From NCBI GenBank assembly GCA_013215465.1, contig JABSOW010000008.1, positions 1 through 64,000 of the forward strand: 64,000 nucleotides of DNA, written 5' to 3'. Position numbers and translations under genes: made by a program. Of the stretch, positions 1 through 64,000 are shown in pieces; position 1 is the stretch's first letter, and each line of letters opens with the position of its first letter. A model generated the notes under the pieces. That model worked only from the letters and a program-made list of their open reading frames with translations, was not told where the DNA came from and made no database searches. The DNA comes from Colwellia sp. GTDB lineage: Bacteria > Pseudomonadota > Gammaproteobacteria > Enterobacterales > Alteromonadaceae.

Positions 1-3000
1 TCAATAACCGTTGATTGAATAATAACATCAGCACTATTTGCTTCAATCAATAAACGTTGCTCATCATTTTGCGTGACGCGGTAACTCAACTCTGGAGTAA
101 TGTTTCCTTCAATGAGTGTTAAGGTAAAGCTTGATTTTGTTCCTAGGTTTTTTCCGCCAGTTAACGTAATAATAAGTGTTTCAGCATCTTCATCAATGTC
201 ATCAACGAGTGTTTCAATATCAATTACGCCCTCAACACCTTGGGTAATAACAAGCTCGCCAGAAGTTAATAGGTGATCATTTTCATCAGCGCTACCACTG
301 ACCGTATAGGGAATAATAACAGGGTAATCTGGTGCAGTACCATTAAGGTAAACCCCAACACTATAATGCTGACCTTCTGCACCGACCGCATCTTTACCAA
401 TAGTAATTAATGGCTGTACTTTTACTTTCTGTGTCGCTGTTTGCTCAAGACCATCTTCATCAACCGCCTTCCAATAAGCAAGGTTATTGCCTGGCTTAAA
501 CATACTGATACTATCAACCAAAAATACCGGTACTATTGCTCCATTTTTATCAATAGCCGTTGCCACACCAAGGTCTATTTTGGTAAATAATGCTTTAGCA
601 TTAACTTCAATATCAGCGGGTAAGGTGATAATAGGCAACTGCGTATTAACATCGCCTTCAATTAGTAAACTGACGGATGCCTTAGCACTGCTATTCTCTG
701 TTCCTGAGCCATCATCAATCAAGTAACTAAGCTGAATACCACCTTGAATTGCGCCATTAAGTTGGTAAACCAATTGATTATTTTCAACCTTAACCGAACC
801 AATATTTACACTGGCACTGACAATTGATAGCGTATCACCATCAACGTCACTGTCGTTTACTAATACATCAATGGTGTAACTGCCCTCTTCATTAAAATTA
901 AGAACAACATTATCATCTTCAGCAAGCGGTTTATCATTTACCGGGGTAATATTAATGCTGACTATTGCCGGCTCTGAGCTACCTTCCTTATCTTTTACCT
1001 GATAAGAAAATTCATCACTGCCGTTATAGTCTTTATCTGCTTTATAGCGCCATGTTGCATCACTGGTACTTGATAAAGACAAACTACCGTGTGTTGGCTG
1101 TTGGGTAACAACAAAGGTTAATTCATCATTATCCGCATCACTCGCTTCAAGTGTGATAGATACTTCACTATCTTCTTGCACGTTAACACTCTTACTTGTC
1201 GCAACAGGAAGTGTATTGGTACTGGTCACTTCTACATTAAACGCTGACAAACTCGCTGATGCATTGCCGCTGTCTCTTACCGAGATAACAATACCGCTAG
1301 TGTTACCAATATCATTATCAGTTGGTGTTCCTGTTAATGCGCCTGATGCCGTATTAAATAGTGCCCACGTTGGTTTATTGGTTATGCTGAACCTTTTACT
1401 ATCACCTGCATCACTGTCCGTTACGGTAGGAGAAAAGCGATAAGCAGCACCTTCGGCAACTGTTGTTGCAGGACTTCCTGAAATAACAGGCGCATGATTG
1501 ACTGGTTTGGGTGAAATGGTGAAGGTTGCTTGAATATACGTAATGACGTACTTAGCGTCAGCCTGCACACTGCCTTGATCAATAATATAAGAGCCCGCAC
1601 TTTCACCCGCACTTCTACTGAGACTACCGGTAAACGTATCTCCGCTTTCTAACGCCCCTGACGTCAATTGATACGTTAACGCTGGATCAGCATCACCAAC
1701 AATTTTTGATTGCGCATTGGCGCTAATGGAAATAGATATACCTGTAATGGTTAAGGCACCTGCGGTATAAGAAAAGCTATAATTATCATCAGATCCTGCT
1801 GCTACATCAATATCTACAGTGCCGGCATTGGTTGTTGGTGTGGCAATTGAAGAAGCGCTAGGTTCTGTTGTTAAAACTGCTGTAGTTTCTGAGTTTTTAA
1901 ATCCGCTATATGAAATGGTAAAGGCAGGATTTGCATCTCCATAAGCTCTTGATTTATTATCGGCAGTAACCGTTAGTGTTGCTTTACCGATAGTTAATGT
2001 TCCTTTTACATAGAGGAAATCATAATTGTTATCCAATCCTCCTGCTACATCAATATCTACAGTGCCTACATTGGTTGTTGGTGTTGCAATTGAAGAAGCT
2101 GAAGGCTCAACTGTTAAAACGGCAGAAGTTTCTGAGTTTTTAAATCCGCTATATGAAATAGTCAATACAGGATTTGCATCTCCATAAGATTTAGCTTTGT
2201 CATCGGCAGTTGCAGTTAATGTTGCTTTACCGATAGTTAACGTTCCTTTGACATACAGGAAATCATAATTATCAACCAACCCACCAGCTACATCGATATC
2301 GACATTTCCAACATTGGTTGTTGTTGTTGCTATTGAAGACGTTGTAGGTACAGAAGTTAACACTGCTGATGTTTCTGAATTTAAAAAACCAAGATAAGAA
2401 ATCGTAAAGGACGGATTCGCATCGCCATATGTTTTAGATTTATTACCTGCAGTGACTTCTAATGTTGCTTTTTCAATCGTTAACGTACCTTTTACATAAA
2501 GAAAATCATAATTATTATCGAGTCCACCAGCGACATCGATGTCAACATTTCCAACATTAGTTGTTTTAGTCGCTATTGAAGAAGCGGTTGGCACTACAGT
2601 TAATACCGCTGTTGTTTCTGAATTCCTAAAACCACTATAAGAGATCTTAAACGATGGATTTGAATATCCATATATTTTGTTTTCATCATCTGCGGTGACC
2701 GTTAACGTTTGTTTTCCAATCGTCAAGGTTCCATTTACAATATTAATCGTATAATTGGTTCCCGACCCTCCAGAAAGTGTGATTAGTACAGTTCCAACAT
2801 TCGTTGTCACAGTGGCTGTTGTCGAAGCAGTCGGTTCGGTGATAGCTGCAGAAGTATCTCCATTTTTAAATCCACTATAAGAAATGGTCAATGCTGGATT
2901 TGCATCGCCATAAACTCTTACTTTGTTATCTGCAGTTGCTGTTAAGGTGGCTTTTCCAATCGTTAATGTTCCTTTTACATTTTGGAAAGCATAATTATCA

Positions 3001-4445
3001 TCCACACCTCCTGATACATCAATATCTACCGTTCCAACATTAGTTGTTGTCGTTGCTATCGAAGAACCTGTTGACTCAACGGTTAAAACAGCTGTAGTTT
3101 CTGAATTTTTAAATCCACTATAAGAAATGGTCAATACTGGATTTGCATCGCCATAGGCTCTAGATTTGTTATCTGCAGTTGCGGTTAAAGTGGCTTTGTT
3201 AATCGTTAACGTAATATCTTTTGTTCCTGAACTATAAATTCCGTTAGCAGTAACGGTGGCTCTTATGGTTACCGTTCCGGCATTCGCTAGGTTCACCGTG
3301 ATGTTGTCCGTTCCACTTAACGTTGTTCCTGTTGTATTTACACCTTCAATGGAATATGAAATGGCTCCACCTGAATTGGTAGTGGCTCCCAAATTAAAAT
3401 TGGCATCTCCATAGGTTTTTGAAATATCAGCAAAGGTAATGGTTGGTGGGACTAATGTTGCAAAGGTATCTACTGTTCCATAGCTGGTACCTTGTGAATT
3501 GGTTGCATAGGATTTAAAACTATAAGCGGTATTTGGTAATAATCCTGATATGGGTGCAGAAAAAACACCTAATCCTGACGCATTGGCAACTTTAGTTACA
3601 TTCGCTCCTCCAACTTCTGGGTCTGCATTTAGTGCTGAAACGGCATAAACAACTCCACGTTCTGTAATCGCTGCGCCTCCATCTGCGGTGGCATTTCCTC
3701 CTAAGGTTGCAGTAGTTCCGCCTATCAGACTTGCCGCCGTTGTGGTTACCGTTGGGGGTGACCCAGCCGCAAAAAGACTTCCACTGTAAGGTCCGACAAT
3801 ATCAGCAGGAAAAGTAAATCCTGCAGTTCCAACCCAAGTAGCACTATTAATTGCCGCTGAAGCCGCAGCCGCAGTGCCATTAAAGATACTTGTTCCATTA
3901 TAATAACCTCGTATCGAAGTTACATGGGCATTCGTACCATCTACTAATGATGTTCCTGAGAAGTTTTGCCCTGTTCCTACAAAGGATAAAAAGGCTGTTG
4001 GACTGGCTCTGGTTCCTGCCACTGCATATAATCCATCTCCATTACTAAGAGAAAAACCAGCTACAGTTTCGACTATAGTTCCGACATCAACAGCTGGAGT
4101 CGCCCCAACATTTGATACGGTCACGAGTGTGCCTTTAGCAGTTCCAGCTGCTGAACTCCATGTTAAGACACCTTCTCCAGAAGAAAATGAAGCACCATCC
4201 CATTCATCGTCTATAAAAGTTATTGAGCCTCCAGCAGGACAATCATCCAATAGAAGGAATGCAAATCCCGTAGTACCAAATGCCGCCGGTGTATAATACG
4301 CGGTAAATGCAATATCACCAGCCTCATCTATTAAGCTATTATCATTATTAGCAGCAAACGAAAGTGTGCTAAAACAAGTAATTATGAATAGCAAAGCTAC
4401 CTTTATAAAAAATGTTTTTGATTTGTTAATGAATTCGATAAGCAT
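1..4445 (-). CDS. Giant secreted multi-domain adhesin-like protein, partial (C-terminus beyond window)
   Basis: The reading frame is open from an ATG at 4445 to the window edge, about 1,480 codons. A signal peptide (residues 1-31, ending STLSFA) predicts export. Domains in order: an unfamiliar region (about 32-225), an FN3-like domain (about 228-318), a run of MBG-type Ig-like domains (about 335-950; YGDANP and SGFKNSET motifs), a He_PIG/cadherin-like domain (DSDAGDS, ALTGTPTDNDIG; about 985-1070), two tandem-95/VCBS-like domains (SDADND, NDSDVDGDT), a HYR-like domain, and a Calx-beta-like domain with DDIDEDAETL. Acidic D-x-D motifs suggest calcium binding. Proteins built this way usually act at the cell surface in adhesion or biofilm. 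The N-terminal FN3/MBG half resembles Bacteroidetes surface proteins while the rest is of marine gammaproteobacterial type, so a chimeric origin is possible. Function is inferred from architecture only. Confidence 0.85.
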   Translation of the reverse strand, partial: MLIEFINKSKTFFIKVALLFIITCFSTLSFAANNDNSLIDEAGDIAFTAYYTPAAFGTTGFAFLLLDDCPAGGSITFIDDEWDGASFSSGEGVLTWSSAAGTAKGTLVTVSNVGATPAVDVGTIVETVAGFSLSNGDGLYAVAGTRASPTAFLSFVGTGQNFSGTSLVDGTNAHVTSIRGYYNGTSIFNGTAAAASAAINSATWVGTAGFTFPADIVGPYSGSLFAAGSPPTVTTTAASLIGGTTATLGGNATADGGAAITERGVVYAVSALNADPEVGGANVTKVANASGLGVFSAPISGLLPNTAYSFKSYATNSQGTSYGTVDTFATLVPPTITFADISKTYGDANFNLGATTNSGGAISYSIEGVNTTGTTLSGTDNITVNLANAGTVTIRATVTANGIYSSGTKDITLTINKATLTATADNKSRAYGDANPVLTISYSGFKNSETTAVLTVESTGSSIATTTTNVGTVDIDVSGGVDDNYAFQNVKGTLTIGKATLTATADNKVRVYGDANPALTISYSGFKNGDTSAAITEPTASTTATVTTNVGTVLITLSGGSGTNYTINIVNGTLTIGKQTLTVTADDENKIYGYSNPSFKISYSGFRNSETTAVLTVVPTASSIATKTTNVGNVDIDVAGGLDNNYDFLYVKGTLTIEKATLEVTAGNKSKTYGDANPSFTISYLGFLNSETSAVLTSVPTTSSIATTTTNVGNVDIDVAGGLVDNYDFLYVKGTLTIGKATLTATADDKAKSYGDANPVLTISYSGFKNSETSAVLTVEPSASSIATPTTNVGTVDIDVAGGLDNNYDFLYVKGTLTIGKATLTVTADNKSRAYGDANPAFTISYSGFKNSETTAVLTTEPSASSIATPTTNAGTVDIDVAAGSDDNYSFSYTAGALTITGISISISANAQSKIVGDADPALTYQLTSGALESGDTFTGSLSRSAGESAGSYIIDQGSVQADAKYVITYIQATFTISPKPVNHAPVISGSPATTVAEGAAYRFSPTVTDSDAGDSKRFSITNKPTWALFNTASGALTGTPTDNDIGNTSGIVISVRDSGNASASLSAFNVEVTSTNTLPVATSKSVNVQEDSEVSITLEASDADNDELTFVVTQQPTHGSLSLSSTSDATWRYKADKDYNGSDEFSYQVKDKEGSSEPAIVSINITPVNDKPLAEDDNVVLNFNEEGSYTIDVLVNDSDVDGDTLSIVSASVNIGSVKVENNQLVYQLNGAIQGGIQLSYLIDDGSGTENSSAKASVSLLIEGDVNTQLPIITLPADIEVNAKALFTKIDLGVATAIDKNGAIVPVFLVDSISMFKPGNNLAYWKAVDEDGLEQTATQKVKVQPLITIGKDAVGAEGQHYSVGVYLNGTAPDYPVIIPYTVSGSADENDHLLTSGELVITQGVEGVIDIETLVDDIDEDAETLIITLTGGKNLGTKSSFTLTLIEGNITPELSYRVTQNDEQRLLIEANSADVIIQSTVI
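1590..3215 (-). repeat. Tandem 240-bp repeats encoding MBG-type Ig-like domains
   Basis: Inside the adhesin gene a unit of about 240 bp (80 codons) recurs with starts near 3195, 2955, 2715, 2475, 2235, 1995 and 1755. Each unit contains recognisable versions of TADNKSRAYGDANP, SGFKNSETTAVLT, TNVGTVDIDVSGG and GTLTIGKATL. The six upstream units are clearly close relatives; the last is divergent. This is intragenic domain duplication, prone to copy-number change by recombination. Confidence 0.85.
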
Positions 4446-4996
4446 ACTAATTTGACCTTCCCTTTCCATAGATATAAATAATTATTGTCACAAACAGCGA
4501 GCGAACTCTCTAATAATGCAGGCATACACCTTTAATGTATAACTTGACAAAAGTTCAAATCACCACAATTCACAGTGCTACTAATAAATCCATCTTTATT
4601 GATATGTATTCAGGCAGCTGCAAACCATTGATAAATAGTAAACTTTTTCACTATAATAGCCTTTGGCTACAGAGTATACATTATCGCCACTTTAATCAAA
4701 TATTTTTTGGGGTTTGTCAACCACTGCCTACCAAGAAAACCAATTATCTTAATCGAGCTTGTAAACAAAACCATTGAATCAAATTGCAAGATAATTTATG
4801 AAACTCATAATATTGAAAGCATACGGATTAAAATCAGCACAAAGGTAGATCACCAGCTCTACTCACGAAAAATTAATTAACGAGTATTGGCAATAGGTAA
4901 GATCTTAAAATAACGAGAGTAAGCACCGCCATGGCTAAATAAAGTAATATGGCATTATAGCTGGATAGGATATAGTTTATATTTTCGCCAACGTGT
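4446..4996. other. Intergenic region upstream of adhesin
   Basis: About 550 bp without a convincing gene. It holds the adhesin leader, the 21-bp motif at 4543 and AT-rich sequence. An 80-codon plus-strand ORF at 4535-4777 has no recognisable domain and starts inside the motif, so I do not call it. Confidence 0.4.
4543..4563 (-). promoter_or_regulatory. Shared 21-bp motif upstream of the adhesin gene
   Basis: The plus-strand motif CTTGACAAAAGTTCAAATCA lies 98 bp upstream of the adhesin ATG. It recurs almost unchanged at 5288-5308, about 88 bp upstream of a short minus-strand ORF. The core has inverted half-sites TTGA/TCAA separated by seven bases. Conserved length and similar distance to a start codon suggest an operator or promoter element. 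The binding protein is unknown. Confidence 0.45.
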
Positions 4997-5200
4997 TTAA
5001 GCATACAAAGAAGGAAAGGTGTTCGCTTTTGAAAAAAAAGTAAGCATTTTAATATCAGCCTTAGAACTTTTTTTCGTTGGGCTGATGATATAACACCTTG
5101 TGCTGTGTGTAAAAAACCTGTAACAAAAGTTACACGACCAGAATATTGCAAACATCATAAAAAACATCGATACAAATAGTGCTTTAACCATTCTTTTCAT
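4997..5200 (-). CDS. Short exported or membrane protein, possibly frameshifted
   Basis: I do not recognise this protein. From an ATG at 5200 (MKRMVKALF) the first 20 or so residues form a basic, then strongly hydrophobic signal-like segment. The frame then runs through cysteine- and lysine-containing sequence to a stop at 4997. A second minus-strand frame (4873-5151) overlaps it and ends in a hydrophobic segment typical of a membrane helix (AILLYLAMAVLTLVIL), so the two may be halves of one small membrane protein broken by a frameshift near 5150. The motif at 5288-5308 sits about 88 bp upstream, like its twin before the adhesin, which is the main reason to think something here is or was expressed. 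Confidence 0.3.
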   Translation of the reverse strand: MKRMVKALFVSMFFMMFAIFWSCNFCYRFFTHSTRCYIISPTKKSSKADIKMLTFFSKANTFPSLYA

Positions 5201-5287
5201 AGGAATTATTACCTTTTTATTTTTAAACATAAACCAATAAATATATAGATTTATCACGTACAATCAAAGAAAATTGTTAAAGTGTAC

Positions 5288-5308
5288 CTTGACAAAAGTT
5301 CAAACCAC
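5288..5308 (-). promoter_or_regulatory. Second copy of the 21-bp motif
   Basis: CTTGACAAAAGTTCAAACCA differs from the copy at 4543-4563 by one base over the core. Similarity extends a few bases into the gene-proximal side. It precedes the short ORF ending at 4997. Confidence 0.4.
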
Positions 5309-5479
5309 GGTTTTGTAAAATACAGTAAAAATATATTTATTTTCATAAATGATTAGTACACTGAGGTAGTGATAACACCATTATAATTTAAACGTTCTTT
5401 TGCTATAACTGACTGTATTTTACACAAAAATAGTATATAAAATTAATAGTTAAAGCACAATTGTTAATAAAAAAATTAA

Positions 5480-6270
5480 CTAGGACATCCATTACAAAAT
5501 TTCGTCAATGAAATACATTTGCCACAGGTTCTTCATTCACTCAAAGTTAAGTAGATTAAAGATTAAAAATTATTAATCGCTAATGTCGCTTACTATCTGA
5601 AAGGAGGAAAATAGAGGAAGTGACTGTTTTCAAACAATGAAAGCCTCTCAAGAGACTTGATGCTAAAGTTAAACGTTACCTTAACTACCGTTATTATTAG
5701 GCGAGCAGTTTCTCACAACAACTTAGGTTTTGGCGTCGTTTAAAGCCTTGATGCTGATAGTATTCAGTCAGCACATCTTCATGGCCTACTGCGCCATGAA
5801 AAAGCTTCCTAAAACCTTTCGTTAAGGTTAACCAATTTTCAGGGCTGATGTTTAAGCGAGCGAGTATGGCCGGTTGGTTTTGTTCAATATAGCCTGCTTT
5901 ATCTGCTCTGATACAACGCCCAGTTAACTCGATTAATGCCAAATAGTCGTTGAGTTCAAATGGTAAACCTTTCGGCATCTCTTTTCTGGGGTTGCCGACA
6001 AAAGGCAGTAGCTGTTTTACACTGGTGTAATCTGAACTTTCCGGGCTTTGCGCTATCTTGGCTCTTACTGGGTTTAAATCAACATAAGCCATGCAAGCTG
6101 CAAGGGCGGCTTCATCGAGTAAGGCTTAAGATTTAAAACGCCCTTCCCAAAATCGACCTGTACAGTTATCTTCTTGGTTAGCTTGCCGAGCAATGCTTTC
6201 GTTCAGTAAGCGCATAAACCAACTAATATCCATTAACCTGTCGCGATAGCGCGCTACCGTTTCTTCTAAC
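5480..6270 (-). mobile_element. Truncated copy of a RAYT/IS200-like element
   Basis: This stretch is nearly identical to 8587-9395 (second copy), including the terminal CTAGGACATCCA at 5480-5491. Homology ends abruptly at 6270 after TTCTTCTAAC, so the transposase 5' third and the other end are missing. Confidence 0.8.
5697..6270 (-). pseudogene. REP-associated (Y1/IS200-like) transposase remnant, copy 1
   Basis: This encodes the C-terminal two thirds of a REP-associated tyrosine transposase, with the family hallmark CTGRFWEGRFKS and MAYVDLNPVRAK motifs. The catalytic N-terminal region with the HUH motif is absent because the element is truncated at 6270. A nonsense codon interrupts it at about 6127 (TAA where copy 2 has CAA), so only residues after the internal Met remain as an open 131-codon frame. 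It retains a 12-nt segment (encoding roughly NQED) that copy 2 lacks. It cannot be functional. Confidence 0.8.
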
Positions 6271-6275
6271 CCTCG

Positions 6276-6389
6276 TTAATTCGATAAGCGGGGATCAGCT
6301 ATCTGAAGAGGATCAATACCGTTGAGCATGTTGCTAATAAGGCCAAAAGAAAAAGCCCAAATCAGCGTAGGGAGCACGAGATAAATCAT
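6276..6389 (-). pseudogene. Truncated N-terminus of an EamA/DMT-family transporter
   Basis: An ATG at 6389 opens a 37-codon frame beginning MIYLVLPTLIWAFSFGLI, typical of the first transmembrane helix of EamA/DMT-type transporters (normally near 300 residues). The frame loses that character after GIDP and stops at 6276, six bases from the broken end of the transposase element. I infer that the transporter gene was cut by a deletion or insertion linked to that element. Confidence 0.5.
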
Positions 6390-6415
6390 TAAAGGTCTCT
6401 ACTCATTAATGATTT

Positions 6416-6439
6416 GACCCCAACCAATAAGCTGGGGTC
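6416..6439 (-). terminator. Hairpin downstream of the TonB-dependent receptor
   Basis: Inverted repeat GACCCCA (6416-6422) / TGGGGTC (6433-6439) with a 10-base loop lies 24 bases past the receptor stop codon. No T-run follows on the minus strand, so it may slow transcription or be factor-dependent rather than a canonical intrinsic terminator. Confidence 0.35.
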
Positions 6440-6462
6440 GAGGTAAGATACTTATGACAAGG

Positions 6463-8358
6463 TTACCAGTGGTAAGTAGCACTGATAGTGTATTGCTCTC
6501 CTCGCCCAGGTGTACCAGGGATTTCTTCAAAAGATTCTCCCCAAATATTATCGGCTGCAAGCACAATATCCAAACCGTTAAACTGCGAAGGTGAAATGGT
6601 TAACGTAAGGTGAGTGAATAAAGCATCATCGTCACCATTTCGTAGCATATTCTCTTCTTGTTTACGCCATTCGTTATCAACACGCACCTCAACGATGTCA
6701 ATAGGTCGCCAAATAATACCTAAGGTTACCCGGTGATCTGGGTAGTTTAAGGCATAAAAGCTAGCATCGATATCCGTAGCGCCATAATTTTCCGATTTAT
6801 CAAGAAAAGTATAGCTGGTGATAATTTCTGCATTCTCGAAACGTTTTATCGCAAATAATTCGACACCGAGTGTCTTTATATCAACCGGATTTGCAGAGCG
6901 AGCTGAGGTGGAACTAAAGCTATAGGTCCAATCGGTTAAATCATCATCTTGTCGATAAAAAATAGCCGAATCAAGACGCCAGGTTTCTCGATCTAATGCT
7001 AAACCTAATTCAATATTTTTAGTGATTTCTCGCCCAAGATCATAGTTACTTCTAAACAAGCCACCGCTATCACTCCCCCCTATCGCGGTATAACCTGCCA
7101 CTTGACTGGCTTCTGCATAAGAGAGATAAAGTGTTTGCGAGCTATCATCAGCATTGATGGTATTCCACGTTATATCACCGATCAGTGATACTTGGGAATC
7201 GTCTCGGTTAGTATCGTCAAAAGCCGCACCGAGGCGGAAAGTTAACTGTTGAGCATCATCTAAATCCAGTTGGTATTCAGGTAATATACTGACTTTGTAA
7301 TATTTACGCGAGGTAAAGTTATTTTCAAGTGTGGTTGATTCAATGCTGTCTGTTATAAACTGTGCCGAGTAATTTAGGGAAAACGCTGTTGTTTGTGCAT
7401 GACGACCAGAAAGTGCTATTGAGGTAACATCGGTTTTATGAAAGGCTTCGAATATTTCAGGCTTTTCACGCGAAAAAACATAATGGTCAGTGTTACGACG
7501 ATAATAAGTAGATATTTCAAATGTACTGTCTTGCCCATAATACTGTTTATGATTAAGTATTAATAATCGCGTTTTGAGATCTTCCGTTTCATTGACATTA
7601 AAGGGCGTGTACATATTTGGCCAGCCAAAGAACTTTTCTTGAGAGCCAAAAAATAGATCGGTCTGTGATGATGGCCCGACTAACTGAATACGGCCAGAGG
7701 CACGCTGAAAATCATGGTCACCATTTTCTATCGTACCGTCACTTTCAGAGCGAGAGTATTCACCTTCAACACCTATAGTCCAATCGCTAGCGTCAGCCAG
7801 TGCCATACTAACAGCACTGTGTATTCGTTGTAGATTAACGTTGTTATTACCTGCGCCAATTGAGGCACTACCGGCGGTTTTTATTGCGGTCCAATCGCGG
7901 GACACCGTACCTACTGAGCTGTTAACCCCCAAAAGCGCATTATCTGCTCCCGTAAGTACCTTAGCCTTCTTTAACATTTCCTGAGCAATAGGAATTTCGG
8001 CAAAATAATGTCCAGTTTGCGGATCAAATAACGTCGCGCTACCGATCCTAAAGCCGGTATTTTCGAAAATACCACCTCGAATGGTCACATCAGCTTGCGC
8101 TTCTGCCATATTGCGCGACTGTAGGTCAACGCGAGGATCATATTCTAAATTTGAAACGGGCGAACCAAAGGTTCCCACAGGTTTAGTATTAGCCGTCGTT
8201 GAACCCTCAATGGTTATTTTTTCAATAGCATTTATTACTTCATTCGTTACTTCTTTACTTACCTTATTAGTTACCTCATCAGTATTGTCGGATGCCGATG
8301 AAAAAGTCGACAGGCTAAATAACAAGGTGGGTAAAACAATTTGTACAACTCGAATCAT
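6463..8358 (-). CDS. TonB-dependent outer-membrane receptor
   Basis: The protein has 631 residues: a signal peptide (1-22, FSSASD), a plug region (about 80-170, including VTIRGGIFENTGFRIGSA and the AKVLTGADNALLGVNSSVGTV stretch) and a long beta-barrel with alternating aromatic strands ending in ATYHW, the usual C-terminal aromatic. The receptor class uses proton-motive energy through TonB-ExbBD to import iron chelates, cobalamin or glycans. Size and plug style are BtuB-like, but nothing in the sequence names the ligand. It stands alone between two directly oriented copies of a transposase element. No clear Fur box or cobalamin riboswitch is visible in the 230 bp upstream. Confidence 0.8.
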   Translation of the reverse strand: MIRVVQIVLPTLLFSLSTFSSASDNTDEVTNKVSKEVTNEVINAIEKITIEGSTTANTKPVGTFGSPVSNLEYDPRVDLQSRNMAEAQADVTIRGGIFENTGFRIGSATLFDPQTGHYFAEIPIAQEMLKKAKVLTGADNALLGVNSSVGTVSRDWTAIKTAGSASIGAGNNNVNLQRIHSAVSMALADASDWTIGVEGEYSRSESDGTIENGDHDFQRASGRIQLVGPSSQTDLFFGSQEKFFGWPNMYTPFNVNETEDLKTRLLILNHKQYYGQDSTFEISTYYRRNTDHYVFSREKPEIFEAFHKTDVTSIALSGRHAQTTAFSLNYSAQFITDSIESTTLENNFTSRKYYKVSILPEYQLDLDDAQQLTFRLGAAFDDTNRDDSQVSLIGDITWNTINADDSSQTLYLSYAEASQVAGYTAIGGSDSGGLFRSNYDLGREITKNIELGLALDRETWRLDSAIFYRQDDDLTDWTYSFSSTSARSANPVDIKTLGVELFAIKRFENAEIITSYTFLDKSENYGATDIDASFYALNYPDHRVTLGIIWRPIDIVEVRVDNEWRKQEENMLRNGDDDALFTHLTLTISPSQFNGLDIVLAADNIWGESFEEIPGTPGRGEQYTISATYHW

Positions 8359-8586
8359 GTTAATATTCTCAATTTACAGTGTGTTATCTATGGGTAAGAT
8401 AAGGTGGGGGGTTCAGTTGAAAGGTGATAATCGTTACGTAAATCAATCGTGTATCTTAGCAGATAATATACTACAAATGATAACCACTCGCAATTAGATC
8501 GCTATTAACATGCTGATAAATTATCTGTTTCATTCAGTTTTTAATCTAAATTAACTAGTAATCAACAAGGACATCCATAAAATCAA

Positions 8587-9797
8587 CTAGGACATCCATT
8601 ACAAAATTTCTTTAATGAAATACATTTGCCACAGGTTCTTCATTCACTCAAAGCTAAGTAGATTAAAAATAATTAATCGCTAATGTCGCTTACTATCTGA
8701 AAGGAGGAAAAATAGAGGTGTGACTGTTTTCAAACAATGAAAGCCTCTCAAGAGACTTGATGCTAAAGTTAAACGCTACCTTAACTACCGTTATTATTAG
8801 GCGAGCAGTTTCTCACAACAACTTAGGTTTTGGCGTCGTTTAAAGCCCTGATGCTGATAGTATTCAGTCAGCACATTTTCATGGCCTACTGCGCCATGAA
8901 AAAGCTTCCTAAAACCTTTCGTTAAGGTTAACCAATTTTCAGGGCTGATGTTTAAGCGAGCGAGTATGGCCGGTTGGTTTTGTTCAATATAGCCTGCTTT
9001 ATCTGCTCTGATACAACGCCCAGTTAACTCGATTAATGCCAAATAGTCGTTGAGTTCAAATGGTAAACCTTTCGGCATCTCTTTTCTGGGGTTGCCGACA
9101 AAAGGCAGTAGCTGTTTTACACTGGTGTAATCTGAGCTTTCTGGGCTTTGCGCTATCTTGGCTCTTACTGGGTTTAAATCAACATAAGCCATGCAAGCTG
9201 CAAGAGCCGCTTCATCGAGTAAGGCTTGAGATTTAAAACGTCCTTCCCAAAATCGACCTGTACAGTTAGCTTGCCGCGCAATGCTTTCGTTCAGTATGCG
9301 CATAAACCAACTAATATCCATCAACCTGTCGCGATAGCGCGCTACTGTTTCTTCTAACGTTTGTTGTAAGTACTCAGCGATGACCTCACCTCGACAATAT
9401 TGTTGCGTTAATAAGGTGCCTTTAAAAAATTGATGCCAACGCTGCAAGACTTCCTCGGCAGACCAAGTTTTTGCCTTTTTTCATCGACAAATAACACCAT
9501 ATGGGTATGGTTACTCATAATGGCATAGGCGCAAACATCAATGGCAAAGACTTGACTTAAAGCAAGCATTTTATCTTCGACCCAGCCGCGTCTGTACTCA
9601 AAGTTTTTACCGGTAACCTTGTCTTCGCCACACAGATAAGCGCGACGTACACAGCGGGAAATACAGTGGTAATACTGTGTGTCTGCTAAGCTGATTAGCT
9701 GCTTTCTGGCGGTGGTCATAAAAACCCCCTCTACTTGGATGATTAGTTAACCATAGTAAATGTCTTAAAATTTTTCCATTAACACTGGATGTCCTAG
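8587..9797 (-). mobile_element. RAYT/IS200-like element with inverted termini, copy 2
   Basis: Boundaries are set by CTAGGACATCCA at 8587-8598 and its exact inverse TGGATGTCCTAG at 9786-9797, giving about 1.21 kb. A further partial terminus (AAGGACATCCATA) sits at 8567-8579. The interior matches copy 1 at 5480-6270. It carries one transposase gene that is no longer intact. Confidence 0.75.
8797..9719 (-). pseudogene. REP-associated (Y1/IS200-like) transposase, frameshifted, copy 2
   Basis: Read across a -1 frameshift near 9470 this gives a transposase of about 310 residues. The N-terminal frame (9408-9719) holds YYHCISRCVRRAYLCGED and the catalytic HUH-type motif NHTHMV. The C-terminal frame (8797-9447) holds RWHQFFKGTLLTQQY, CTGRFWEGRF and YVDLNPVRA. 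The break falls in an A-rich stretch (AAAAAAGGCAAAAAC). It is not in the phase of a standard A_AAA_AAG slippery heptamer, so mutation is more likely than programmed shifting. A 12-nt deletion relative to copy 1 removes about four residues just before CTGRFWEG. RAYTs normally act at REP palindromes by single-strand transposition. Confidence 0.8.
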
Positions 9798-9885
9798 CTA
9801 ATCCTAATCCGTCTAACCCAGATCAGAATAGCGTTTAGGTGCTGAAAACTAAAATTAGCGCTTGTGATCCACCTCAGGGCATGTT

Positions 9886-9896
9886 GTTAGCTTGCA
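9886..9896. repeat. Inverted repeat arm flanking the RelA/SpoT gene
   Basis: GTTAGCTTGCA at 9886-9896 has its exact inverse TGCAAGCTAAC at 11077-11087. The pair brackets the RelA/SpoT-domain gene with about 90 bp to its start and 25 bp from its stop. The sequence resembles integron attC core sites (GTTRRRY / RYYYAAC) only loosely. Confidence 0.4.
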
Positions 9897-9986
9897 AATC
9901 CAGAATACTAAATAACTACACTATGAATATTAAGTAACGTATTATAGAAACAAGACATACATTAAGATAACAATGACCTAATTACA

Positions 9987-11051
9987 ATGGTAAATGAAAG
10001 CTACGAAAAATCTAAACAACCACTAGCATTTTCGAAAAAACAAGTCGAAAAATCTGGTCGTATGATTAGAAAAAATGAAGGTGACTTTGAACATGCTATT
10101 AAAGTGGTTCAAAACTTTCGTGCAGCTCATTTATACCCTTTACAAATAATCAAAAATCTAGTTTGGAAGCACGTAAGAAAATTAGATCTTTTAGAAACTG
10201 CAACGGTTGTTAGGAGATTAAAACGTTTACCAACAATAATCGATAAGTTACGAAGAAAGTCTTTAGACGGTAAAACTAACAATGCTATCAGCTTAAAAAG
10301 AATGCATGACATTGGTGGTTGTAGAGTAATTCTAGAATCACTAGATGATTTAGAGCGACTTAACAAAAGCTTAGACTCTAGTAAAACTGTTCACAGTGTA
10401 AGGATGTACAACTACATTACATCACCGAAAAAAAGTGGTTATAGAGGCATACATAGAGTTTATAAGAGTTACGGTAAGTCCGATAGACACCCTTGGAAAG
10501 GATTTCAAATTGAAGTTCAATTAAGAACTCGATTACAGCATTTGTGGGCTACTACAGTAGAGATTGTTGATATTATCGAAAAAGAGTCTTTAAAAACAAA
10601 CCCCGCGGCTGCAAATACAAATTGGAAGAGGCTTTTTGAAATAATGGGAGAGTTTTTAGCTGTTAGGGATGGCTCTTGGAAAATGTCAAAAGAAACGACA
10701 ATTAGCTATAAAAAAGAATTGGTTTTACTGAATACCGAGCTTTCTATATTTAATAAATTGGATGCATTTAATAGTGCATTCAAAAAGGAAGAAATAAAAC
10801 AAAAATCAAAAGATTCGGGATATACTTTACTTGTTTATAATACTAAAGAACAATCAGGTAAGGCTTTTTTATATAGTGAAAGTAAAAAAGAATTAGCTCT
10901 TGAACGTTATGCCGAACAAGAAAAAAACACTGATAATAACGTATTGCTTGTTGCTGGAAGTGATTTAAAGTCTATAGAAAAAGCATACCCAAACTATCTA
11001 AGTGATACTTCAGAGTTTTTAGCTGAATATAGTCGAATAATATTGTCATAG
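9987..11051 (+). CDS. Stand-alone RelA/SpoT-domain nucleotide pyrophosphokinase (toxSAS-like candidate)
   Basis: The 354-residue protein carries a RelA/SpoT synthetase fold at about 70-200: RRLKRLPTIIDKL (78-88, nucleotide-binding helix), MHDIGGCRVIL (106-116), YNYITSPKKSGYRGIHRVY (141-159, guanosine/pyrophosphate acceptor loop with conserved Tyr) and EVQLRTRLQHLWATTVE (176-192, catalytic QxRT). There is no HD hydrolase, TGS or ACT domain, so it is not housekeeping RelA or SpoT. The C-terminal 150 residues are charged and unassigned. Stand-alone enzymes of this family make (p)ppGpp or, in toxic members, ppApp or pyrophosphorylated tRNA. It is a single gene with no partner on its strand and lies next to mobile DNA. 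No strong Shine-Dalgarno precedes the ATG at 9987. Toxicity is inferred only. Confidence 0.65.
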   Translation: MVNESYEKSKQPLAFSKKQVEKSGRMIRKNEGDFEHAIKVVQNFRAAHLYPLQIIKNLVWKHVRKLDLLETATVVRRLKRLPTIIDKLRRKSLDGKTNNAISLKRMHDIGGCRVILESLDDLERLNKSLDSSKTVHSVRMYNYITSPKKSGYRGIHRVYKSYGKSDRHPWKGFQIEVQLRTRLQHLWATTVEIVDIIEKESLKTNPAAANTNWKRLFEIMGEFLAVRDGSWKMSKETTISYKKELVLLNTELSIFNKLDAFNSAFKKEEIKQKSKDSGYTLLVYNTKEQSGKAFLYSESKKELALERYAEQEKNTDNNVLLVAGSDLKSIEKAYPNYLSDTSEFLAEYSRIILS

Positions 11052-11059
11052 TCTGAGTG

Positions 11060-11234
11060 TTCCCCAAACGCCTCATGCAAGCTAACGACCACATTAATGG
11101 GCTTTTGTCCCATTGAATTGCTTGATATTTGGCAAGCTGATCCTTTGTATGGTTATCCATACAACTTGATAAGTATTCGGGGAGATCCCTCTGGCTCTGC
11201 TCCCCTTTTATTAATTGGCTAAAATGCGGGGAAC
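11060..11234. repeat. Short segment with GTTCCCC/GGGGAAC ends
   Basis: GTTCCCC at 11060-11066 and GGGGAAC at 11228-11234 are inverted ends of a 175-bp stretch between the RelA/SpoT gene and the acyl-CoA ligase. It contains the 11-bp repeat arm at 11077 and a second GC-rich stem (GGGGAG...CTCCCC, about 11178-11207). It could be a small non-autonomous element or a terminator pair; I cannot decide. Confidence 0.3.
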
Positions 11235-11252
11235 AAAAAAGCCAAATCCATC

Positions 11253-12878
11253 CTAAATAACCCGGTTACGCAATACGTTTTTCTGAAGTTTACCGGTAGC
11301 AGTTGTTGGCAGTTTCCCAAATATTATTTTTTTAGGCCGTTTAAAGCGGGCCATGTTATTTCCACAGAACTGAATAAGTTCACTTTCGCTGACTTCTTGC
11401 CCTACCTTCAGCTCTACAAACGCACAGGGTACTTCGCCCCATTGTTCGTCGGCAAGTGCTATTACCGCTGCAACATTCACTGCAGGGTGTTTGTAAAGCA
11501 CATTTTCGACTTCGATTGAAGAAATATTTTCGCCACCAGAAATGATAATATCCTTGAGACGATCTTTTACCTGAATATAGCCATCAGGATGAATAACCCC
11601 TAGATCACCGCTCATAAACCAGCCATTTTTAAAAGCCTTGTCGGTCGCCTCTGGATCTTTCAAGTACCCCTTCATTACCGTATTACCGCGTATCGCAATT
11701 TCCCCCATGGTGGTAGAATCCCAGGGAACTGACTCACCACTTTCTGAATCGATTATATCGACCCTTTCGGTCATCGCAAAGCGTACACCCTGACGAGATT
11801 TTAATTCAGCCTGTTTTTGGATGCTTTGTTCTTGCCAGTCTTCTTGCGCTGCCGCCTGTAATATATGGCCGCTGGTTTCGGTGAGCCCATAGACATGCAT
11901 AACGTCGAAGCCAAACTGGTTCATACTCTCAAGAACACTAGCGGGAGGTGGTGAGCCAGCAGTAATCACATGAATAGTGCGATCAAATTTTAGCTGTTCC
12001 GATGCAGGTGCATTGGCAAGCATACTCAGTACGATTGGAGCACAACCAAAATGCGTAACCTGATGTTTTTCGATCAGCTCGAAAATAGCGCTAGGCGTAA
12101 GCGCACGAATACAAATGATTGTTGCTGCCGCCGCGGTCATAGTCCAGACATGCCCCCAGCCATTGCAATGAAACATTGGCACTGTATAAAGATAGCGCGG
12201 ATGCGAGGGTAGAGCCCAAGACATAGCTGTCCCCATGCCCATCAAGTAGGCTCCCCTATGATGATAAACTACGCCTTTAGGTAAACCTGTGGTTCCCGAG
12301 GTGTAATTAAGTGCGAGTGACTGCCATTCATCTTCCGGTGCTAGCCATACAAAACCATCATCACCCTGATCAACTAGTTCTTGGTAAAAAGTGAATTCGA
12401 TGTCGCTTGGCAATGCCGGTTTTTCAGTGGCGGCAGGATCATCAATGATGATAATTTCAGGTTGCAGTTTACAGCTGTTCAGCGCTTCCTTAAGTATCGG
12501 CCAAAGCTGACGGTCAACGATAATGGCCTTCGATTCGGCGTGGTCAATAATGTAGGCCAAGCTCTCGGCGTCAATACGTGTATTGATGGTGTTCAGAATA
12601 GCGCCGGCCATAGGTATCGAAAAGTGGCACTCAAACATTTCGGGAGTATTAAAAGCAAATACCGAGACTGTATCGTTTTTACCAATGCCGCGCGCGGCCA
12701 AACTAGCAGCAAAGCGGGTACAGCGATTGCGTGTTTGTGACCAAGTGTAGCGTAGATCGTTGTAAATCAGGGACTCACGTTGTGGGTAAATATCCGCGGT
12801 TCGATGTAGAAAGGACAGCGGCGTCAACGGCACAAAGTTGGCTGAATTTTGGGCTAGTTGATGGTTTTTATTGGTCAT
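11253..12878 (-). CDS. Acyl-CoA ligase (AMP-forming)
   Basis: The ANL-family enzyme of 541 residues activates a carboxylic acid to its CoA thioester via an acyl-AMP. Visible motifs are YTSGTTGLPKGV (P-loop), YGLTETSG, GWFMSGDLGVIHPDGYI and KDRLKDIIISGGENIS (hinge), and PTTATGKLQK with the catalytic lysine near the C-terminus. The ATG at 12878 follows GGAG at good spacing, so a 13-residue upstream extension is discarded. It is the last gene of a minus-strand operon with an acyl-CoA dehydrogenase and malonyl-CoA decarboxylase. Overall it resembles medium-chain and methylmercaptopropionate (DmdB-type) ligases; substrate cannot be read from sequence. A short acid such as propionate, acrylate or 3-hydroxypropionate would fit the neighbours. 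Confidence 0.85.
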   Translation of the reverse strand: MTNKNHQLAQNSANFVPLTPLSFLHRTADIYPQRESLIYNDLRYTWSQTRNRCTRFAASLAARGIGKNDTVSVFAFNTPEMFECHFSIPMAGAILNTINTRIDAESLAYIIDHAESKAIIVDRQLWPILKEALNSCKLQPEIIIIDDPAATEKPALPSDIEFTFYQELVDQGDDGFVWLAPEDEWQSLALNYTSGTTGLPKGVVYHHRGAYLMGMGTAMSWALPSHPRYLYTVPMFHCNGWGHVWTMTAAAATIICIRALTPSAIFELIEKHQVTHFGCAPIVLSMLANAPASEQLKFDRTIHVITAGSPPPASVLESMNQFGFDVMHVYGLTETSGHILQAAAQEDWQEQSIQKQAELKSRQGVRFAMTERVDIIDSESGESVPWDSTTMGEIAIRGNTVMKGYLKDPEATDKAFKNGWFMSGDLGVIHPDGYIQVKDRLKDIIISGGENISSIEVENVLYKHPAVNVAAVIALADEQWGEVPCAFVELKVGQEVSESELIQFCGNNMARFKRPKKIIFGKLPTTATGKLQKNVLRNRVI

Positions 12879-13030
12879 TATTATACTCCAGATTAGGTTG
12901 GTCTTATTGCCTTTCAACTCGACTTGGTGTAACTATGGAAACGGTGGCGCTTTAGAGCTGCCCACCGCCCATTGAAATCTATAAATTAAATTCTCTATAC
13001 ATTCGCACTATTAGAAATGGCTATGGTAAA

Positions 13031-14452
13031 TTAAATGGAGAAACCTCCTAGTTTGGTTTCTAGATATTCTTTAAGGCCATCACGTGCGCCTTCACGTCCC
13101 AGCCCGCTCTCTTTCATGCCGCCAAAAGGCGCCGCGGCGCTGGTAGGATTAATGTCGTTAATGCCGATAATACCAAATTGTAATGCTTCAAAAGTACGCA
13201 TTGCCCTTGACAGGTTTTGCGTATAAACATACGCCGCTAAACCATAGTTGGTGTCATTTGCCATGGCTATCACTTCGTCCTCAGAATCAAAAGCAATCAC
13301 CGCAGCCACAGGTCCAAAAGTTTCCTCACGATAAATCAACATATCCGGGCTGACATTACTTAGTAGGGTTGGCGCGTAAAAATGGCCATTTTTCATATTT
13401 CCTTCGACCAGTCGCTTTCCGCCATGAAGCAGTGTTGCGCCTTTTGCCAAGGCATCGACCACTTGCTTGTCCACTTTATCCACCGCGGCTTGATTCACCA
13501 GAGGGCCTATTGTCACTCCAGACTCCAGGCCATTTCCCGCCTGCAACTTAACTACACGCTCTTTAAGCGTCTTCAGGAATGTCTCTACTATTGAGCGCTG
13601 TACAAAAATGCGATTCGGACTGATGCAGGCTTGCCCGGCATTAAGAAACTTAATCAGCGCTACCCCTTTGGCTGCGTGTACCGGATCAGCATCATCGAAG
13701 ACAATAAAGGGTGCATGGCCGCCCAACTCCATAGAGACGCGCTTAAGTTGCGGTGCCGCATCACGGGCCAGTATTTTGCCTACCGGTGTAGAGCCGGTAA
13801 AGGTCAATTTCTTAACCAATACATTGGTACAGAACTCTTCCCCAATAGGTTTGGGCTCAGCACTGGTGACAAGGTTAACCACACCGGCAGGTATACCGGC
13901 ATCATGTAAAATTTCAAACACCGCCATAGCACACAACGGCGTAGCTTCTGCCGGTTTCAATACTATGGTACAACCGGCGGCAATAGCGGGCGCCACCTTA
14001 CGAGTAATCATTGAAACGGGATAATTCCAAGGTGTGATCGCCGCTACAACGCCCACTGGTTGATGGTGAACAATAAAACGCTGATCTGACCTAGCCGATG
14101 GAATGGTTTCACCATAAACTCGCTTGGCTTCTTCGGCATACCAACGTAAAAAATCAGCGCCGTACTGCACTTCATTTAGTGAAGCTTTCAGCGGCTTACC
14201 CTGCTCGCGAGTCATCAATTCTGCTAGCTGTTGCTTACGTTCTATCATTAATTCATAGGCGCGATACAGACATTCTGAGCGTTTGTAGGCGGTAGTGCCA
14301 GCCCAGCCAGAAAAAGCGGCCTGAGCTGCCTCAATTGCCATTACCGCATGATGGCGAGTACCATCAGCCACTTGGCCAATTTCTTCCCCACATGCCGGAT
14401 TATAGACCGCAAAGGTTTTTTCAGTTATCAGCCATTCACCGTTTATATACAT
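13031..14452 (-). CDS. NAD(P)-dependent aldehyde dehydrogenase (succinate-semialdehyde dehydrogenase-like)
   Basis: The 473-residue ALDH-superfamily enzyme oxidises an aldehyde to an acid or thioester. Motifs: TPWNYPVSMITRK (cofactor pocket), FTGSTPVGK (Rossmann loop), MELGGHAPFIVFDDAD (general base Glu), NAGQACISPNRIFVQ (catalytic Cys) and EETFGPVAAV. AGAGGA-type Shine-Dalgarno precedes the ATG at 14452. Closest style is GabD/Sad succinate-semialdehyde dehydrogenase. In this operon, with malonyl-CoA decarboxylase and a beta-oxidation pair but no thiolase, malonate semialdehyde or its CoA ester is a reasonable alternative substrate (inference). The divergent LysR regulator resembles PtrR, which in E. 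coli sits next to the sad gene. Confidence 0.85.
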   Translation of the reverse strand: MYINGEWLITEKTFAVYNPACGEEIGQVADGTRHHAVMAIEAAQAAFSGWAGTTAYKRSECLYRAYELMIERKQQLAELMTREQGKPLKASLNEVQYGADFLRWYAEEAKRVYGETIPSARSDQRFIVHHQPVGVVAAITPWNYPVSMITRKVAPAIAAGCTIVLKPAEATPLCAMAVFEILHDAGIPAGVVNLVTSAEPKPIGEEFCTNVLVKKLTFTGSTPVGKILARDAAPQLKRVSMELGGHAPFIVFDDADPVHAAKGVALIKFLNAGQACISPNRIFVQRSIVETFLKTLKERVVKLQAGNGLESGVTIGPLVNQAAVDKVDKQVVDALAKGATLLHGGKRLVEGNMKNGHFYAPTLLSNVSPDMLIYREETFGPVAAVIAFDSEDEVIAMANDTNYGLAAYVYTQNLSRAMRTFEALQFGIIGINDINPTSAAAPFGGMKESGLGREGARDGLKEYLETKLGGFSI

Positions 14453-14503
14453 GATTAGTCCTCTAATAAAAAATTACCAGTTTTGCCGCGACGGAGTCAT
14501 AAA

Positions 14504-16291
14504 TTAGAATAAATCCTCATCCATTGCCATAATCGACTGACTGCCACTTTTGACCATCGCCGCATGGCTTAGGTAGCGCGGTAGTATCTGATCCAGATAA
14601 AAACGTGCCGTTGCCAACTTAGCACTATAAAAAGAACTATCGCTGTCTGCCAAGCTCAGTTTAGCTTCAGCCACCTGTGCCGCCATTAACATTTGCCATG
14701 CGCCGCACACAGAGCCCATCAGCATCAAATAATTAAAACTGACCGCTCCCGACCAATTAATGTCCGCTTTTGCTTCTTTCAATAACAGAGCTTTAGCATC
14801 GGCTAACGCTTCAACAGCAAGGGCAAAAGCCTTTGATTCATCTTTCAATGTATTAGTGCCCTGCTCTACGTCTGCAGCTAGCTCGCGCATCTCCTGCAAC
14901 AAACTATCCATAGCAGCACCCTGGTCGAACAACGTTTTACGAGCAACCAGATCTAAAGCCTGAATGCCATTGGTACCCTCGTAAATTGGCAGAATTCGTG
15001 CATCACGGTAATATTGACCCGCGCCAGTTTCTTCAATAAAGCCCATTCCGCCGTGAACTTGCACACCGATAGAAGTAACTTCTAGACCAACTTCTGTACT
15101 CCAGCCCTTCACAACAGGCGTTAATAAGGCGGCCCGCGCTTTGTGATGCTTTCTCACGTCTGCATCTGGATGTTTTTCTTGATAATCGGTACTCGCACAG
15201 GCCACATAGGTCAAGGCACGGCTCGCTTCAGTCAGCGCACGCATCGTCATTAACATCCTACGCACATCCGGATGCTTAATGATCATACCAAGCTCAGATC
15301 CACCTGGGGCAATACCCTGAGGACGCTCCTTAGCGTAATCTCTGGCTAATTGATAAGAACGCTCGGCAATGGCGACACCTTGTAAGCCGACAGTCAGGCG
15401 CGCATTGTTCATCATGCTAAACATGCAGACCAAGCCTTTGTTCTCTTCACCCACTAGGTAACCAATGGCACCACCGTTATCGCCATAACTCATAACACAG
15501 GTGGGACTGGCGTGAATACCAATCTTATGTTCCAAAGAAGTGACTTGACAGTCATTACGCTCACCTAAAGAGCCATCGTCATTGACCAAAAATTTAGGCA
15601 CAATAAACAGTGATATTCCTTTGACTCCTGGTGGAGCATCTTGCAGGCGCGCTAGCACCAAATGGACGATATTATCCACCATATCGTGCTCACCCCAGGT
15701 GATAAAAATTTTCTGGCCGGTAATGCGGTAATGATCACCATCGCGTTCGGCACGGGTACGTAAAGTCGCCATATCTGAACCCGCTTGCGGCTCAGTAAGA
15801 TTCATCGTTCCGCTCCAGCGGCCAGCAATCATTTGGGGCAGATAACGGGATTTTAGTTCGTCACTGGCATTAGCCTGTATCGCTTCCACAGCGCCTTGAG
15901 TCAACAACGGACACAAGCCCCAGGCCATGTTGGCCGAGTGCCACATTTCCTGCACCGGAATAGCTAGGGTAAAGGGTAAGCCCTGACCACCATAGTCTGG
16001 CTCAAACTGCAATGATCCCCAACCGCCATCAGCAAATTGTTGATAAGCGTCTTTAAACCCTTCAGGGGTCTGCACCTCATTGTTATTGTGTATCTTAACG
16101 CCGCGCAGATCGCCAGAGGCATTAAGTGGCGAAACCACCTCACCCGCTAGCTTACTGGCTTGGTCAAGAATACATGAAACCAGTTCTGGCAAAGCTTCTT
16201 CGTAACCGGGAATGGTGGCTAGCTCATTTATGTTCACTAGCTCATTGAGCACAAAATTCATATCTTTCAGGGGAGCTTGGTAATCTGCCAT
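14504..16291 (-). CDS. Acyl-CoA dehydrogenase, long (AcdB/DmdC-like) type
   Basis: The FAD enzyme of 595 residues desaturates an acyl-CoA at the alpha-beta bond. It is longer than the usual 380 residues because it has an N-terminal extension and an extra C-terminal helical domain, as in the DmdC/AcdB group. Motifs: GTMNLTEPQAGSDMATLRT (FAD/substrate loop), KIFITWGEHDM, VQVHGGMGFIEETGAGQYYRDARI and IYEGTNGIQALDL with the catalytic-base region. AAGGA precedes the ATG. It lies 21 bp after malonyl-CoA decarboxylase. Members of this group act on methylmercaptopropionyl-CoA or various fatty acyl-CoAs; substrate here is undetermined. Confidence 0.88.
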   Translation of the reverse strand: MADYQAPLKDMNFVLNELVNINELATIPGYEEALPELVSCILDQASKLAGEVVSPLNASGDLRGVKIHNNNEVQTPEGFKDAYQQFADGGWGSLQFEPDYGGQGLPFTLAIPVQEMWHSANMAWGLCPLLTQGAVEAIQANASDELKSRYLPQMIAGRWSGTMNLTEPQAGSDMATLRTRAERDGDHYRITGQKIFITWGEHDMVDNIVHLVLARLQDAPPGVKGISLFIVPKFLVNDDGSLGERNDCQVTSLEHKIGIHASPTCVMSYGDNGGAIGYLVGEENKGLVCMFSMMNNARLTVGLQGVAIAERSYQLARDYAKERPQGIAPGGSELGMIIKHPDVRRMLMTMRALTEASRALTYVACASTDYQEKHPDADVRKHHKARAALLTPVVKGWSTEVGLEVTSIGVQVHGGMGFIEETGAGQYYRDARILPIYEGTNGIQALDLVARKTLFDQGAAMDSLLQEMRELAADVEQGTNTLKDESKAFALAVEALADAKALLLKEAKADINWSGAVSFNYLMLMGSVCGAWQMLMAAQVAEAKLSLADSDSSFYSAKLATARFYLDQILPRYLSHAAMVKSGSQSIMAMDEDLF

Positions 16292-16312
16292 GCTATATTC
16301 CTTTTATATTAT

Positions 16313-17740
16313 TTATTTCAATTTTTTTAACAATGCTTTGACCGCGTTAGAGGTAGTCGCCTCGCCACGTTCAACATACGCAGTGCTATTGGATTCAATC
16401 CGATCAAGCCGGTAGAGATAATTTACCATCAGCCCATATGACTGGCTTAGACCTTTTTCCGAGCGATCACCCATCCAATTCAATTGCTCGATGTGTGCAC
16501 CATTGGTCAGGTGAAAATGCGCTACGGGATCAAAAGCTCGACCATTGCTGCGTTTTTCTTCGCTGAGATAGTGCCCAGCTAAGCGTGTTAGCAGCGGTTG
16601 CAAAACCTCACATATTTGGCTGTCTTTCGGCCAATTTGGCAGCTCAAGTAGACTGCCTAGACTGGAGTCGACCCCCAACCGCTGACACTGTAGGGCAAGC
16701 GATTTTTGTTCAGATTTGGTTAAAAGATCCGGTTTATCATTGGCTAACTGCTGCGTTAACCAACGGCGGAAACTAACAATCGGTGACAGTGTGGCAAAAT
16801 TATTGATATGAGGAAATTCCTCAGACAACTTAGCCACCACTCTCTTAATCAGGAAATTACCAAAACTAATGCCCGCTAACCCTTTCTGGGCATTAGATAT
16901 CGAGTAGAAAATAGCCGTATCCATCTGTGCTAAATCATCTACTGGCGCGGTCTCATCCAGAAGATCTTGTACATTTCGTGCCAGCCCAGTTGTCAGTGCC
17001 ACTTCAACAAAAATTAACGGCTCACCGAGCATGTGTGGATGTAAAAATGCGTAACAGCGACGATCAGAATCCAACCGATTTTTGAGATCATCCCAACTGC
17101 GAATTTCATGAACCGACTCATAGGCGATTAATTTTTCCAACAGTGACGCGGGCGAATCCCAAGTAATGCAATCTAGCGTCAGAAAACCGATATCGAACCA
17201 TGAGATCAATAGCCGTTTTAGATCACCCTCTAAGGCGGCAAAAGCCGGATCATCAGCTTTCAATGCCATCAATTCAGCGCGCATATCCACTAGAAATTTA
17301 ACACCTTCAGGCAACTCATTGAACTGAGTCAATAACTGTAAACGTGGCGCTTCTAAGGCCTGACGAAATTGCTGAATATTAGCGTACCGATCAGCGACAT
17401 CTTCCGATTTATGCCAACATTCTATGGCATGTTCGACTTGCGCTGTATCTACATCAAAATCAGTGGCAAGCACTTTAAGAAAACGCTGGCGACCTTTACT
17501 GTTTAATTCAAGATAGGAGCGCCCCAAGATAGCAGTCTCAGCCCGCGCTGATACTTCACCACCTCGCATTTCCAAACAAAGTTGTATTTGTGCTCGAAGA
17601 CGCGGTAAATCCTCATCGGATAAATCTGCTTGAAAGTGCACAGAATTTTGCACATAACCATTACCAGTAACCTTGCTCCAGACATGGCGTAATTGCCCCC
17701 ATGTTCGGTCAAGAAAACGCGGTTTATCTTGTATTTTCAA
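16313..17740 (-). CDS. Malonyl-CoA decarboxylase (TTG start)
   Basis: The 475-residue protein converts malonyl-CoA to acetyl-CoA and CO2. It is alpha-helical in the first 190 residues and carries the catalytic GNAT-like domain after that: HPHMLGEPLIFVEVALT, FYSISNAQKGLAGISFGNFLIKRV, and AHFHLTNGAHIEQLNW followed by SQSYGLMVNYLY. The last stretch contains the conserved His and Asn of the active site. The start codon is TTG at 17740, supported by GGAGG six bases upstream; no in-frame ATG fits. Its place between an acyl-CoA dehydrogenase and a hydroxyacyl-CoA dehydrogenase suggests malonyl-CoA is a catabolic intermediate here rather than a biosynthetic regulator. Confidence 0.88.
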   Translation of the reverse strand: MKIQDKPRFLDRTWGQLRHVWSKVTGNGYVQNSVHFQADLSDEDLPRLRAQIQLCLEMRGGEVSARAETAILGRSYLELNSKGRQRFLKVLATDFDVDTAQVEHAIECWHKSEDVADRYANIQQFRQALEAPRLQLLTQFNELPEGVKFLVDMRAELMALKADDPAFAALEGDLKRLLISWFDIGFLTLDCITWDSPASLLEKLIAYESVHEIRSWDDLKNRLDSDRRCYAFLHPHMLGEPLIFVEVALTTGLARNVQDLLDETAPVDDLAQMDTAIFYSISNAQKGLAGISFGNFLIKRVVAKLSEEFPHINNFATLSPIVSFRRWLTQQLANDKPDLLTKSEQKSLALQCQRLGVDSSLGSLLELPNWPKDSQICEVLQPLLTRLAGHYLSEEKRSNGRAFDPVAHFHLTNGAHIEQLNWMGDRSEKGLSQSYGLMVNYLYRLDRIESNSTAYVERGEATTSNAVKALLKKLK

Positions 17741-17890
17741 CTAACACCTCCAATATTCTTAACGTTATTTCAATAAGGGCTTTAACCCTATTCCTAACGA
17801 TATACCTGTTCCACAGCAACGTTCGGCATGGCGGCTATCGCCGTCCATACCAATTCATTCGGTTTGATTGGTTCGTGTAATCAAACTCAT

Positions 17891-20197
17891 TTAATTTCTA
17901 ATAGGAGAGCCATCGTCAAGCATAGTTTCAATTCTTTTCCGGGTGGAAGCCGTTGACGCGAGAGTCAGAAATGAGCTGCGTTCGGCATCAAAGAAATCCT
18001 GCTCGCTCCAAACCGTTCCGGGTTCAACATCTCCGCCAGTAACGATACGCGCCATTTCGGTACCAACAATAACGTCGTGTGCCATAAACAGTCCTTTTTC
18101 ATGGGACTCCTGCAACCACTTGACCATTTTGTCAAACAAAGGTTTACCAGGCAGTGTTAACGGTGGGCGATTAAAGGCCAGCTGATTAACCGGATTGTTG
18201 ATGGCGTCAATAGCTTCTGCAAGGAGGCTATCGCGATTCATCATAAAATGATCATTGTCTCTTAGCATAGCTTGATCTTTGGCGAGCACGGGTGAACTAG
18301 CAGTTTTGCCCATGCCTAGGTTCATAAATGCTTTCCAACACGCTTCGCTGATATCTTCCCCACATTCGAGTTTTTCAACCCAACGATATAGTGTTTCTTT
18401 ACAGCCGCCGCCGCCAGGTACAACACCCACCACGGATTCAACTAGACCCATAACCGAGTTAGCATGACAAATAACTTCTTTGGCATGTAATACCACTTCA
18501 AAGCCACCGCCGAGTGACATACCAACCGGAGCGACAACAACAGGATATTTGGCTATGGCCATACTATGCATGGTTTTCTGGAAGTGGTTCAAGAAACGAT
18601 CTAGTCCATCCATATCATTGGCTTGGATGAAGCCGCGTACACCTTGTAAATTAACACCACAAGAGAAGTGTTGCGCATCGTTATGAACAATAAGACCGCG
18701 CATGCCGTCTTTTTCAACTTGGCTAATGGCATCGTCTAGAATTGCCATCGCGTCGCCATCGAGCGCATTCGCTTTACAGTGAAATTCAACCAGTGCGATT
18801 CCGTCGAGATCATACCAACTTGCCGAGGCACAACTATTACGCGGCGTCATGGTTTGGCGCATTTCGGTAAAGCGGATGATGTTCTCAGCCCGTGGGATCG
18901 TTTGCCAGCTATCACCCAATTGGCGTGTTTGTAGCTCGCCATTTTCTACGCGGTAGAAACTTGAACCAGCGGCCTCTTCCAGAAAGCGGGGTACTGGCAT
19001 GCCATCAGCTTTAAGGCGTTCGATAAAGGTGCTCACACCAATCTCATCTAAAAGTTCAAACGGACCCTTAACCCAGTTGTAGCCAAGTTTCATGGCATCG
19101 TCAATACCTAGACCGTCGTTACCTACTTCTGGAATTAACGAAGCAGCGTAACTTAAAGTGCGGGACAAAACTCGCCAAGCGAACTGGCCATAAACACTGT
19201 CGTCTGCCAGCAAGGCCTTAATGCCTTCCTGTTCGGCTTTTTGGGCCAATGGCAAATTCAAGCGAGGAGCAGACGAGTAACTCTCGTTTTCGAGGTTTAG
19301 TACTTCACGGCCATTTTCTCCTTGGCGATAAAAGCCTTTGCCCTGTTTGTTGCCCGTTTGGCCATTTTCAATCATGCGCATCATTAACGGAATTTTTTCG
19401 GCTTCCTGATGGAATGCGTCATTTTCTGGAAGAATATTGACTAGGCTTTGCACAACATCGGACATTAGGTCTATACCGATCAGATCGTATAAACCAAAGA
19501 CACCGGTTTTTGGAATGCCCATCGGACGACCAAATAAAGCATCGGCTTCGCTCGGATTAAGTCCTAGATCAAACGCCGCATGCAGGGCGCATTGAATCGC
19601 AAAGACACCAACTCGGTTACCAAGAAATCCGGGGGTATCAAGACAAGGGACTACCCCTTTGCCCAATTGTTGTTCGCAGAAACTTGCTAGCGTTTTTATC
19701 ACGGCCGGATCAGTATCTGCACCGCGCACTAGTTCAAGTAGGTGCATAAATCGCACGGGATTAAAAAAGTGAGTGATGGCAAAACGCTGTCGAAAGGATT
19801 TAGGCATGTCTTCAACCAGCAAGCTGATAGGGATGGTTGAGGTGTTAGAGCTTATGATCGCCTGATCATGGCAAACGGCATCGATACGACGATAAAGGTC
19901 TTTCTTGATATCAAGTCGCTCAACGACAGCTTCAGCAATCCAGTCACAATCTGCCAATTGATCAAAATCATCACGGGTATTGCCGATATGAATAAGACTT
20001 TCTACTTCCTTGCTCATCAATCCAGGTTGACCTGAGCTTTTAAGGCGTTCCAGTCCACGTTGTGCTAGCGCATTGGTATTATCACCCTCGGTAGGTAAAT
20101 CGAGTAACCAAACTTCTACGCCGGCATTGGCAACCTGACCAGCAATGCCTGCGCCCATGGTACCCGCACCAATAACAGCAACTTTTTTAATCATCAT
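17891..20197 (-). CDS. 3-hydroxyacyl-CoA dehydrogenase / enoyl-CoA hydratase fusion (FadN-like order)
   Basis: The bifunctional beta-oxidation protein has 768 residues from the ATG at 20197. The dehydrogenase half is first: GAGTMGAGIAGQ (NAD loop, residues 10-21), SSNTSTIPIS, HFFNPVRFMHLLELV. The hydratase half is C-terminal: MSLGGGFEVVLHA oxyanion loop and MGLVESVVGVVPGGGG with the catalytic glutamate. This order is that of Bacillus FadN, opposite to E. coli FadB. A GGGA site precedes ATGATG at 20197. A 42-codon upstream extension would overlap the hydrolase gene and is rejected. No thiolase partner (fadA) lies anywhere in the window, which is unusual for a classical beta-oxidation operon. 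It would hydrate an enoyl-CoA and oxidise the 3-hydroxyacyl-CoA. Confidence 0.88.
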   Translation of the reverse strand: MMIKKVAVIGAGTMGAGIAGQVANAGVEVWLLDLPTEGDNTNALAQRGLERLKSSGQPGLMSKEVESLIHIGNTRDDFDQLADCDWIAEAVVERLDIKKDLYRRIDAVCHDQAIISSNTSTIPISLLVEDMPKSFRQRFAITHFFNPVRFMHLLELVRGADTDPAVIKTLASFCEQQLGKGVVPCLDTPGFLGNRVGVFAIQCALHAAFDLGLNPSEADALFGRPMGIPKTGVFGLYDLIGIDLMSDVVQSLVNILPENDAFHQEAEKIPLMMRMIENGQTGNKQGKGFYRQGENGREVLNLENESYSSAPRLNLPLAQKAEQEGIKALLADDSVYGQFAWRVLSRTLSYAASLIPEVGNDGLGIDDAMKLGYNWVKGPFELLDEIGVSTFIERLKADGMPVPRFLEEAAGSSFYRVENGELQTRQLGDSWQTIPRAENIIRFTEMRQTMTPRNSCASASWYDLDGIALVEFHCKANALDGDAMAILDDAISQVEKDGMRGLIVHNDAQHFSCGVNLQGVRGFIQANDMDGLDRFLNHFQKTMHSMAIAKYPVVVAPVGMSLGGGFEVVLHAKEVICHANSVMGLVESVVGVVPGGGGCKETLYRWVEKLECGEDISEACWKAFMNLGMGKTASSPVLAKDQAMLRDNDHFMMNRDSLLAEAIDAINNPVNQLAFNRPPLTLPGKPLFDKMVKWLQESHEKGLFMAHDVIVGTEMARIVTGGDVEPGTVWSEQDFFDAERSSFLTLASTASTRKRIETMLDDGSPIRN

Positions 20198-20234
20198 GTT
20201 CAAATATTCCCGTAAATGTGTTGTATTTAATAAA

Positions 20235-20780
20235 TTATTGTAAAAATTCTTTACTAAACGTTTTAAATTGAGGAGCGCCAGAGCCACGTAACCACTCAAA
20301 TGCCACCATTTCTCTGCTGACAATATGGATACCCGCTTTACTCATACGTGCAATAGCCAGTTCAATATCAAGTGGATCGCGTGAGCTAATCGCGTCGGCA
20401 ACAACAAACACTTCTTTACCTAGTTCATTGAGGCGTAAAGCGGTTTGTAAAATACAAACATGAGATTCCATGCCAACAATCACTACTTGATTGCGTTTTT
20501 TCTGTTCAATCATGGCCAAACACTCGGGTGAATCAGCACAGGAAAAAATGATCTTATCTTGGATACAATCTTCTGGGATCAAGTCTCGCAAAGCAGACAC
20601 AGTTGGACCAATACCGCGTGGATATTGTTCTGAAGCCATAACAGGGATATCGAATAATTGTGCAGCCTTAATAAGCCATTGGCAGTTTTCTATAAATTTT
20701 TCAGACTGATGTATTCCTGAAATGAGCTTTTCTTGGATATCAACGACGAGTAGGCAAGAGTTTTCAGAATTAATTAACAT
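20235..20780 (-). CDS. Isochorismatase-fold cysteine hydrolase
   Basis: The 181-residue protein shows the isochorismatase/nicotinamidase triad: Asp14 in LLVVDIQEKL, Lys76, and Cys109 in GMESHVCILQTALRL. ASEQYPRGIGPT matches the usual substrate-side loop. The ATG at 20780 has AGGGA upstream, so a 13-residue extension is dropped. It is first in the minus-strand operon and 37 bp before the hydroxyacyl-CoA dehydrogenase gene. This family cleaves amide, ester or vinyl-ether bonds, and many members are uncharacterised. A thioester- or amide-releasing role in the operon is possible but not shown. Confidence 0.8.
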   Translation of the reverse strand: MLINSENSCLLVVDIQEKLISGIHQSEKFIENCQWLIKAAQLFDIPVMASEQYPRGIGPTVSALRDLIPEDCIQDKIIFSCADSPECLAMIEQKKRNQVVIVGMESHVCILQTALRLNELGKEVFVVADAISSRDPLDIELAIARMSKAGIHIVSREMVAFEWLRGSGAPQFKTFSKEFLQ

Positions 20781-20971
20781 AATATGATATTTCCCTGTAA
20801 ATAATGATTTTGGTTGCACGAGTATAGCCGCGGCTATAAACGTAACGTTATGAAAAAAAACGTTTTAGATAGTGACATTGTTGTTGAAAGGTGATTTACA
20901 AACATTACTCTGTTCTGTTAATCTTAAAAATTGAATTATTTAGAATTAAAACTTCTTATTAAGAGAACTAT

Positions 20972-21805
20972 ATGGAAATTTTGACACTGAAGACTTTTAA
21001 AGCGGTTGTTGATGAAGAAGGCATTAAAGGTGCTGCTGATAAACTGCACACGGTTCAGTCCAATATCACCAATCGGATCAAAAAACTCGAAAGAGAGCTA
21101 GACACAAAACTGTTTAATTTAGTTGGTCGTAAGTTGCAGTTAACACCAAGCGGCCAACACCTTTGCGAGTATGCTAGTCAGATCATACAATTAGAACATC
21201 AGGCTATATCCGCTATTTTACACGATAAGGGAAGTTATGAGCTAAGAGTCGGTATGCCTGAAACATTTGCAGCGGTTCATATGCCCCTTGCATTCAAAAA
21301 GCTCAAGAAAAATCATCCTGAGATCCGCACCAAAATTTATACCGATACCAGTGATCGGCTGGTTTCCGCTGTTCTTAATAATAAGGTAGATTGCGCAGCT
21401 TTAGGTAATGCACCAAAACATAAACACCTAATAGTCTTCCCTATTTTTCAAGAGGAGCTTGTTATGGTAACACCGATAGAGGGTGTTCATGACCCGGTAC
21501 TGTTTGTGCGAGATGAAGGGTGTGGCTACAGGAAGCGTGCTATTTTTTGGCAACAAGAAGCCGGCCGAGAAGGTGAAGAGCTAATGGTAATGAGTAGTGC
21601 CGATGGTATTTTAGGTTGTATTTCTGCCGGTTTAGGCTACACCATTATCGGTAAAAATATGGTAGTAGGCAGCCGATATGAAGAGTCACTGGCAATGCAG
21701 CCGGTTAACTATGGTCCAAAGCATATTAAACTATCGATAATTTATCGAAAAACTAGTCTATTAGAGTCAGGAATACTAACCCTTGCAAAACTTTTAACGA
21801 AATAA
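20972..21805 (+). CDS. LysR-family regulator (PtrR-like)
   Basis: The protein of 277 residues has an N-terminal winged helix (1-60; AADKLHTVQSNITNRIKKLE, ELDTKLFNLVGRKLQLTPSG) and a periplasmic-binding-like effector domain from about 88. It is transcribed divergently from the acyl-CoA operon with 191 bp between starts, the classic LysR layout. It probably senses an operon metabolite and activates the operon. Sequence style resembles PtrR/YneJ. Confidence 0.85.
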   Translation: MEILTLKTFKAVVDEEGIKGAADKLHTVQSNITNRIKKLERELDTKLFNLVGRKLQLTPSGQHLCEYASQIIQLEHQAISAILHDKGSYELRVGMPETFAAVHMPLAFKKLKKNHPEIRTKIYTDTSDRLVSAVLNNKVDCAALGNAPKHKHLIVFPIFQEELVMVTPIEGVHDPVLFVRDEGCGYRKRAIFWQQEAGREGEELMVMSSADGILGCISAGLGYTIIGKNMVVGSRYEESLAMQPVNYGPKHIKLSIIYRKTSLLESGILTLAKLLTK

Positions 21806-21818
21806 TTGAGCCGCTTTC

Positions 21819-21932
21819 TATACCCAAGCTATTTGAAGATGCGTGTTTCACGTCCGGAACTATGAACCTGTGCCTCTAAACCTTTTAATTCTCGCTGAAT
21901 GATCAATTCATTACTTCAATTGGTATATACCC
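21819..21932. repeat. Nested fragments of two interspersed repeat families
   Basis: TATACCCAAG at 21819 matches the left end of repeat family A. From about 21862 the sequence (CTCTAAACCTTTTAATTCTCG ... TTCAATTGGTATA) matches the right end of family B as seen at 54952-55004. This suggests one repeat inserted into another. Confidence 0.55.
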
Positions 21933-22103
21933 ATGTTACCTCAAGATGCCGGATTCAGCTGGAATTAGAAACGTCTTTAGGTAAGGCATTGATTGAAGAG
22001 AATGGTTGTTCTCCTTATCGAAATCAATAACGTAGCATAAAGCGTTTCTAAACCAGCCCGTTGGGGATGACTGAAACTCGTATCTTGAAGTATCATGGGT
22101 ATA
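21926..22103. repeat. Family A interspersed repeat (MITE-like), copy next to the phenol island
   Basis: The 178-bp unit begins TATACCCATGTTACCTCAAG and ends in CTTGAAGTATCATGGGTATA, imperfect inverted termini. The inner ATTCAGCTGGAATTAGAAACG and GTTTCTAAACCAGC are also inverted. It is homologous to 48979-49204 (same orientation) and to 52400-52666 (opposite orientation). No coding capacity. Confidence 0.7.
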
Positions 22104-22173
22104 AGTGTAAGAAAAAATGAAATGCGACTCTAATTATACTTTCAAAATTGCGTCAGATAGAAGTACAAATATT

Positions 22174-22359
22174 TTAGATCGCTTCAGGAAAGGCATATCC
22201 CGTTTTAAAATAAGCATTCGCGCCAAAACCTGCTTCCGTCAAATTAAAGGTTACATTTGATAAAGACTCAACTACTTTAAGCACTTTAATTAGTTCATTG
22301 ATTATTTCTGGACCAATACCATCATCGGCAAGTAGTGCAATATTATAACTTTTTACCAA
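22174..22359 (-). pseudogene. N-terminal fragment of an isocitrate/isopropylmalate-type dehydrogenase
   Basis: Sixty-one codons match the start of the beta-decarboxylating dehydrogenase family (MVKSYNIALLADDGIGPEII, then TEAGFGANAYFKTG; close to tartrate/isopropylmalate dehydrogenases of 350-360 residues). The frame ends just beside the family A repeat at 22103, so more than 80 percent of the gene is missing. It lies 29 bp past the dmpR stop on the same strand. Confidence 0.65.
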
Positions 22360-22387
22360 AAGTCACATTTATTTGTGATCACTAAAT

Positions 22388-24091
22388 TTACTTATTTATT
22401 TTTTTCATTCGATAACGACATTGAGGACCTGTTATTTTTAGTAAACGTGCCGTTTTCTCAATGTTCCCACCTGATTGTTCAAGTGCTAATTTAAGTAAAT
22501 CATCTTCTAAATCATTCAAAGACAATCCAGATGAAATTGCTTGTAAACACATATTTCTATACGAGGGTTGATCAAAGCATTTTTGTTTTTCTTCTTCGTT
22601 ATTCTCAATCAACCCTTGGGTATTTATATTTTGAGATTGAGAAGATAAATTTGGCATACCTACACATATCAAGGTTGATTCAATTTTGGCGTTTTTATCG
22701 GTTAATATAACCCCTCGCTCAATAATATTTTCTAATTCTCTAATATTTCCAGGCCAAGAATATAAATTAAAGCGATGCAAGGTATTATCGGTAATAGAAG
22801 TAACAGATTTACCGTATTTCTCATTAAATTTTTGAATAAACTTTTTAACTAATCCAGGTATATCCGCGAGTCGCTCACGTAACGGTGGAATAATGATAGG
22901 GAAGACATTTAATCGATAATATAAATCCGCACGAAAGTCACCTGATTTAACCGCTTCTAATAAGTTAGCATTAGTTGCTGCGATAATTCGAACATTCACA
23001 GAGATAACTTCTGTACCACCAACCCGCTCTAATTCCCCAGTTTGAATAACCCTAAGTAATTTAGCTTGCGATTCAACATTTAACTCCCCCAGCTCATCAA
23101 GAAAAAGAGTACCACCATTTGCTCGCTCAAAACGACCTTTTCTTGCTTTATCAGCCCCTGTAAATGCACCTTTATCAACACCAAAAAGTTCAGATTCGAC
23201 AAGATCTTTTGGTATTGATGCACAGTTAACAGCAATAAATTTATTATTTTTCCTATCACCAATTTTATGTAGATATTGAGAAAAAACTTCTTTACCAACA
23301 CCGGTTTCACCTAACATTAAAACAGTTACATTAGTGCTAGCAGCTTTATCTAGTAAGTTAATGATATCTCGAATAGAGGTAGAGTCAGCAATTATATTTT
23401 GAGAGGAAACCGAGGTATATTTTTCACTACGTAAATCTGATACTTCTTCTTCTAAGTGCTTTAATTTAGACGCTAAAGATTGTAAAGAATAAGACATTTC
23501 TTTTTGTTCGTCTTCATTCCATTCAGCAAGTGGCTTGCCAATGATTCGACAATGCTTATCGCCTCGACCCACGCATTCTACTTCTTTATAGTGAATAGGT
23601 TGTTCAAAGAGCTTACTGGTGAACCCATCCGCATAGCCTAATAATTGCCAGCAAACGGATTCTTTGGCAATACCATACAAGCGAATATGTTCACTTACTT
23701 CAAAAGAATTTTCCCATATAAATTCACCATAAAAACTAGTGCTATCAAGGTTTATTTCTACAGGCTTTACACTGACCATACCTTCAAGACTATGAAGTTG
23801 AGGCCCGCTCATAAACAAATCCATAGCCGATTCACCAGAGCGAATCGACTTTGATAAAGTTGCATCGGCATGCCCTGCTTCATACCCCATCTTCATCAAT
23901 AAACTCTTAGCGTATTTATTACCAAATGAATTTATCAGCTCCGATCGTAAAACCCCAAAGGCGGTTGTATGTAATAACAACATACGTTGTTGTCCCAACC
24001 AAATAATGCCCGTTTCGTTATCAAATTTAATCATTGCTTTTAAATCTTTATTTAATAGCAATGATTCTAAATTTTCTTCATCAAATATCAT
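22388..24091 (-). CDS. dmpR: Sigma-54-dependent phenol-responsive activator, DmpR/XylR type
   Basis: The 567-residue enhancer-binding protein has the full XylR/DmpR layout. The XylR_N effector domain spans about 20-120 (TGIIWLGQQRMLLLHTTAFG) and a V4R domain about 125-190 carries VECVGRGDKHCRI, the metal-binding Cys region. A linker coiled-coil follows (205-225). The AAA+ domain has Walker A GETGVGKE (261-268), ELFG (301), the sigma-54 contact motif GAFTGA (308-313) and Walker B GGTLFLDE (326-333). A Fis-type HTH is at the C-terminus (GGNIEKTARLLKI). It should bind phenols directly and activate the dmpK promoter from the palindrome at 48919-48948. It lies 29 bp downstream of dmpI, so it may be partly co-transcribed with the lower pathway. 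Confidence 0.92.
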   Translation of the reverse strand: MIFDEENLESLLLNKDLKAMIKFDNETGIIWLGQQRMLLLHTTAFGVLRSELINSFGNKYAKSLLMKMGYEAGHADATLSKSIRSGESAMDLFMSGPQLHSLEGMVSVKPVEINLDSTSFYGEFIWENSFEVSEHIRLYGIAKESVCWQLLGYADGFTSKLFEQPIHYKEVECVGRGDKHCRIIGKPLAEWNEDEQKEMSYSLQSLASKLKHLEEEVSDLRSEKYTSVSSQNIIADSTSIRDIINLLDKAASTNVTVLMLGETGVGKEVFSQYLHKIGDRKNNKFIAVNCASIPKDLVESELFGVDKGAFTGADKARKGRFERANGGTLFLDELGELNVESQAKLLRVIQTGELERVGGTEVISVNVRIIAATNANLLEAVKSGDFRADLYYRLNVFPIIIPPLRERLADIPGLVKKFIQKFNEKYGKSVTSITDNTLHRFNLYSWPGNIRELENIIERGVILTDKNAKIESTLICVGMPNLSSQSQNINTQGLIENNEEEKQKCFDQPSYRNMCLQAISSGLSLNDLEDDLLKLALEQSGGNIEKTARLLKITGPQCRYRMKKINK

Positions 24092-24120
24092 GAAATCTCA
24101 TTAAATTTTATATCGAAACT

Positions 24121-24318
24121 TTATTTGTTGGCATCAATATTTGCTTTACTAACTCCGCCAATTGCCCAGTGTGTTGCGGGTACTTCATTGATAACAACAC
24201 GTACTTGAGCCTCTTTAACATTTAAAGTTTCAACTGCTACTGCCGTAACTTTTTCAAAAAAAGAATTTTTTTGTTCTAATGTTCTACCTTCAATGATAGT
24301 AACTTGAATTAATGGCAT
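24121..24318 (-). CDS. dmpI: 4-oxalocrotonate tautomerase
   Basis: The 65-residue protein isomerises 2-hydroxymuconate to 2-oxo-3-hexenedioate in the dehydrogenase branch of catechol meta-cleavage. After Met removal it has the catalytic Pro1, Arg11 and Arg39. Trp replaces Phe at position 50, a conservative change in the hydrophobic pocket. Ten bp separate it from dmpH. Length is typical of the homohexameric family. Confidence 0.92.
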   Translation of the reverse strand: MPLIQVTIIEGRTLEQKNSFFEKVTAVAVETLNVKEAQVRVVINEVPATHWAIGGVSKANIDANK

Positions 24319-24327
24319 TTTATACTC

Positions 24328-25119
24328 CTATTTAAACGTCATACTCACAGAGCCAATATCTTGATATCTAACACAAACACTATCTCCAGCTTTCACCGCA
24401 ACCGCTGCGGTAATACCACCCGTCATGATAAAAGTGCCCGCTGGAATTGACTCTCCTCGTTCAGCCAACATGTTAGCTAACATAGCAACGCTTGCTGCGG
24501 GGTTACCTAAAACCGCAGCACCAGCACCGGTCGCAACCACAACACCGTTAATTTCCATGACCACACCGAGTGTTTTCATATCAACATCTTCAACACGCTT
24601 AGGATTACCACCGGTAACAAAACGAGAAGATGATGCATTGTCAGCAATAACACTTTTTAAATCAAAGTGAAAGTTTTCATAACGAGAATCAATCACTTCA
24701 ACCGCTGGCATCACATATTCAGTTGCCGCTAGAACATGCGCAATAGTACAACCAGGACCAGTAAGTTCTTTATTGGTAACAATGGCAATTTCAGCTTCAA
24801 TTTTAGGATGAATTAACTCATCAGTTTGGATAGAGCCGCCATCAGGAACACTAAAATAATCAGCTAAAAAAGCATAAATTGGTGTATCAACCCCCATTTG
24901 GCTCATTTTTGCATACGACGTTAATCCCATTTTCAGTCCGGCTATCTTAGTTCCTCGTTTTTCTTTTCTTGAGCGAATTTCCCATTGAATGTCATAGGCA
25001 TCATCCCAATCCATATCAGGATATTTATTCGTTATTTTTTCAACATCATAGGCTTGCAACTCTGCATTTTCTAAATGCTCAGCTAACTCAGCAACGGTTG
25101 AACGTGATAAAGTACTCAT
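24328..25119 (-). CDS. dmpH: 4-oxalocrotonate decarboxylase
   Basis: The 263-residue member of the FAH-like hydratase/decarboxylase family converts 2-oxo-3-hexenedioate to 2-hydroxypenta-2,4-dienoate. Motifs: KIAGLKMGLTS, HPKIEAEIAIV (metal-binding Glu residues), AVEVIDSRYENF, and TGAGAAVLGNPAASVAML. It is paralogous to dmpE in the same operon; in Pseudomonas the two proteins form a complex. Its ATG is two bp after the dmpG stop, suggesting translational coupling. Confidence 0.9.
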   Translation of the reverse strand: MSTLSRSTVAELAEHLENAELQAYDVEKITNKYPDMDWDDAYDIQWEIRSRKEKRGTKIAGLKMGLTSYAKMSQMGVDTPIYAFLADYFSVPDGGSIQTDELIHPKIEAEIAIVTNKELTGPGCTIAHVLAATEYVMPAVEVIDSRYENFHFDLKSVIADNASSSRFVTGGNPKRVEDVDMKTLGVVMEINGVVVATGAGAAVLGNPAASVAMLANMLAERGESIPAGTFIMTGGITAAVAVKAGDSVCVRYQDIGSVSMTFK

Positions 25120-25121
25120 AC

Positions 25122-26135
25122 TTATCCTCCAGCTCTTAATAATTCTAGTGCAACATCTTCAATCATATCTTCTTGACCACCTACCGTTTTACGACGACCA
25201 AGCTCTAATAATATTTCACGAGCCGGTACGCCATGTTTTTTCTCAGCACGAATAGCATGAAGAAGAAAAGAAGAATAAACACCGGCATAGCCCAAAGTTA
25301 ATGCCCCTCGACTTACTCTGGGTAATTTATCGCCCATAATAGGGGTGGCAACATCTTCTGCGGCATCCATTAATGCACTTAGATCTACATCTAAGTTAAT
25401 ACCTTTTAAATCACACACGGCAGCAAACACTTCTAATGGAGTATTACCTGCACCTGCACCAAAACCGGCAATAGAGCCATCAATACGATCGGCACCTGCT
25501 TCAACGGCAGCAAGAGAATTAGCAACCGCCATGCCTAAATTATGATGGCCATGAAAGCCAATTTCATGATTTGGAAATGCTTCTCGCATTAAGCCAATTT
25601 TAGCTGATACTTCTTCAGGTAACATGTGGCCTGATGAATCGGTAACATATAAACAATTTGCCCCATATCCAGCCATTTTCTTTGCTTGTTCTACGATTTC
25701 TTTAGCACTTAACATATGTGCCATCATCAAAAAACCTACCGTGTCAAAGCCACGACCTGCCGCATAAGCAATATGCTGTTCTGAAACATCGGCTTCACTA
25801 CAATGGGTAGCAACACGCACTGTTTTTACACCTAAATCTTCAACCATTTTAAGATGGTCAACGGTACCAATACCCGGAATTAATAAAACGGATACCTTAG
25901 AATATTTTAACTTTGGAATAACAGCACTAAGATATTCTTCATCTTTATGTAAAGCAAAACCATAATTAACAGAGTCACCTGATAAACCATCACCATGAGT
26001 CACTTCAATTAAAGGTACTCTTGCTTTATCAAGAGCTTGTGACAGATCAACCATGTTTTTCAATGTGAATTGATGTGCTATTGAATGCATACCATCACGT
26101 AATGACATGTCATGAATTTTAATTATTTTACTCAT
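25122..26135 (-). CDS. dmpG: 4-hydroxy-2-oxovalerate aldolase
   Basis: This 337-residue HMGL-like TIM barrel cleaves 4-hydroxy-2-oxovalerate to pyruvate and acetaldehyde, or the C6 homologue to pyruvate and propanal. Motifs: [14 protein letters not shown] near the N-terminus (catalytic Arg and metal-binding Asp), and [15 protein letters not shown] (metal-binding His pair). The C-terminal part carries the communication domain used to pair with the acylating dehydrogenase encoded by dmpF next to it, which channels the aldehyde. Confidence 0.93.
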
Positions 26136-26147
26136 TATATATGCCCT

Positions 26148-27035
26148 CTAAGTTCTATTTTTTATCATTTGCTTTGCAAACATCTCAGCCGTTTTTGCTG
26201 AAGCGGCCGTCATAATATCTAAGTTCCCTGCATATTCAGGTAGATAATCGCCCATCCCTTTTACTTCTAAGTAAATAGAAACACGATTGCCATCAAAAAC
26301 AGGACCTTCCTTGATACGATAGCCAGGTACATAGGCTTGTACTGCTTTTTCCATCGCTAAAACCGATGCGGTAATTTTTTCTTGATCCGGCTCTGTTTTA
26401 GTTAAACAATGCACAGTGTCTCGCATCATCAGTGGCGGCTCGGCTGGATTTAAGATAATAATCGCTTTACCTTTATCAGCACCGCCCACTTTTTCAATCG
26501 CACCGGAAGTGGTTACGGTAAACTCATCAATATTTTTTCGTGTCCCTGGACCGGCAGATTTTGATGATATGGTCGCAATAATTTCACCATAACTGACATC
26601 TTGAATACGGCTAACTGCATACACCATTGGAATGGTTGCTTGGCCACCGCATGTCACCATATTTACGTTATCTTCACCTTGAGTTAAGTGTTCATCAAGA
26701 TTTACCGGTGGCACACAAAAAGGACCAATGGCAGCAGGTGTTAAATCAATGACTTTCACGCCCTTCGCCACTAATTTCCTTGAATTTTCAGCATGAACAT
26801 AAGCAGATGTTGCATCAAATGCAATTTCAATATTATCTTCTTCTATATGTTTAATTAATCCATCAACACCTTCATGTGTTGTTTTTACGCCTAAATCACG
26901 CGCTCTTTTTAAACCATCGGAATCGGCATCTATACCAACCATCCATACAGGCTCTAAAACATCACTTCTTAGTAGCTTGTAAAGTAAGTCGGTACCAATG
27001 TTACCGGAACCAATTAATGCACAACGAATTTTCAT
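26148..27035 (-). CDS. dmpF: Acylating acetaldehyde dehydrogenase
   Basis: The 295-residue enzyme oxidises acetaldehyde (and propanal) to the CoA thioester using NAD. An N-terminal Rossmann motif [13 protein letters not shown] and the catalytic Cys in [19 protein letters not shown] are visible. The ATG at 27035 is preceded by AAGG; a TTG three codons upstream is less likely. It is slightly shorter than Pseudomonas DmpF (312). It forms the channelling complex with the dmpG product. If alkylphenols are degraded its product would be propionyl-CoA. Confidence 0.92.
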
Positions 27036-27064
27036 AATAATCAACCTTAAATAGTTTGTTAAAA

Positions 27065-27859
27065 CTAATCGAAACGAATACTTGTACGTCCAATTCCGCC
27101 GATATTGACTGACATATGATCGCCAGGCTTAACATCTTGTAATGGAACCAAAGAGCCAGATAAAATAACTTCACCGGCCTTGAGGGGAACACCAAACTTG
27201 CCTAAGGTATTAGCGAGCCATACCACACAACTAACAGGCGAAGATCCCAATGCGGCTGCACCTGCACCTGTAGAGATAATTTGACCATTTAGTTCAACAA
27301 CCATTCCGCAAGTTGATAGATCTAGACTTCGTGGGCTAACCACATCTTGCCCTAGAACAAAATAACCGCAGGATGCATTATCAGCAACCGTGTCTTGAAT
27401 TTTAATGTTCCAATCTTTTATTCTAGAATCAACAATTTCAAAACAAGGTGCGATAAAATCAGTTGCTCGAATAACATCACTAGCAGTAACACCCGGCCCG
27501 ATTAAGTCATGCTTTAACACAAAAGCAATTTCACCTTCCGCTTTTGGTTGTATCATTTTGGTGCTAAGTGAAAGCACTTCACTCTCGTCAATAACCATAG
27601 CATCAGTTAAATAACCAAAGTCAGGTTGATTAACACCAAGCATATTTTGTACAACAGCACTGGTTGCACCAATTTTTTTACCTATTAGCTTTTCATTATT
27701 TACCGCAATTCTTTTTTCTAATAAGCCATGAGAAATTGCGTAAGCATCTTCAATCGTTATTTCAGGGCTACGACTTGTTAACGGTTCAATCATTGTTTGA
27801 TTACATAACGCATTAAACAACTCATCTGAATACGATTGAATTAGTGATTGTTTTAACAT
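27065..27859 (-). CDS. dmpE: 2-hydroxypenta-2,4-dienoate (2-oxopent-4-enoate) hydratase
   Basis: The 264-residue hydratase adds water to 2-hydroxypenta-2,4-dienoate to give 4-hydroxy-2-oxovalerate. Motifs: [23 protein letters not shown] (metal-ligand Glu), [12 protein letters not shown], and [22 protein letters not shown]. It is a paralogue of dmpH. It sits between dmpC and dmpF in the usual pathway order. Confidence 0.92.
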
Positions 27860-27881
27860 ATTGAATATCCTATCGTTTATT

Positions 27882-29342
27882 TTATAATTTAATGCAGATG
27901 TTTTTTAATTCAGTATAAAATTCAAGTGAGTGAACGCCACCTTCTCGGCCAATACCTGAATGTTTTGCACCACCGAATGGTGTTCTTAAGTCACGTAAAA
28001 ACCAAGAGTTAACCCAAACAATGCCAGCCTCAATCTGTGCGGAGACCCGATGTGCTTTTGAATTATTTTCAGTCCACACGGCAGCAGCTAAACCGTATTT
28101 GGTATCATTGGCCAATGAAATAGCTTCTTCTTCCGTATCAAAAGGTTGAATATGACAACAAGGACCAAAAATCTCTTCTTGTACTACTGTTGCGCTTTCA
28201 GGTAAACCTGTCCATATCGTCGGTTCAACCCATGCACCTTGTTCAAGTGCTGAAGACATGTTCGGTTCACCGCCACCCGTTATAATTGTTGCCCCTTCAT
28301 CTTTAGCTTTTTGATAATAACTTAGTACTTTTTCTTTATGCTTTTGGCTAATTAGCGGACCCATATTTGATTTTTCATCATCCCAATAACCTAGCTTGAT
28401 TTTTTCAGCTGAGGCCTTAAGACGTGCAACAAACTCATTAAAAATAGGTCTTTCAACATAAACTCTTTCTGTGGCTAGACACACTTGCCCACAGTTAGCA
28501 AAAACGGAACGTGTTGTGCCTTCTATCGCTTTATCTAGGTCACAATCGGCAAAAACTATGGCCGGATTTTTACCCCCTAACTCAAACGAAACATGACGAA
28601 TTTCGTCCGCACACGCTTTAACAATTGCCGCGCCCGTTTTAGTTTCGCCGGTAAAAGTAATACCATCAACATCTGGGTGAGTGGTTAAAAACTCCCCTGC
28701 TGAATTAGGACCAAAACCATGAACAACATTAAAAACACCCGGTGGCACCCCCGCATCATTCATAACTTCACCAAGTAAGGTCGTTGTTCTGGGGGTTTCT
28801 TCTGATGGTTTAACGACAACGGTATTACCGCAAGCTAATGCAGGACCTACTTTCCAGGTCATCAATAACAAAGGTAAATTCCAAGGACTAATGACGGCAA
28901 TAACCCCTTTAGGAGAACGTACAGAATAATTTAGTGCGCCTGCTCCATCGGGAGTGTCGAGCATAAAACTCTCATTGGCAACCGATTTGAATGCGTCGGC
29001 AAACACTTTGAAATTAGCAGCACCACGAGGTATATCAATATGAGAGGCAAGTGATTTTGGTTTACCCGTATCTAAACATTCCGCTTCTAAAAACTCATCA
29101 AAGCGGGCATTAATACCATCAGCGACTTTATGTAATATGGCCATGCGTTCGGTTAAGGGTAATTTCCCCCAAGGCCCTTTAAGTGCAGCTTTAGCTGATT
29201 TTACTGCTTGATCTACTTCTTCTTTTCCCGCTTCAAATACAACACCAATCCGTTCATTAGTCGCGGGGTTAATATTATCAAAAGTTTTCCCTGCAACAGA
29301 GCCAACAAATTGACCATTAATGAAATTCTTTATTTCTAACAT
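27882..29342 (-). CDS. dmpC: 2-hydroxymuconic semialdehyde dehydrogenase
   Basis: The 486-residue ALDH oxidises the ring-fission product 2-hydroxymuconic semialdehyde to 2-hydroxymuconate. Motifs: SPWNLPLLLMTWKVGPALA, GETKTGAAIVK, SFELGGKNPAIVFADCD (base Glu) and FANCGQVCLATERVYVE (catalytic Cys). The ATG at 29342 follows AAGGA and gives exactly the length typical of DmpC/XylG; the longer reading from 29372 is discarded. It is first in the lower-pathway operon dmpC-E-F-G-H-I-R. Confidence 0.93.
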   Translation of the reverse strand: MLEIKNFINGQFVGSVAGKTFDNINPATNERIGVVFEAGKEEVDQAVKSAKAALKGPWGKLPLTERMAILHKVADGINARFDEFLEAECLDTGKPKSLASHIDIPRGAANFKVFADAFKSVANESFMLDTPDGAGALNYSVRSPKGVIAVISPWNLPLLLMTWKVGPALACGNTVVVKPSEETPRTTTLLGEVMNDAGVPPGVFNVVHGFGPNSAGEFLTTHPDVDGITFTGETKTGAAIVKACADEIRHVSFELGGKNPAIVFADCDLDKAIEGTTRSVFANCGQVCLATERVYVERPIFNEFVARLKASAEKIKLGYWDDEKSNMGPLISQKHKEKVLSYYQKAKDEGATIITGGGEPNMSSALEQGAWVEPTIWTGLPESATVVQEEIFGPCCHIQPFDTEEEAISLANDTKYGLAAAVWTENNSKAHRVSAQIEAGIVWVNSWFLRDLRTPFGGAKHSGIGREGGVHSLEFYTELKNICIKL

Positions 29343-29408
29343 ATCAATATTCCTTAAATATTCACTTAGCATTAATTATTGCAATATGACAAAGTTAACA
29401 ACTCGGTA

Positions 29409-29437
29409 ATATCGATAAAATTAATTAATATCGATAT
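29409..29437. promoter_or_regulatory. Paired ATCGAT sites upstream of dmpC
   Basis: AATATCGATAAAA and AATATCGATATTT flank an AATTAATTA spacer between the upstream terminator and dmpC. A related ATTATCGATAA overlaps the predicted promoter of the YCF48/RND operon at 36216-36226. No sigma-54 signature (GG, 10 bp, GC) is present here, so this operon seems to be controlled differently from dmpK. The GntR protein encoded at 36438 is a candidate binder (inference). Confidence 0.35.
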
Positions 29438-29476
29438 TTTATGCATTAATATAAAATATATCAAGTCTTATAAATT

Positions 29477-29502
29477 AAAAAACCCCTAAGTCGGAGCTTT
29501 TT
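29477..29502 (-). terminator. Intrinsic terminator after the DUF1302/DUF1329 operon
   Basis: On the minus strand AAAAAGCTCC / loop GACTTA / GGGGTTTTTT forms a stem with A-T extension and a following T-run, 15 bp past the DUF1329 stop codon. It separates that operon from dmpC. Confidence 0.7.
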
Positions 29503-29516
29503 ATCTTATTTTATTA

Positions 29517-30833
29517 TTATTTACCTGAAGTACGCATATATTGTACTTTGAACATTTTAGGTTTATTCAAACTAGGATCTACGATTCCTTTGAATTGACC
29601 GGTAGTACAGTGCATTGCTTGAACATCCATCATGCCAAAACTGTCATCAACGGAAACACCTGAGCCTTTATTAATTGCTAAATGATGATCAGGATGCGCT
29701 TGACCAATCATCCAAGATTTCCAGTACTTCCCTGATCTATCGTAAATAATGGTTCTTGGTAAAGTAAAGGTTTGCGCATCAACAAAGTGACGACGCTTAC
29801 TAATCGGGTGATTACTATCAAGGGGTGATGATTCAAGAATATACACTTTACGTAATTGATAAGTTACATTGGGGAAACAACCCCCTTTGCCGTGAAAATC
29901 AACAAATTTGTAGCCATCTTTTTCTTTGAATTCATCGGTTAGTGCTTGTTCATCATGATTATAAAAAGGTAATAACATCGTTTTAGTACCAAGATATTTC
30001 CAGTTCATGTCTGAGATTCGACCGTTGTATCCTTCAAAGTCTTCGATCATAAGATCTGAACCTAAGAATGAATCAGTCACTTGACCAGTCGCTAAACGAC
30101 GAACACGACGTTGAAAACCAAGATATAACCATGCATTATCACGCTTTAAATCATTTTGATAACGGTGAATTAGCAACTGAGTATTTTTAACATCATAGGG
30201 CTCTTTTACATGCACATAAATAGATCTAAATAACTCTGATGGATTTGGTGTAATTTCAGGTAATGGTTCGTGGTTAACACGATGTGCCCAGTTTAAAAAA
30301 TGAAAATCAAATTTTAATTCACGCTCAACCTTACCTGTATTCATATTACGATAGCGCCAGTAGAATGGGTCTATTGCTGCACCATCTCCCCAGTTGTAAC
30401 CAAATTGAAAATTCCAGGCTAATTTTTCACCCGCACGAGGATCATCCATACTAGGCTCTTCCGGAAATGGTCTACCCGCAATATAACCGCCTTCTAAGTT
30501 ACCTTTGTCTGTTGGTAAAGTAATTTTACCAATATTATTTTTACTTGCGTCAATATAGCCTTGGTTTAAGATGAAATCTGTACTTTTACCTACCGTAATT
30601 TCAACCCAGCCATCTTTTACATGCTGTAACATTTCAGGGTCTAAAACATCTTTGGCAATATCCGCATTATCTTTATTAATAACTAAACCAGGGACTATTT
30701 TAGCTACCGCAGGAAAGCCATTTTTATAAGGATAGAATGATTGTTCTACCACATCTCCCGCGAATACTGACGTATTTAGTAGCGCTATTGCTATCAACGC
30801 AACGGTACACTTTATTTTATTAAATAATTTCAT
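29517..30833 (-). CDS. DUF1329 outer-membrane-associated protein, paralogue 1
   Basis: The 438-residue exported protein has a signal peptide (1-25, ending SVFAG). It is a full-length DUF1329 protein, a family predicted to adopt a LolA/LolB-like fold. Conserved stretches include NWGDGAAIDPFYWRYRNMNTG, YLGFQRRVRRLATGQ, FLGSDLMIEDFEGYNGRI and YDRSGKYWKSWMIGQ. It lies 17 bp after the DUF1302 gene. DUF1329, DUF1302, YCF48 and RND genes commonly occur together in clusters degrading hydrophobic compounds. A role in moving hydrophobic substrates across the envelope is inferred. A second copy is at 37186-38415. Confidence 0.85.
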   Translation of the reverse strand: MKLFNKIKCTVALIAIALLNTSVFAGDVVEQSFYPYKNGFPAVAKIVPGLVINKDNADIAKDVLDPEMLQHVKDGWVEITVGKSTDFILNQGYIDASKNNIGKITLPTDKGNLEGGYIAGRPFPEEPSMDDPRAGEKLAWNFQFGYNWGDGAAIDPFYWRYRNMNTGKVERELKFDFHFLNWAHRVNHEPLPEITPNPSELFRSIYVHVKEPYDVKNTQLLIHRYQNDLKRDNAWLYLGFQRRVRRLATGQVTDSFLGSDLMIEDFEGYNGRISDMNWKYLGTKTMLLPFYNHDEQALTDEFKEKDGYKFVDFHGKGGCFPNVTYQLRKVYILESSPLDSNHPISKRRHFVDAQTFTLPRTIIYDRSGKYWKSWMIGQAHPDHHLAINKGSGVSVDDSFGMMDVQAMHCTTGQFKGIVDPSLNKPKMFKVQYMRTSGK

Positions 30834-30849
30834 AATTATTTCCTATTAA

Positions 30850-32802
30850 TTAAAAACTGTAACGAAGTGAAACTTGTAATTCACTTTCTTTATTAGCCAT
30901 TCCTATGGGTCCTGCACGGAAACGTCCTAAAGGTTCAAAACCACTTAAACCAACATCATATGAATCAGGAAGGCCATTACCATCATTATCTTCGTGTAAA
31001 GGTGTTGCAGTAAATGGGCTAAACGGGTTACAAGTACGACAATCACTAAATTCTTGAGCGCCATCACCAAACTTAATATTAGCGGTTACAGTAAAGCGAA
31101 AATTACCGGTAATATAATCAATTGAAGGGGCAACAACACCAGACTTAGCACGCCAGTCATACGCGGTTAAAATTTGTGGACTGAAACTATCGTTCATCCA
31201 CCAACCTTTTAATAAGAAAGTTGAAATGTAATTATCTTTCCAGTCAGGCATACCTACAATACCTAATGGACCTTCTTCTAACTCATGATCAAGCAAGTGT
31301 TGACCAAAAGTTTGAAAAGATAATAGAAAGGCTTTATTAGCATTAATTGAACGAACGAAAACGTTTTTATCAACACCTAACACCCAACGAAACACATCAG
31401 ATTCTGAATATAAGCGTGTTTTTAAGGTATTGGCAAACTCTTCGCCCGTTGAATATGATGATTCAACTCTAAAAGCAGAATCAATACTCTCTGAATAGAA
31501 ATCAAGTGAGCCACCAAACATGTTGATGCGAGGAAATTCAATGTCGAAAGCAATCAAATATGGCCATATACCTTTTTCACCAGTAAAACTATTTGTTGCT
31601 TCTATGCCACCACGTAAACTTGGTAATTGTGAAAGATAACTAAACGCGTTAACAGAGAAACCAATATCTTGATAGACGCCCTCAATTTTAAAACCATATT
31701 GAGTGTTACCTAGTGACCATGACGGCATGTTTACTTGTCTAATACCTATTTGATTTGGTCCAAAATCTGTTGCTGTAGTACCACCAGCAAAGTTGGCAAC
31801 GGTACACCCATTTTCCCAACAGTTATTAAAGCCTCTGAAAAATGAACCGGCATCTAAAATAGCATTTGGCTCTCCACCTTGACCTAAATTATTCGGCCTA
31901 AACTCATCAAAGACCCAAACTAACTGAAAATTGATATCTTCAAATGTTTCATTCGCTCCATACTGCCATTCTGCGGCAATAGACCAAGTAGGAATACGTA
32001 TATCTTCAAGTTCGTCATAAATATTGTTTCGTGAAAAGTCGACTGGATTGATAATATCTAACACGCGAAATAGATCAGTACGCCCCCAAACAATTTGTTG
32101 CTTACCCACTTTCAAATTGAACAGAGTGCCACTGTCTAAGTCCATGCTACCATCAAAGTAGAATTCACGAATAAAATCTAAATTATCATTAAACTCTGAA
32201 AATCTTAATTCATTTTCAGTTTTATCCATATAGCCTTTAAGACAGCCTCTTGGATCAACATCACATGGGCGTACTGGCACGCCAAAAGCAACACCACCAG
32301 CGGTTTTATGTAAATATTCACCTAGAACAACCATACCCGAATTCGGGTTAGTCGCGGTATTTACACCAAGTACATGCCCTGGTGGAAGTGGCGCACCAAA
32401 ATATGGAGAGTCAGGGTTGGTAGATCCTAAACCCTGACCATGAGGCACAGAGCCTACATTTTGATCTTCAATGTTAATCGCTCGACCTGCTTTAGCACCA
32501 AACTCTTTATCATTTAAATCATAAACTCCATCATAACTACCTCTAAGAGTAGCATTCAGTGATATATCGTAAAATCCAGCAAAATTATTTAAATTTTTAG
32601 AAAACTCTAATTGCAAGGTGTTTCTAAACTTAGACAAACCTCTATCTTCACGAACACTGGTAGCATTTTCAATAAAGCCACTAATTTCAATGGGATCATT
32701 TGCATAACTAGAAAGTGACGTTGCTAACAACACTCCCCCAATGGCATGCGAGTATTTTTTTAATACTGAAATATTATTCCAGTAATGTAATTTTAACCTC
32801 AT
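30850..32802 (-). CDS. DUF1302 outer-membrane beta-barrel protein
   Basis: The 650-residue protein has an N-terminal signal region (cleavage after SSYA near residue 35) and a C-terminus LQVSLRYSF, the classic outer-membrane barrel ending. It contains the DUF1302 hallmark KVGKQQIVWGRTDLFRVLDIINPVD. Cys pairs near 180 and 590 (CDVDPRGC, CRTC) may form disulfides. It is probably a porin-like channel for hydrophobic substrates, paired with the DUF1329 protein and the RND exporter. The direct partner relation is inferred from recurrent gene context. Confidence 0.82.
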   Translation of the reverse strand: MRLKLHYWNNISVLKKYSHAIGGVLLATSLSSYANDPIEISGFIENATSVREDRGLSKFRNTLQLEFSKNLNNFAGFYDISLNATLRGSYDGVYDLNDKEFGAKAGRAINIEDQNVGSVPHGQGLGSTNPDSPYFGAPLPPGHVLGVNTATNPNSGMVVLGEYLHKTAGGVAFGVPVRPCDVDPRGCLKGYMDKTENELRFSEFNDNLDFIREFYFDGSMDLDSGTLFNLKVGKQQIVWGRTDLFRVLDIINPVDFSRNNIYDELEDIRIPTWSIAAEWQYGANETFEDINFQLVWVFDEFRPNNLGQGGEPNAILDAGSFFRGFNNCWENGCTVANFAGGTTATDFGPNQIGIRQVNMPSWSLGNTQYGFKIEGVYQDIGFSVNAFSYLSQLPSLRGGIEATNSFTGEKGIWPYLIAFDIEFPRINMFGGSLDFYSESIDSAFRVESSYSTGEEFANTLKTRLYSESDVFRWVLGVDKNVFVRSINANKAFLLSFQTFGQHLLDHELEEGPLGIVGMPDWKDNYISTFLLKGWWMNDSFSPQILTAYDWRAKSGVVAPSIDYITGNFRFTVTANIKFGDGAQEFSDCRTCNPFSPFTATPLHEDNDGNGLPDSYDVGLSGFEPLGRFRAGPIGMANKESELQVSLRYSF

Positions 32803-32867
32803 AGATTTCCCCTCATTTTTTTGTTAAACATTTTTTTATATTTTTACATCCAACTTTTTACTAGTTT

Positions 32868-35219
32868 TTATTTAGATACTGCATTTAAAATAAATTTAGG
32901 TTTGTATGTCATGATCCAGGCTGGAACCAAAAACATTGCCGCCAGTGCGTTTAGTACCAACATAACAATAAGCAATAAAGCTGCATCTGCCTGAAAACGC
33001 ATTGTAGAAATAAATACCCACATAACAACACCCGCAATTAATGCTAAAGCGGTAAATCCAATAGCGACACCCGTAGTACTAATGGCAATTTCAATGGCTT
33101 TTTGTAAATTTTGATGAGTAATATATTCTTGACGAATCCTGTCCATGATATAAATTGAATAATCAATTCCTACACCGATACCCACAGCAATAATAGGTAC
33201 GGTATTAACATTAATTCCGAGGCCCACAATACCCATATATGCGTAAGTAAGCGTGGTCGCAAATGACATGGCAACAAACATCAACCAGCCCGCATGTACA
33301 GACCAGTAAAAAATCGTTACGAAAACAAAAATTAATAAGAAAACTAAAGGGATTACGACAATATTAGTTTCATATGCGGCTTCATTTACTGCTGCTGTTA
33401 CCCCGATAACACCACCCGCTAATTCCAATGAAAACCCTTCTATTTGTGCGATTGAAGAATTCGACCAGTCTTTGACCATTTGAATTGCACGTCTAATCGT
33501 TTCACCCTTATGATCTTTATAATAGAAGACCATATTGGCATTTTGCTCTTCCGGATCTAGAAACTCGAGCAAAGCACCTGGAATTGGACTAGACATCATA
33601 TAAGTGAACATTAAGCCACCGGCTTCAAAGTTGTCTTTAGGAAAGGCTAACCAACGGGGGTCGGTGTTATGAATAATTTGGTTCACTTGTGTAACCAAAT
33701 CAGGTAATCCTTTCGTTCCACCCATTTCAGGGTCAAGTAACATATAATTTTGAAAATCAGCTAACGCTTTAATGACTTGAGGATGTTTTAAACCACCTTT
33801 TTTATCTGTATGGGCAATAACGTATAGTTCTTCTGAGCCTGGAAATAGATTATTAATGGCTTGTGAAGATACGTTATAGTCATGATCAGGATACAGTAAA
33901 GGTGACCCTGCTTCAGACTGCCCTACTTGCACCCAAGAGCTAAAATATGCCGCCAATACATATAAAACAACGACCGTTGATAAGGTTATTTTCGCGCCTA
34001 TTTTTGTACAAGCGACTTGAGAGAAATTCTTAAATAGTTTATGTAAAAGTGAATGTCGATGAGGTTTTTGCTCAGTTTCAGGTAAAATTTCAAGTAATAC
34101 CGGAATAAAAATTAACACTGTAACAATAACACTAGCAGCCCATAAAGATGAATAAATAGCCAGTTTGTCATTAATAGGAACGGAACCTAAAGAGATAAGG
34201 AGTAAGCCTATGGCATCAGAAATAACCCCTAACGAACCTGGTCTAAATAAACCTTCAAAAGTCTTTCTTGCGGCAATTTTCTTATCATGAATTATTCGAT
34301 GTTCCTGATAAAAACGTTCAACCAGTTGAATTCCATGAGACATGGCTCGAGCAGAGATTAAAAAAGGTACTACCATCATCAAAGGATCTAAGTTGTAGTC
34401 GAGTAACGACAACATTCCTAAACCCCAAACAGTGGTTAAAACAATACCAACAACAGGTAAAAGTACACCGTAAAAACGTCTAAAATAATTTAATAGTAAA
34501 ACAATAAGAACCAATACTGTGTATAAAAATATTTGAATAATTTCTTCAACATAACTCGTTACCCAGCCAATTAATACGGGTTGGCCTGTTGCATAAATAT
34601 CAACGCCAGCAGTTTGTTCTATTGCTCGAATATTTTGTAGTTCATTAAATATAGCTTCATAATTTAACTCACCTTCGTTAAGCGTACCGCGTACTAAGGC
34701 AGAAGATAGATCGGGTGACACCAATAAGCCATAAACACGTGGATTAGCAACAACTTCATTTTGAAAAACAATTAACTCTTCATCACTATAACCACCTTTT
34801 TTAAGGGGATCATAATGTGGTGCAGATTTCATTGTGCCATATTCATTTAACCAAATTTTACGGGTATTGCGATGGGTTAAACTGCTAACTAAATTATGAT
34901 TTATGCCAGTAAGTGCATCAATTGATTGAGTAACTCTATAAATTTTATTCAGTGTTTCATTCGTAAAAATTGTGCCTTCTTTTACGGTAATCGCGACCAC
35001 AATATTATTTGCGCCGCCAAATGTTTCACTGATTTTATTGTGAGTTTTAATATACTCATGTTCTTGCGGTAGCAAATCAGCAAAATCAGAAGCCATTCTG
35101 ACGCTAGGTAACTGAAAAGCAAAAAACACGGTGATTGCTAATATAATAGCTGCTGTTATTTTAGGAAAAGAGAAAACAATAGCATCTATTTCTTTTAATT
35201 TTTTCAATAAATTAATCAT
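32868..35219 (-). CDS. RND-superfamily (MMPL-type) transporter
   Basis: The 783-residue membrane protein has the duplicated SSD/MMPL arrangement: TM1 (17-38), a large periplasmic loop, a TM2-6 bundle (about 225-375), TM7 (about 405), a second loop, and TM8-12 (about 620-775). GVGIGVDYSIYIMDRIRQEY in the second bundle is the usual proton-relay region. It lacks membrane-fusion and TolC partners, as is normal for this hydrophobic-substrate RND group (HpnN-like). The start overlaps the YCF48 gene by 8 bp, indicating tight coupling. Direction and substrate are unknown. Confidence 0.85.
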   Translation of the reverse strand: MINLLKKLKEIDAIVFSFPKITAAIILAITVFFAFQLPSVRMASDFADLLPQEHEYIKTHNKISETFGGANNIVVAITVKEGTIFTNETLNKIYRVTQSIDALTGINHNLVSSLTHRNTRKIWLNEYGTMKSAPHYDPLKKGGYSDEELIVFQNEVVANPRVYGLLVSPDLSSALVRGTLNEGELNYEAIFNELQNIRAIEQTAGVDIYATGQPVLIGWVTSYVEEIIQIFLYTVLVLIVLLLNYFRRFYGVLLPVVGIVLTTVWGLGMLSLLDYNLDPLMMVVPFLISARAMSHGIQLVERFYQEHRIIHDKKIAARKTFEGLFRPGSLGVISDAIGLLLISLGSVPINDKLAIYSSLWAASVIVTVLIFIPVLLEILPETEQKPHRHSLLHKLFKNFSQVACTKIGAKITLSTVVVLYVLAAYFSSWVQVGQSEAGSPLLYPDHDYNVSSQAINNLFPGSEELYVIAHTDKKGGLKHPQVIKALADFQNYMLLDPEMGGTKGLPDLVTQVNQIIHNTDPRWLAFPKDNFEAGGLMFTYMMSSPIPGALLEFLDPEEQNANMVFYYKDHKGETIRRAIQMVKDWSNSSIAQIEGFSLELAGGVIGVTAAVNEAAYETNIVVIPLVFLLIFVFVTIFYWSVHAGWLMFVAMSFATTLTYAYMGIVGLGINVNTVPIIAVGIGVGIDYSIYIMDRIRQEYITHQNLQKAIEIAISTTGVAIGFTALALIAGVVMWVFISTMRFQADAALLLIVMLVLNALAAMFLVPAWIMTYKPKFILNAVSK

Positions 35220-36171
35220 TTACTTTCTCACTATTCACTAACGAAGCATTTTCTAGGAAACCTTTACCACCCACAATGATCACATGGTCATCAAAAGCTA
35301 ATGCTCCTCGAAGATAAGATCGTGTATTTTGACGAATTGTTTGCCAAGGACTATTTTCTTGTTCTAAATTTTTGACTAAAAAGGTACCTAACGCTCCTGT
35401 TGCATAAATTTTATTACGACCCTTACTTAATCCATATAAAGGTGCCTTAGTACCCGATTTTTCAACAAGCCATGTTTCACCGCCATTATCGGTAAACAAT
35501 ATCTTGCCACTTAGCCCAACAACACGTCCTTCGTTTACACTGGTAAATAAAGACGCTATTGGATAGAATTCATTTGGCATCGGATTTTTTGAAAACCACG
35601 TTTCCCCACCATCATTTGTTGCTAGCAAACGGCCAAATTCAGCGGTAACAATGGCATTTTTATCATCAAAAAACTTGATATAAGATAAAATCATATCTTC
35701 ATCTAGAGAAGTGCTTTGCCAAGTTTTACCGTGATTATTACTTGATAGAAAAGTACTAAAACTGCCCACTACCCAAATTTTTCCATCGGGTGCACAGGTT
35801 AGTGCCTGAGGCGTTTCTTCGCTTTGCAAAGATGCTTCAGTCCATGTAAGGCCGTTATCTAAAGAAGTCCAAATGCTACCTTCTAGTGTTAGGGCAACAA
35901 AACTTTTATCTGGACAATGGGTAACATCTATAAAAGAGGGTTGCGAAGCAATTTGTTGCCTTTTCCATCCACCTTCTTTCATCGATGTAAGTATTACACC
36001 AAAAGATCCTACGACCACATTAACGTCACCATTACTGGTGATTTGTTGAAGTCGATCACTACGGTGTGTAGTCGCTTGTTGTTCAATTAAAACATCATCT
36101 AATTGTAATGGAGCTTCACAGCCCATCATTAGCATAATGATTAAAATAAATACTATATATTTAGAGTTCAA
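35212..36171 (-). CDS. YCF48/BNR-repeat lipoprotein
   Basis: The 319-residue protein begins with a lipoprotein signal peptide (IIMLMMGC, lipobox Cys at residue 17). It consists of BNR/YCF48-like propeller repeats: SLDNGLTW, SNNHGKTW, TNDGGETW, TDNGGETW. YCF48-family proteins are assembly or stability factors; those beside RND and DUF1302 genes are thought to help the envelope complex. It is first in the four-gene operon YCF48-RND-DUF1302-DUF1329 and is divergent from the GntR gene. Confidence 0.82.
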   Translation of the reverse strand: MNSKYIVFILIIMLMMGCEAPLQLDDVLIEQQATTHRSDRLQQITSNGDVNVVVGSFGVILTSMKEGGWKRQQIASQPSFIDVTHCPDKSFVALTLEGSIWTSLDNGLTWTEASLQSEETPQALTCAPDGKIWVVGSFSTFLSSNNHGKTWQSTSLDEDMILSYIKFFDDKNAIVTAEFGRLLATNDGGETWFSKNPMPNEFYPIASLFTSVNEGRVVGLSGKILFTDNGGETWLVEKSGTKAPLYGLSKGRNKIYATGALGTFLVKNLEQENSPWQTIRQNTRSYLRGALAFDDHVIIVGGKGFLENASLVNSEKVND

Positions 36172-36202
36172 ATGACACCCCTGCCAAAAAATTATACTTT
36201 CG

Positions 36203-36230
36203 ACTATAGCACGAAATTATCGATAAACAA
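36203..36230 (-). promoter_or_regulatory. Predicted sigma-70 promoter with overlapping ATTATCGATAA site
   Basis: On the minus strand TTGTTT, 16 bp, TATAGT lies 32-60 bp upstream of the YCF48 start. The palindrome ATTATCGATAA (36216-36226) falls in the spacer, where a bound regulator would block or modulate the promoter. The divergent GntR gene is the obvious candidate (inference). Confidence 0.4.
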
Positions 36231-36437
36231 TAAAAATATATATATTTTTTATTTTTATGTTTTTTTGTTTGATTTGTCTTTATTTGTATCATATATATTA
36301 ATTAAAGAGTATTTCTCAAAAGTTTAATTTTGTATATTTAATGTGAATTAATTTGATATAATACTTATCATTATTTGTTACAGGCCAATTGGTAAAAAAC
36401 AAACATTTTAAGCATCAAAAATCGAGTTGAATTTTAA

Positions 36438-37100
36438 ATGAAAATCTCAAAAACATTGACTGACATTGTATATTTGAAAATTAGGGATGATATTGTTCAT
36501 GCTGTGTTGAAACCTGGCAGTAAATTAAAAATTGAACCATTAAGAAAACGATACGATATTGGTTCATCTCCAATAAGAGAGGCCTTAAGCCGCTTATGCT
36601 CAGATGGATTTGTTGCGATAAAAGGTCAACAAGGATTTAGTGTGGTAGAAATGACTAAATCAGATTTAATTGATGTTACTAATACTAGAATACTTATTGA
36701 AAATGAAGCGCTTAAGCTTAGTATTATAAATGGGAATGATGACTGGGAGTCGTCTGTAGTAGCCGCTTTTCATCGGTTATCAAAAATTGAGCATTCATCT
36801 GCAGATGACAATAACCAAGATTTAGAAAAATATAATAAAATATTCCATGACTCATTAGTCTCTGCATGTAATTCTAATACCTTATTAAAATTTTATAATG
36901 TCCTTTATGACCAACATAAACGCTATCGTAACTTAGCAAGAGAAGCGAATCATATTAAACGAAACCTCCACGCTGAACATGCTGACATATACGAAGCAGC
37001 GTTAGCTAAAGATGTTAAAGCTGTTTGTCAGGCAAATGAGAATCACATTAGAAAAACTGAAGAGGTTGTCTTAAACTTTGAAAAAGATGAGTGGCTTTAA
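36438..37100 (+). CDS. GntR/FadR-family regulator with FCD domain
   Basis: The 220-residue protein has a winged-helix HTH (5-72; LKPGSKLKIEPLRKRYDIGSS, PIREALSRL) followed by an FCD ligand domain (78-205; FHDSLVSACNSNTLLKF, and HAEHADIYEAALAKDV with the His residues that bind metal or acid). Such proteins usually repress catabolic genes and release DNA on binding an organic acid. It is divergent from the YCF48/RND operon and convergent with the second DUF1329 gene, in the middle of the phenol island, so it may control envelope or lower-pathway genes. Confidence 0.85.
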   Translation: MKISKTLTDIVYLKIRDDIVHAVLKPGSKLKIEPLRKRYDIGSSPIREALSRLCSDGFVAIKGQQGFSVVEMTKSDLIDVTNTRILIENEALKLSIINGNDDWESSVVAAFHRLSKIEHSSADDNNQDLEKYNKIFHDSLVSACNSNTLLKFYNVLYDQHKRYRNLAREANHIKRNLHAEHADIYEAALAKDVKAVCQANENHIRKTEEVVLNFEKDEWL

Positions 37101-37138
37101 CTTAAGCGAACAAAAAACAAACAAAAAACCCAAACACA

Positions 37139-37172
37139 TTGATTGATAATGCGATGAAGTACTATCAATCAA
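37139..37172. terminator. Bidirectional hairpin between convergent genes
   Basis: TTGATTGATA (37139-37148) and TATCAATCAA (37163-37172) form a perfect 10-bp stem with a 14-base loop between the convergent GntR and DUF1329 genes. A-rich sequence precedes it and GGTTTAAT follows. Confidence 0.55.
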
Positions 37173-37185
37173 AGGTTTAATCTGG

Positions 37186-38415
37186 TTATTTTCCTTTTGT
37201 TCTAAGATACTGCACAGTAAAATTTTTTCTTGTTACATTGGCTGAGTTTATACTTGTTTTCATTTTCAATGTTGTGCAATGTTGTGCTTGTACATCAATC
37301 ATACTTATTAAGGAAGGGATCATAACTCCTGTGCCTTTATTTTCACTTAGATGGTAATCAGGGTGCGAAAACCCACCTATTGCCATACGCCAAATATCTC
37401 CAGATCTGTCATAGAAACGCCCTAAAACAGGGGTAAATGTTTCCGCATCTACATAAAATATTCTTTTAGATAATGGATGTTGAGCCCATTTAGGAATAGC
37501 TTCAAGTTTATAAACTTTTCTCACCTGCCATGGAACATTAGGGAAACAATTCCCCCTGCCATGAAATTGACCAAAATCATACTCATTTGAGCCTTGCCTA
37601 TCAGCAGTCAACTGATTGTGTTTAAAAAAGGGTACTAATATCTCTTCGCGAGTTAACAATTTCCATTTCATATCCATTATGCGACCGTTATAGCCCAAAA
37701 AATCTTCAATCATAATATCACTACCTAAAAAGGCATCAGTTGATTGCCCTGACGGTAATCGTCTAACTCTTCGCTGTACAGACAAGTACAACCAAGTACG
37801 TTCTCTGGCGGAATCATCTTCTAAACGATGTACTAACAATTGTGTGTTTTTAAAATCATAAGGTTTCTTCGCTAATAAATATATGGCACTAAAAATTCCG
37901 GCTTTATTATCAGGTAAATTTGTCTCTGATAAAGATGACACTCTATGTTTATAGCGTAACGTTTTACCCACAAATGAGATCGTTCTTTCTATTTTATCGT
38001 TTTTCATATTGCGATAGTCCCATATAAAGGGATCAACAATAGATGAATCACCACCATAGGCATATCGCATATTCCAAGCAATTTTAAGCCCGGCCTGCTC
38101 GTCATTTATCAATATAGAATTACTAAAGGGCAAGCCACCTTTATAATTTAATAAATTACCATTTTCATGATTAATAGTTGCCGTGTTTTGATATTTTTTT
38201 GTTTGAATAGCAAAATTTTCATTCATGGGAACGGTAAATGTTTCTCCCACGGTGATGGTGACATAACCTTGCTTTATCAATTGACTTAATGGCTCATCAA
38301 TAAAATTGCTATAGTGTGCAACATTGTCTTTGGTTAACACTGTTCCGACAGCAGGATATTCTTGACCATGACTAGTTAAAGATAAAATAAGTAAACTCAA
38401 TAATATATATTTCAT
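37186..38415 (-). CDS. DUF1329 protein, paralogue 2
   Basis: The 409-residue protein has an N-terminal signal peptide (1-17, LTSHGQ). It shares the family blocks with paralogue 1: DPFIWDYRNMKNDK, YLSVQRRVRRLPSGQ, FLGSDIMIEDFLGYNGRIMDMKW, FHGRGNCFPNVPWQVRKVYKLE and a terminal VQYLRTKGK closely matching VQYMRTSGK. It is separated from the RND operon and lies after the luciferase-like gene with 69 bp between. Two paralogues in one cluster suggest two substrates or a heteromeric pair. Confidence 0.83.
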   Translation of the reverse strand: MKYILLSLLILSLTSHGQEYPAVGTVLTKDNVAHYSNFIDEPLSQLIKQGYVTITVGETFTVPMNENFAIQTKKYQNTATINHENGNLLNYKGGLPFSNSILINDEQAGLKIAWNMRYAYGGDSSIVDPFIWDYRNMKNDKIERTISFVGKTLRYKHRVSSLSETNLPDNKAGIFSAIYLLAKKPYDFKNTQLLVHRLEDDSARERTWLYLSVQRRVRRLPSGQSTDAFLGSDIMIEDFLGYNGRIMDMKWKLLTREEILVPFFKHNQLTADRQGSNEYDFGQFHGRGNCFPNVPWQVRKVYKLEAIPKWAQHPLSKRIFYVDAETFTPVLGRFYDRSGDIWRMAIGGFSHPDYHLSENKGTGVMIPSLISMIDVQAQHCTTLKMKTSINSANVTRKNFTVQYLRTKGK

Positions 38416-38484
38416 AGTACCTTCTATAATTTATTATTTTTATGATAAAACTTAAAGAGTTCCCTCTTATTAGCGTGTTTTCTA

Positions 38485-39510
38485 TCAACGTTTAGTACGG
38501 TTAAAACTATCTGCTAATTCCATATAAGTACGTTGACGTGGCTCAAAGCCATAAGTAACATTAACAATCATCACTTCCTCTACGCCAAAATCATCTGCTA
38601 ATTCATTCATTTGAGTAACACAATCATCTGCGTTACCGAGTAAATATGTATTCATTGTTTCATCGAAGTAAGCTTGATCAGCTAATGATAATTGCTTTTT
38701 GAGCGCTAATGCTTTTTCAGGCGGATGCAGTGGCTCTCTTACTCCATGCCTAAATGCTTGTACCTTCCAATAGACATGACTGGCCGCAATAAACTTAGCC
38801 TCCTCTGCTGTATCGGCAGTAATGGCTGCAACAGCAATTAATGCCTCTGGTTTGTTCATCGATTCAGAAGGCACAAAAGCACGCTTATACCCACTAATAA
38901 TGGCTGAATTTCGTTCATGGGTCCCAATAAATAGTGCTAAGGCAAATCCTGTGCCGAGTTGCCCCGCCAATACCGAACTACCACCGGAAGAGCCTAACAT
39001 CCAAATATCAGGGCATCCTGCATTGTTAGGTTCAATATTAACCTTTTTAAAAGGATGTTTAGCCGGTAATGTTCCTCTTAAGTACGCGACTAACTCTGCG
39101 CTTTGCTCTGGGTAATATTCAGCTGAAAGAGGTTGTCTCGGTGCTGCTAACGCCGCATGAGCATACCCATTTCCTCCAGGCGCTCGACCAATACCTAAAT
39201 CTATACGACCGGGATGTAATGCCTCAAGTACTCTAAAGGTTTCAGCCACTTTAAAAGGACTATAATGTGTTAACATGATCCCGCCAGTGCCTGCTTTAAT
39301 ATGCTCAGTGTGACAAGCAACATGTGCCGCCATCATTTCAGGGCAAGGTGATGCATATCCTGGAGTCGCATGATGCTCTGCACACCAATAACGGTGATAC
39401 CCTGCTTGATCACATACTTTAGCTAAGGCTAACGTGTCATGTAAACCTGACGATTCACCTTTACCATCATGGATAGGTGATTGATCAAGTACACTGATTC
39501 TTTTTAACAT
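38485..39510 (-). CDS. Luciferase-like flavin-dependent oxidoreductase (MsnO8-type)
   Basis: The 341-residue LLM-class TIM barrel has the family marks RYWCAEHH, GTGGIMLTHYSPFKVAETF, HPGRIDLGIGRAPGG and DIWMLGSSGGSS. Such enzymes use FMNH2 and oxygen or F420, and most of this subgroup are uncharacterised. No flavin reductase gene is adjacent. Position inside the phenol island suggests action on an aromatic side product or an envelope-associated hydrophobic compound, but the substrate cannot be inferred. Confidence 0.8.
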   Translation of the reverse strand: MLKRISVLDQSPIHDGKGESSGLHDTLALAKVCDQAGYHRYWCAEHHATPGYASPCPEMMAAHVACHTEHIKAGTGGIMLTHYSPFKVAETFRVLEALHPGRIDLGIGRAPGGNGYAHAALAAPRQPLSAEYYPEQSAELVAYLRGTLPAKHPFKKVNIEPNNAGCPDIWMLGSSGGSSVLAGQLGTGFALALFIGTHERNSAIISGYKRAFVPSESMNKPEALIAVAAITADTAEEAKFIAASHVYWKVQAFRHGVREPLHPPEKALALKKQLSLADQAYFDETMNTYLLGNADDCVTQMNELADDFGVEEVMIVNVTYGFEPRQRTYMELADSFNRTKR

Positions 39511-39580
39511 TTTCTTTCGCCTTTTATTATGCTTTTTTGTTTAAATTGAGATTTCCTCGAATGTCATCTTTTTTTAATAT

Positions 39581-40915
39581 TTACCATTGCCCTTTCATTA
39601 CTAATAACAGCAATAAGCTACTCGCTATAAACATCAGTAAAGCGTATTTTGCATGCCATTTTACAATCTGCTGGTAAGTTAATGCGTAATGGTTAGCAAG
39701 CGTTACATTCATACCCGACAAAGGGCTAATTATCATACCGATTCCCCAAGCACATAAAAAAACGAGTCCTAAGGCATTTGGGTCCGCATTTAACGGGGTA
39801 ATCCATACACCGACAATAGAGATACTAACAACAGGATGGACGCCAAAAATTGAAAGTATTATCATCAAAAATAAAAGTCCGACCGCAAAAAAATAAGTAA
39901 ATTCGTTAACGGGTAAGCTACTGTCAAACGTTGGTAAAAGTGTATTTACACTAAAAGACAACAAACCTGCCGATAAAAATAAGATTAACTCGGATGACAT
40001 ATTAGGCAGTGCTTGAGTCGTGTGTTTATATAATTTAGTCACCGCATTTTTTGCCGGGTACTTAATAAAACACAATATAACCGTCAATAATATTGAAAGC
40101 GCCGCGACTATTAATACTATGGGTAATGTTGGCTTTAAATGATGCAAGCTTAAAACACCCATCACCAAAACTGCAGGTACAAAAAGTGCTTTAATATTTA
40201 ACGGATAACCAATAAATAGCTTAACTTCTTCTGAGTTATTACTATTTATTTCCCAATAAGTAAATCCCAATGCCACAATGGCTAGTGGCATACCTTGCAG
40301 CATTAATACCATTAATGATGCCTCTGGTGAGTAGATTAATGCAATTCCCATTGCGGCAAAAAATGGCGACCAAAAGGCCGCAGAAGAAAAAGCTCGGGTT
40401 AACAGCATAAGTAAAGTTTGAGAAATAGCACGGGAAGTTTTTAACCGTTCGGCCACTAAAAATATCGCCGATAAGTTAATGACTGCAGAAAACAAATGAG
40501 CACCAATAATTGTTGAAATCAACGCTTTTTTACCATGATATTTTACATTAATGCTAGTGTCATTAGGTGACGCTATTAACTTTAAAAAACTGATACTCGC
40601 TAACAAGGTAATAAAACTAATATTCGAATACAGTACTGCGATCAAATCAAAATCAGCTTGTCGCTGATAAGCAATAAACAAGCAAGCAAGACTTAAAACT
40701 ATTAATATTGATGATTGAACGGCCATTAATAATGATAAGCGTGACAGGAGTAGAAAAGCAGCCCCCCAAGCAAAAATCTCAGGAATATAACCAGCCAGGG
40801 TATCGTTAAACAAATTACCTATTGAGATGAGTATCATTAGTAAAATAAAAACACCTGCAACACAGTTAATCAACTTGTTATAGACAGATATTTCATCAGA
40901 AAAAACATTAGTCAC
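39581..40915 (-). CDS. Polytopic membrane protein, probable transporter
   Basis: The 444-residue, strongly hydrophobic protein has roughly 11-12 predicted transmembrane segments (for example 16-32, 43-90, 96-112, 133-155, 210-226, 240-290, 310-330, 337-385, 425-440). The final third contains a polar-in-membrane stretch GMIISPLSGMNVTLANHYAL typical of ion-transporter (IT) superfamily hairpins such as dicarboxylate carriers. I cannot assign a family name with certainty. It would be the only inner-membrane uptake candidate in the island and lies between the meta-pathway genes and the flavin oxidoreductase. Confidence 0.6.
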   Translation of the reverse strand: MTNVFSDEISVYNKLINCVAGVFILLMILISIGNLFNDTLAGYIPEIFAWGAAFLLLSRLSLLMAVQSSILIVLSLACLFIAYQRQADFDLIAVLYSNISFITLLASISFLKLIASPNDTSINVKYHGKKALISTIIGAHLFSAVINLSAIFLVAERLKTSRAISQTLLMLLTRAFSSAAFWSPFFAAMGIALIYSPEASLMVLMLQGMPLAIVALGFTYWEINSNNSEEVKLFIGYPLNIKALFVPAVLVMGVLSLHHLKPTLPIVLIVAALSILLTVILCFIKYPAKNAVTKLYKHTTQALPNMSSELILFLSAGLLSFSVNTLLPTFDSSLPVNEFTYFFAVGLLFLMIILSIFGVHPVVSISIVGVWITPLNADPNALGLVFLCAWGIGMIISPLSGMNVTLANHYALTYQQIVKWHAKYALLMFIASSLLLLLVMKGQW

Positions 40916-40962
40916 TTACTCAATACTCCCGTAAATAACACACTGTTTTGTTTGTTCTCACA

Positions 40963-41342
40963 TCAAATCACTCTTTTTTTAAGTTCATGTTCAAGTAACG
41001 CATGAACAACTTCCGTGTATGGCACAGCAACATTTATCATCTTACTTCTTTTTAAAACGGCCCCACAAATTTCGTCTAATTCTAAGGCTCGTCCTTTTTC
41101 ATAATCAACAAGCATAGACGTTTTTATTGGTTCAAATGTTCTACTCAATTTATACATTTCATCAACATCCTTTATTGATAATGAGCATGCGGTAACATAA
41201 TCTTAAAATGTAAAATCTGGATGAGTTAATGTTAAACCTGATGAAGTTAAAACATCAAGATGTTCGCCGCGTGCAATATACACAACCTTATGATTTGCAT
41301 TTTGCAATCGAGCACCCTAATAACAACCAATACTCTAAACAT
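40963..41342 (-). pseudogene. Decayed ketopantoate reductase-like (PanE/ApbA) gene
   Basis: Three pieces in different frames match one family. An ATG at 41340-41342 gives MFRVLVV. A shifted frame then gives GARLQNANHKVVYIARGEHLDVL up to a stop near 41203, lacking the GAGAIGG cofactor loop. A C-terminal piece (40963-41157) gives TSMLVDYEKGRALELDEICGAVL, the signature end of 2-dehydropantoate reductases. The central half is deleted. PanE-like paralogues are common in aromatic clusters, so this is probably a lost accessory gene. Confidence 0.7.
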
Positions 41343-41409
41343 TGAACTACATAAAAACTAATGATAAATCAAGGTTAAGAATATCAAAAACTTAACCTTT
41401 TATTGTGAT

Positions 41410-41844
41410 TTATTTGAGCGTTAACGCTAACAATCCTGCTTCAGCACAGATTATATCTTCCTTTTCTGATCCCCCTGACACACCAATTCCGCCAAGATTC
41501 ATGCCTTTTATTTCTATCGGAATTCCTCCGCCAAAAACGACTAATCGATCTCTAGGTGGCATGCCTTTGGCTAACATAGCTTCACTTGAAAAAATATCTT
41601 GCCAAGCGCTTGTAGGAAATCTAAATCCTGCTGAGGTGTATGCTTTATCTTTTGCTATATCAATAGAGTGTAAAAATGCATTCGGCATTCTTAAAAAAGC
41701 AGCAAGATTTCCTCCAGAATCAACAATAGCAACATTTATGGCTATTCCTAATTGTTCCGCTTTTTCAACAGCCGCTAACACTGCAGTGTTGGCGGCTTGC
41801 CAATGAATTGTATGGCTAGTTTCTGATATTTTAATCATTATCAA
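41410..41844 (-). CDS. GlcG/HbpS-family (DUF336) heme-binding-like protein
   Basis: The 144-residue protein carries the family fold: AVEKAEQLGIAINVAIVDSGGNLAAFLRMPNA, then DKAYTSAGF and GGIPIEIKGMNLGGIGVSGGS. Members bind heme or cobalamin or lack known ligands and often accompany meta-cleavage and glycolate genes. It lies 10 bp after the catechol dioxygenase gene, so it belongs to the dmpK operon. A role protecting or reactivating the dioxygenase is speculative. Confidence 0.82.
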   Translation of the reverse strand: MIMIKISETSHTIHWQAANTAVLAAVEKAEQLGIAINVAIVDSGGNLAAFLRMPNAFLHSIDIAKDKAYTSAGFRFPTSAWQDIFSSEAMLAKGMPPRDRLVVFGGGIPIEIKGMNLGGIGVSGGSEKEDIICAEAGLLALTLK

Positions 41845-41854
41845 TACCTTTTAT

Positions 41855-42799
41855 TTAAGTATATACTTCTGTAAAAGCAGCGTTTAGCTCACCTGAATGA
41901 TAAAAAATACCGCGTGGAACTTCATCTTCTGTCCAAGTAATTACTGGCATATCTGGTGTCGCTAAATAACCTAATCCAGCAAATGTTTCATTGCGATTTC
42001 CTGAAGGGTCAAAGAAGTAAATAGTTTCACCACGAGTGATACCGTGGCGAGTAGGCGTAACATCTATCTTAACTTTATTCATCGCCATAATATCTGCTGA
42101 TCTTAAAATATCGCCCCAATTAGGTAAGAAGAATGATGCATGATGGAATCCGGCTGTAGGGCCTGGAACAAAAGCAATATCATGTGGTGTGTTAGTAACC
42201 GTTAAAAAAGCAACAACTTGAATATCTGCATCAGGGCCAACCAAAGCTTGTTCTGTTAACCTAAAACCTAAACATTTTGATAAAAAGCTAACATTGTCGG
42301 CAATAGTATTAATCTGGTTGTCAAGATCTAATGGACAGACAAGTAAACAATGATCTAACCAATGAGCACCAACACCTTTTACATCAAGTGGCCATGGCGC
42401 TGGATTTATATCACCCGTACTTTTACCGACAAAAACTTTTTCTGCGAATAAACACATAGTATGTCCGCTAGGTAATTGAAAGCGTATCGCTCTTCCACAA
42501 TCAATTAAAACACCTGCCGCGAGTTGTTCTACGGTAATACCATAAGCTTCAATACTCTTGGTATAGGTATCAAGATCAGCATCGGTTTCAACTTTATAAG
42601 CAACGTGATCCATACCGGCATGATCTGAAGGACTTAATATAATTGAATATTTATCCCATTCGTCCCAGCCTTTAAAATAAAGATTACCTTCTTTATCTTC
42701 ATCAGTAACAATAAGTCCTATAATATTCTCATAATGATTTCTTGCCGCCGCCATATCTAAAACACGTAAATTGACGTGGCCAATTTTCATTACACCCAT
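41855..42799 (-). CDS. dmpB: Catechol 2,3-dioxygenase (extradiol, type I)
   Basis: The 314-residue two-domain vicinal-oxygen-chelate enzyme opens catechol to 2-hydroxymuconic semialdehyde. The Fe(II) ligands can be placed by alignment to XylE motifs: His150 (LDHCLL), His220 (GFHHASFF) and Glu271 ([14 protein letters not shown]). Acid-base residues His206, His252 (PTRHG) and Tyr261 are also present. The start at 42799 has AGGAG upstream. It follows the ferredoxin gene by 40 bp. A loop before the second ligand is about nine residues longer than in XylE. Confidence 0.93.
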
Positions 42800-42839
42800 A
42801 ATACTCTCCTCAATTAAAATTCTAAAAGTGCCTCATTTT

Positions 42840-43196
42840 TCAATAATTAAGCACAAAGTTTTTACTGCCATTAATGAATTTTCTTTTTATTTTACCAACG
42901 ACATTTAATTCAATATCTCCGAGTGGAAATACTCTACAAGCAAGACAAACACCGTTATCTTCTTCTTCTTTTGAAACATGAGTTCTACTCATAAATAAGG
43001 TTTTATAGCTATTTTTTTCTGAATGTATTTTTACTTTACAAACACCACAGCCACCACCGTGGCATCCCGAAGGGATACCTTTTTTCTCTAATGATCTCAT
43101 TCCTACAAGTAAATGGTCATTCTCTGAACACTTAAAGGTTTCATTCGTATCAAGAATAATGATATTGTGTTTTTTTGGTGTCTGTTCAATTGTCAT
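42840..43196 (-). CDS. dmpQ: Plant-type [2Fe-2S] ferredoxin reactivating catechol dioxygenase
   Basis: The 118-residue ferredoxin carries ligands Cys45, Cys50, Cys53 and Cys84 (SGCHGGGCGVCK, NGVCLAC). DmpQ/XylT proteins reduce the oxidised active-site iron of catechol 2,3-dioxygenase, whose gene follows. The start overlaps the end of dmpD by 11 bp. It is distinct from the ferredoxin domain of the phenol hydroxylase reductase. Confidence 0.9.
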   Translation of the reverse strand: MTIEQTPKKHNIIILDTNETFKCSENDHLLVGMRSLEKKGIPSGCHGGGCGVCKVKIHSEKNSYKTLFMSRTHVSKEEEDNGVCLACRVFPLGDIELNVVGKIKRKFINGSKNFVLNY

Positions 43197-44031
43197 AATT
43201 ATCTGCTAATGACTTTTGTAAAAAATTACTCACTAGTTGATTAAACTCTGCCATTTTTTCAATTTGGATCCAATGACCACACTCGCTATATACATGTAAT
43301 TGAGCGTGTTTAATTAGTTCAATAAGTTTATAAGCATTATCTAATGGAATAACCTTGTCATCTCGACCGTGTATGATTAAGGTTTTATGTTCAATATGTT
43401 GAATGTCTTCAGAAGTACTTTGCATTGCTTCAATCCAACGTTGCCTAGGCGCAGGAAACATACTTGAAAAAGATTCTTGAAAACCTTCTTGTATACTTGC
43501 TTTATAACGCAATTCAGCTAATTCATCGGAAACCAGTGCACGGTTATAGGCGAATATATCTAATAGCTGTTTCATGTTAGCGATAGACGGTTGGTATCCC
43601 CAAACTTTATCTAAGCCCTCAGTTAAATCAAAAGAAACCCCTACACTCCCCATTAATACAAGCTTATTTACTCGTTCTGGATAGCGAATGGCTATCGCTA
43701 ACGCTAAACCACCACCAAAAGAATTACCTACAACAGCAGCTTTATCTATATTCAAGGCATCCAATAAACCAATAACTTGCTCTACCCAATCATCCATTGA
43801 ATAGTGGTTATCAGTTGGTCGTTCAGTGTAACCAAAACCAACCATATCAGGCGCTATTACCCTATGATTTTTAGCTAATTCAGGAATATTTAATCTCCAA
43901 TTTGCCCATGCACTAACGCCTGGGCCAGAGCCATGAATAAGTAATACCGCATCACCTTTGCCAACATCATGGTAATTAGTCTTAATTCCATTAGCTTTTA
44001 TTGATTTACCTATTTCTGGATTACTTGTCAT
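43186..44031 (-). CDS. dmpD: 2-hydroxymuconic semialdehyde hydrolase
   Basis: The alpha/beta-hydrolase of 281 residues cleaves the ring-fission product of ketone type, formed from 3-substituted catechols, to 2-hydroxypentadienoate and an acid. Motifs: LLIHGSGPGVSAW (oxyanion), GNSFGGG with Ser104, IIHGRDDKVIP (Asp) and ECGHWIQIE (His). The ATG at 44031 follows GAAGGA; the longer reading from 44133 runs into dmpP and is rejected. It is placed before dmpQ and dmpB, unlike the Pseudomonas order where it follows dmpC. Confidence 0.9.
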   Translation of the reverse strand: MTSNPEIGKSIKANGIKTNYHDVGKGDAVLLIHGSGPGVSAWANWRLNIPELAKNHRVIAPDMVGFGYTERPTDNHYSMDDWVEQVIGLLDALNIDKAAVVGNSFGGGLALAIAIRYPERVNKLVLMGSVGVSFDLTEGLDKVWGYQPSIANMKQLLDIFAYNRALVSDELAELRYKASIQEGFQESFSSMFPAPRQRWIEAMQSTSEDIQHIEHKTLIIHGRDDKVIPLDNAYKLIELIKHAQLHVYSECGHWIQIEKMAEFNQLVSNFLQKSLADNYDN

Positions 44032-44047
44032 CAAAATATCCTTCTCG

Positions 44048-45109
44048 TTAAATTGACTTAAATAATGGGCTTTTACTGACGGCTTCTTGGCTACCTTTGG
44101 TGTAAAAATTTTCCATAAACATATCTCGTTCAAATAACCGTCCTTGCATTAACGTTGTAATACACGCATCAACCATTGGCGGAGGGCCACACATATATGC
44201 TTTGTGGCCAGAAAATTTGCCATTAAAATGTTCTTTCGCTGCCAGATGAACAAAGCCTCTAGCCCCTTGCCAACCAGACGACTCTGGCTCATCAGATAAT
44301 GCGGGGACATAGGTAAAATTGCTGTGCTCTACGGACATTTCAGTAAATAATTCATGGTAGTAAAGTTCATCTTGATTACGCGCTCCGTAAATCAAGGTAA
44401 TATCACGTTTTTCACCTCTTTCAAACAAGTCCATTATCATGGATTTAGGGCTTGACAACCCTGAGCCACCAGCAAGAAATATCATGGGTTCTGGTGCTGA
44501 CTCTCTAACAAAAAATCGACCATAAGGACCACTAAACTTAAGTTCATCACCTACTCTCAATTCTTCGTGTATCCATTTAGTCCCTTTACCGTTTTGCACC
44601 AAACTAATATTTAATTCAATTTGATTTTTATCTGAAGGAGAATTTGAAATTGAAAATGCTCTAGGGTATTCATCGACTTCGGGGAGATGTAAATTAATAT
44701 AATGCCCTGCTTGAAACTCCATATTCTCTTGCAGTGCTATAAATATTGATTTTATGCGGGGTGTCAATGTTTCTATTTTTGTCACAACCCCGACATAATC
44801 CATTACTGGATGATTATGCGCATCTTCATCTTCTTCTATATCAGCTTCTATTTCTAAATCACTTGTTGGTATAGCACAGCAACTAAGACATTTACCTTCA
44901 TCTTTTTCCATATCCATTAAAGCAAAAGGAGATGCATCGCCATGTTCTATATCACCATCTAAAATATCTACTTTGCAAGTGCCACATAAACCATGACCAC
45001 ATGCGTGAGGTAAGTAGATGCCAGCTCTTAATGCTGCATCTAAAATAGTTTGGCCTTCTTCAACCTCAATGGATTCGCCAAGAGGCTCAATTAACACTTG
45101 ATAAGACAT
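44048..45109 (-). CDS. dmpP: Phenol hydroxylase reductase component P5
   Basis: The 353-residue NADH-ferredoxin-FAD reductase feeds electrons to the diiron hydroxylase. The N-terminal [2Fe-2S] domain has Cys37, Cys42, Cys45 and Cys77 (HACGHGLCGTC, CLSC). The FAD domain carries YPRAFSISNSPSD, and the NAD domain GGSGLSSPKSMIMD and CGPPPMVDACI. Length matches Pseudomonas DmpP (353). A 77-bp gap separates it from dmpO. Confidence 0.94.
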   Translation of the reverse strand: MSYQVLIEPLGESIEVEEGQTILDAALRAGIYLPHACGHGLCGTCKVDILDGDIEHGDASPFALMDMEKDEGKCLSCCAIPTSDLEIEADIEEDEDAHNHPVMDYVGVVTKIETLTPRIKSIFIALQENMEFQAGHYINLHLPEVDEYPRAFSISNSPSDKNQIELNISLVQNGKGTKWIHEELRVGDELKFSGPYGRFFVRESAPEPMIFLAGGSGLSSPKSMIMDLFERGEKRDITLIYGARNQDELYYHELFTEMSVEHSNFTYVPALSDEPESSGWQGARGFVHLAAKEHFNGKFSGHKAYMCGPPPMVDACITTLMQGRLFERDMFMENFYTKGSQEAVSKSPLFKSI

Positions 45110-45186
45110 AATATTTACTCTTCATTGTTGAATAATTGAAGTAGCTTTAACATTAAAACCACTTCATTTGTTCTTATACCAAGGGG

Positions 45187-45549
45187 TTAACTACCACTAC
45201 CTTTATAACCAGTTAAACCTGGCGTTTTTAAACGTAGTAATGACTTATGGCCGATACCATTTTCAATTAAGTTTTTACTCTCGTCAGGGATAAAGTTTTC
45301 TCCGTCTAATATCCAAGTAGCGGTTGACCAAACGATTTTTTCAAAATCAGGATGTGCACCACAAACATTTGGCAACACTTCACCTTTCAGTGCCGCAAAA
45401 GGCATTTCAGGAGGAAAAGGAAAAGCAAATGCTGTACCTAATCCCAAATGGTCATCCCATGCAAAATAAACCAACTGATTCCCATTAAAGTTTTCTACTG
45501 CATCTTTATTACCTAAGGGATAAGCACCATAATTTGTTTTTATTGTCAT
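45187..45549 (-). CDS. dmpO: Phenol hydroxylase component P4
   Basis: The 120-residue small gamma subunit of the hydroxylase oligomer is typical of the family (Pseudomonas 119). The block AWDDHLGLGTAFAFPFPPEMPFA near residues 30-52 is conserved. It is 11 bp after dmpN. It stabilises the (alpha-beta-gamma)2 hydroxylase and has no catalytic residues. Confidence 0.92.
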   Translation of the reverse strand: MTIKTNYGAYPLGNKDAVENFNGNQLVYFAWDDHLGLGTAFAFPFPPEMPFAALKGEVLPNVCGAHPDFEKIVWSTATWILDGENFIPDESKNLIENGIGHKSLLRLKTPGLTGYKGSGS

Positions 45550-45560
45550 CTTTTTATCTC

Positions 45561-47081
45561 CTATGCACTTTCTTCAATGTCATTATTTTCACCATGGGCT
45601 GCGCGCCAAGAAATATCATCCGCAGAGCCTTTATATTCGCCGGAATCTTCTGGATTAAAATGATAAAATTTCAGAACATCTGATATTTCTTCACCACCAC
45701 AATTACCTTGGAATATTTGATGTACAGGTAACCATGCATGCGAATATTTTTCAGGTTCGTGGTCAAATATAGCTTTACAGGCATCGGTACAGGTATGAAA
45801 TTTGTCACCATTGTATTCACTTAAACGATAAGAAAGATCGAGAGGTTTTCCTTTTGAAATTTCAGTGAAACACATTGGTACTTGGCACACTTGGCACAAC
45901 TGAGGTAAACCGGCATTAAAATAACGTTTGCCTTGCTTTTCCATCTCGGCATACATTTCCCAACGTGGTCGGTAGTATTTATCAAAAGTGTTAGGATATT
46001 TTTCAGATAACCAATCCATTTTTTCTTTACTTGGGATCTCTGTTTGAAATGCTGCCGCATGTGAAAATTGATATAATGTAAAGTAAATTTGATGACTTAA
46101 ATGTTCCGCTTCAGCAGTGGCTTGTTCATGAAATTTAGGCATACGTAAACCATAACGGCCTAAATCTTTAAACAATGCACCACAGTTATCGACAAAATAA
46201 ATATCCCACGCTTCTTTCCAAGACATAGGACTATCAGGCAACATGTAGTCTTGCATTGCAGACACTAAACCAAGAACACGATAGGCACGCCAAAAATGCT
46301 TATCAATCCAACCTTGCACAATTTCAAGATTATCTTCATGCTGCTCAACAATGAATTTTATAATTTCAAGCCCTAAGGTCATATGGCGCGATTCATCAGA
46401 TTGCGCCGAAAATCCAAAAGTAACTGTTGCCATATCACCATTGTGGGCGGCACCCGACATAAATGGTACAAAGAGTAAATTGGTTAAAATATATTCAAAA
46501 GCAAAAGAGATAGAGGTCATAAATTCAAATGGCCCCGCTGATCTAGCATCATCAAAATAGGATTTTGGTACCGATAAATACCAAACTCGATCATGCATAT
46601 GAAAAGGGTCATGTAAGCCGGTGAAATGCTTATTGTAATGACTCAAAGTATGTATTTGAGTTTGTACATGCCGTAATTCATCAATTGATTGCATTTGACA
46701 AGCAATTTGAGCGCCTTCGCCACTAAATTGTCGCGCTAAATTAGCAAAACCACGATGAGCGCCATACTCTAAAGGAGAAACGCCTTGAATAAAAATTTTA
46801 AGGGCATTGATATAACTTGCATTAGTTAAATTTAGGTGACCATTGTTTTGTGCAAAGCTATCAATAATGGCATAAAGTTTCTTATCTTTTTCTGCTTGAT
46901 ATTTCCAGTAAGCTTCAGCCGTTAAACGAAAAGGGTCTTCCCATTTGTCCCAATCAACAATTTTTATTCCTTCATATGATTCTTGAGGAAAAACTTTTTC
47001 TTTGGGTTGATAAGTGGGTTCCCAACCTAAACCACGCGTTAATAACTCATAGCGTTTACGCATATTTAATTTTTTAGCCAT
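45561..47081 (-). CDS. dmpN: Phenol hydroxylase large (alpha) subunit, diiron catalytic component P3
   Basis: The 506-residue bacterial multicomponent monooxygenase alpha subunit hydroxylates phenol to catechol. Carboxylate-bridged diiron ligands are visible: Glu105 (LEYGAHR), Glu135-x-x-His138 (DELRH), Glu196 (FEYI) and Glu230-x-x-His233 (DESRH). A C-terminal Cys cluster (LCQVCQVPMC, HTCTDAC) matches the zinc/YHS region. The ATG at 47081 has GGGGA upstream; a TTG five codons earlier is not used. It is a few residues shorter than DmpN (517). Confidence 0.95.
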   Translation of the reverse strand: MAKKLNMRKRYELLTRGLGWEPTYQPKEKVFPQESYEGIKIVDWDKWEDPFRLTAEAYWKYQAEKDKKLYAIIDSFAQNNGHLNLTNASYINALKIFIQGVSPLEYGAHRGFANLARQFSGEGAQIACQMQSIDELRHVQTQIHTLSHYNKHFTGLHDPFHMHDRVWYLSVPKSYFDDARSAGPFEFMTSISFAFEYILTNLLFVPFMSGAAHNGDMATVTFGFSAQSDESRHMTLGLEIIKFIVEQHEDNLEIVQGWIDKHFWRAYRVLGLVSAMQDYMLPDSPMSWKEAWDIYFVDNCGALFKDLGRYGLRMPKFHEQATAEAEHLSHQIYFTLYQFSHAAAFQTEIPSKEKMDWLSEKYPNTFDKYYRPRWEMYAEMEKQGKRYFNAGLPQLCQVCQVPMCFTEISKGKPLDLSYRLSEYNGDKFHTCTDACKAIFDHEPEKYSHAWLPVHQIFQGNCGGEEISDVLKFYHFNPEDSGEYKGSADDISWRAAHGENNDIEESA

Positions 47082-47096
47082 TATAATTTTCCCCAA

Positions 47097-47372
47097 TTAA
47101 TTCCATGACACTTTAAAATAATCGTCATCTTCATCAACACAGCCAGATAAAGACACTAAGACTAAATGTAATTCTTGCAAATCAACATCACGACCCGCTA
47201 GTTCAGATACCACTTCTTCTGTTATTTTTAATTCACCTATATTTTCAATACGAATCATTCCAGGTTGGTCATATTTAAATACTGCTTCAGGATTTTCTTG
47301 TTCAAATGCTTCAACAAATGGACGAGCATCCTCGTTACGCTGTAAAATAATAAATACTTTGCTTTCTGACAT
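47097..47372 (-). CDS. dmpM: Phenol hydroxylase coupling/effector component P2
   Basis: The 91-residue cofactorless regulatory protein binds the hydroxylase and couples NADH oxidation to hydroxylation. The MmoB/DmpM fold is recognised from VFIILQRNEDARPFVEAF and EITEEVVSEL-like segments, with conserved length (Pseudomonas 90). It lies 9 bp from dmpL and 15 bp before dmpN. Confidence 0.92.
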   Translation of the reverse strand: MSESKVFIILQRNEDARPFVEAFEQENPEAVFKYDQPGMIRIENIGELKITEEVVSELAGRDVDLQELHLVLVSLSGCVDEDDDYFKVSWN

Positions 47373-47381
47373 GCTAATCCC

Positions 47382-48380
47382 CTAAATTTTTAGACCTTGT
47401 TTCACTAACCGCGCAAGTAATTCACTTTTGGCTTCTTCTAATTTATCTTCACCACCGTCAGTAAAAGCTGCTTGAGCAATCGGCAAGACCGCTTTATTTA
47501 AACGTTCAGTCCATTTTATTACCCAAGAAGAAAGTAACTCATTATTTGCATCACTTTCTTTCGCAACGACTTTAATCAATTGATTTGTCCAGCGAATTGT
47601 TTCTGCATACCAGTCACTCATAAATTGCGTTAACAAGATTAAAGTATTACCACCTTTACTACTTACCTCTTGAATATATTGATCAAAAATTAATGGATAA
47701 ATAAGACCATCCATGACAATATTTTGAGCCACCATAATTTCAAACCAGTCATCAAGCACAAAAATATCTTCCATTGCATGACGAAGAGGTTGCCACATAG
47801 ATGCGTCTAACCAATCAATTCGGCCTTGTTCAAGCCCTACTGATTCGTTTTCATCAATGAGTAAAATAATTTTAGAAATGTATTGAGAAATACCTATTCG
47901 ATCAAAGCCATGCAAAGAAGCAAGAGACGTAATAATTGAACCATAACCACGATCACATATATCTTGATTATTCATATTTGCGCCATATTCAACATGACGA
48001 AGTGGTGTTAGTATTTTTTTTATAGACTCTTTTAACTCATCTGGAATAGATAAAAGCATGTTATGCTTTTCTGCCATCTTGAAATTGTTATCCATACTTT
48101 CTTGCTGTTTAGCACGAGCCATAACATAAGCACTATAATGGTACTGACGTGGGTCGGTAAAACTGTACCAATCTTCCATAACGATTGATGTGTTTCTCAC
48201 ATCATAGAGTTCTTTTCCTTTTGCCCATGTAGGAGGGTAATGAAAATTAGTCGTTGGTTGAAGATCATAAACGGCTTCTTGATAACGAGACGCAGGTTTA
48301 TCGTGCCCTATTCGTCGACCAACATATCCATAGTTGGTACGTTTTGTTTTTATTTCTTTGGTGGATATATGTACTGACAT
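47382..48380 (-). CDS. dmpL: Phenol hydroxylase beta subunit, component P1
   Basis: The 332-residue ferritin-fold subunit is related to alpha but has no metal ligands, as expected. Recognisable blocks: NYGYVGRRIGHDKPASRYQEAVYDLQPTTNFHY (family N-terminus) and LRHVEYGANMNNQDICDRGYG. It pairs with DmpN and DmpO in the hydroxylase core. Length matches Pseudomonas DmpL (331). Confidence 0.93.
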   Translation of the reverse strand: MSVHISTKEIKTKRTNYGYVGRRIGHDKPASRYQEAVYDLQPTTNFHYPPTWAKGKELYDVRNTSIVMEDWYSFTDPRQYHYSAYVMARAKQQESMDNNFKMAEKHNMLLSIPDELKESIKKILTPLRHVEYGANMNNQDICDRGYGSIITSLASLHGFDRIGISQYISKIILLIDENESVGLEQGRIDWLDASMWQPLRHAMEDIFVLDDWFEIMVAQNIVMDGLIYPLIFDQYIQEVSSKGGNTLILLTQFMSDWYAETIRWTNQLIKVVAKESDANNELLSSWVIKWTERLNKAVLPIAQAAFTDGGEDKLEEAKSELLARLVKQGLKI

Positions 48381-48415
48381 AAAACTTAGTCCCCATTAAT
48401 ATTTACTTAAACTTA

Positions 48416-48673
48416 CTAATCTAGTTGGCCATGACGCCATTTTAATTTATCAAGCTCGACTTGATGTTGTTGCTCTATTGTTAATTCTTTAACATCATGT
48501 TTAATACAAAATTGACGGAATTGCTTAAAAGGTAAAACAAGTTCCACATACAAGGTCGGCGTACCAATTGAGTAATCAAATTCAACAAACTTATTTTTTA
48601 AAACACCGGTTACATGAACAAAGTGTGTTTGTTCGGTAGGTTCACCTGACCTCACATTGCTATTTGTCACCAT
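48416..48673 (-). CDS. dmpK: Phenol hydroxylase assembly component P0
   Basis: The 85-residue protein is the first gene of the phenol hydroxylase operon. DmpK assists iron insertion or activation of the hydroxylase and is inhibitory when overexpressed. The family pattern KFVEFDYSIGTPTLYVELVLPF is visible. A perfect AGGAGG eight bases before the ATG indicates strong translation. Confidence 0.9.
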   Translation of the reverse strand: MVTNSNVRSGEPTEQTHFVHVTGVLKNKFVEFDYSIGTPTLYVELVLPFKQFRQFCIKHDVKELTIEQQHQVELDKLKWRHGQLD

Positions 48674-48721
48674 ATGTCATGCCTCCTATTTTCTTATTTT
48701 GTTTTCACTTTTTTTAATTAG

Positions 48722-48738
48722 AGCAATTAACAGACCAA
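48722..48738 (-). promoter_or_regulatory. Sigma-54 (-24/-12) promoter of the dmpK operon
   Basis: On the minus strand TTGGTCTGTTAATTGCT has the invariant GG and GC with exactly ten bases between them, the defining sigma-54 spacing. It lies 50-65 bp upstream of dmpK. Transcription would start near 48711. It fits the DmpR-type activator encoded at the other end of the island. Confidence 0.75.
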
Positions 48739-48835
48739 TAAAAAATAACCATTAATTATCAATTGTTTATATTTTATTTATTTATATTTTAACCTTTTTT
48801 ATATATTATTTTAATCTACACACTAATAATTTAAC

Positions 48836-48848
48836 CATATGATCAAAT
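48836..48848. promoter_or_regulatory. Secondary DmpR half-site
   Basis: CATATGATCAAAT repeats one arm of the palindrome at 48919-48948, 71 bp closer to the promoter. Paired upstream sites are usual for XylR/DmpR, which assembles as a hexamer. Confidence 0.5.
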
Positions 48849-48918
48849 ATAAGGTTTTTTATGTTATAAAAAATGATGATTTAGCAGTGAATACCTGCAT
48901 AGCATGCTTTATATACGA

Positions 48919-48948
48919 TGTTTATTTGATCATATGATCAAATAAACA
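48919..48948. promoter_or_regulatory. Upstream activating sequence for DmpR, 30-bp perfect palindrome
   Basis: All 30 bases form a perfect palindrome centred at 48933/48934 with core TTTGATCATATGATCAAA. This closely matches the known DmpR/XylR operator TTGATCAATTGATCAA. It lies about 180 bp upstream of the -24 element, in the range for enhancer binding with DNA looping. Confidence 0.75.
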
Positions 48949-48978
48949 ATTAGAAACATCATTGAACTGCTAACAATA

Positions 48979-49204
48979 TATACCCAAGCCACTTCAAGGT
49001 GCAGGATTCAGCTAGAACTAGAAACATCTTTAGGCAAGGCATTGATTAAAGATAATGGTTATTCTGGAGAATGTGCTCCTGCACTTCTCTAATAACACCA
49101 TCCATGTAGCGTCCTTGTCGAAATCAATAACGCAACATAAAACGTTTCTAAACTAGCCTTTTAGGGACGACTGAGATTCGCATCTTGAGGTAGTTTGGGT
49201 CTAA
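48979..49204. repeat. Family A interspersed repeat, copy at the upstream end of the phenol island
   Basis: The 226-bp unit starts TATACCCAAGCCACTTCAAG and ends near CATCTTGAGGTAGTTTGGGT. It is homologous and in the same orientation as 21926-22103 (shared GGCATTGATT, GAAATCAATAACG, GTTTCTAAAC). It also contains a 48-bp internal block (GAGAATGTGCTCCTGC...) found in family B at 54899-54925. Confidence 0.7.
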
Positions 49205-49401
49205 ATATTTATCGTTGTTATTGGTGTAAGAGTAATTAACTTGAGGAAGGCTGAAGCACTAAACAACTACCGCTAAAAAAACTAAGGCAAAACTATTCAG
49301 AACTGTAAAAATCAGTGACACGAACTTAATTGATATATTAATATCGAGAATATCCGTACAGAGCGAGCAATGAAGTCGCTTATGGATAATGACGAATAAT
49401 A

Positions 49402-49575
49402 CGCCGCACCATCGTATGGTGTTGTTTCACTACAGCCCGGCACGTTAATGACAGACGGTTAAGTTGTTTACGATAGCGTTGCCAAAACTAAAGATTTAAC
49501 GAATTTATGTTATTGGGCACATGCCAGACGTTATTTTAAAGAAGCCAGTGACGCCTAGCCTAAAGGGACATCAAG
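49402..49575 (+). pseudogene. IS66-family transposase (TnpC) remnant
   Basis: Shifted plus-strand frames give HHRMVLFHYSPAR, then LMTDG-stop-VVYDSVAK and TNLCYWAHARRYFKEASDA-stop-PKG. This is the IS66 transposase core pattern (YSPSR, LQTDGY, CWAHARR, PKG). Stop codons, a deletion between the first two blocks and missing ends show it is dead. Confidence 0.65.
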
Positions 49576-49584
49576 TAACTTTTA

Positions 49585-50109
49585 TCAACCTAGTTCTTTT
49601 AAATTTTTATCATGCAGAGCAACAAGTAAAAGCTCCCCATCATCATTAACACGAAACTTACCGTATGTAGCTGTTGCTAATTTTTTCCCGCTGCCTTCTT
49701 CAAAGAAATATGCGTTAGTAGCGAATTTCACCCGACCTTTTCGTAATCGAAACTGTAGGGCTGTACTTTTATTAGCTATCGCTTCTTTAGTTATACCTTC
49801 TGCGACAATGCCGACAAATGACGCCACACTTCTCTCATCAAGTTGCACGTAGACCAAACCATCAATTGACTCATGGTTAAATTCAGTTGAATCCATCAGC
49901 CCCTGCTCTTTTAGACTGGTTCGGATCTGATTAGCCACGGCAAAGCGAAGCGCCATATAGTCACCTTGCATTAGAGAACGCGGGTCAACAGGAGCTAATT
50001 TAAGAAAGACAACCTCGCCATTTTCTAATAGATTTTCTTTTTTATAAATTGACCAATTTACAACTAATAGCGCGATGATCAGTGTCGCTATTGCGATTGT
50101 TTTTTGCAT
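49585..50109 (-). CDS. GDYXXLXY-domain membrane-anchored protein
   Basis: The 174-residue protein has one N-terminal membrane helix (4-22) and an extracytoplasmic domain with the name-giving motif GDYMALRF (about 50-57). The ATG at 50109 follows AAGGA and begins beside the DUF4401 stop, implying coupling. The family is uncharacterised and recurs with DUF2157 and DUF4401 membrane proteins, as here. Confidence 0.8.
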   Translation of the reverse strand: MQKTIAIATLIIALLVVNWSIYKKENLLENGEVVFLKLAPVDPRSLMQGDYMALRFAVANQIRTSLKEQGLMDSTEFNHESIDGLVYVQLDERSVASFVGIVAEGITKEAIANKSTALQFRLRKGRVKFATNAYFFEEGSGKKLATATYGKFRVNDDGELLLVALHDKNLKELG

Positions 50110-50110
50110 C

Positions 50111-51166
50111 TTACTTATCCTTAAGTGCTGGCATAATTTTATCGAACAACACACGGCTAACTAACATAAGTGCGGCAACTACCAGCAAAACTCCCGATTT
50201 GAACAATAGTGTCTCTTCCATTAAGTAGTAATAGGTAGAGCTATAAACTAACAGTGACATTACCCCAAGCCCAAGCAATGTAGGGTTACTATGAGCAAAA
50301 CCTAGTACTAAAACCACTAAGCCCACTCCTATTCCAGCAGCCTTAAATGTGGCTAACCCGAGGATAAAAGTAAACAACAACACCATCTTAGAAAACTTAG
50401 TGTTAATCTCGACATGATTGGCAGACAACAGTTGCCAGGAAGTAAAAACAAGCGCTGAAAGATAAATGATATAAGAAGCCCAGCTTGGTATTTGTATTAA
50501 TGTTTCACTTGTCGATAACAATAATTTTTCGAAGTCAGCCCCAAAAACATCACTACATTTTAGTAGCAACATAGCGATTACCAGGCCATACATTAGCCCT
50601 TTATTTCTTTTGTATTGGTTAGCAAAGCTAAATTCATTCAAACAGAGCCAGGCTAGCGGAAATATTAAAAAACTACCAAGTAAATGAGGTGCCCCAATAA
50701 TGGCTAAGCTGGCGGCAAATGACAGCGCAGCAAACAAGGTTGAAAATACACGGTGCAAAAAGCTTGGCATGAGATAAGCGAGTAAAACTTGTGACACCGC
50801 CACAGTGAGCCAGATAAGCGCTGAAGATTCCCATTCGATTACCGACCTTACAAGCAACGCTTGCCCTGAAAGACTTATAGCCAAAGCCAAATGTTCATAA
50901 AACTCATTATTAGGTGCTCTTAGTAAGCTATATGCGATTAATAGCAGAGGTAAACTGATAAAAAATGATGCGATAGGCTTTTCAAGTAATGAGGAAAACG
51001 CACTAAAGAAGAAGCCCAATAAAAAAATAGCTCCTAGCCAGCCTGATATTGCCAGTAACATTTTAATATACCAAGGCGAATTCACTGGATCAGTTTTTGG
51101 CGTCTCTCCTTGAACTAAATCAGCCTCTTTCAGCTTAGCCCATAACGCATTCTTTATAGTTGGCAT
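50111..51166 (-). CDS. DUF4401 integral membrane protein
   Basis: The 351-residue protein has about 10 transmembrane segments after a 35-residue cytoplasmic N-terminus. The start at 51166 has a perfect GGAGG seven bases upstream and overlaps the DUF2157 gene by 13 bp. It is the middle gene of a three-gene operon of uncharacterised membrane proteins. Function unknown. Confidence 0.8.
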   Translation of the reverse strand: MPTIKNALWAKLKEADLVQGETPKTDPVNSPWYIKMLLAISGWLGAIFLLGFFFSAFSSLLEKPIASFFISLPLLLIAYSLLRAPNNEFYEHLALAISLSGQALLVRSVIEWESSALIWLTVAVSQVLLAYLMPSFLHRVFSTLFAALSFAASLAIIGAPHLLGSFLIFPLAWLCLNEFSFANQYKRNKGLMYGLVIAMLLLKCSDVFGADFEKLLLSTSETLIQIPSWASYIIYLSALVFTSWQLLSANHVEINTKFSKMVLLFTFILGLATFKAAGIGVGLVVLVLGFAHSNPTLLGLGVMSLLVYSSTYYYLMEETLLFKSGVLLVVAALMLVSRVLFDKIMPALKDK

Positions 51167-52134
51167 ATTTGAGCCTCCGCTTGTACTTTCTTCAGCCAAA
51201 ATGCAGCGCCAACGCCTAAAGCTATCACTATAACTGATAGCAAAAAATATGCAGCTGGCTCACTTTCGTGCAACATTTCTTTAGCAAGTAAGGTAACAAT
51301 TACTACAATTCCAGAAAGGCAACCTCCAGCAAGCATAAATAGATCTACCCGCAATTTTCGATAAAACAAATAAAATGTCACTAAAAACAAAAGCCATACA
51401 GGCAGAGCTAAGGTATCAGTAACGCTATTGTCCAAAATAGCAATTAATGCCAAACTAGTTATTGAAATTCCCACACCCAAAGCAATAATTCTTATCCCCC
51501 ATTGCTTTTGCATCCACAGCCATGATTGGCTCAACTTGTCCCAAGCAGCTAGGCTAAGTGAATTAAAGGCAAATAATGACCACAACACACTAACGCTACT
51601 GCCAAACAATAGCGATAAAGGATTAGTGTGTACATCGCAATAAAAAATAATTGACAAGTTAAGCAGCCCTAACCAAACTAGCCAGATGGTAGTAAATCGA
51701 GAAATCAATGCCCAAGGAGTCATCAATAAAGCCCAATTAAAAAACAGCTGCCACGGATCAGCCCCGGTCTGGTACGTTTGCCCAAATAGAGCCATTAGTG
51801 CACCTAGTAAGATAGTTGCAAACGTTAATGCAGCACTACTATATACGGAGCCAATTTGTGTTTTTAGGTATACTAGAATAGAAAGCACCAGGGCTATTTC
51901 AACAAGAGCAAACTTGGCGAACCGACCAATTTGAGACCAGTTATGCGCCAAAAAATAAATAAATGAAAACCCAAGTGCTATGCAACCAATCCACAAAAAC
52001 AAATTATTGGTAAATGTTAGCCAAGCTCTTTGACTTGGCATTATGTTTGATATATCGACTGCAGCATCGATATTATTTTGATCTACAGCATTGTGTTCAA
52101 TTAAATTGACCAACTCGCCTCTAAATGACTCCAT
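51154..52134 (-). CDS. DUF2157 integral membrane protein
   Basis: The 326-residue protein has a soluble N-terminus (1-35) followed by about 10 hydrophobic helices. It is the first gene of the DUF2157-DUF4401-GDYXXLXY operon. The FGQTYQTGADPWQLFFNWALL stretch is conserved in the family. Its biochemical role is unknown; an envelope or transport function is only suggested by topology. Confidence 0.8.
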   Translation of the reverse strand: MESFRGELVNLIEHNAVDQNNIDAAVDISNIMPSQRAWLTFTNNLFLWIGCIALGFSFIYFLAHNWSQIGRFAKFALVEIALVLSILVYLKTQIGSVYSSAALTFATILLGALMALFGQTYQTGADPWQLFFNWALLMTPWALISRFTTIWLVWLGLLNLSIIFYCDVHTNPLSLLFGSSVSVLWSLFAFNSLSLAAWDKLSQSWLWMQKQWGIRIIALGVGISITSLALIAILDNSVTDTLALPVWLLFLVTFYLFYRKLRVDLFMLAGGCLSGIVVIVTLLAKEMLHESEPAAYFLLSVIVIALGVGAAFWLKKVQAEAQICQL

Positions 52135-52399
52135 GCACAGTTCCCTTTTATCCTATCGCTTTTATAGGAATATCTAAACAATGGAAGTTGGCAATTTACC
52201 CCCTAAATTTAGACCATCTTATACCCATCCGTCGCCATAATTTTCTACTTAGCCCATGTATTTTAGGCTTTTTTGATCATATTGACTCGACCTACTCAAT
52301 TGTAGTTTATTATTTCAATAATTGGTTTTGCCGAAAAATTTCAACCGATAAAAGCCACTATACTTAAGATCACTCCTTAACTTGGTTAGTAGACATACT
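52135..52399. other. Intergenic region upstream of the DUF2157 operon
   Basis: About 265 AT-rich bases that must contain the promoter of the minus-strand operon. I see no convincing gene or strong consensus promoter. Confidence 0.4.
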
Positions 52400-52666
52400 T
52401 ATACCCATGATACTTCAAGATACGAGTTTCAGGATGACTGAGCGATTCATGATCAAGGCGCATCTTTTTATTAATGGTTGTTCCATTAAAAATAGATGCA
52501 ACGAAGACTATGGATTGCTCAGACATCCCCGTAGGGCTGGTTTAGAAACGTTTTATGCTACGTTATTGATTTCGACAAGGGAACAACCATTCTCTTCAAT
52601 CAATACCTTGCCTAAAAACGTTTCTAATTCCAGCTGAATCCGGCATCTTGAGGTAACATGGGTATA
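52400..52666. repeat. Family A interspersed repeat, long form, inverted
   Basis: TATACCCATGATACTTCAAG at 52400 and CTTGAGGTAACATGGGTATA at 52647-52666 are the inverted ends. It matches the 21926 copy in reverse orientation, with about 90 extra internal bases (around 52440-52530: GAGCGATTCATGATCAAGG...). An open frame of 76 codons inside is not a gene. Confidence 0.7.
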
Positions 52667-52868
52667 TAAGTTTACATTCCGTGCCCGCAGGCATCAAATT
52701 ACCCAATAATATTTATGTAGTGATTGAAATTTCTGCCAATGCAGCACCAATAATAGCTTCAGCGCCACTGATCATTTTATTTTTACGAAGCCGCCATAAA
52801 AAACCTAAAAAAATGACCAATATTAGCTATACTTTTTGATGAGTTAATTTAAAAAGTAGGTAAGTAAC

Positions 52869-53393
52869 ATGGCCATTTCAATTTCATTTAATGAATACCT
52901 TTCAAATCATAATATTGACTATGAATTAGTAAAGCATAGATTTACCAAATCCTCTTTTGACTCTTCCTGCTCAGCTCATTTACCTTCCGCAGAGGTAGCC
53001 AAAGCCATTATTTTACAAAGCAGCGACGGCAGCTACCTAATGTCAACATTATCAGTAGGTCATAAGCTATCCTTAGCGCAAGTAAACCAACTGATGGGCA
53101 AAAACTATCATCTGTTAAATGAAACGCAACTAAGTGAACTATTTCCTGATTGTGAGCAAGGTGCAATTCCAGGCATAGGTGCAGCTTTTGCCATAGATAT
53201 GCTGGTTGACGATGGCTTACTTGGCAAAAAACAAGTCTATATTGAGGCTGGTGATCATCGCCATCTAATCAAGGTAGACCAGCAGCAATTTGCTAACATA
53301 TTAGCAAACGTGCCTCATGGCAATATAAGTGGTGAGGCTGTTGGCTACCCTAAAATGGTTGAACACCTTAGCAGCGAATGGCGCATGTCATAA
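52869..53393 (+). CDS. YbaK/prolyl-tRNA deacylase-like protein
   Basis: The 174-residue protein belongs to the YbaK/ProX trans-editing family, which hydrolyses mischarged aminoacyl-tRNA. AEVAKAIILQSSDGSYLMS contains the conserved lysine region (K45), and GAIPGIGAAFAID matches the GxxxPxG-type loop. It stands alone, flanked by interspersed repeats. Which tRNA it edits is not evident. Confidence 0.8.
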   Translation: MAISISFNEYLSNHNIDYELVKHRFTKSSFDSSCSAHLPSAEVAKAIILQSSDGSYLMSTLSVGHKLSLAQVNQLMGKNYHLLNETQLSELFPDCEQGAIPGIGAAFAIDMLVDDGLLGKKQVYIEAGDHRHLIKVDQQQFANILANVPHGNISGEAVGYPKMVEHLSSEWRMS

Positions 53394-53450
53394 AGTTGCT
53401 CATACAGGCTGTTGTAGACTATCATGCTAGCACCATAACCCGGCGGTTAT

Positions 53451-53660
53451 TATACCAATATCACTAATCATGTGATCATTTCTACTTGTTAAAACCACCA
53501 ACTACTTCGTTATTTACTTAATAAACGCTGCATGGATTCAGCTTATTAGACAATGCAGGAGCATATTGTCCTGAACAACTAGTTATTAAAATAAATGCCT
53601 TGTATTTGGCTGTTTTTACTACGTATAAAACAGATCACCTAATTAATGATACTGGTATTA
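53451..53660. repeat. Family B interspersed repeat (degenerate)
   Basis: It begins TATACCAATATCACTAATCATG and ends GATACTGGTATTA, inverted ends like those of 54691-55004. It shares the internal block AGCTTATTAGA-AATGCAGGAGCA. No coding capacity. Confidence 0.55.
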
Positions 53661-53761
53661 CTATGCTGTATTAGGGTCTGATGATAATAGAGTCGAGATT
53701 AATTATGATTAGCCTTTGGGGATAGTCTAACTAGCGCCAAAATAAGCCGAGCCTTCGGTAC

Positions 53762-53835
53762 TATACCCGTTACCATTCAAGATGCAGGTTTCAGAGTGCT
53801 TGAGCGATTTCAACTCAAGGTGCTGTGATGTAATA
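53762..53835. repeat. Family A left-end fragment
   Basis: TATACCCGTTACCATTCAAGATGCAGGTTTCAG followed by TTGAGCGATTTCAA resembles the left end of family A (52400 copy), then homology stops before the adjacent gene at 53847. Confidence 0.45.
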
Positions 53836-53846
53836 ATACTTACTGC

Positions 53847-54482
53847 TTAGCGATATATATCATCCAATTCGCCATTGTTAAGCTTTTTATTGACGGTTTT
53901 TAAACAGTGCTGCGCATGGCTGATCACCTGTTCCATGCTTTCATAACAACGACGCTCGTTTTTACCGTAAGCAAAAAAGGTTAGCACTACTTGCTGGCCC
54001 ATGCCGCCGGTGTCAACTTGATTGCCAAGCGCGAGATAACAAGTGGTGGATGGGGATAAACAAATGGCTCCGGCACGAAAGCCTAGTTTGCTGCCCGCAA
54101 CAAGTTGCAGTATATTTTTCATTAGCCAGTCAATACTTCTTTGCTGACAATTTTCTTCAATATCGCGAAACAAGATCATTAATCTGGCACTGCACTTTTT
54201 AGCATAAGGATACTGTTTGTCGGGATTATCTTCTACCGCATTAAAGGTGCAGTCATTACTTTCTAACAATGACGACGAGCTATTGAGCCATTCAACCAGT
54301 GAATAGAAAGTATCGACAAAAGGCCATTTATTAAAGGGCTGAAAATCTTCTAGCGAACTACGGATCAGTTTTGGATTTTTTTTAAAATCCATATAAATAC
54401 TGTTTTCGTCTGTGGTCATTGAGGTCCAAGGATGAGATCTACCCTCGGTGTTATCGGTTTGTTTGGCGGTAAAAGCGTCCAC
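53847..54482 (-). CDS. Conserved-looking protein of unknown function
   Basis: The protein has up to 211 residues and I do not recognise it. It is soluble, with no signal peptide or membrane helix. It contains Cys-rich polar blocks (SNDCTFNA, AKKCSARLMILFRDIEENCQQRS) and a hydrophobic core (LGFRAGAICLSPSTTCYLALGNQ). The start is uncertain: ATG at 54482 or at 54419 (MTTDENSIYMDF), which looks more natural. It is flanked on both sides by interspersed repeats and transcribed away from the RluA gene. Confidence 0.6.
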   Translation of the reverse strand: MDAFTAKQTDNTEGRSHPWTSMTTDENSIYMDFKKNPKLIRSSLEDFQPFNKWPFVDTFYSLVEWLNSSSSLLESNDCTFNAVEDNPDKQYPYAKKCSARLMILFRDIEENCQQRSIDWLMKNILQLVAGSKLGFRAGAICLSPSTTCYLALGNQVDTGGMGQQVVLTFFAYGKNERRCYESMEQVISHAQHCLKTVNKKLNNGELDDIYR

Positions 54483-54690
54483 TGTTTAACCCTTTAATGC
54501 TGATGACTAGCCAAACACTTAACCTGAAAATTTGATAGTTAAGCCGTGCTTGGTAGCAATTTAATATGAACGATATAATAACAGCAATAACATAAACAAC
54601 GCTAAAGGTTTAACCAACAATAGTTGTGCCCTATGCCAATAAAATTTACTAATGGCTTTACGATCGTAAGCCGAAGTTTGCTGCTTACCT

Positions 54691-55004
54691 TATACCAATT
54701 GAAATAATGAATCGACCAACTTAGAGTTACGTAGCGAGCTTGGAGCAAACAAAATGAGTTAAACATAGTTATTCTATATTTCATTCATTTTGTGATGTTA
54801 TCAGTTTGCTACGAAACTCCCGAAGGGCGAGTTTAAAAGGCTTACAAGCTGCGTTATTGATTTTGACAAGGACGCTACATGGATGTAGCTTATTAGAGAA
54901 TGCAGGAGCACATTCTCCTGAATAACCATTATCTTCAATCAATGCCTTGCCTCTAAACCTTTTAATTCTCGCTAAGTGGTGCATTCATTAATTCAATTGG
55001 TATT
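54691..55004. repeat. Family B interspersed repeat (MITE-like), full copy
   Basis: The 314-bp unit starts TATACCAATTGAAATAATGA and ends TCATTAATTCAATTGGTATT, long inverted termini. Interior blocks (GCGTTATTGATTTTGACAAGG, GCTTATTAGAGAATGCAGGAG, CAATGCCTTGCCTCTAAACC) recur in family A copies, so the two families share modules. The 67-codon ORF inside (54781-54984) is an accident of this repeat. Confidence 0.7.
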
Positions 55005-55083
55005 AGTTATCAACCTAGCTAGTCGCTCGGTTCAGAGGTACACTGCGAGCATATAGCATTAATTGTGATGAGGAAATATTCAA

Positions 55084-55950
55084 ATGTCAGACAGATTACG
55101 CGTAAGCGAGGCCGGAAAACTGTTAGTTTTTCTAACGACCAAGTTGCAAGGTTGGTCTAAAAAGAAAATTAAACAGCGGCTGCAACTTGGTTACGTAACG
55201 GTAAATGGTCAGTCTGTTATTAAACATGATCATCCATTGAATGTCGGTGACGAGGTAGAGGTACTAGCGCAAGCTAAACGTTTTGACGCCAGCAAAGTTC
55301 AACCCGCAAATACTAAATTGGAAATATTGTTTAGTGATCATGATTTAATTGTAATTAATAAGCCCGCGGGCCTGTTGTCTGTTGCCACTGCGCAGGAGAA
55401 TAAATTAACTGCGCTAGCAATTTTACGTAATCAGCTGTCTAAGGCTAAAAAGGGGGTTAAATTGTGGCCGGTGCATCGGTTAGACCGAGATACCTCAGGG
55501 GTGTTGATGTTTGCTACTTCTGCGGAAATGCGCGAGGCCGTTAATGCCAAGTGGTCTGAGGCCGAAAAGGTTTATCTGGCCGTGGTTGATGGCGTGCCCG
55601 AGCCAAAAAGTGGCACGATTGATCAACCGCTACGCATAGACGAAAAGCAATACAAGATGCATGTGGGTGCCCATGCTGACGCGAAAACTGCCATTACCCA
55701 CTTCAGTACAGTGCGCAGCGTTAATCAGCGTTCTTTGCTGGAAGTTAAATTGGATACTGGTCGTCAGCATCAAATACGTGCGCATTTATCTTGGTTAGGT
55801 TATCCAGTCGTGGGTGACTCGCGTTATGGTATTGATGGCAGTCGTATGGGACTTCATGCACTACGCCTAACCATTACCCGACCAAAAACGGGAGAGCGAC
55901 TTACCATTGAAGCGCCAATGCCTACCGATTTGATTACCTTATTAAGGTAA
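55084..55950 (+). CDS. RluA-family pseudouridine synthase
   Basis: The 288-residue enzyme isomerises a specific uridine in rRNA or tRNA. An S4 RNA-binding domain (1-58) is followed by the catalytic domain, with the signature HRLDRDTSGVLMFA holding the catalytic Asp (about residue 139). LLEVKLDTGRQHQIRAHLSWLGYPVVGDSRYG is the second family block. I cannot say which RluA, RluC or RluD target applies. AGGA lies upstream of the ATG at 55084. Confidence 0.87.
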   Translation: MSDRLRVSEAGKLLVFLTTKLQGWSKKKIKQRLQLGYVTVNGQSVIKHDHPLNVGDEVEVLAQAKRFDASKVQPANTKLEILFSDHDLIVINKPAGLLSVATAQENKLTALAILRNQLSKAKKGVKLWPVHRLDRDTSGVLMFATSAEMREAVNAKWSEAEKVYLAVVDGVPEPKSGTIDQPLRIDEKQYKMHVGAHADAKTAITHFSTVRSVNQRSLLEVKLDTGRQHQIRAHLSWLGYPVVGDSRYGIDGSRMGLHALRLTITRPKTGERLTIEAPMPTDLITLLR

Positions 55951-55979
55951 GCTCATCATAGGGTATCAGCATCGCAGAA

Positions 55980-56004
55980 GCCCAATGCAGATGAAGCATT
56001 GGGC
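55980..56004 (+). terminator. Perfect hairpin downstream of the RluA-family gene
   Basis: GCCCAATGC / AGATGAA / GCATTGGGC is a perfect 9-bp stem 30 bp past the stop codon. No strong T-run follows, so it may be a terminator with weak U-tract. Confidence 0.5.
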
Positions 56005-56075
56005 ATACTCAACTCAGCGAAAATGGGGTGCTACAGATAAAAACATTCCGTGGTATCAAAAAACAGATTGAAAAA

Positions 56076-56126
56076 GGACTGTTTCGATCCGTGAGTATAA
56101 GAAACACTTTCAGCCTCGAACAGTCC
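56076..56126. repeat. Long-loop inverted repeat GGACTGTTTCGA / TCGAACAGTCC
   Basis: The 11-12 bp arms (56076-56087, 56116-56126) are complementary apart from one extra base, with a 28-base loop, between convergent genes. It might be a terminator for pgi or part of an insertion-sequence remnant. No coding sequence is visible around it. Confidence 0.4.
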
Positions 56127-56192
56127 ACAATACATATGACCTATTATGCAGCTTGATTTGAATGTAGCCGCCCAATACCTCCAGGTGTTATT

Positions 56193-57839
56193 TTACCCAT
56201 ATTTACATTCATGATAGAAACTAATTAGCCCTGCTGTTGAGCTGTCGTGGGCAGCATTGACACTCTTAGATTCAAGCTCTGCCTGAATTTTAATGGCTAA
56301 CCCTTTCCCTAATTCAACCCCCCATTGGTCAAAAGAACAAATTTGTAGAATTATGCCTTGGACAAATATTTTTTGTTCGTATAATGCAATCAAACTGCCT
56401 AAAGAACGAGGAGAAATACGTTTCATTAATATACTATTAGTTGGACGGTTACCTTGATGAACTTTATGAGGAGCCACTTTATTAATGTAATCTGGAGTTC
56501 TCCCTTTTGCTTTTAAGTCTGCTTTTACCTGCTCTTCATTTACGCCTTGCATTAATGCTTGGGTTTGGGCAAAAAAGTTTGCCATTAAGGTCTCATGATG
56601 CCCTTGAACAGGCGTAACACTTTCAACCGAGCCGATGAAATCAGCTGGGATTATATTATTACTTTGATGTAAATATTGATAGAAAGCATGTTGGCCATTG
56701 ATACCTAATTCTCCCCATATAGAAGGAACGGTAGGGTAAGTTATTTTATCTCCTTTCATAGTTACTGACTTACCATTACTCTCCATTTCAGCCTGTTGTA
56801 GATACGCAGAAAGCATGTGTAAAGACTGATCGTATGGAAGAATAGCCTGTGATCTTGCTCCTAGAAAAGTACAATTCCATACACTTAACAGAGCTAAAAT
56901 CACTGGCGCATTTTTTTCTAATGGGGCACTACAAAAATGATTATCTATTTCATGAGCACCTTCAAGTAATTCAATGAAACGCTCAAAGCCTAAATTTAAT
57001 GCGATAGGTAATCCAATTGCCGACCATAACGAAAATCGACCACCAACCCAATCCCACATATCAAAGATGTTTGCTGGTGCAATACCAAACTCGGTGGCAT
57101 TTTTCTTATTTGATGACACGGCAACAAAATGTTGTGCAATCGCTGATTGATCAAATGAAGAAGCCACCAACCAATTCATTGCAGTTTTCGCATTGGTCAT
57201 GGTTTCTGTGGTAGTAAATGTTTTACTCGATATAATAAACAGTACTCTTTCGGGATTTAATGGTCGCAGCACATTTGCAATTTGGGTTCCATCAACATTT
57301 GAGACATAGTGTACGTTAATATTGTTATCGCTATACTGTTTTAGGGCTTCGGTTACCATTTGAGGACCAAGATTTGAACCACCGACACCAATATTGACTA
57401 CATCAGTGATTCGTTTTCCTGAATAACCTTTCCATAAGCCACTTCGTACTTGTTCGGTGAAATCCTTCATTTGCATCAATGCATTTTGAACATGGTCACT
57501 GATCAACTTTCCATCAATATAAATTGGTTTGTTTGAGCGGTCACGTAATGCGGTGTGTAATACAGCACGATCTTCCGTGTAGTTAATTCGCTCTCCATTA
57601 AACATTTTTTCCCGCCAGCCTTCGACATCACATTCTTTAGCTAACGCGACTAGATTTTTGATGGTTTCTTTTGATATCAAGTTTTTTGAATAATCCAGCA
57701 TAAATGGTGATAACTTGATAGAAAACTCATCAAAGCGAGCCCTATCATTATCAAACAATTCACTCATATGTTGTTGCTTCATATCTTTAGCATGAGCGAC
57801 AAGCTTTTTCCAACTCGCCAGTGATGTTCTGGGTGTCAT
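56193..57839 (-). CDS. pgi: Glucose-6-phosphate isomerase
   Basis: The 548-residue enzyme interconverts glucose 6-phosphate and fructose 6-phosphate. Signatures: GVGGSNLGPQMVTEAL, FIISSKTFTTTETM (phosphate binding), WDWVGGRFSLWSAIGLP (family signature 1) and GELGINGQHAFYQYLHQ (catalytic His region). CGGAG precedes the ATG at 57839; the 20-codon upstream extension is rejected. It follows tkt by 62 bp and probably shares its transcript. The placement links pentose flux to hexose phosphates. Confidence 0.95.
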   Translation of the reverse strand: MTPRTSLASWKKLVAHAKDMKQQHMSELFDNDRARFDEFSIKLSPFMLDYSKNLISKETIKNLVALAKECDVEGWREKMFNGERINYTEDRAVLHTALRDRSNKPIYIDGKLISDHVQNALMQMKDFTEQVRSGLWKGYSGKRITDVVNIGVGGSNLGPQMVTEALKQYSDNNINVHYVSNVDGTQIANVLRPLNPERVLFIISSKTFTTTETMTNAKTAMNWLVASSFDQSAIAQHFVAVSSNKKNATEFGIAPANIFDMWDWVGGRFSLWSAIGLPIALNLGFERFIELLEGAHEIDNHFCSAPLEKNAPVILALLSVWNCTFLGARSQAILPYDQSLHMLSAYLQQAEMESNGKSVTMKGDKITYPTVPSIWGELGINGQHAFYQYLHQSNNIIPADFIGSVESVTPVQGHHETLMANFFAQTQALMQGVNEEQVKADLKAKGRTPDYINKVAPHKVHQGNRPTNSILMKRISPRSLGSLIALYEQKIFVQGIILQICSFDQWGVELGKGLAIKIQAELESKSVNAAHDSSTAGLISFYHECKYG

Positions 57840-57901
57840 TTTTATCTCCGTTTTTTGTTTACAACTAATATCAAAAGAATTTATTTCACTATCTATCATT
57901 T

Positions 57902-59911
57902 TTAAGCGTTTGCTTTCAGCAGTGTTATTGCGGTATTAACAACGTGTTCGACTGTAAAGCCGAAATGGCTCAGTAGCTCCTTGCCCGGTGCAGATTCACC
58001 AAAGCTGCTCATACCAATAATTTGACCATTTCTGCCAACATACTTATGCCAAAAATCGACATGTGCGGCTTCTATGGCAATTATTGATGTGACGTCTGCT
58101 GGCAACACTGAATCTTGATATTTATCGGTTTGGCTGTCGAAAATGTTAGTACAAGGCATAGAAACTACCCGTACCTGAATACCCGACTCGGTTAAATGTG
58201 CTGCCGCATCTACCGCTAAACCAACTTCAGAGCCGGTCGCGATCAAAATAAGTTCTGGCTTGTTTTGGCTATCTTTTAATATATAACCACCCTTGGCAAT
58301 GTTATTTACCTGGTTGTTATCACGTTCTTGATGAGACAAACTTTGTCGGCTAAATATTAATGCTGACGGACCATCTTGTCTGATAATGGCCGATTTCCAG
58401 GCAACCGCTGTTTCGACCGCATCGCAGGGACGCCAAGTCATTAAATTTGGCGTCATTCGTAAATTTGCTATTTGTTCTATTGGCTGATGAGTCGGACCAT
58501 CTTCTCCCTGAGCTATAGAATCATGGGTGTAAACAAAAACATTTTGAATAGACATTAAGGCTGACATTCTTATCGCATTTCGAGCGTACTCCATAAACAT
58601 CAGAAAGGTCGCACCGTAATTAATAAAGCCATCATGTAAGGAAATTCCGTTCATGATGCCACTCATGCCAAATTCACGAACACCATAAAAAAGATAATTA
58701 CCATCGGCGTCGTCAGCGGTAATACCTTTAGAGCCTGACCATAAGGTTAAATTTGAGCCGGCTAAATCCGCTGAGCCGCCAAGCAGCTCAGGTAAAATTT
58801 TGGCAAATACCTCTATCGTATTCTGTGACGCCTTACGACTAGCGATATTTTGACCCTCTTTTTGACATTGGGTAATAAACAAATCAGCATTTTGTTCAAA
58901 TGATGTGGGTAACTTTCGTTCAATAACCCGACGCTGATATTCATTACCAAGCTCTGGATGGACTTGCTTATATTCTGTAAAAAGTTGTTGCCATTTTTTT
59001 TCTTTTTTAGCACCTTCTACTGTTGCATCCCAGCCTGAGTATATCTTTTCAGGTATTTCAAATGGAGAATATGGCCAGTTTAAAAACTCTCGTGCTGCCG
59101 CTATTTCATCTTCCCCTAACGGTGAGCCATGACAATCGTGAGAGCCAGATTTATTAGGTGAGCCAAAGCCTATAATGGTTTTACAACATATTATCGTTGG
59201 CTTGTCGGTGACTAACTTAGCTTCTTCAATCGCTTGTTGAATTTGAATTGGATCATGGCCATCTACATCAGCAATAACATGCCAATTATAAGCGGAAAAA
59301 CGAGCCGGGGTGTTATCGGTAAACCACCCCTTAACCTCGCCATCAATAGAGATACCATTGTCATCCCAAAAAGCGATTAATTTACCCAAGCCTAATGTAC
59401 CAGCTAATGAGCAAACTTCATGAGATACACCTTCCATCAAACAACCATCACCTAAGAAACAATAAGTGTAGTGATCGACAATATCGAACTCTTGGCGATT
59501 AAAATGTGCCGCTAAAGTTTTTTCTGCAATTGCCATACCTACGGCATTTGATAAACCGGCCCCCAAAGGGCCTGTCGTAGTTTCAACTCCAGGAGTATAG
59601 CCATATTCAGGGTGACCGGGAGTTTTCGAGTGCAATTGTCTAAATTGTTTTAGTTGCTCAATTGGCAAGTCATAACCGGATAAATGTAGCAATGAATAAA
59701 TCAACATTGAACCGTGACCATTACTTAGCACAAACCTGTCTCGATCGGGCCAATTTGGATTATTCGGGTTATGCTTTAAAAAGTCATTCCATAACACTTC
59801 AGCAATATCTGCCATCCCCATCGGCGCACCTGGGTGACCAGATTTTGCTTTTTGTACAGCGTCCATACTTAACGCACGAATGGCATTGGCTAATTGTTTA
59901 TGGGTGGTCAT
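57902..59911 (-). CDS. tkt: Transketolase
   Basis: The 669-residue ThDP enzyme has expected length (E. coli 663). Motifs: [48 protein letters not shown] (ThDP-binding GDG...N-type region), and [24 protein letters not shown]. It moves two-carbon units among pentose, tetrose and hexose phosphates. It lies between transaldolase and pgi on the same strand and belongs to the sugar block. Confidence 0.95.
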
Positions 59912-60008
59912 ATTCTTATCCTGTTTTTAATGAATTGAGTTAAGTCACCATCAGGCTGAAAATAACCTATAGTGTTATGGTGTTATAATTAAGTATGGTG
60001 CAGCGTTG

Positions 60009-60037
60009 ATTTGAGGAGCACTAACGGCCCCTCAAAT
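60009..60037 (-). terminator. Hairpin between transaldolase and transketolase genes
   Basis: ATTTGAGG (60009-60016) and CCTCAAAT (60030-60037) form a perfect 8-bp stem 22 bp after the transaldolase stop. It could attenuate read-through into tkt. Confidence 0.45.
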
Positions 60038-60059
60038 GAAATAATTGATTAAACAAAAA

Positions 60060-61001
60060 CTATTGAGAAATTAACGTTGTAACTAGTTTTTCTAACGATT
60101 GCTGATCAATAGAAAATTGATCAATTCCGCTTGTAAGTTTTTCTTTAGCCATGGGATCATTTTCGTGTTGCAAGCTAAAGCTCTGTTCATCTAATGGTAA
60201 TATATCTTTCAGAGGTTTAGCCTTAACATTGTCAGCATTTAATTTAACAATTAGTTGACCTTCTGTTTGTTGTAATTGAGTGAGTAATACCGGTGAAATC
60301 GTTAACAAATCACAACCAGCAAGTTCAATTATTTCACTCGTATTCCTGAAACTAGCCCCCATGATTACCGTGCTGTAACCATAAGATTTATAATAATTAT
60401 AGATACAAGTTACTGATTGAACTCCAGGATCGTCAGCACCTACATAGTCTTTATTTTCGTTGTGCTTGTACCAGTCTAAAATTCGTCCTACAAAAGGTGA
60501 AATCAAGGTAACATTGGCTTCAGCACAAGCCTTGGCTTGAGCCATACTAAATAGCAAGGTTAAATTACAAGAAATACCTTCTTTTTCTAATTGTTCGGCA
60601 GCCTTAATGCCTTGCCAGGTTGCCGCTAACTTAATCAAAACCCGCTCTTTTTTAATACCTTCGGCCTGATATAAGCAAATTAATTTCCGACCTTTTTCGA
60701 TGCTTGCCTGAGTATCATAAGAAAGTCGAGCGTCAACTTCAGTGGAAATTCTCCCCGGAATAACTTTCAGAATTTCACAACCAAAGTTAACGATCAGTTG
60801 ATCACAAACATCATCCAATAAACCATTTTTTTTAGCTATCGCGTCATCAATCAAATGTTGGTATTGTGGTAACTTCGCTGCTTGCAAAATTAATGAAGGA
60901 TTAGTGGTTGCATCAATAGGATTCAGTTCTTTGATTGAATCAACATCGCCGCTATCAGCGACAACCACCGTTACTTTTTTCAATTGTTCTAATAAGTTCA
61001 T
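60060..61001 (-). CDS. tal: Transaldolase
   Basis: The 313-residue Schiff-base aldolase transfers dihydroxyacetone units between sugar phosphates. Motifs: [13 protein letters not shown] (N-terminal signature) and [24 protein letters not shown] with the catalytic lysine. Length is typical (E. coli TalB 317). It follows xylB on the same strand with a 238-bp gap. Confidence 0.94.
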
Positions 61002-61195
61002 GCTAGTCCTATAAAAGAGTTAATTTGATAATATTAATAACGACTGTATCACTTGGTTTTAGCTATTTAACCGATAACGCAGTTAAAATACAGTCGTATG
61101 TAGTTGCAATAATAAAACGCTAATGGGTTGTACTTATGGTTCTCGAACCTACGATTATCTAGGTTTTAAAAATCTTTATTGGTAGTATTTACCAC

Positions 61196-61214
61196 AAAAA
61201 ACATTAGTGTTTTT
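61196..61214 (-). terminator. AT-rich hairpin with flanking T-run after xylB
   Basis: AAAAAACA / TTAG / TGTTTTT lies 26-44 bp past the xylB stop. It reads as a weak intrinsic terminator in either direction. Confidence 0.4.
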
Positions 61215-61239
61215 ATTTATTACACCTTGGTTAACTTAG

Positions 61240-62697
61240 TTAAAAGTGACCTTGAAGGCTGGTGTATAATTTTCTATAATTTTGATATTGTTGCTGATAA
61301 TAACTAGACATTGCACTTTCACTTTTAATAATTTTAGTGATTTTTCCTGGCTGACACACAGTTTGCGGCGACTCTTTTGATATAGCTATCCGAGCTAGAC
61401 GCGCTGCACCAAAAGCAGGCCCTACTTCACCACCTTCTCGGTAAATCAGCGGCTGATTGAGCACGCTAGCTAATATCCCCCCCCACAACTGGCTACGAGC
61501 ACCGCCACCAATGACCGAAACCTGACCTATCTGGGTTCCTGCGTCCAACAAAACTTGTTGAGCATCAGCAAACGCAAATGCTACCCCTTCTAAAACAGCA
61601 CGCCCTAACACCGCACGGTTAGAGTTATGCGATAAACCAAAAAATACTCCTTTGGCATTAGGATTATTATGAGGCGTACGCTCGCCTGACAAATAGGGTA
61701 AAAAAGTAACTGAACAAGGTTTGCTAAAATCCTCTGCTGCCACTTCATCTAATAATGCCTTTTCGTTAGCAGCACCCGTAAGTTTAGTTACCCAACTTAA
61801 ACAGCTCGCAGCGCTTAGAATTACCGACATTTGATGCCAAGTCTCCGGAATACAATGGCAGAAAGTATGAGCCGCACCCTTTGTATTAGACTGATAATCT
61901 TTATTTGCGACAAAATAAACACCTGAGGTTCCCAAAGATAAAAAAGCTTCATTAGGATTAATAACACCAATACCCACTGCCCCTGCGGCATTATCTCCGC
62001 CGCCCGCCGCTACAGGAACGGTCTTTAGACCCCATTGTTCAGCTACGTCTGAACGTAATATTCCAGTAACTTCAGTGCCTTCAAATAATTCAGGCATGTG
62101 AGACTTATCTAAAGCGGTTGCCGTTAGCATTTCATTTGACCACTGGCGATTAGCGACATCTAACCATAAGGTTCCTGAACTATCTGACATATCTGAGGCA
62201 TAATCACCGGTCATTAACAAGCGAAGATAATCTTTGGGTAATAATATTTTATTAATTTTATCAAATAGATGCGGCTCATTTTTTTTGACCCATGCAAGTT
62301 TTGGCGCAGTAAAACCAGGCATTGCAATATTGCCGGTAATTTGGCGACTATTGGTTATCAGTTCTTCTATTTCGGAGCACTCTAAATAGCTTCGACCATC
62401 ATTCCATAATATAGCCGGACGGATGACCTTATCGTTTTCATCGAGCAAGGTGGCACCGTGCATTTGACCCGATAAACCAATTGCCTTTACATCGGACAGG
62501 ATTTTTCCATGGCTAACTTTTAATTGAGACATAGCAAGATTTGTTGCCTGCCACCAGTGTTTGGGGTCTTGTTCAGACCATAGATTTTCTAGACGAGATA
62601 CCGTTAACGTGGAGGATGCTTGCGCAATAAGCTGATCATCCTCTCCAAGTATAACAACCTTAACGCCAGAAGTTCCTAAATCTATTCCTAAATACAT
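61240..62697 (-). CDS. xylB: Xylulokinase (FGGY family)
   Basis: The 485-residue FGGY carbohydrate kinase phosphorylates D-xylulose. MYLGIDLGTSGVKVVIL (ATP site), GLSGQMHGATLLD (xylulokinase-type substrate loop with QMHG), AAGGGDNAAGAVGIG and VIGGGARSQLWGGILA are diagnostic. The ATG at 62697 begins the canonical N-terminus; 22 extra codons upstream run through a GC-rich hairpin and are rejected. Neighbours suggest it feeds transketolase and transaldolase. No xylose isomerase is in the window, so the substrate could enter via a polyol dehydrogenase or as xylulose. Confidence 0.9.
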   Translation of the reverse strand: MYLGIDLGTSGVKVVILGEDDQLIAQASSTLTVSRLENLWSEQDPKHWWQATNLAMSQLKVSHGKILSDVKAIGLSGQMHGATLLDENDKVIRPAILWNDGRSYLECSEIEELITNSRQITGNIAMPGFTAPKLAWVKKNEPHLFDKINKILLPKDYLRLLMTGDYASDMSDSSGTLWLDVANRQWSNEMLTATALDKSHMPELFEGTEVTGILRSDVAEQWGLKTVPVAAGGGDNAAGAVGIGVINPNEAFLSLGTSGVYFVANKDYQSNTKGAAHTFCHCIPETWHQMSVILSAASCLSWVTKLTGAANEKALLDEVAAEDFSKPCSVTFLPYLSGERTPHNNPNAKGVFFGLSHNSNRAVLGRAVLEGVAFAFADAQQVLLDAGTQIGQVSVIGGGARSQLWGGILASVLNQPLIYREGGEVGPAFGAARLARIAISKESPQTVCQPGKITKIIKSESAMSSYYQQQYQNYRKLYTSLQGHF

Positions 62698-62730
62698 AAT
62701 CCTATCTCTTTGTTTTATAATTAGTTTGCT

Positions 62731-62760
62731 AGCCCACCCGCCTTTAAAGGGGGGGAGGCT
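62731..62760. repeat. GC-rich REP-like hairpin upstream of xylB
   Basis: AGCCCACCCGCCTTTAAAGG followed by GGGGGAGGCT forms a long imperfect hairpin with central CCTTTAAAGG, about 35 bp before the xylB start. It is strikingly GC-rich in an AT-rich region. It may be a REP-like element or a transcript processing/attenuation site. Confidence 0.45.
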
Positions 62761-62897
62761 CATTTTAGATTAAAGGTTCTCCACCATCAATCACCAAAGC
62801 GAGTAACATTCTTTTTAAACTATGATTAATACCGTTAATTACCATAAAACCGATAAACATATTAAATTAACAGGGTGATAAGTGCACAAAGAACCAT

Positions 62898-63590
62898 CTA
62901 CTCGTTATTACCAATAAAGCGAGAGTTGGCGCCATTGACTAAATGATGTTCAATTTTTTCTAGAGAGGTAAAAATACCATCAGCGATACTATATTTAGGA
63001 TCTGTAACATCTTCCGGTATTACATAGGTAGTAATTGCCGCGGCTTTACCTGAAATCATACCGGTAATACTATCTTCAACTATTACGCATTGTTCTTTAT
63101 TCGTTTTTAGTTGCTTCGCGGCGCTTAAATATACACAAGGATGAGGTTTTCCATATTTTTCACTATCAGCACTACAAATCACAGTAAAAAAATCTCGAAT
63201 CGCTAAATGATCCAATACAGCATCAATTATTGGAATGCTAGAAGAAGTTGCCAAACCTATTTTAAAGTTATTTTTTCTTAAATAGTTAAGCAAACTGTAT
63301 AAACCCGTTTTTGCATTTCCTTTCTCACGAATAAGTGCAATTACCGAATTCATAATATTTTGTTGTAACTCTAAACTTGTTATTGGTAGCTCGAAACGCT
63401 TACACCAAATATCGGCTAAATCATCTAATTTTCGCCCCATAGTATTGTTGATGCAGTCATCTACAGTAACTATTACATTGTATTTCTTGAGCTCTTCGAT
63501 TTGTGCCTGACGCCAGAAAGGCTCTGAGTCAATTAGCACACCGTCCATATCAAAAATAACAGTATTTATATTCATCAATTGCGTATCCAT
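62898..63590 (-). CDS. HAD-superfamily sugar-phosphate phosphatase/mutase
   Basis: The 230-residue subfamily IA HAD protein has motif I FDMDGVLIDSE, motif II GLATSSSIP, a lysine in GKPHPCVYLSAAK and motif IV VIVEDSITGMISGKAA. It is close to YniC/HxpB (2-deoxyglucose-6-phosphatase) and beta-phosphoglucomutase-like proteins. It lies between the ABC permease and xylB, so a sugar- or polyol-phosphate substrate is likely. The start may be the ATG at 63575, five codons later. Confidence 0.82.
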   Translation of the reverse strand: MDTQLMNINTVIFDMDGVLIDSEPFWRQAQIEELKKYNVIVTVDDCINNTMGRKLDDLADIWCKRFELPITSLELQQNIMNSVIALIREKGNAKTGLYSLLNYLRKNNFKIGLATSSSIPIIDAVLDHLAIRDFFTVICSADSEKYGKPHPCVYLSAAKQLKTNKEQCVIVEDSITGMISGKAAAITTYVIPEDVTDPKYSIADGIFTSLEKIEHHLVNGANSRFIGNNE

Positions 63591-63656
63591 AAAATTTGTA
63601 CAAAAATATTTGACGAGCCAGATCCGCTGATAAAGCTCAATTTGGCTTATTGATTA

Positions 63657-64000
63657 CTATTGTTTTGTTTTTAAACTTTCAAGCACTACTGCAAGTATAA
63701 TAATAACCCCTTTTACGATCTGCTGTAGGTAACCAGAAATATTCATAAGATTCATTAAATTTGAAATAACACTTAAAATTAAAACACCAATTATAGTTTT
63801 GAATACTGTCCCGCGCCCTCCAGCTAAACTTGCCCCACCAACAACAACAGCTGCAATTGCATCTAGTTCAAATGATAAACCTAATACGGGTGAACCTACT
63901 CCAGTTCTAGTGGCAGCAATAACACCTGCTACCCCACAAGCCATACCACTTAAAGCATAAACAGCAAATTTATAGCGCTCAACAGGAATACCAGCAAAGC
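63657..64000 (-). CDS. Ribose/xylose-type ABC transporter permease, partial
   Basis: The frame is open to the window edge, giving the C-terminal 114 codons of an RbsC/XylH-family permease. The block ELDAIAAVVVGGASLAGGRGT is the EAA-like signature of this subfamily, and two or more transmembrane helices follow (IIGVLILSVISNLMNLM, IVKGVIIILAVVL). The ATP-binding and substrate-binding genes presumably lie beyond 64000. It shares strand and context with the HAD and xylB genes, suggesting import of the sugar they use. Confidence 0.85.
   Translation of the reverse strand, partial: FAGIPVERYKFAVYALSGMACGVAGVIAATRTGVGSPVLGLSFELDAIAAVVVGGASLAGGRGTVFKTIIGVLILSVISNLMNLMNISGYLQQIVKGVIIILAVVLESLKTKQ

Follow-up and report, generated by a model that had tools for sequence, protein, structure and literature searches.

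How can an acyl-CoA be carried to acetyl-CoA by a gene set that encodes a ligase, dehydrogenases, a hydratase and malonyl-CoA decarboxylase (MCD), and no thiolase? This question is raised by an operon in the window, that is, the whole stretch of 64,000 nucleotides of Colwellia sp. DNA that was analyzed. The arrangement and coordinates given in the preliminary description hold: all seven genes were intact on checking the ORFs of the window, and each matches its own Pfam family. Six metabolic genes lie on the minus strand, separated by gaps of 21–150 bases. They encode an acyl-CoA ligase (LIG, 11253..12917, Pfam AMP-binding, probable start ATG 12878), an SSADH-like aldehyde dehydrogenase (ALDH, 13031..14452, Pfam Aldedh), an acyl-CoA dehydrogenase of the PF12806 type with 595 aa (ACAD, 14504..16291, Pfam Acyl-CoA_dh_1/M/N/C), MCD (16313..17740), a fusion of 3-hydroxyacyl-CoA dehydrogenase and enoyl-CoA hydratase of about 768 aa (HAD-ECH, 17891..20197, Pfam 3HCDH_N/3HCDH and ECH_1), and an isochorismatase-fold cysteine hydrolase (ISO, 20235..20780, Pfam Isochorismatase, 106 bits). 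The LysR-type regulator (20972..21805, Pfam HTH_1 and LysR_substrate) is transcribed divergently from the plus strand. The overlap between the ISO and fusion ORFs is not real because both called starts are overlong; for the fusion, ATG 20197 or 20194 is the probable start rather than TTG 20323, and for ISO it is ATG 20780. No thiolase gene was present among the ORFs and Pfam matches of the operon, in agreement with the earlier claim that the operon lacks this enzyme and has no need of it.

The order LysR, ISO, fusion, MCD and LIG is identical in two Colwellia genomes (loci L104 and L105), where LysR is 90–91% identical to that of the window. This conserved order indicates that the gene set is more than a chance assembly. 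ALDH is missing from both of these operons and ACAD from that of L104. ALDH is thus present in one of three window-type operons, which does not fit the central role that had been given to it. The third-position GC content was 0.40–0.46 in the five core genes, against 0.21–0.34 in eight other measured genes of the window, and MCD was present in 2 of 295 genomes of the order, the source genome of the window included. These two results make it probable that the gene set was acquired horizontally. ISO has a third-position GC content of 0.315, below that of the core genes. It was considered whether ISO is an old native bystander; in spite of its lower value this is unlikely, because among 39 genomes of the genus a close homologue (89–93% identical) is confined to the three that bear the operon, the others reaching at most 38%. 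The best PDB match of ISO was 2b34, and the protein belongs to the isochorismatase fold family but falls below the NCBIfam YcaC cut-off (62.5 versus 310 bits).

The decarboxylase contains both Pfam domains, MCD (354 bits) and MCD_N (85.6 bits), and is the single match in the genome. The neighbourhoods of the 13 nearest MCDs in the class sample (44–55% identical) held no close homologue of the other operon genes, and for this reason the fusion was chosen as query for a scan of named genomes; the collection searches thus used the fusion and MCD as queries. One ligase-like protein, 24% identical, was seen near the MCD of L063. In locus L066 the ORF calling missed even MCD.

The named-genome scan returned 321 relatives of the fusion, of which the best 80 were analyzed and 241 left out. 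Each locus covered up to 10 kb on each side of the fusion, many being cut by contig ends, and homologues were accepted above identity floors of 40% for DmdA, 55% for MetY, 40% for the alpha/beta-hydrolase (ABH), 45% for LIG, 42% for ACAD, 60% for ALDH, 30% for MCD and 40% for ISO. Of these best 80 loci, 41 had DmdA, 63 MetY, 65 the alpha/beta-hydrolase and 59 LIG, and one or more of the first three were present in 67. In 38 of the 41 loci with DmdA the protein reached 340 aa or more, which gave 42 proteins, and all 42 hit the DMSP demethylase model with E <= 1e-122, a threshold interpolated to fall near the cut-off of that model. In locus L133 the order is ACAD-ALDH-DmdA-MetY-hydrolase-fusion-LIG, with 58–76% identity to the reference proteins, so that all metabolic genes of the operon except MCD and ISO are found there. 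Records holding both the fusion and dmdA include ones named Arenicella, Oceanospirillaceae, Cocleimonas and Olavius symbiont, and those holding it beside metY include SUP05/Thioglobus and Hellea; adjoining MetY would fit methanethiol as a product. The remaining 13 of the 80 loci, including the two from Colwellia, contained none of the three genes. Several of these were cut by a contig end near the fusion; L138, L151, L164, L165 and L171 were not.

Within the stretch covered, MCD was found in six of the 78 non-Colwellia loci among the best 80, five of which also carry DmdA, and was not found in the other 72. In four of the six it directly follows LIG, with a 25-base gap in L150. On the MCD tree, in which the proteins of L125, L139, L169 and L183 are partial sequences, the label of lying in a fusion cluster needs at least four changes, either gains or losses. 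In the class sample, MCD was present in 8 of the 10 genomes with a close fusion and in 27 of 359 others (Fisher p = 1.2e-7), the ten having been fixed after a gap between 695 and 637 bits was seen and eight of them falling into four family pairs. At the family level p was 5e-5 to 2.4e-4, on assumed totals of 150–206 families. The class sample and the named scan overlap (by coordinates, G652 is L113 and G436 is L135), and the fusions of G387, G507 and G550, included in this test, lie outside dmdA clusters.

The fusion itself retains the putative catalytic residues of both of its domains. Ser118, His141, Glu153 and Asn192 of the HAD domain and Glu565 and Glu585 of the ECH domain, which we take to be the catalytic residues, were invariant in 27 aligned fusions, the hydratase domain thus keeping both of its glutamates, E565 and E585. 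Its AlphaFold model has a pLDDT of 88.9, and general beta-oxidation enzymes were among the Foldseek matches. In a quick tree of 45 chosen rows, which gave long-branch warnings, the three window-type fusions nest within the dmdA-locus clade (SH-aLRT 99 with four dmdA loci). The fusions labelled FadN-type, a label assigned in this analysis with thiolase neighbours checked in 4 of 11, fall outside it. A thiolase adjoins the fusion in all four checked (L085, L092, L094 and L099), whose fusions are 31–41% identical; we use FadN-FadA-FadE as the name of such thiolase-linked beta-oxidation operons.

Homologues of the other enzymes lie in these loci as well. A LIG homologue, 55–76% identical, was present in 57 of the 78 non-Colwellia loci among the best 80. 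LIG itself scored 800 bits to NF006020 (cut-off 677), 477.7 bits to the long-chain ligase subfamily NF004837, just over the cut-off of 476, and 338.5 bits to the DmdB model NF005426, below its cut-off of 822; it may nevertheless be a functional equivalent of DmdB. ACAD is 54–69% identical to the ACADs of 12 non-Colwellia loci among the best 80 and 45% to that of L139, and it is 43–46% identical to those adjoining nine more distant fusions. Against the PDB it scored 557.6 bits to 8png and 491.5 bits to 6ijc, presumably DmdC. ALDH is 74–76% identical to the ALDHs of four dmdA clusters (L128, L130, L133 and L135), while the best ALDHs elsewhere in the L104 and L105 genomes, in a search of three genomes, reached 48–49% identity to that of the window. 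It falls below the NCBIfam SSADH cut-off (600.2 versus 646.35 bits). The position of the arginine that we assume to bind the carboxylate in SSADH, which is Arg in the five PDB chains of SSADH type compared, is Leu in all five ALDHs, from the window and the four clusters. This replacement makes a further candidate less likely, in which ALDH oxidizes free malonate semialdehyde to malonate and a ligation follows.

Relatives of the fusion thus share their loci with dmdA or metY and with homologues of LIG, ACAD and ALDH, and we therefore propose 3-methylthiopropionate (MMPA) as the substrate. MMPA is the product of DMSP demethylation. That the operon degrades MMPA, or a close 3-thio-propionate, to acetyl-CoA via malonyl-CoA is the reading to which we give moderate confidence, all of its reaction steps being inferred. 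LIG would convert MMPA to MMPA-CoA, ACAD would form methylthioacryloyl-CoA, and the hydratase domain would add water to give the hemithioacetal 3-hydroxy-3-methylthiopropionyl-CoA. Malonyl-CoA and methanethiol might then arise by either of two routes, or by both. In route (a), the HAD domain would oxidize the hemithioacetal to the S-methyl thioester of malonyl-CoA, which would be cut by the alpha/beta-hydrolase in dmdA clusters or by ISO in the window type. In route (b), methanethiol would depart unaided, and ALDH would oxidize the remaining malonate-semialdehyde-CoA. MCD would finally yield acetyl-CoA and CO2. Because most clusters have HAD and a hydrolase and no ALDH, we lean slightly to route (a). 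According to the available text of the DmdD work (PMC3660561), malonate semialdehyde-CoA is formed from methylthioacryloyl-CoA, and methanethiol is set free spontaneously. The exit through malonyl-CoA and MCD suggested in the preliminary description is accordingly supported, by this intermediate and by the presence of MCD in the clusters of several lineages.

The window-type operon may have been repurposed, since metY and the alpha/beta-hydrolase are missing from it. In the preferred reading it descends from a DMSP cluster through loss of dmdA, metY and the hydrolase and gain of MCD and ISO, with ISO as the proposed replacement of the hydrolase. DmdA was not found in the genome of the window, where the best match was of GcvT type (27%, 65 bits), nor in the two Colwellia relatives (best 20–26%). 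The window's genome has a MetY homologue (46% identical) and no methanethiol oxidase (PF05694).

The substrate first suggested for the operon was propionyl- or acrylyl-CoA, and this is probably wrong. Such a route, in which propionate, acrylate or 3-hydroxypropionate passes through acrylyl-, 3-hydroxypropionyl- and 3-oxopropionyl-CoA and ALDH and MCD then form malonyl-CoA and acetyl-CoA, is unlikely in our estimate. It would give HAD and ALDH ordinary steps and would account for the missing dmdA, metY and alpha/beta-hydrolase; moreover, AcuH is said to act on MTA-CoA and acryloyl-CoA alike in the available part of PMC5651017, and malonyl-CoA formation via 3-oxopropionyl-CoA is called theoretically possible in that of PMC6572756. 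However, the fusion relatives indicate DMSP clusters, the nearest of them lying beside dmdA and metY, and ISO is left with no step. ALDH is absent from the operons of L104 and L105, and ACAD from that of L104, the best ALDHs elsewhere in those genomes being 48–49% identical. PrpB of the window's genome exceeds its cut-off (422 versus 354 bits), which offers a likely alternative path for propionate. The accessible text of PMC6572756 also has the Cupriavidus mcd apparently uninvolved in 3-HP breakdown.

The shared dmdA/metY loci of LIG, ACAD and ALDH homologues point to the DMSP-type set that the preliminary description gave as an alternative; LIG does not reach the DmdB model. In its classical form, the fusion would act as a DmdD/AcuH-like hydratase, CoA would be hydrolyzed off, ALDH would remove acetaldehyde, and MCD would serve malonate or malonyl-CoA control elsewhere. 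Acetaldehyde is the known product in the available texts of PMC3660561 and PMC10746254, and an ALDH without the carboxylate arginine would suit it, but the HAD residues kept in 27 of 27 fusions and the recurrence of MCD in clusters of several lineages would be unexplained, and we judge this ending quite improbable. Least probable is general beta-oxidation of FadN-FadE type with a thiolase from elsewhere in the genome. The domain order of the fusion, its full-length match to NCBIfam Staph_FadB (472 bits, below the cut-off of 999) and the marginal pass of LIG in the long-chain subfamily agree with it, while the thiolase-adjoining fusions are distant and lie outside the clade, and MCD and ALDH would have no explanation. 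Side-chain cleavage of the phenylpropanoid type was considered as a further candidate. Against MMPA breakdown via malonyl-CoA itself were counted the missing DmdA of the window's genome and of the two Colwellia relatives, the missing methanethiol oxidase, the lack of metY and the alpha/beta-hydrolase in the operon, the low DmdB score of LIG and its passing of two general ligase subfamilies, the closer match of ACAD to 8png than to 6ijc, the 13 loci with none of the three marker genes, the 72 loci in which MCD was not found, and the fusions of G387, G507 and G550 outside dmdA clusters. We would now expect ACAD to prefer methylmercaptopropionyl-CoA, the result named beforehand as refuting a C3 substrate.

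DMSP is a major marine sulfur compound. If MMPA breakdown via malonyl-CoA is true, the operon may illustrate how the DMSP pathway is completed in some marine bacteria that lack its textbook final enzyme. That enzyme, DmdD, is reported in the available text of PMC5395565 to be missing in most marine DmdA bacteria, with AcuH a known substitute; the fusion is another candidate for this step. Tentatively, and with less than even confidence, we suggest that many marine bacteria complete DMSP demethylation without DmdD by the malonyl-CoA branch of route (a), made up of fusion, hydrolase, MetY and MCD, in which HAD would oxidize the hemithioacetal before it collapses and MetY would take up methanethiol. 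Such an ending would retain the CoA ester and give acetyl-CoA and extra reducing power, with no free acetaldehyde. In the open-licence papers searched we found none combining dmdA with malonyl-CoA decarboxylase, or dmdA, malonyl-CoA and methylthioacryloyl-CoA. Malonate-semialdehyde-CoA is rarely mentioned there, with 13 papers using one of five spellings; its formation is reported in gut inositol breakdown in the accessible part of PMC8355322.

The operon shares with the DMSP demethylation pathway DmdA-DmdB-DmdC-DmdD/AcuH, as given in the available texts of PMC10746254, PMC5395565 and PMC3660561, the order of reaction types (CoA ligation, dehydrogenation, hydration), and homologues of four of its enzymes adjoin dmdA in other genomes. 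It differs in that no DmdA was found in the genome, LIG lies below the DmdB model, the hydratase is within the HAD-ECH fusion, and MCD is present, the proposed end being malonyl-CoA to acetyl-CoA and not acetaldehyde. The SAR92 clusters dmdA-acuH-dmdB-dmdC are DMSP clusters of gammaproteobacteria that likewise contain a hydratase, a ligase and a dehydrogenase; the fusion, MetY, the alpha/beta-hydrolase and MCD are not named in the available portion of that source (PMC10746254). In Antarctic polynya gammaproteobacteria, putative MMPA genes are co-localized with dmdA according to the available text of PMC6383258, and these clusters are possibly of the same kind as the fusion clusters. FadN-FadA-FadE operons likewise encode a protein with HAD ahead of ECH, together with a PF12806-type dehydrogenase; a thiolase adjoins the four such fusions checked, where the window operon has ALDH and MCD instead. 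Route (a) is modelled on glutathione-dependent formaldehyde oxidation, in which a dehydrogenase makes a thioester from an aldehyde-thiol adduct and a hydrolase cleaves it, the enzymes and substrates being unrelated. Extracts of Clostridium kluyveri reportedly oxidized propionate through malonyl-semialdehyde-CoA (Vagelos, about 1960), by the chemistry of the C3 route; we know of no genes assigned to it. That system differs in being from an anaerobe and in its C3 substrate, and would share with the operon the ending from malonate-semialdehyde-CoA through malonyl-CoA to acetyl-CoA, for whose oxidation step the operon offers a natural, testable gene set.

The operon at 11253-21805 is transcribed from the minus strand in the order ISO (isochorismatase-fold hydrolase), HADECH (the hydratase/3-hydroxyacyl-CoA dehydrogenase fusion, here "the fusion"), MCD (malonyl-CoA decarboxylase), ACAD (acyl-CoA dehydrogenase, 595 aa), ALDH (aldehyde dehydrogenase) and LIG (acyl-CoA ligase), with a divergent LysR gene. 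The gene content given in the preliminary description was borne out by ORF, Pfam and NCBIfam annotation, by which no thiolase was found within the operon. GC3 is 0.40-0.46 in the five core genes against 0.21-0.34 in eight other genes of the window, with 0.315 for ISO and 0.349 for LysR. MCD has a single match across the 4.68-Mb genome and occurs in 2 of 295 genomes of the order, this one counted, and the fusion is present in 3 of the 39 genomes of the genus sample (this genome and two Colwellia, L104 and L105). The operon core looks like foreign DNA in the Colwellia lineage.

A RelA_SpoT-domain protein (67 bits, 9987-11051) is encoded on the opposite strand immediately downstream of the operon. 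Two minus-strand ORFs at 5697-6092 and 8797-9447, presumably REP-associated transposases, are nearly alike over their last 131 residues and flank an outer-membrane receptor-like ORF (6463-8358); Pfam gave no match for ORFs 8797-9447 and 6463-8358. The region 22388-48380 carries a meta-cleavage pathway for a phenol-like aromatic, with two Phenol_Hydrox proteins, a DUF1329 protein, an RND-type protein and what we take to be an XylR/DmpR-type sigma-54 activator, a DmpC/E/F/G/H-like lower pathway and a catechol 2,3-dioxygenase-like protein.

In the class sample (369 genomes), a close fusion was found in nine other genomes. A DmdA-like protein (DmdA, DMSP demethylase) lies nearby in five of these (G652, G436, G354, G557, G645), accompanied in the first four by MetY (O-acetylhomoserine sulfhydrylase) and ABH (alpha/beta-hydrolase). 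The short contig of G488 carries ABH alone of the three, and none of them was found around the fusion in G387, G507 and G550. Two DmdA-like proteins score above the 410-bit cut-off of the DMSP demethylase model (454.5 and 432 bits), and one of these also matches PDB 3tfh, presumably a DmdA structure. Scanning named genomes with a seven-fusion alignment as query gave 321 relatives, the best 80 of which were retained. Among these 80 loci MetY is found in 63, ABH in 65, LIG in 59 and DmdA in 41, while ACAD (14), MCD (8), ALDH (4) and ISO (2, L104 and L105) are rarer. At least one of DmdA, MetY and ABH occurs in 67 of the 80; all three are missing in L138, L151, L164, L165 and L171, which are uncut near the fusion. 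The demethylase model was matched at E <= 1e-122 by every one of the 42 DmdA proteins that reach 340 aa; these come from 38 of the 41 DmdA loci. Of the metabolic genes in the window operon, L133 (ACAD-ALDH-DmdA-MetY-ABH-fusion-LIG) lacks only MCD and ISO. LysR, ISO, fusion, MCD and LIG are common to the window, L104 and L105; ACAD is present in the L105 operon and absent from L104, and ALDH is in neither.

Several arrangements recur among the retained loci. A tandem dmdA pair, both copies within the demethylase threshold used, occurs in the Oceanospirillaceae clusters L159, L161, L168 and L170. MetY-ABH-fusion-LIG-ACAD stands without dmdA at L160, L166, L167, L172-L174, L176, L177, L181 and L182, mostly SUP05/Thioglobus-type records. 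Downstream of LIG in L115 (13988-18956) lie D-Glu_cyclase, LamB/YcsF, CT_C_D and CT_A_B (a 5-oxoprolinase-like set) and a class IV aminotransferase; ORFs matching this set by size are seen in L107, L111, L119, L120 and L175. A HalD-like/phytanoyl-CoA dioxygenase-like protein is directly upstream of dmdA in L076 (7860-8690), a position occupied in several other loci by ORFs of 277-280 aa. The Arenicella-type clusters L129, L130 and L135 (= L077) are followed by two further homologous genes, which we take to be ferredoxin-reductase-like and S-formylglutathione-hydrolase-like and which perhaps serve the C1 unit from demethylation.

A quick tree built from 45 selected fusions places the three window-type ones in a single group (SH-aLRT 100), which is nested in a group with four dmdA loci (SH-aLRT 99). 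Eleven fusions fall outside the dmdA-type group, and their FadN-type label is our own assignment; a thiolase adjoins the fusion in all four FadN-type loci checked (L085, L092, L094, L099). The window ACAD is 54-69% identical to the ACADs of 12 fusion loci, 45% to that of L139, and 43-46% to those beside nine more distant fusions. Since the relatives of the fusion lie in dmdA clusters, the propionyl-/acrylyl-CoA substrate proposed in the preliminary description is probably wrong. The absence of dmdA, metY and ABH from the window operon could nevertheless mean a new substrate, and the C3 route would then be the natural alternative; however, the L105 operon lacks ALDH, and the window's genome carries PrpB. 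Several findings count against 3-methylthiopropionate (MMPA), the product of DMSP demethylation, as the substrate, the five uncut loci named above among them. No DmdA was found in any of the three window-type genomes, and we therefore infer that MMPA would come from outside or from methionine. The window's genome has a general MetY homologue (46% identity), and no methanethiol oxidase was found in it. Because no DmdA was found and LIG fails the DmdB model, passing general ligase subfamilies instead (NCBIfam), we class the operon as a relative of the DMSP demethylation pathway, not a member.

Six non-Colwellia loci among the best 80 of 321 carry MCD, and it is absent from the other 72 non-Colwellia stretches. 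DmdA accompanies it in five (L125, L139, L150, L155, L183); in the sixth, L169, the contig ends just upstream of ABH. MCD directly follows LIG in L150, L155, L169 and L183, with gaps as matched of 25, 177, 306 and 133 bases respectively; that of L139 is a partial match farther away, and that of L125 is divergent, beside ACAD. In a carefully built tree of 41 MCDs, at least four label changes are needed to place these six, and each of the four is forced by branches with good support; the L150 MCD groups with the Colwellia MCDs, with support that is not full (93/93). Although either gains or losses could underlie these changes, the simplest reading is that MCD joined fusion clusters several separate times. 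MCD occurs in 8 of the 10 close-fusion genomes of the class sample and in 27 of the remaining 359 (Fisher p = 1.2e-7); with the window's genome left out, the count is 7 of 9 (p = 1e-6). The p-value serves only as a guide: three of the ten genomes (G387, G507, G550) have the fusion outside a dmdA cluster, and four family pairs account for eight of the ten. Where the fusion is 39-44% identical, MCD occurs in 3 of 13 genomes, these three being of one family. Given MCD in several fusion-cluster loci, the ending proposed in the preliminary description, malonyl-CoA to acetyl-CoA, is probably right.

The fusion was modelled with good confidence (pLDDT 88.9, pTM 0.85). The top 50 PDB matches to the model, at 21-32% identity, comprise 3-hydroxybutyryl-/3-hydroxyacyl-CoA dehydrogenases (3mog ranking first) and beta-oxidation enzymes; they fit a HAD-ECH protein and leave the substrate undecided. 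Ser118, His141, Glu153 and Asn192 of the HAD domain and hydratase glutamates 565 and 585 are kept in all 27 aligned fusions, three of them FadN-type. ALDH is SSADH-like (49% identity to a paralogue in the window's genome) and has Leu where five PDB chains shown have an arginine, which presumably binds the substrate carboxylate in SSADH-type chains. A GHSxG motif is found in 62 of the 63 ABH proteins examined, and ABH and ISO never share a locus among the best 80 of 321.

In the known pathway, as outlined in PMC3660561, MMPA-CoA is dehydrogenated to methylthioacryloyl-CoA and hydrated by DmdD; methanethiol is released spontaneously, and DmdD hydrolyses the resulting malonate semialdehyde-CoA to an acid that should break down into acetaldehyde and CO2. 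The malonate semialdehyde-CoA invoked in the preliminary description is the same intermediate. The DmdD scheme, however, has no place for a HAD step, whereas the window fusion keeps the HAD residues. We therefore propose a route (a) in which the HAD domain would oxidise at the hemithioacetal level and a hydrolase, ABH or ISO, would finish. In a route (b), possible for the window operon and four dmdA clusters, ALDH would act on malonate semialdehyde-CoA. Both would give malonyl-CoA, which MCD would convert to acetyl-CoA. No paper in the open-licence literature searched contains 'dmdA' and 'malonyl-CoA decarboxylase' together, and a malonyl-CoA ending for MMPA therefore seems new to that literature. 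Putative MMPA genes adjoining dmdA are reported for Antarctic polynya gammaproteobacteria (PMC6383258) and a dmdA-acuH-dmdB-dmdC cluster for SAR92 (PMC10746254), and a review describes most marine DmdA bacteria as being without DmdD, AcuH being treated as its substitute (PMC5395565).
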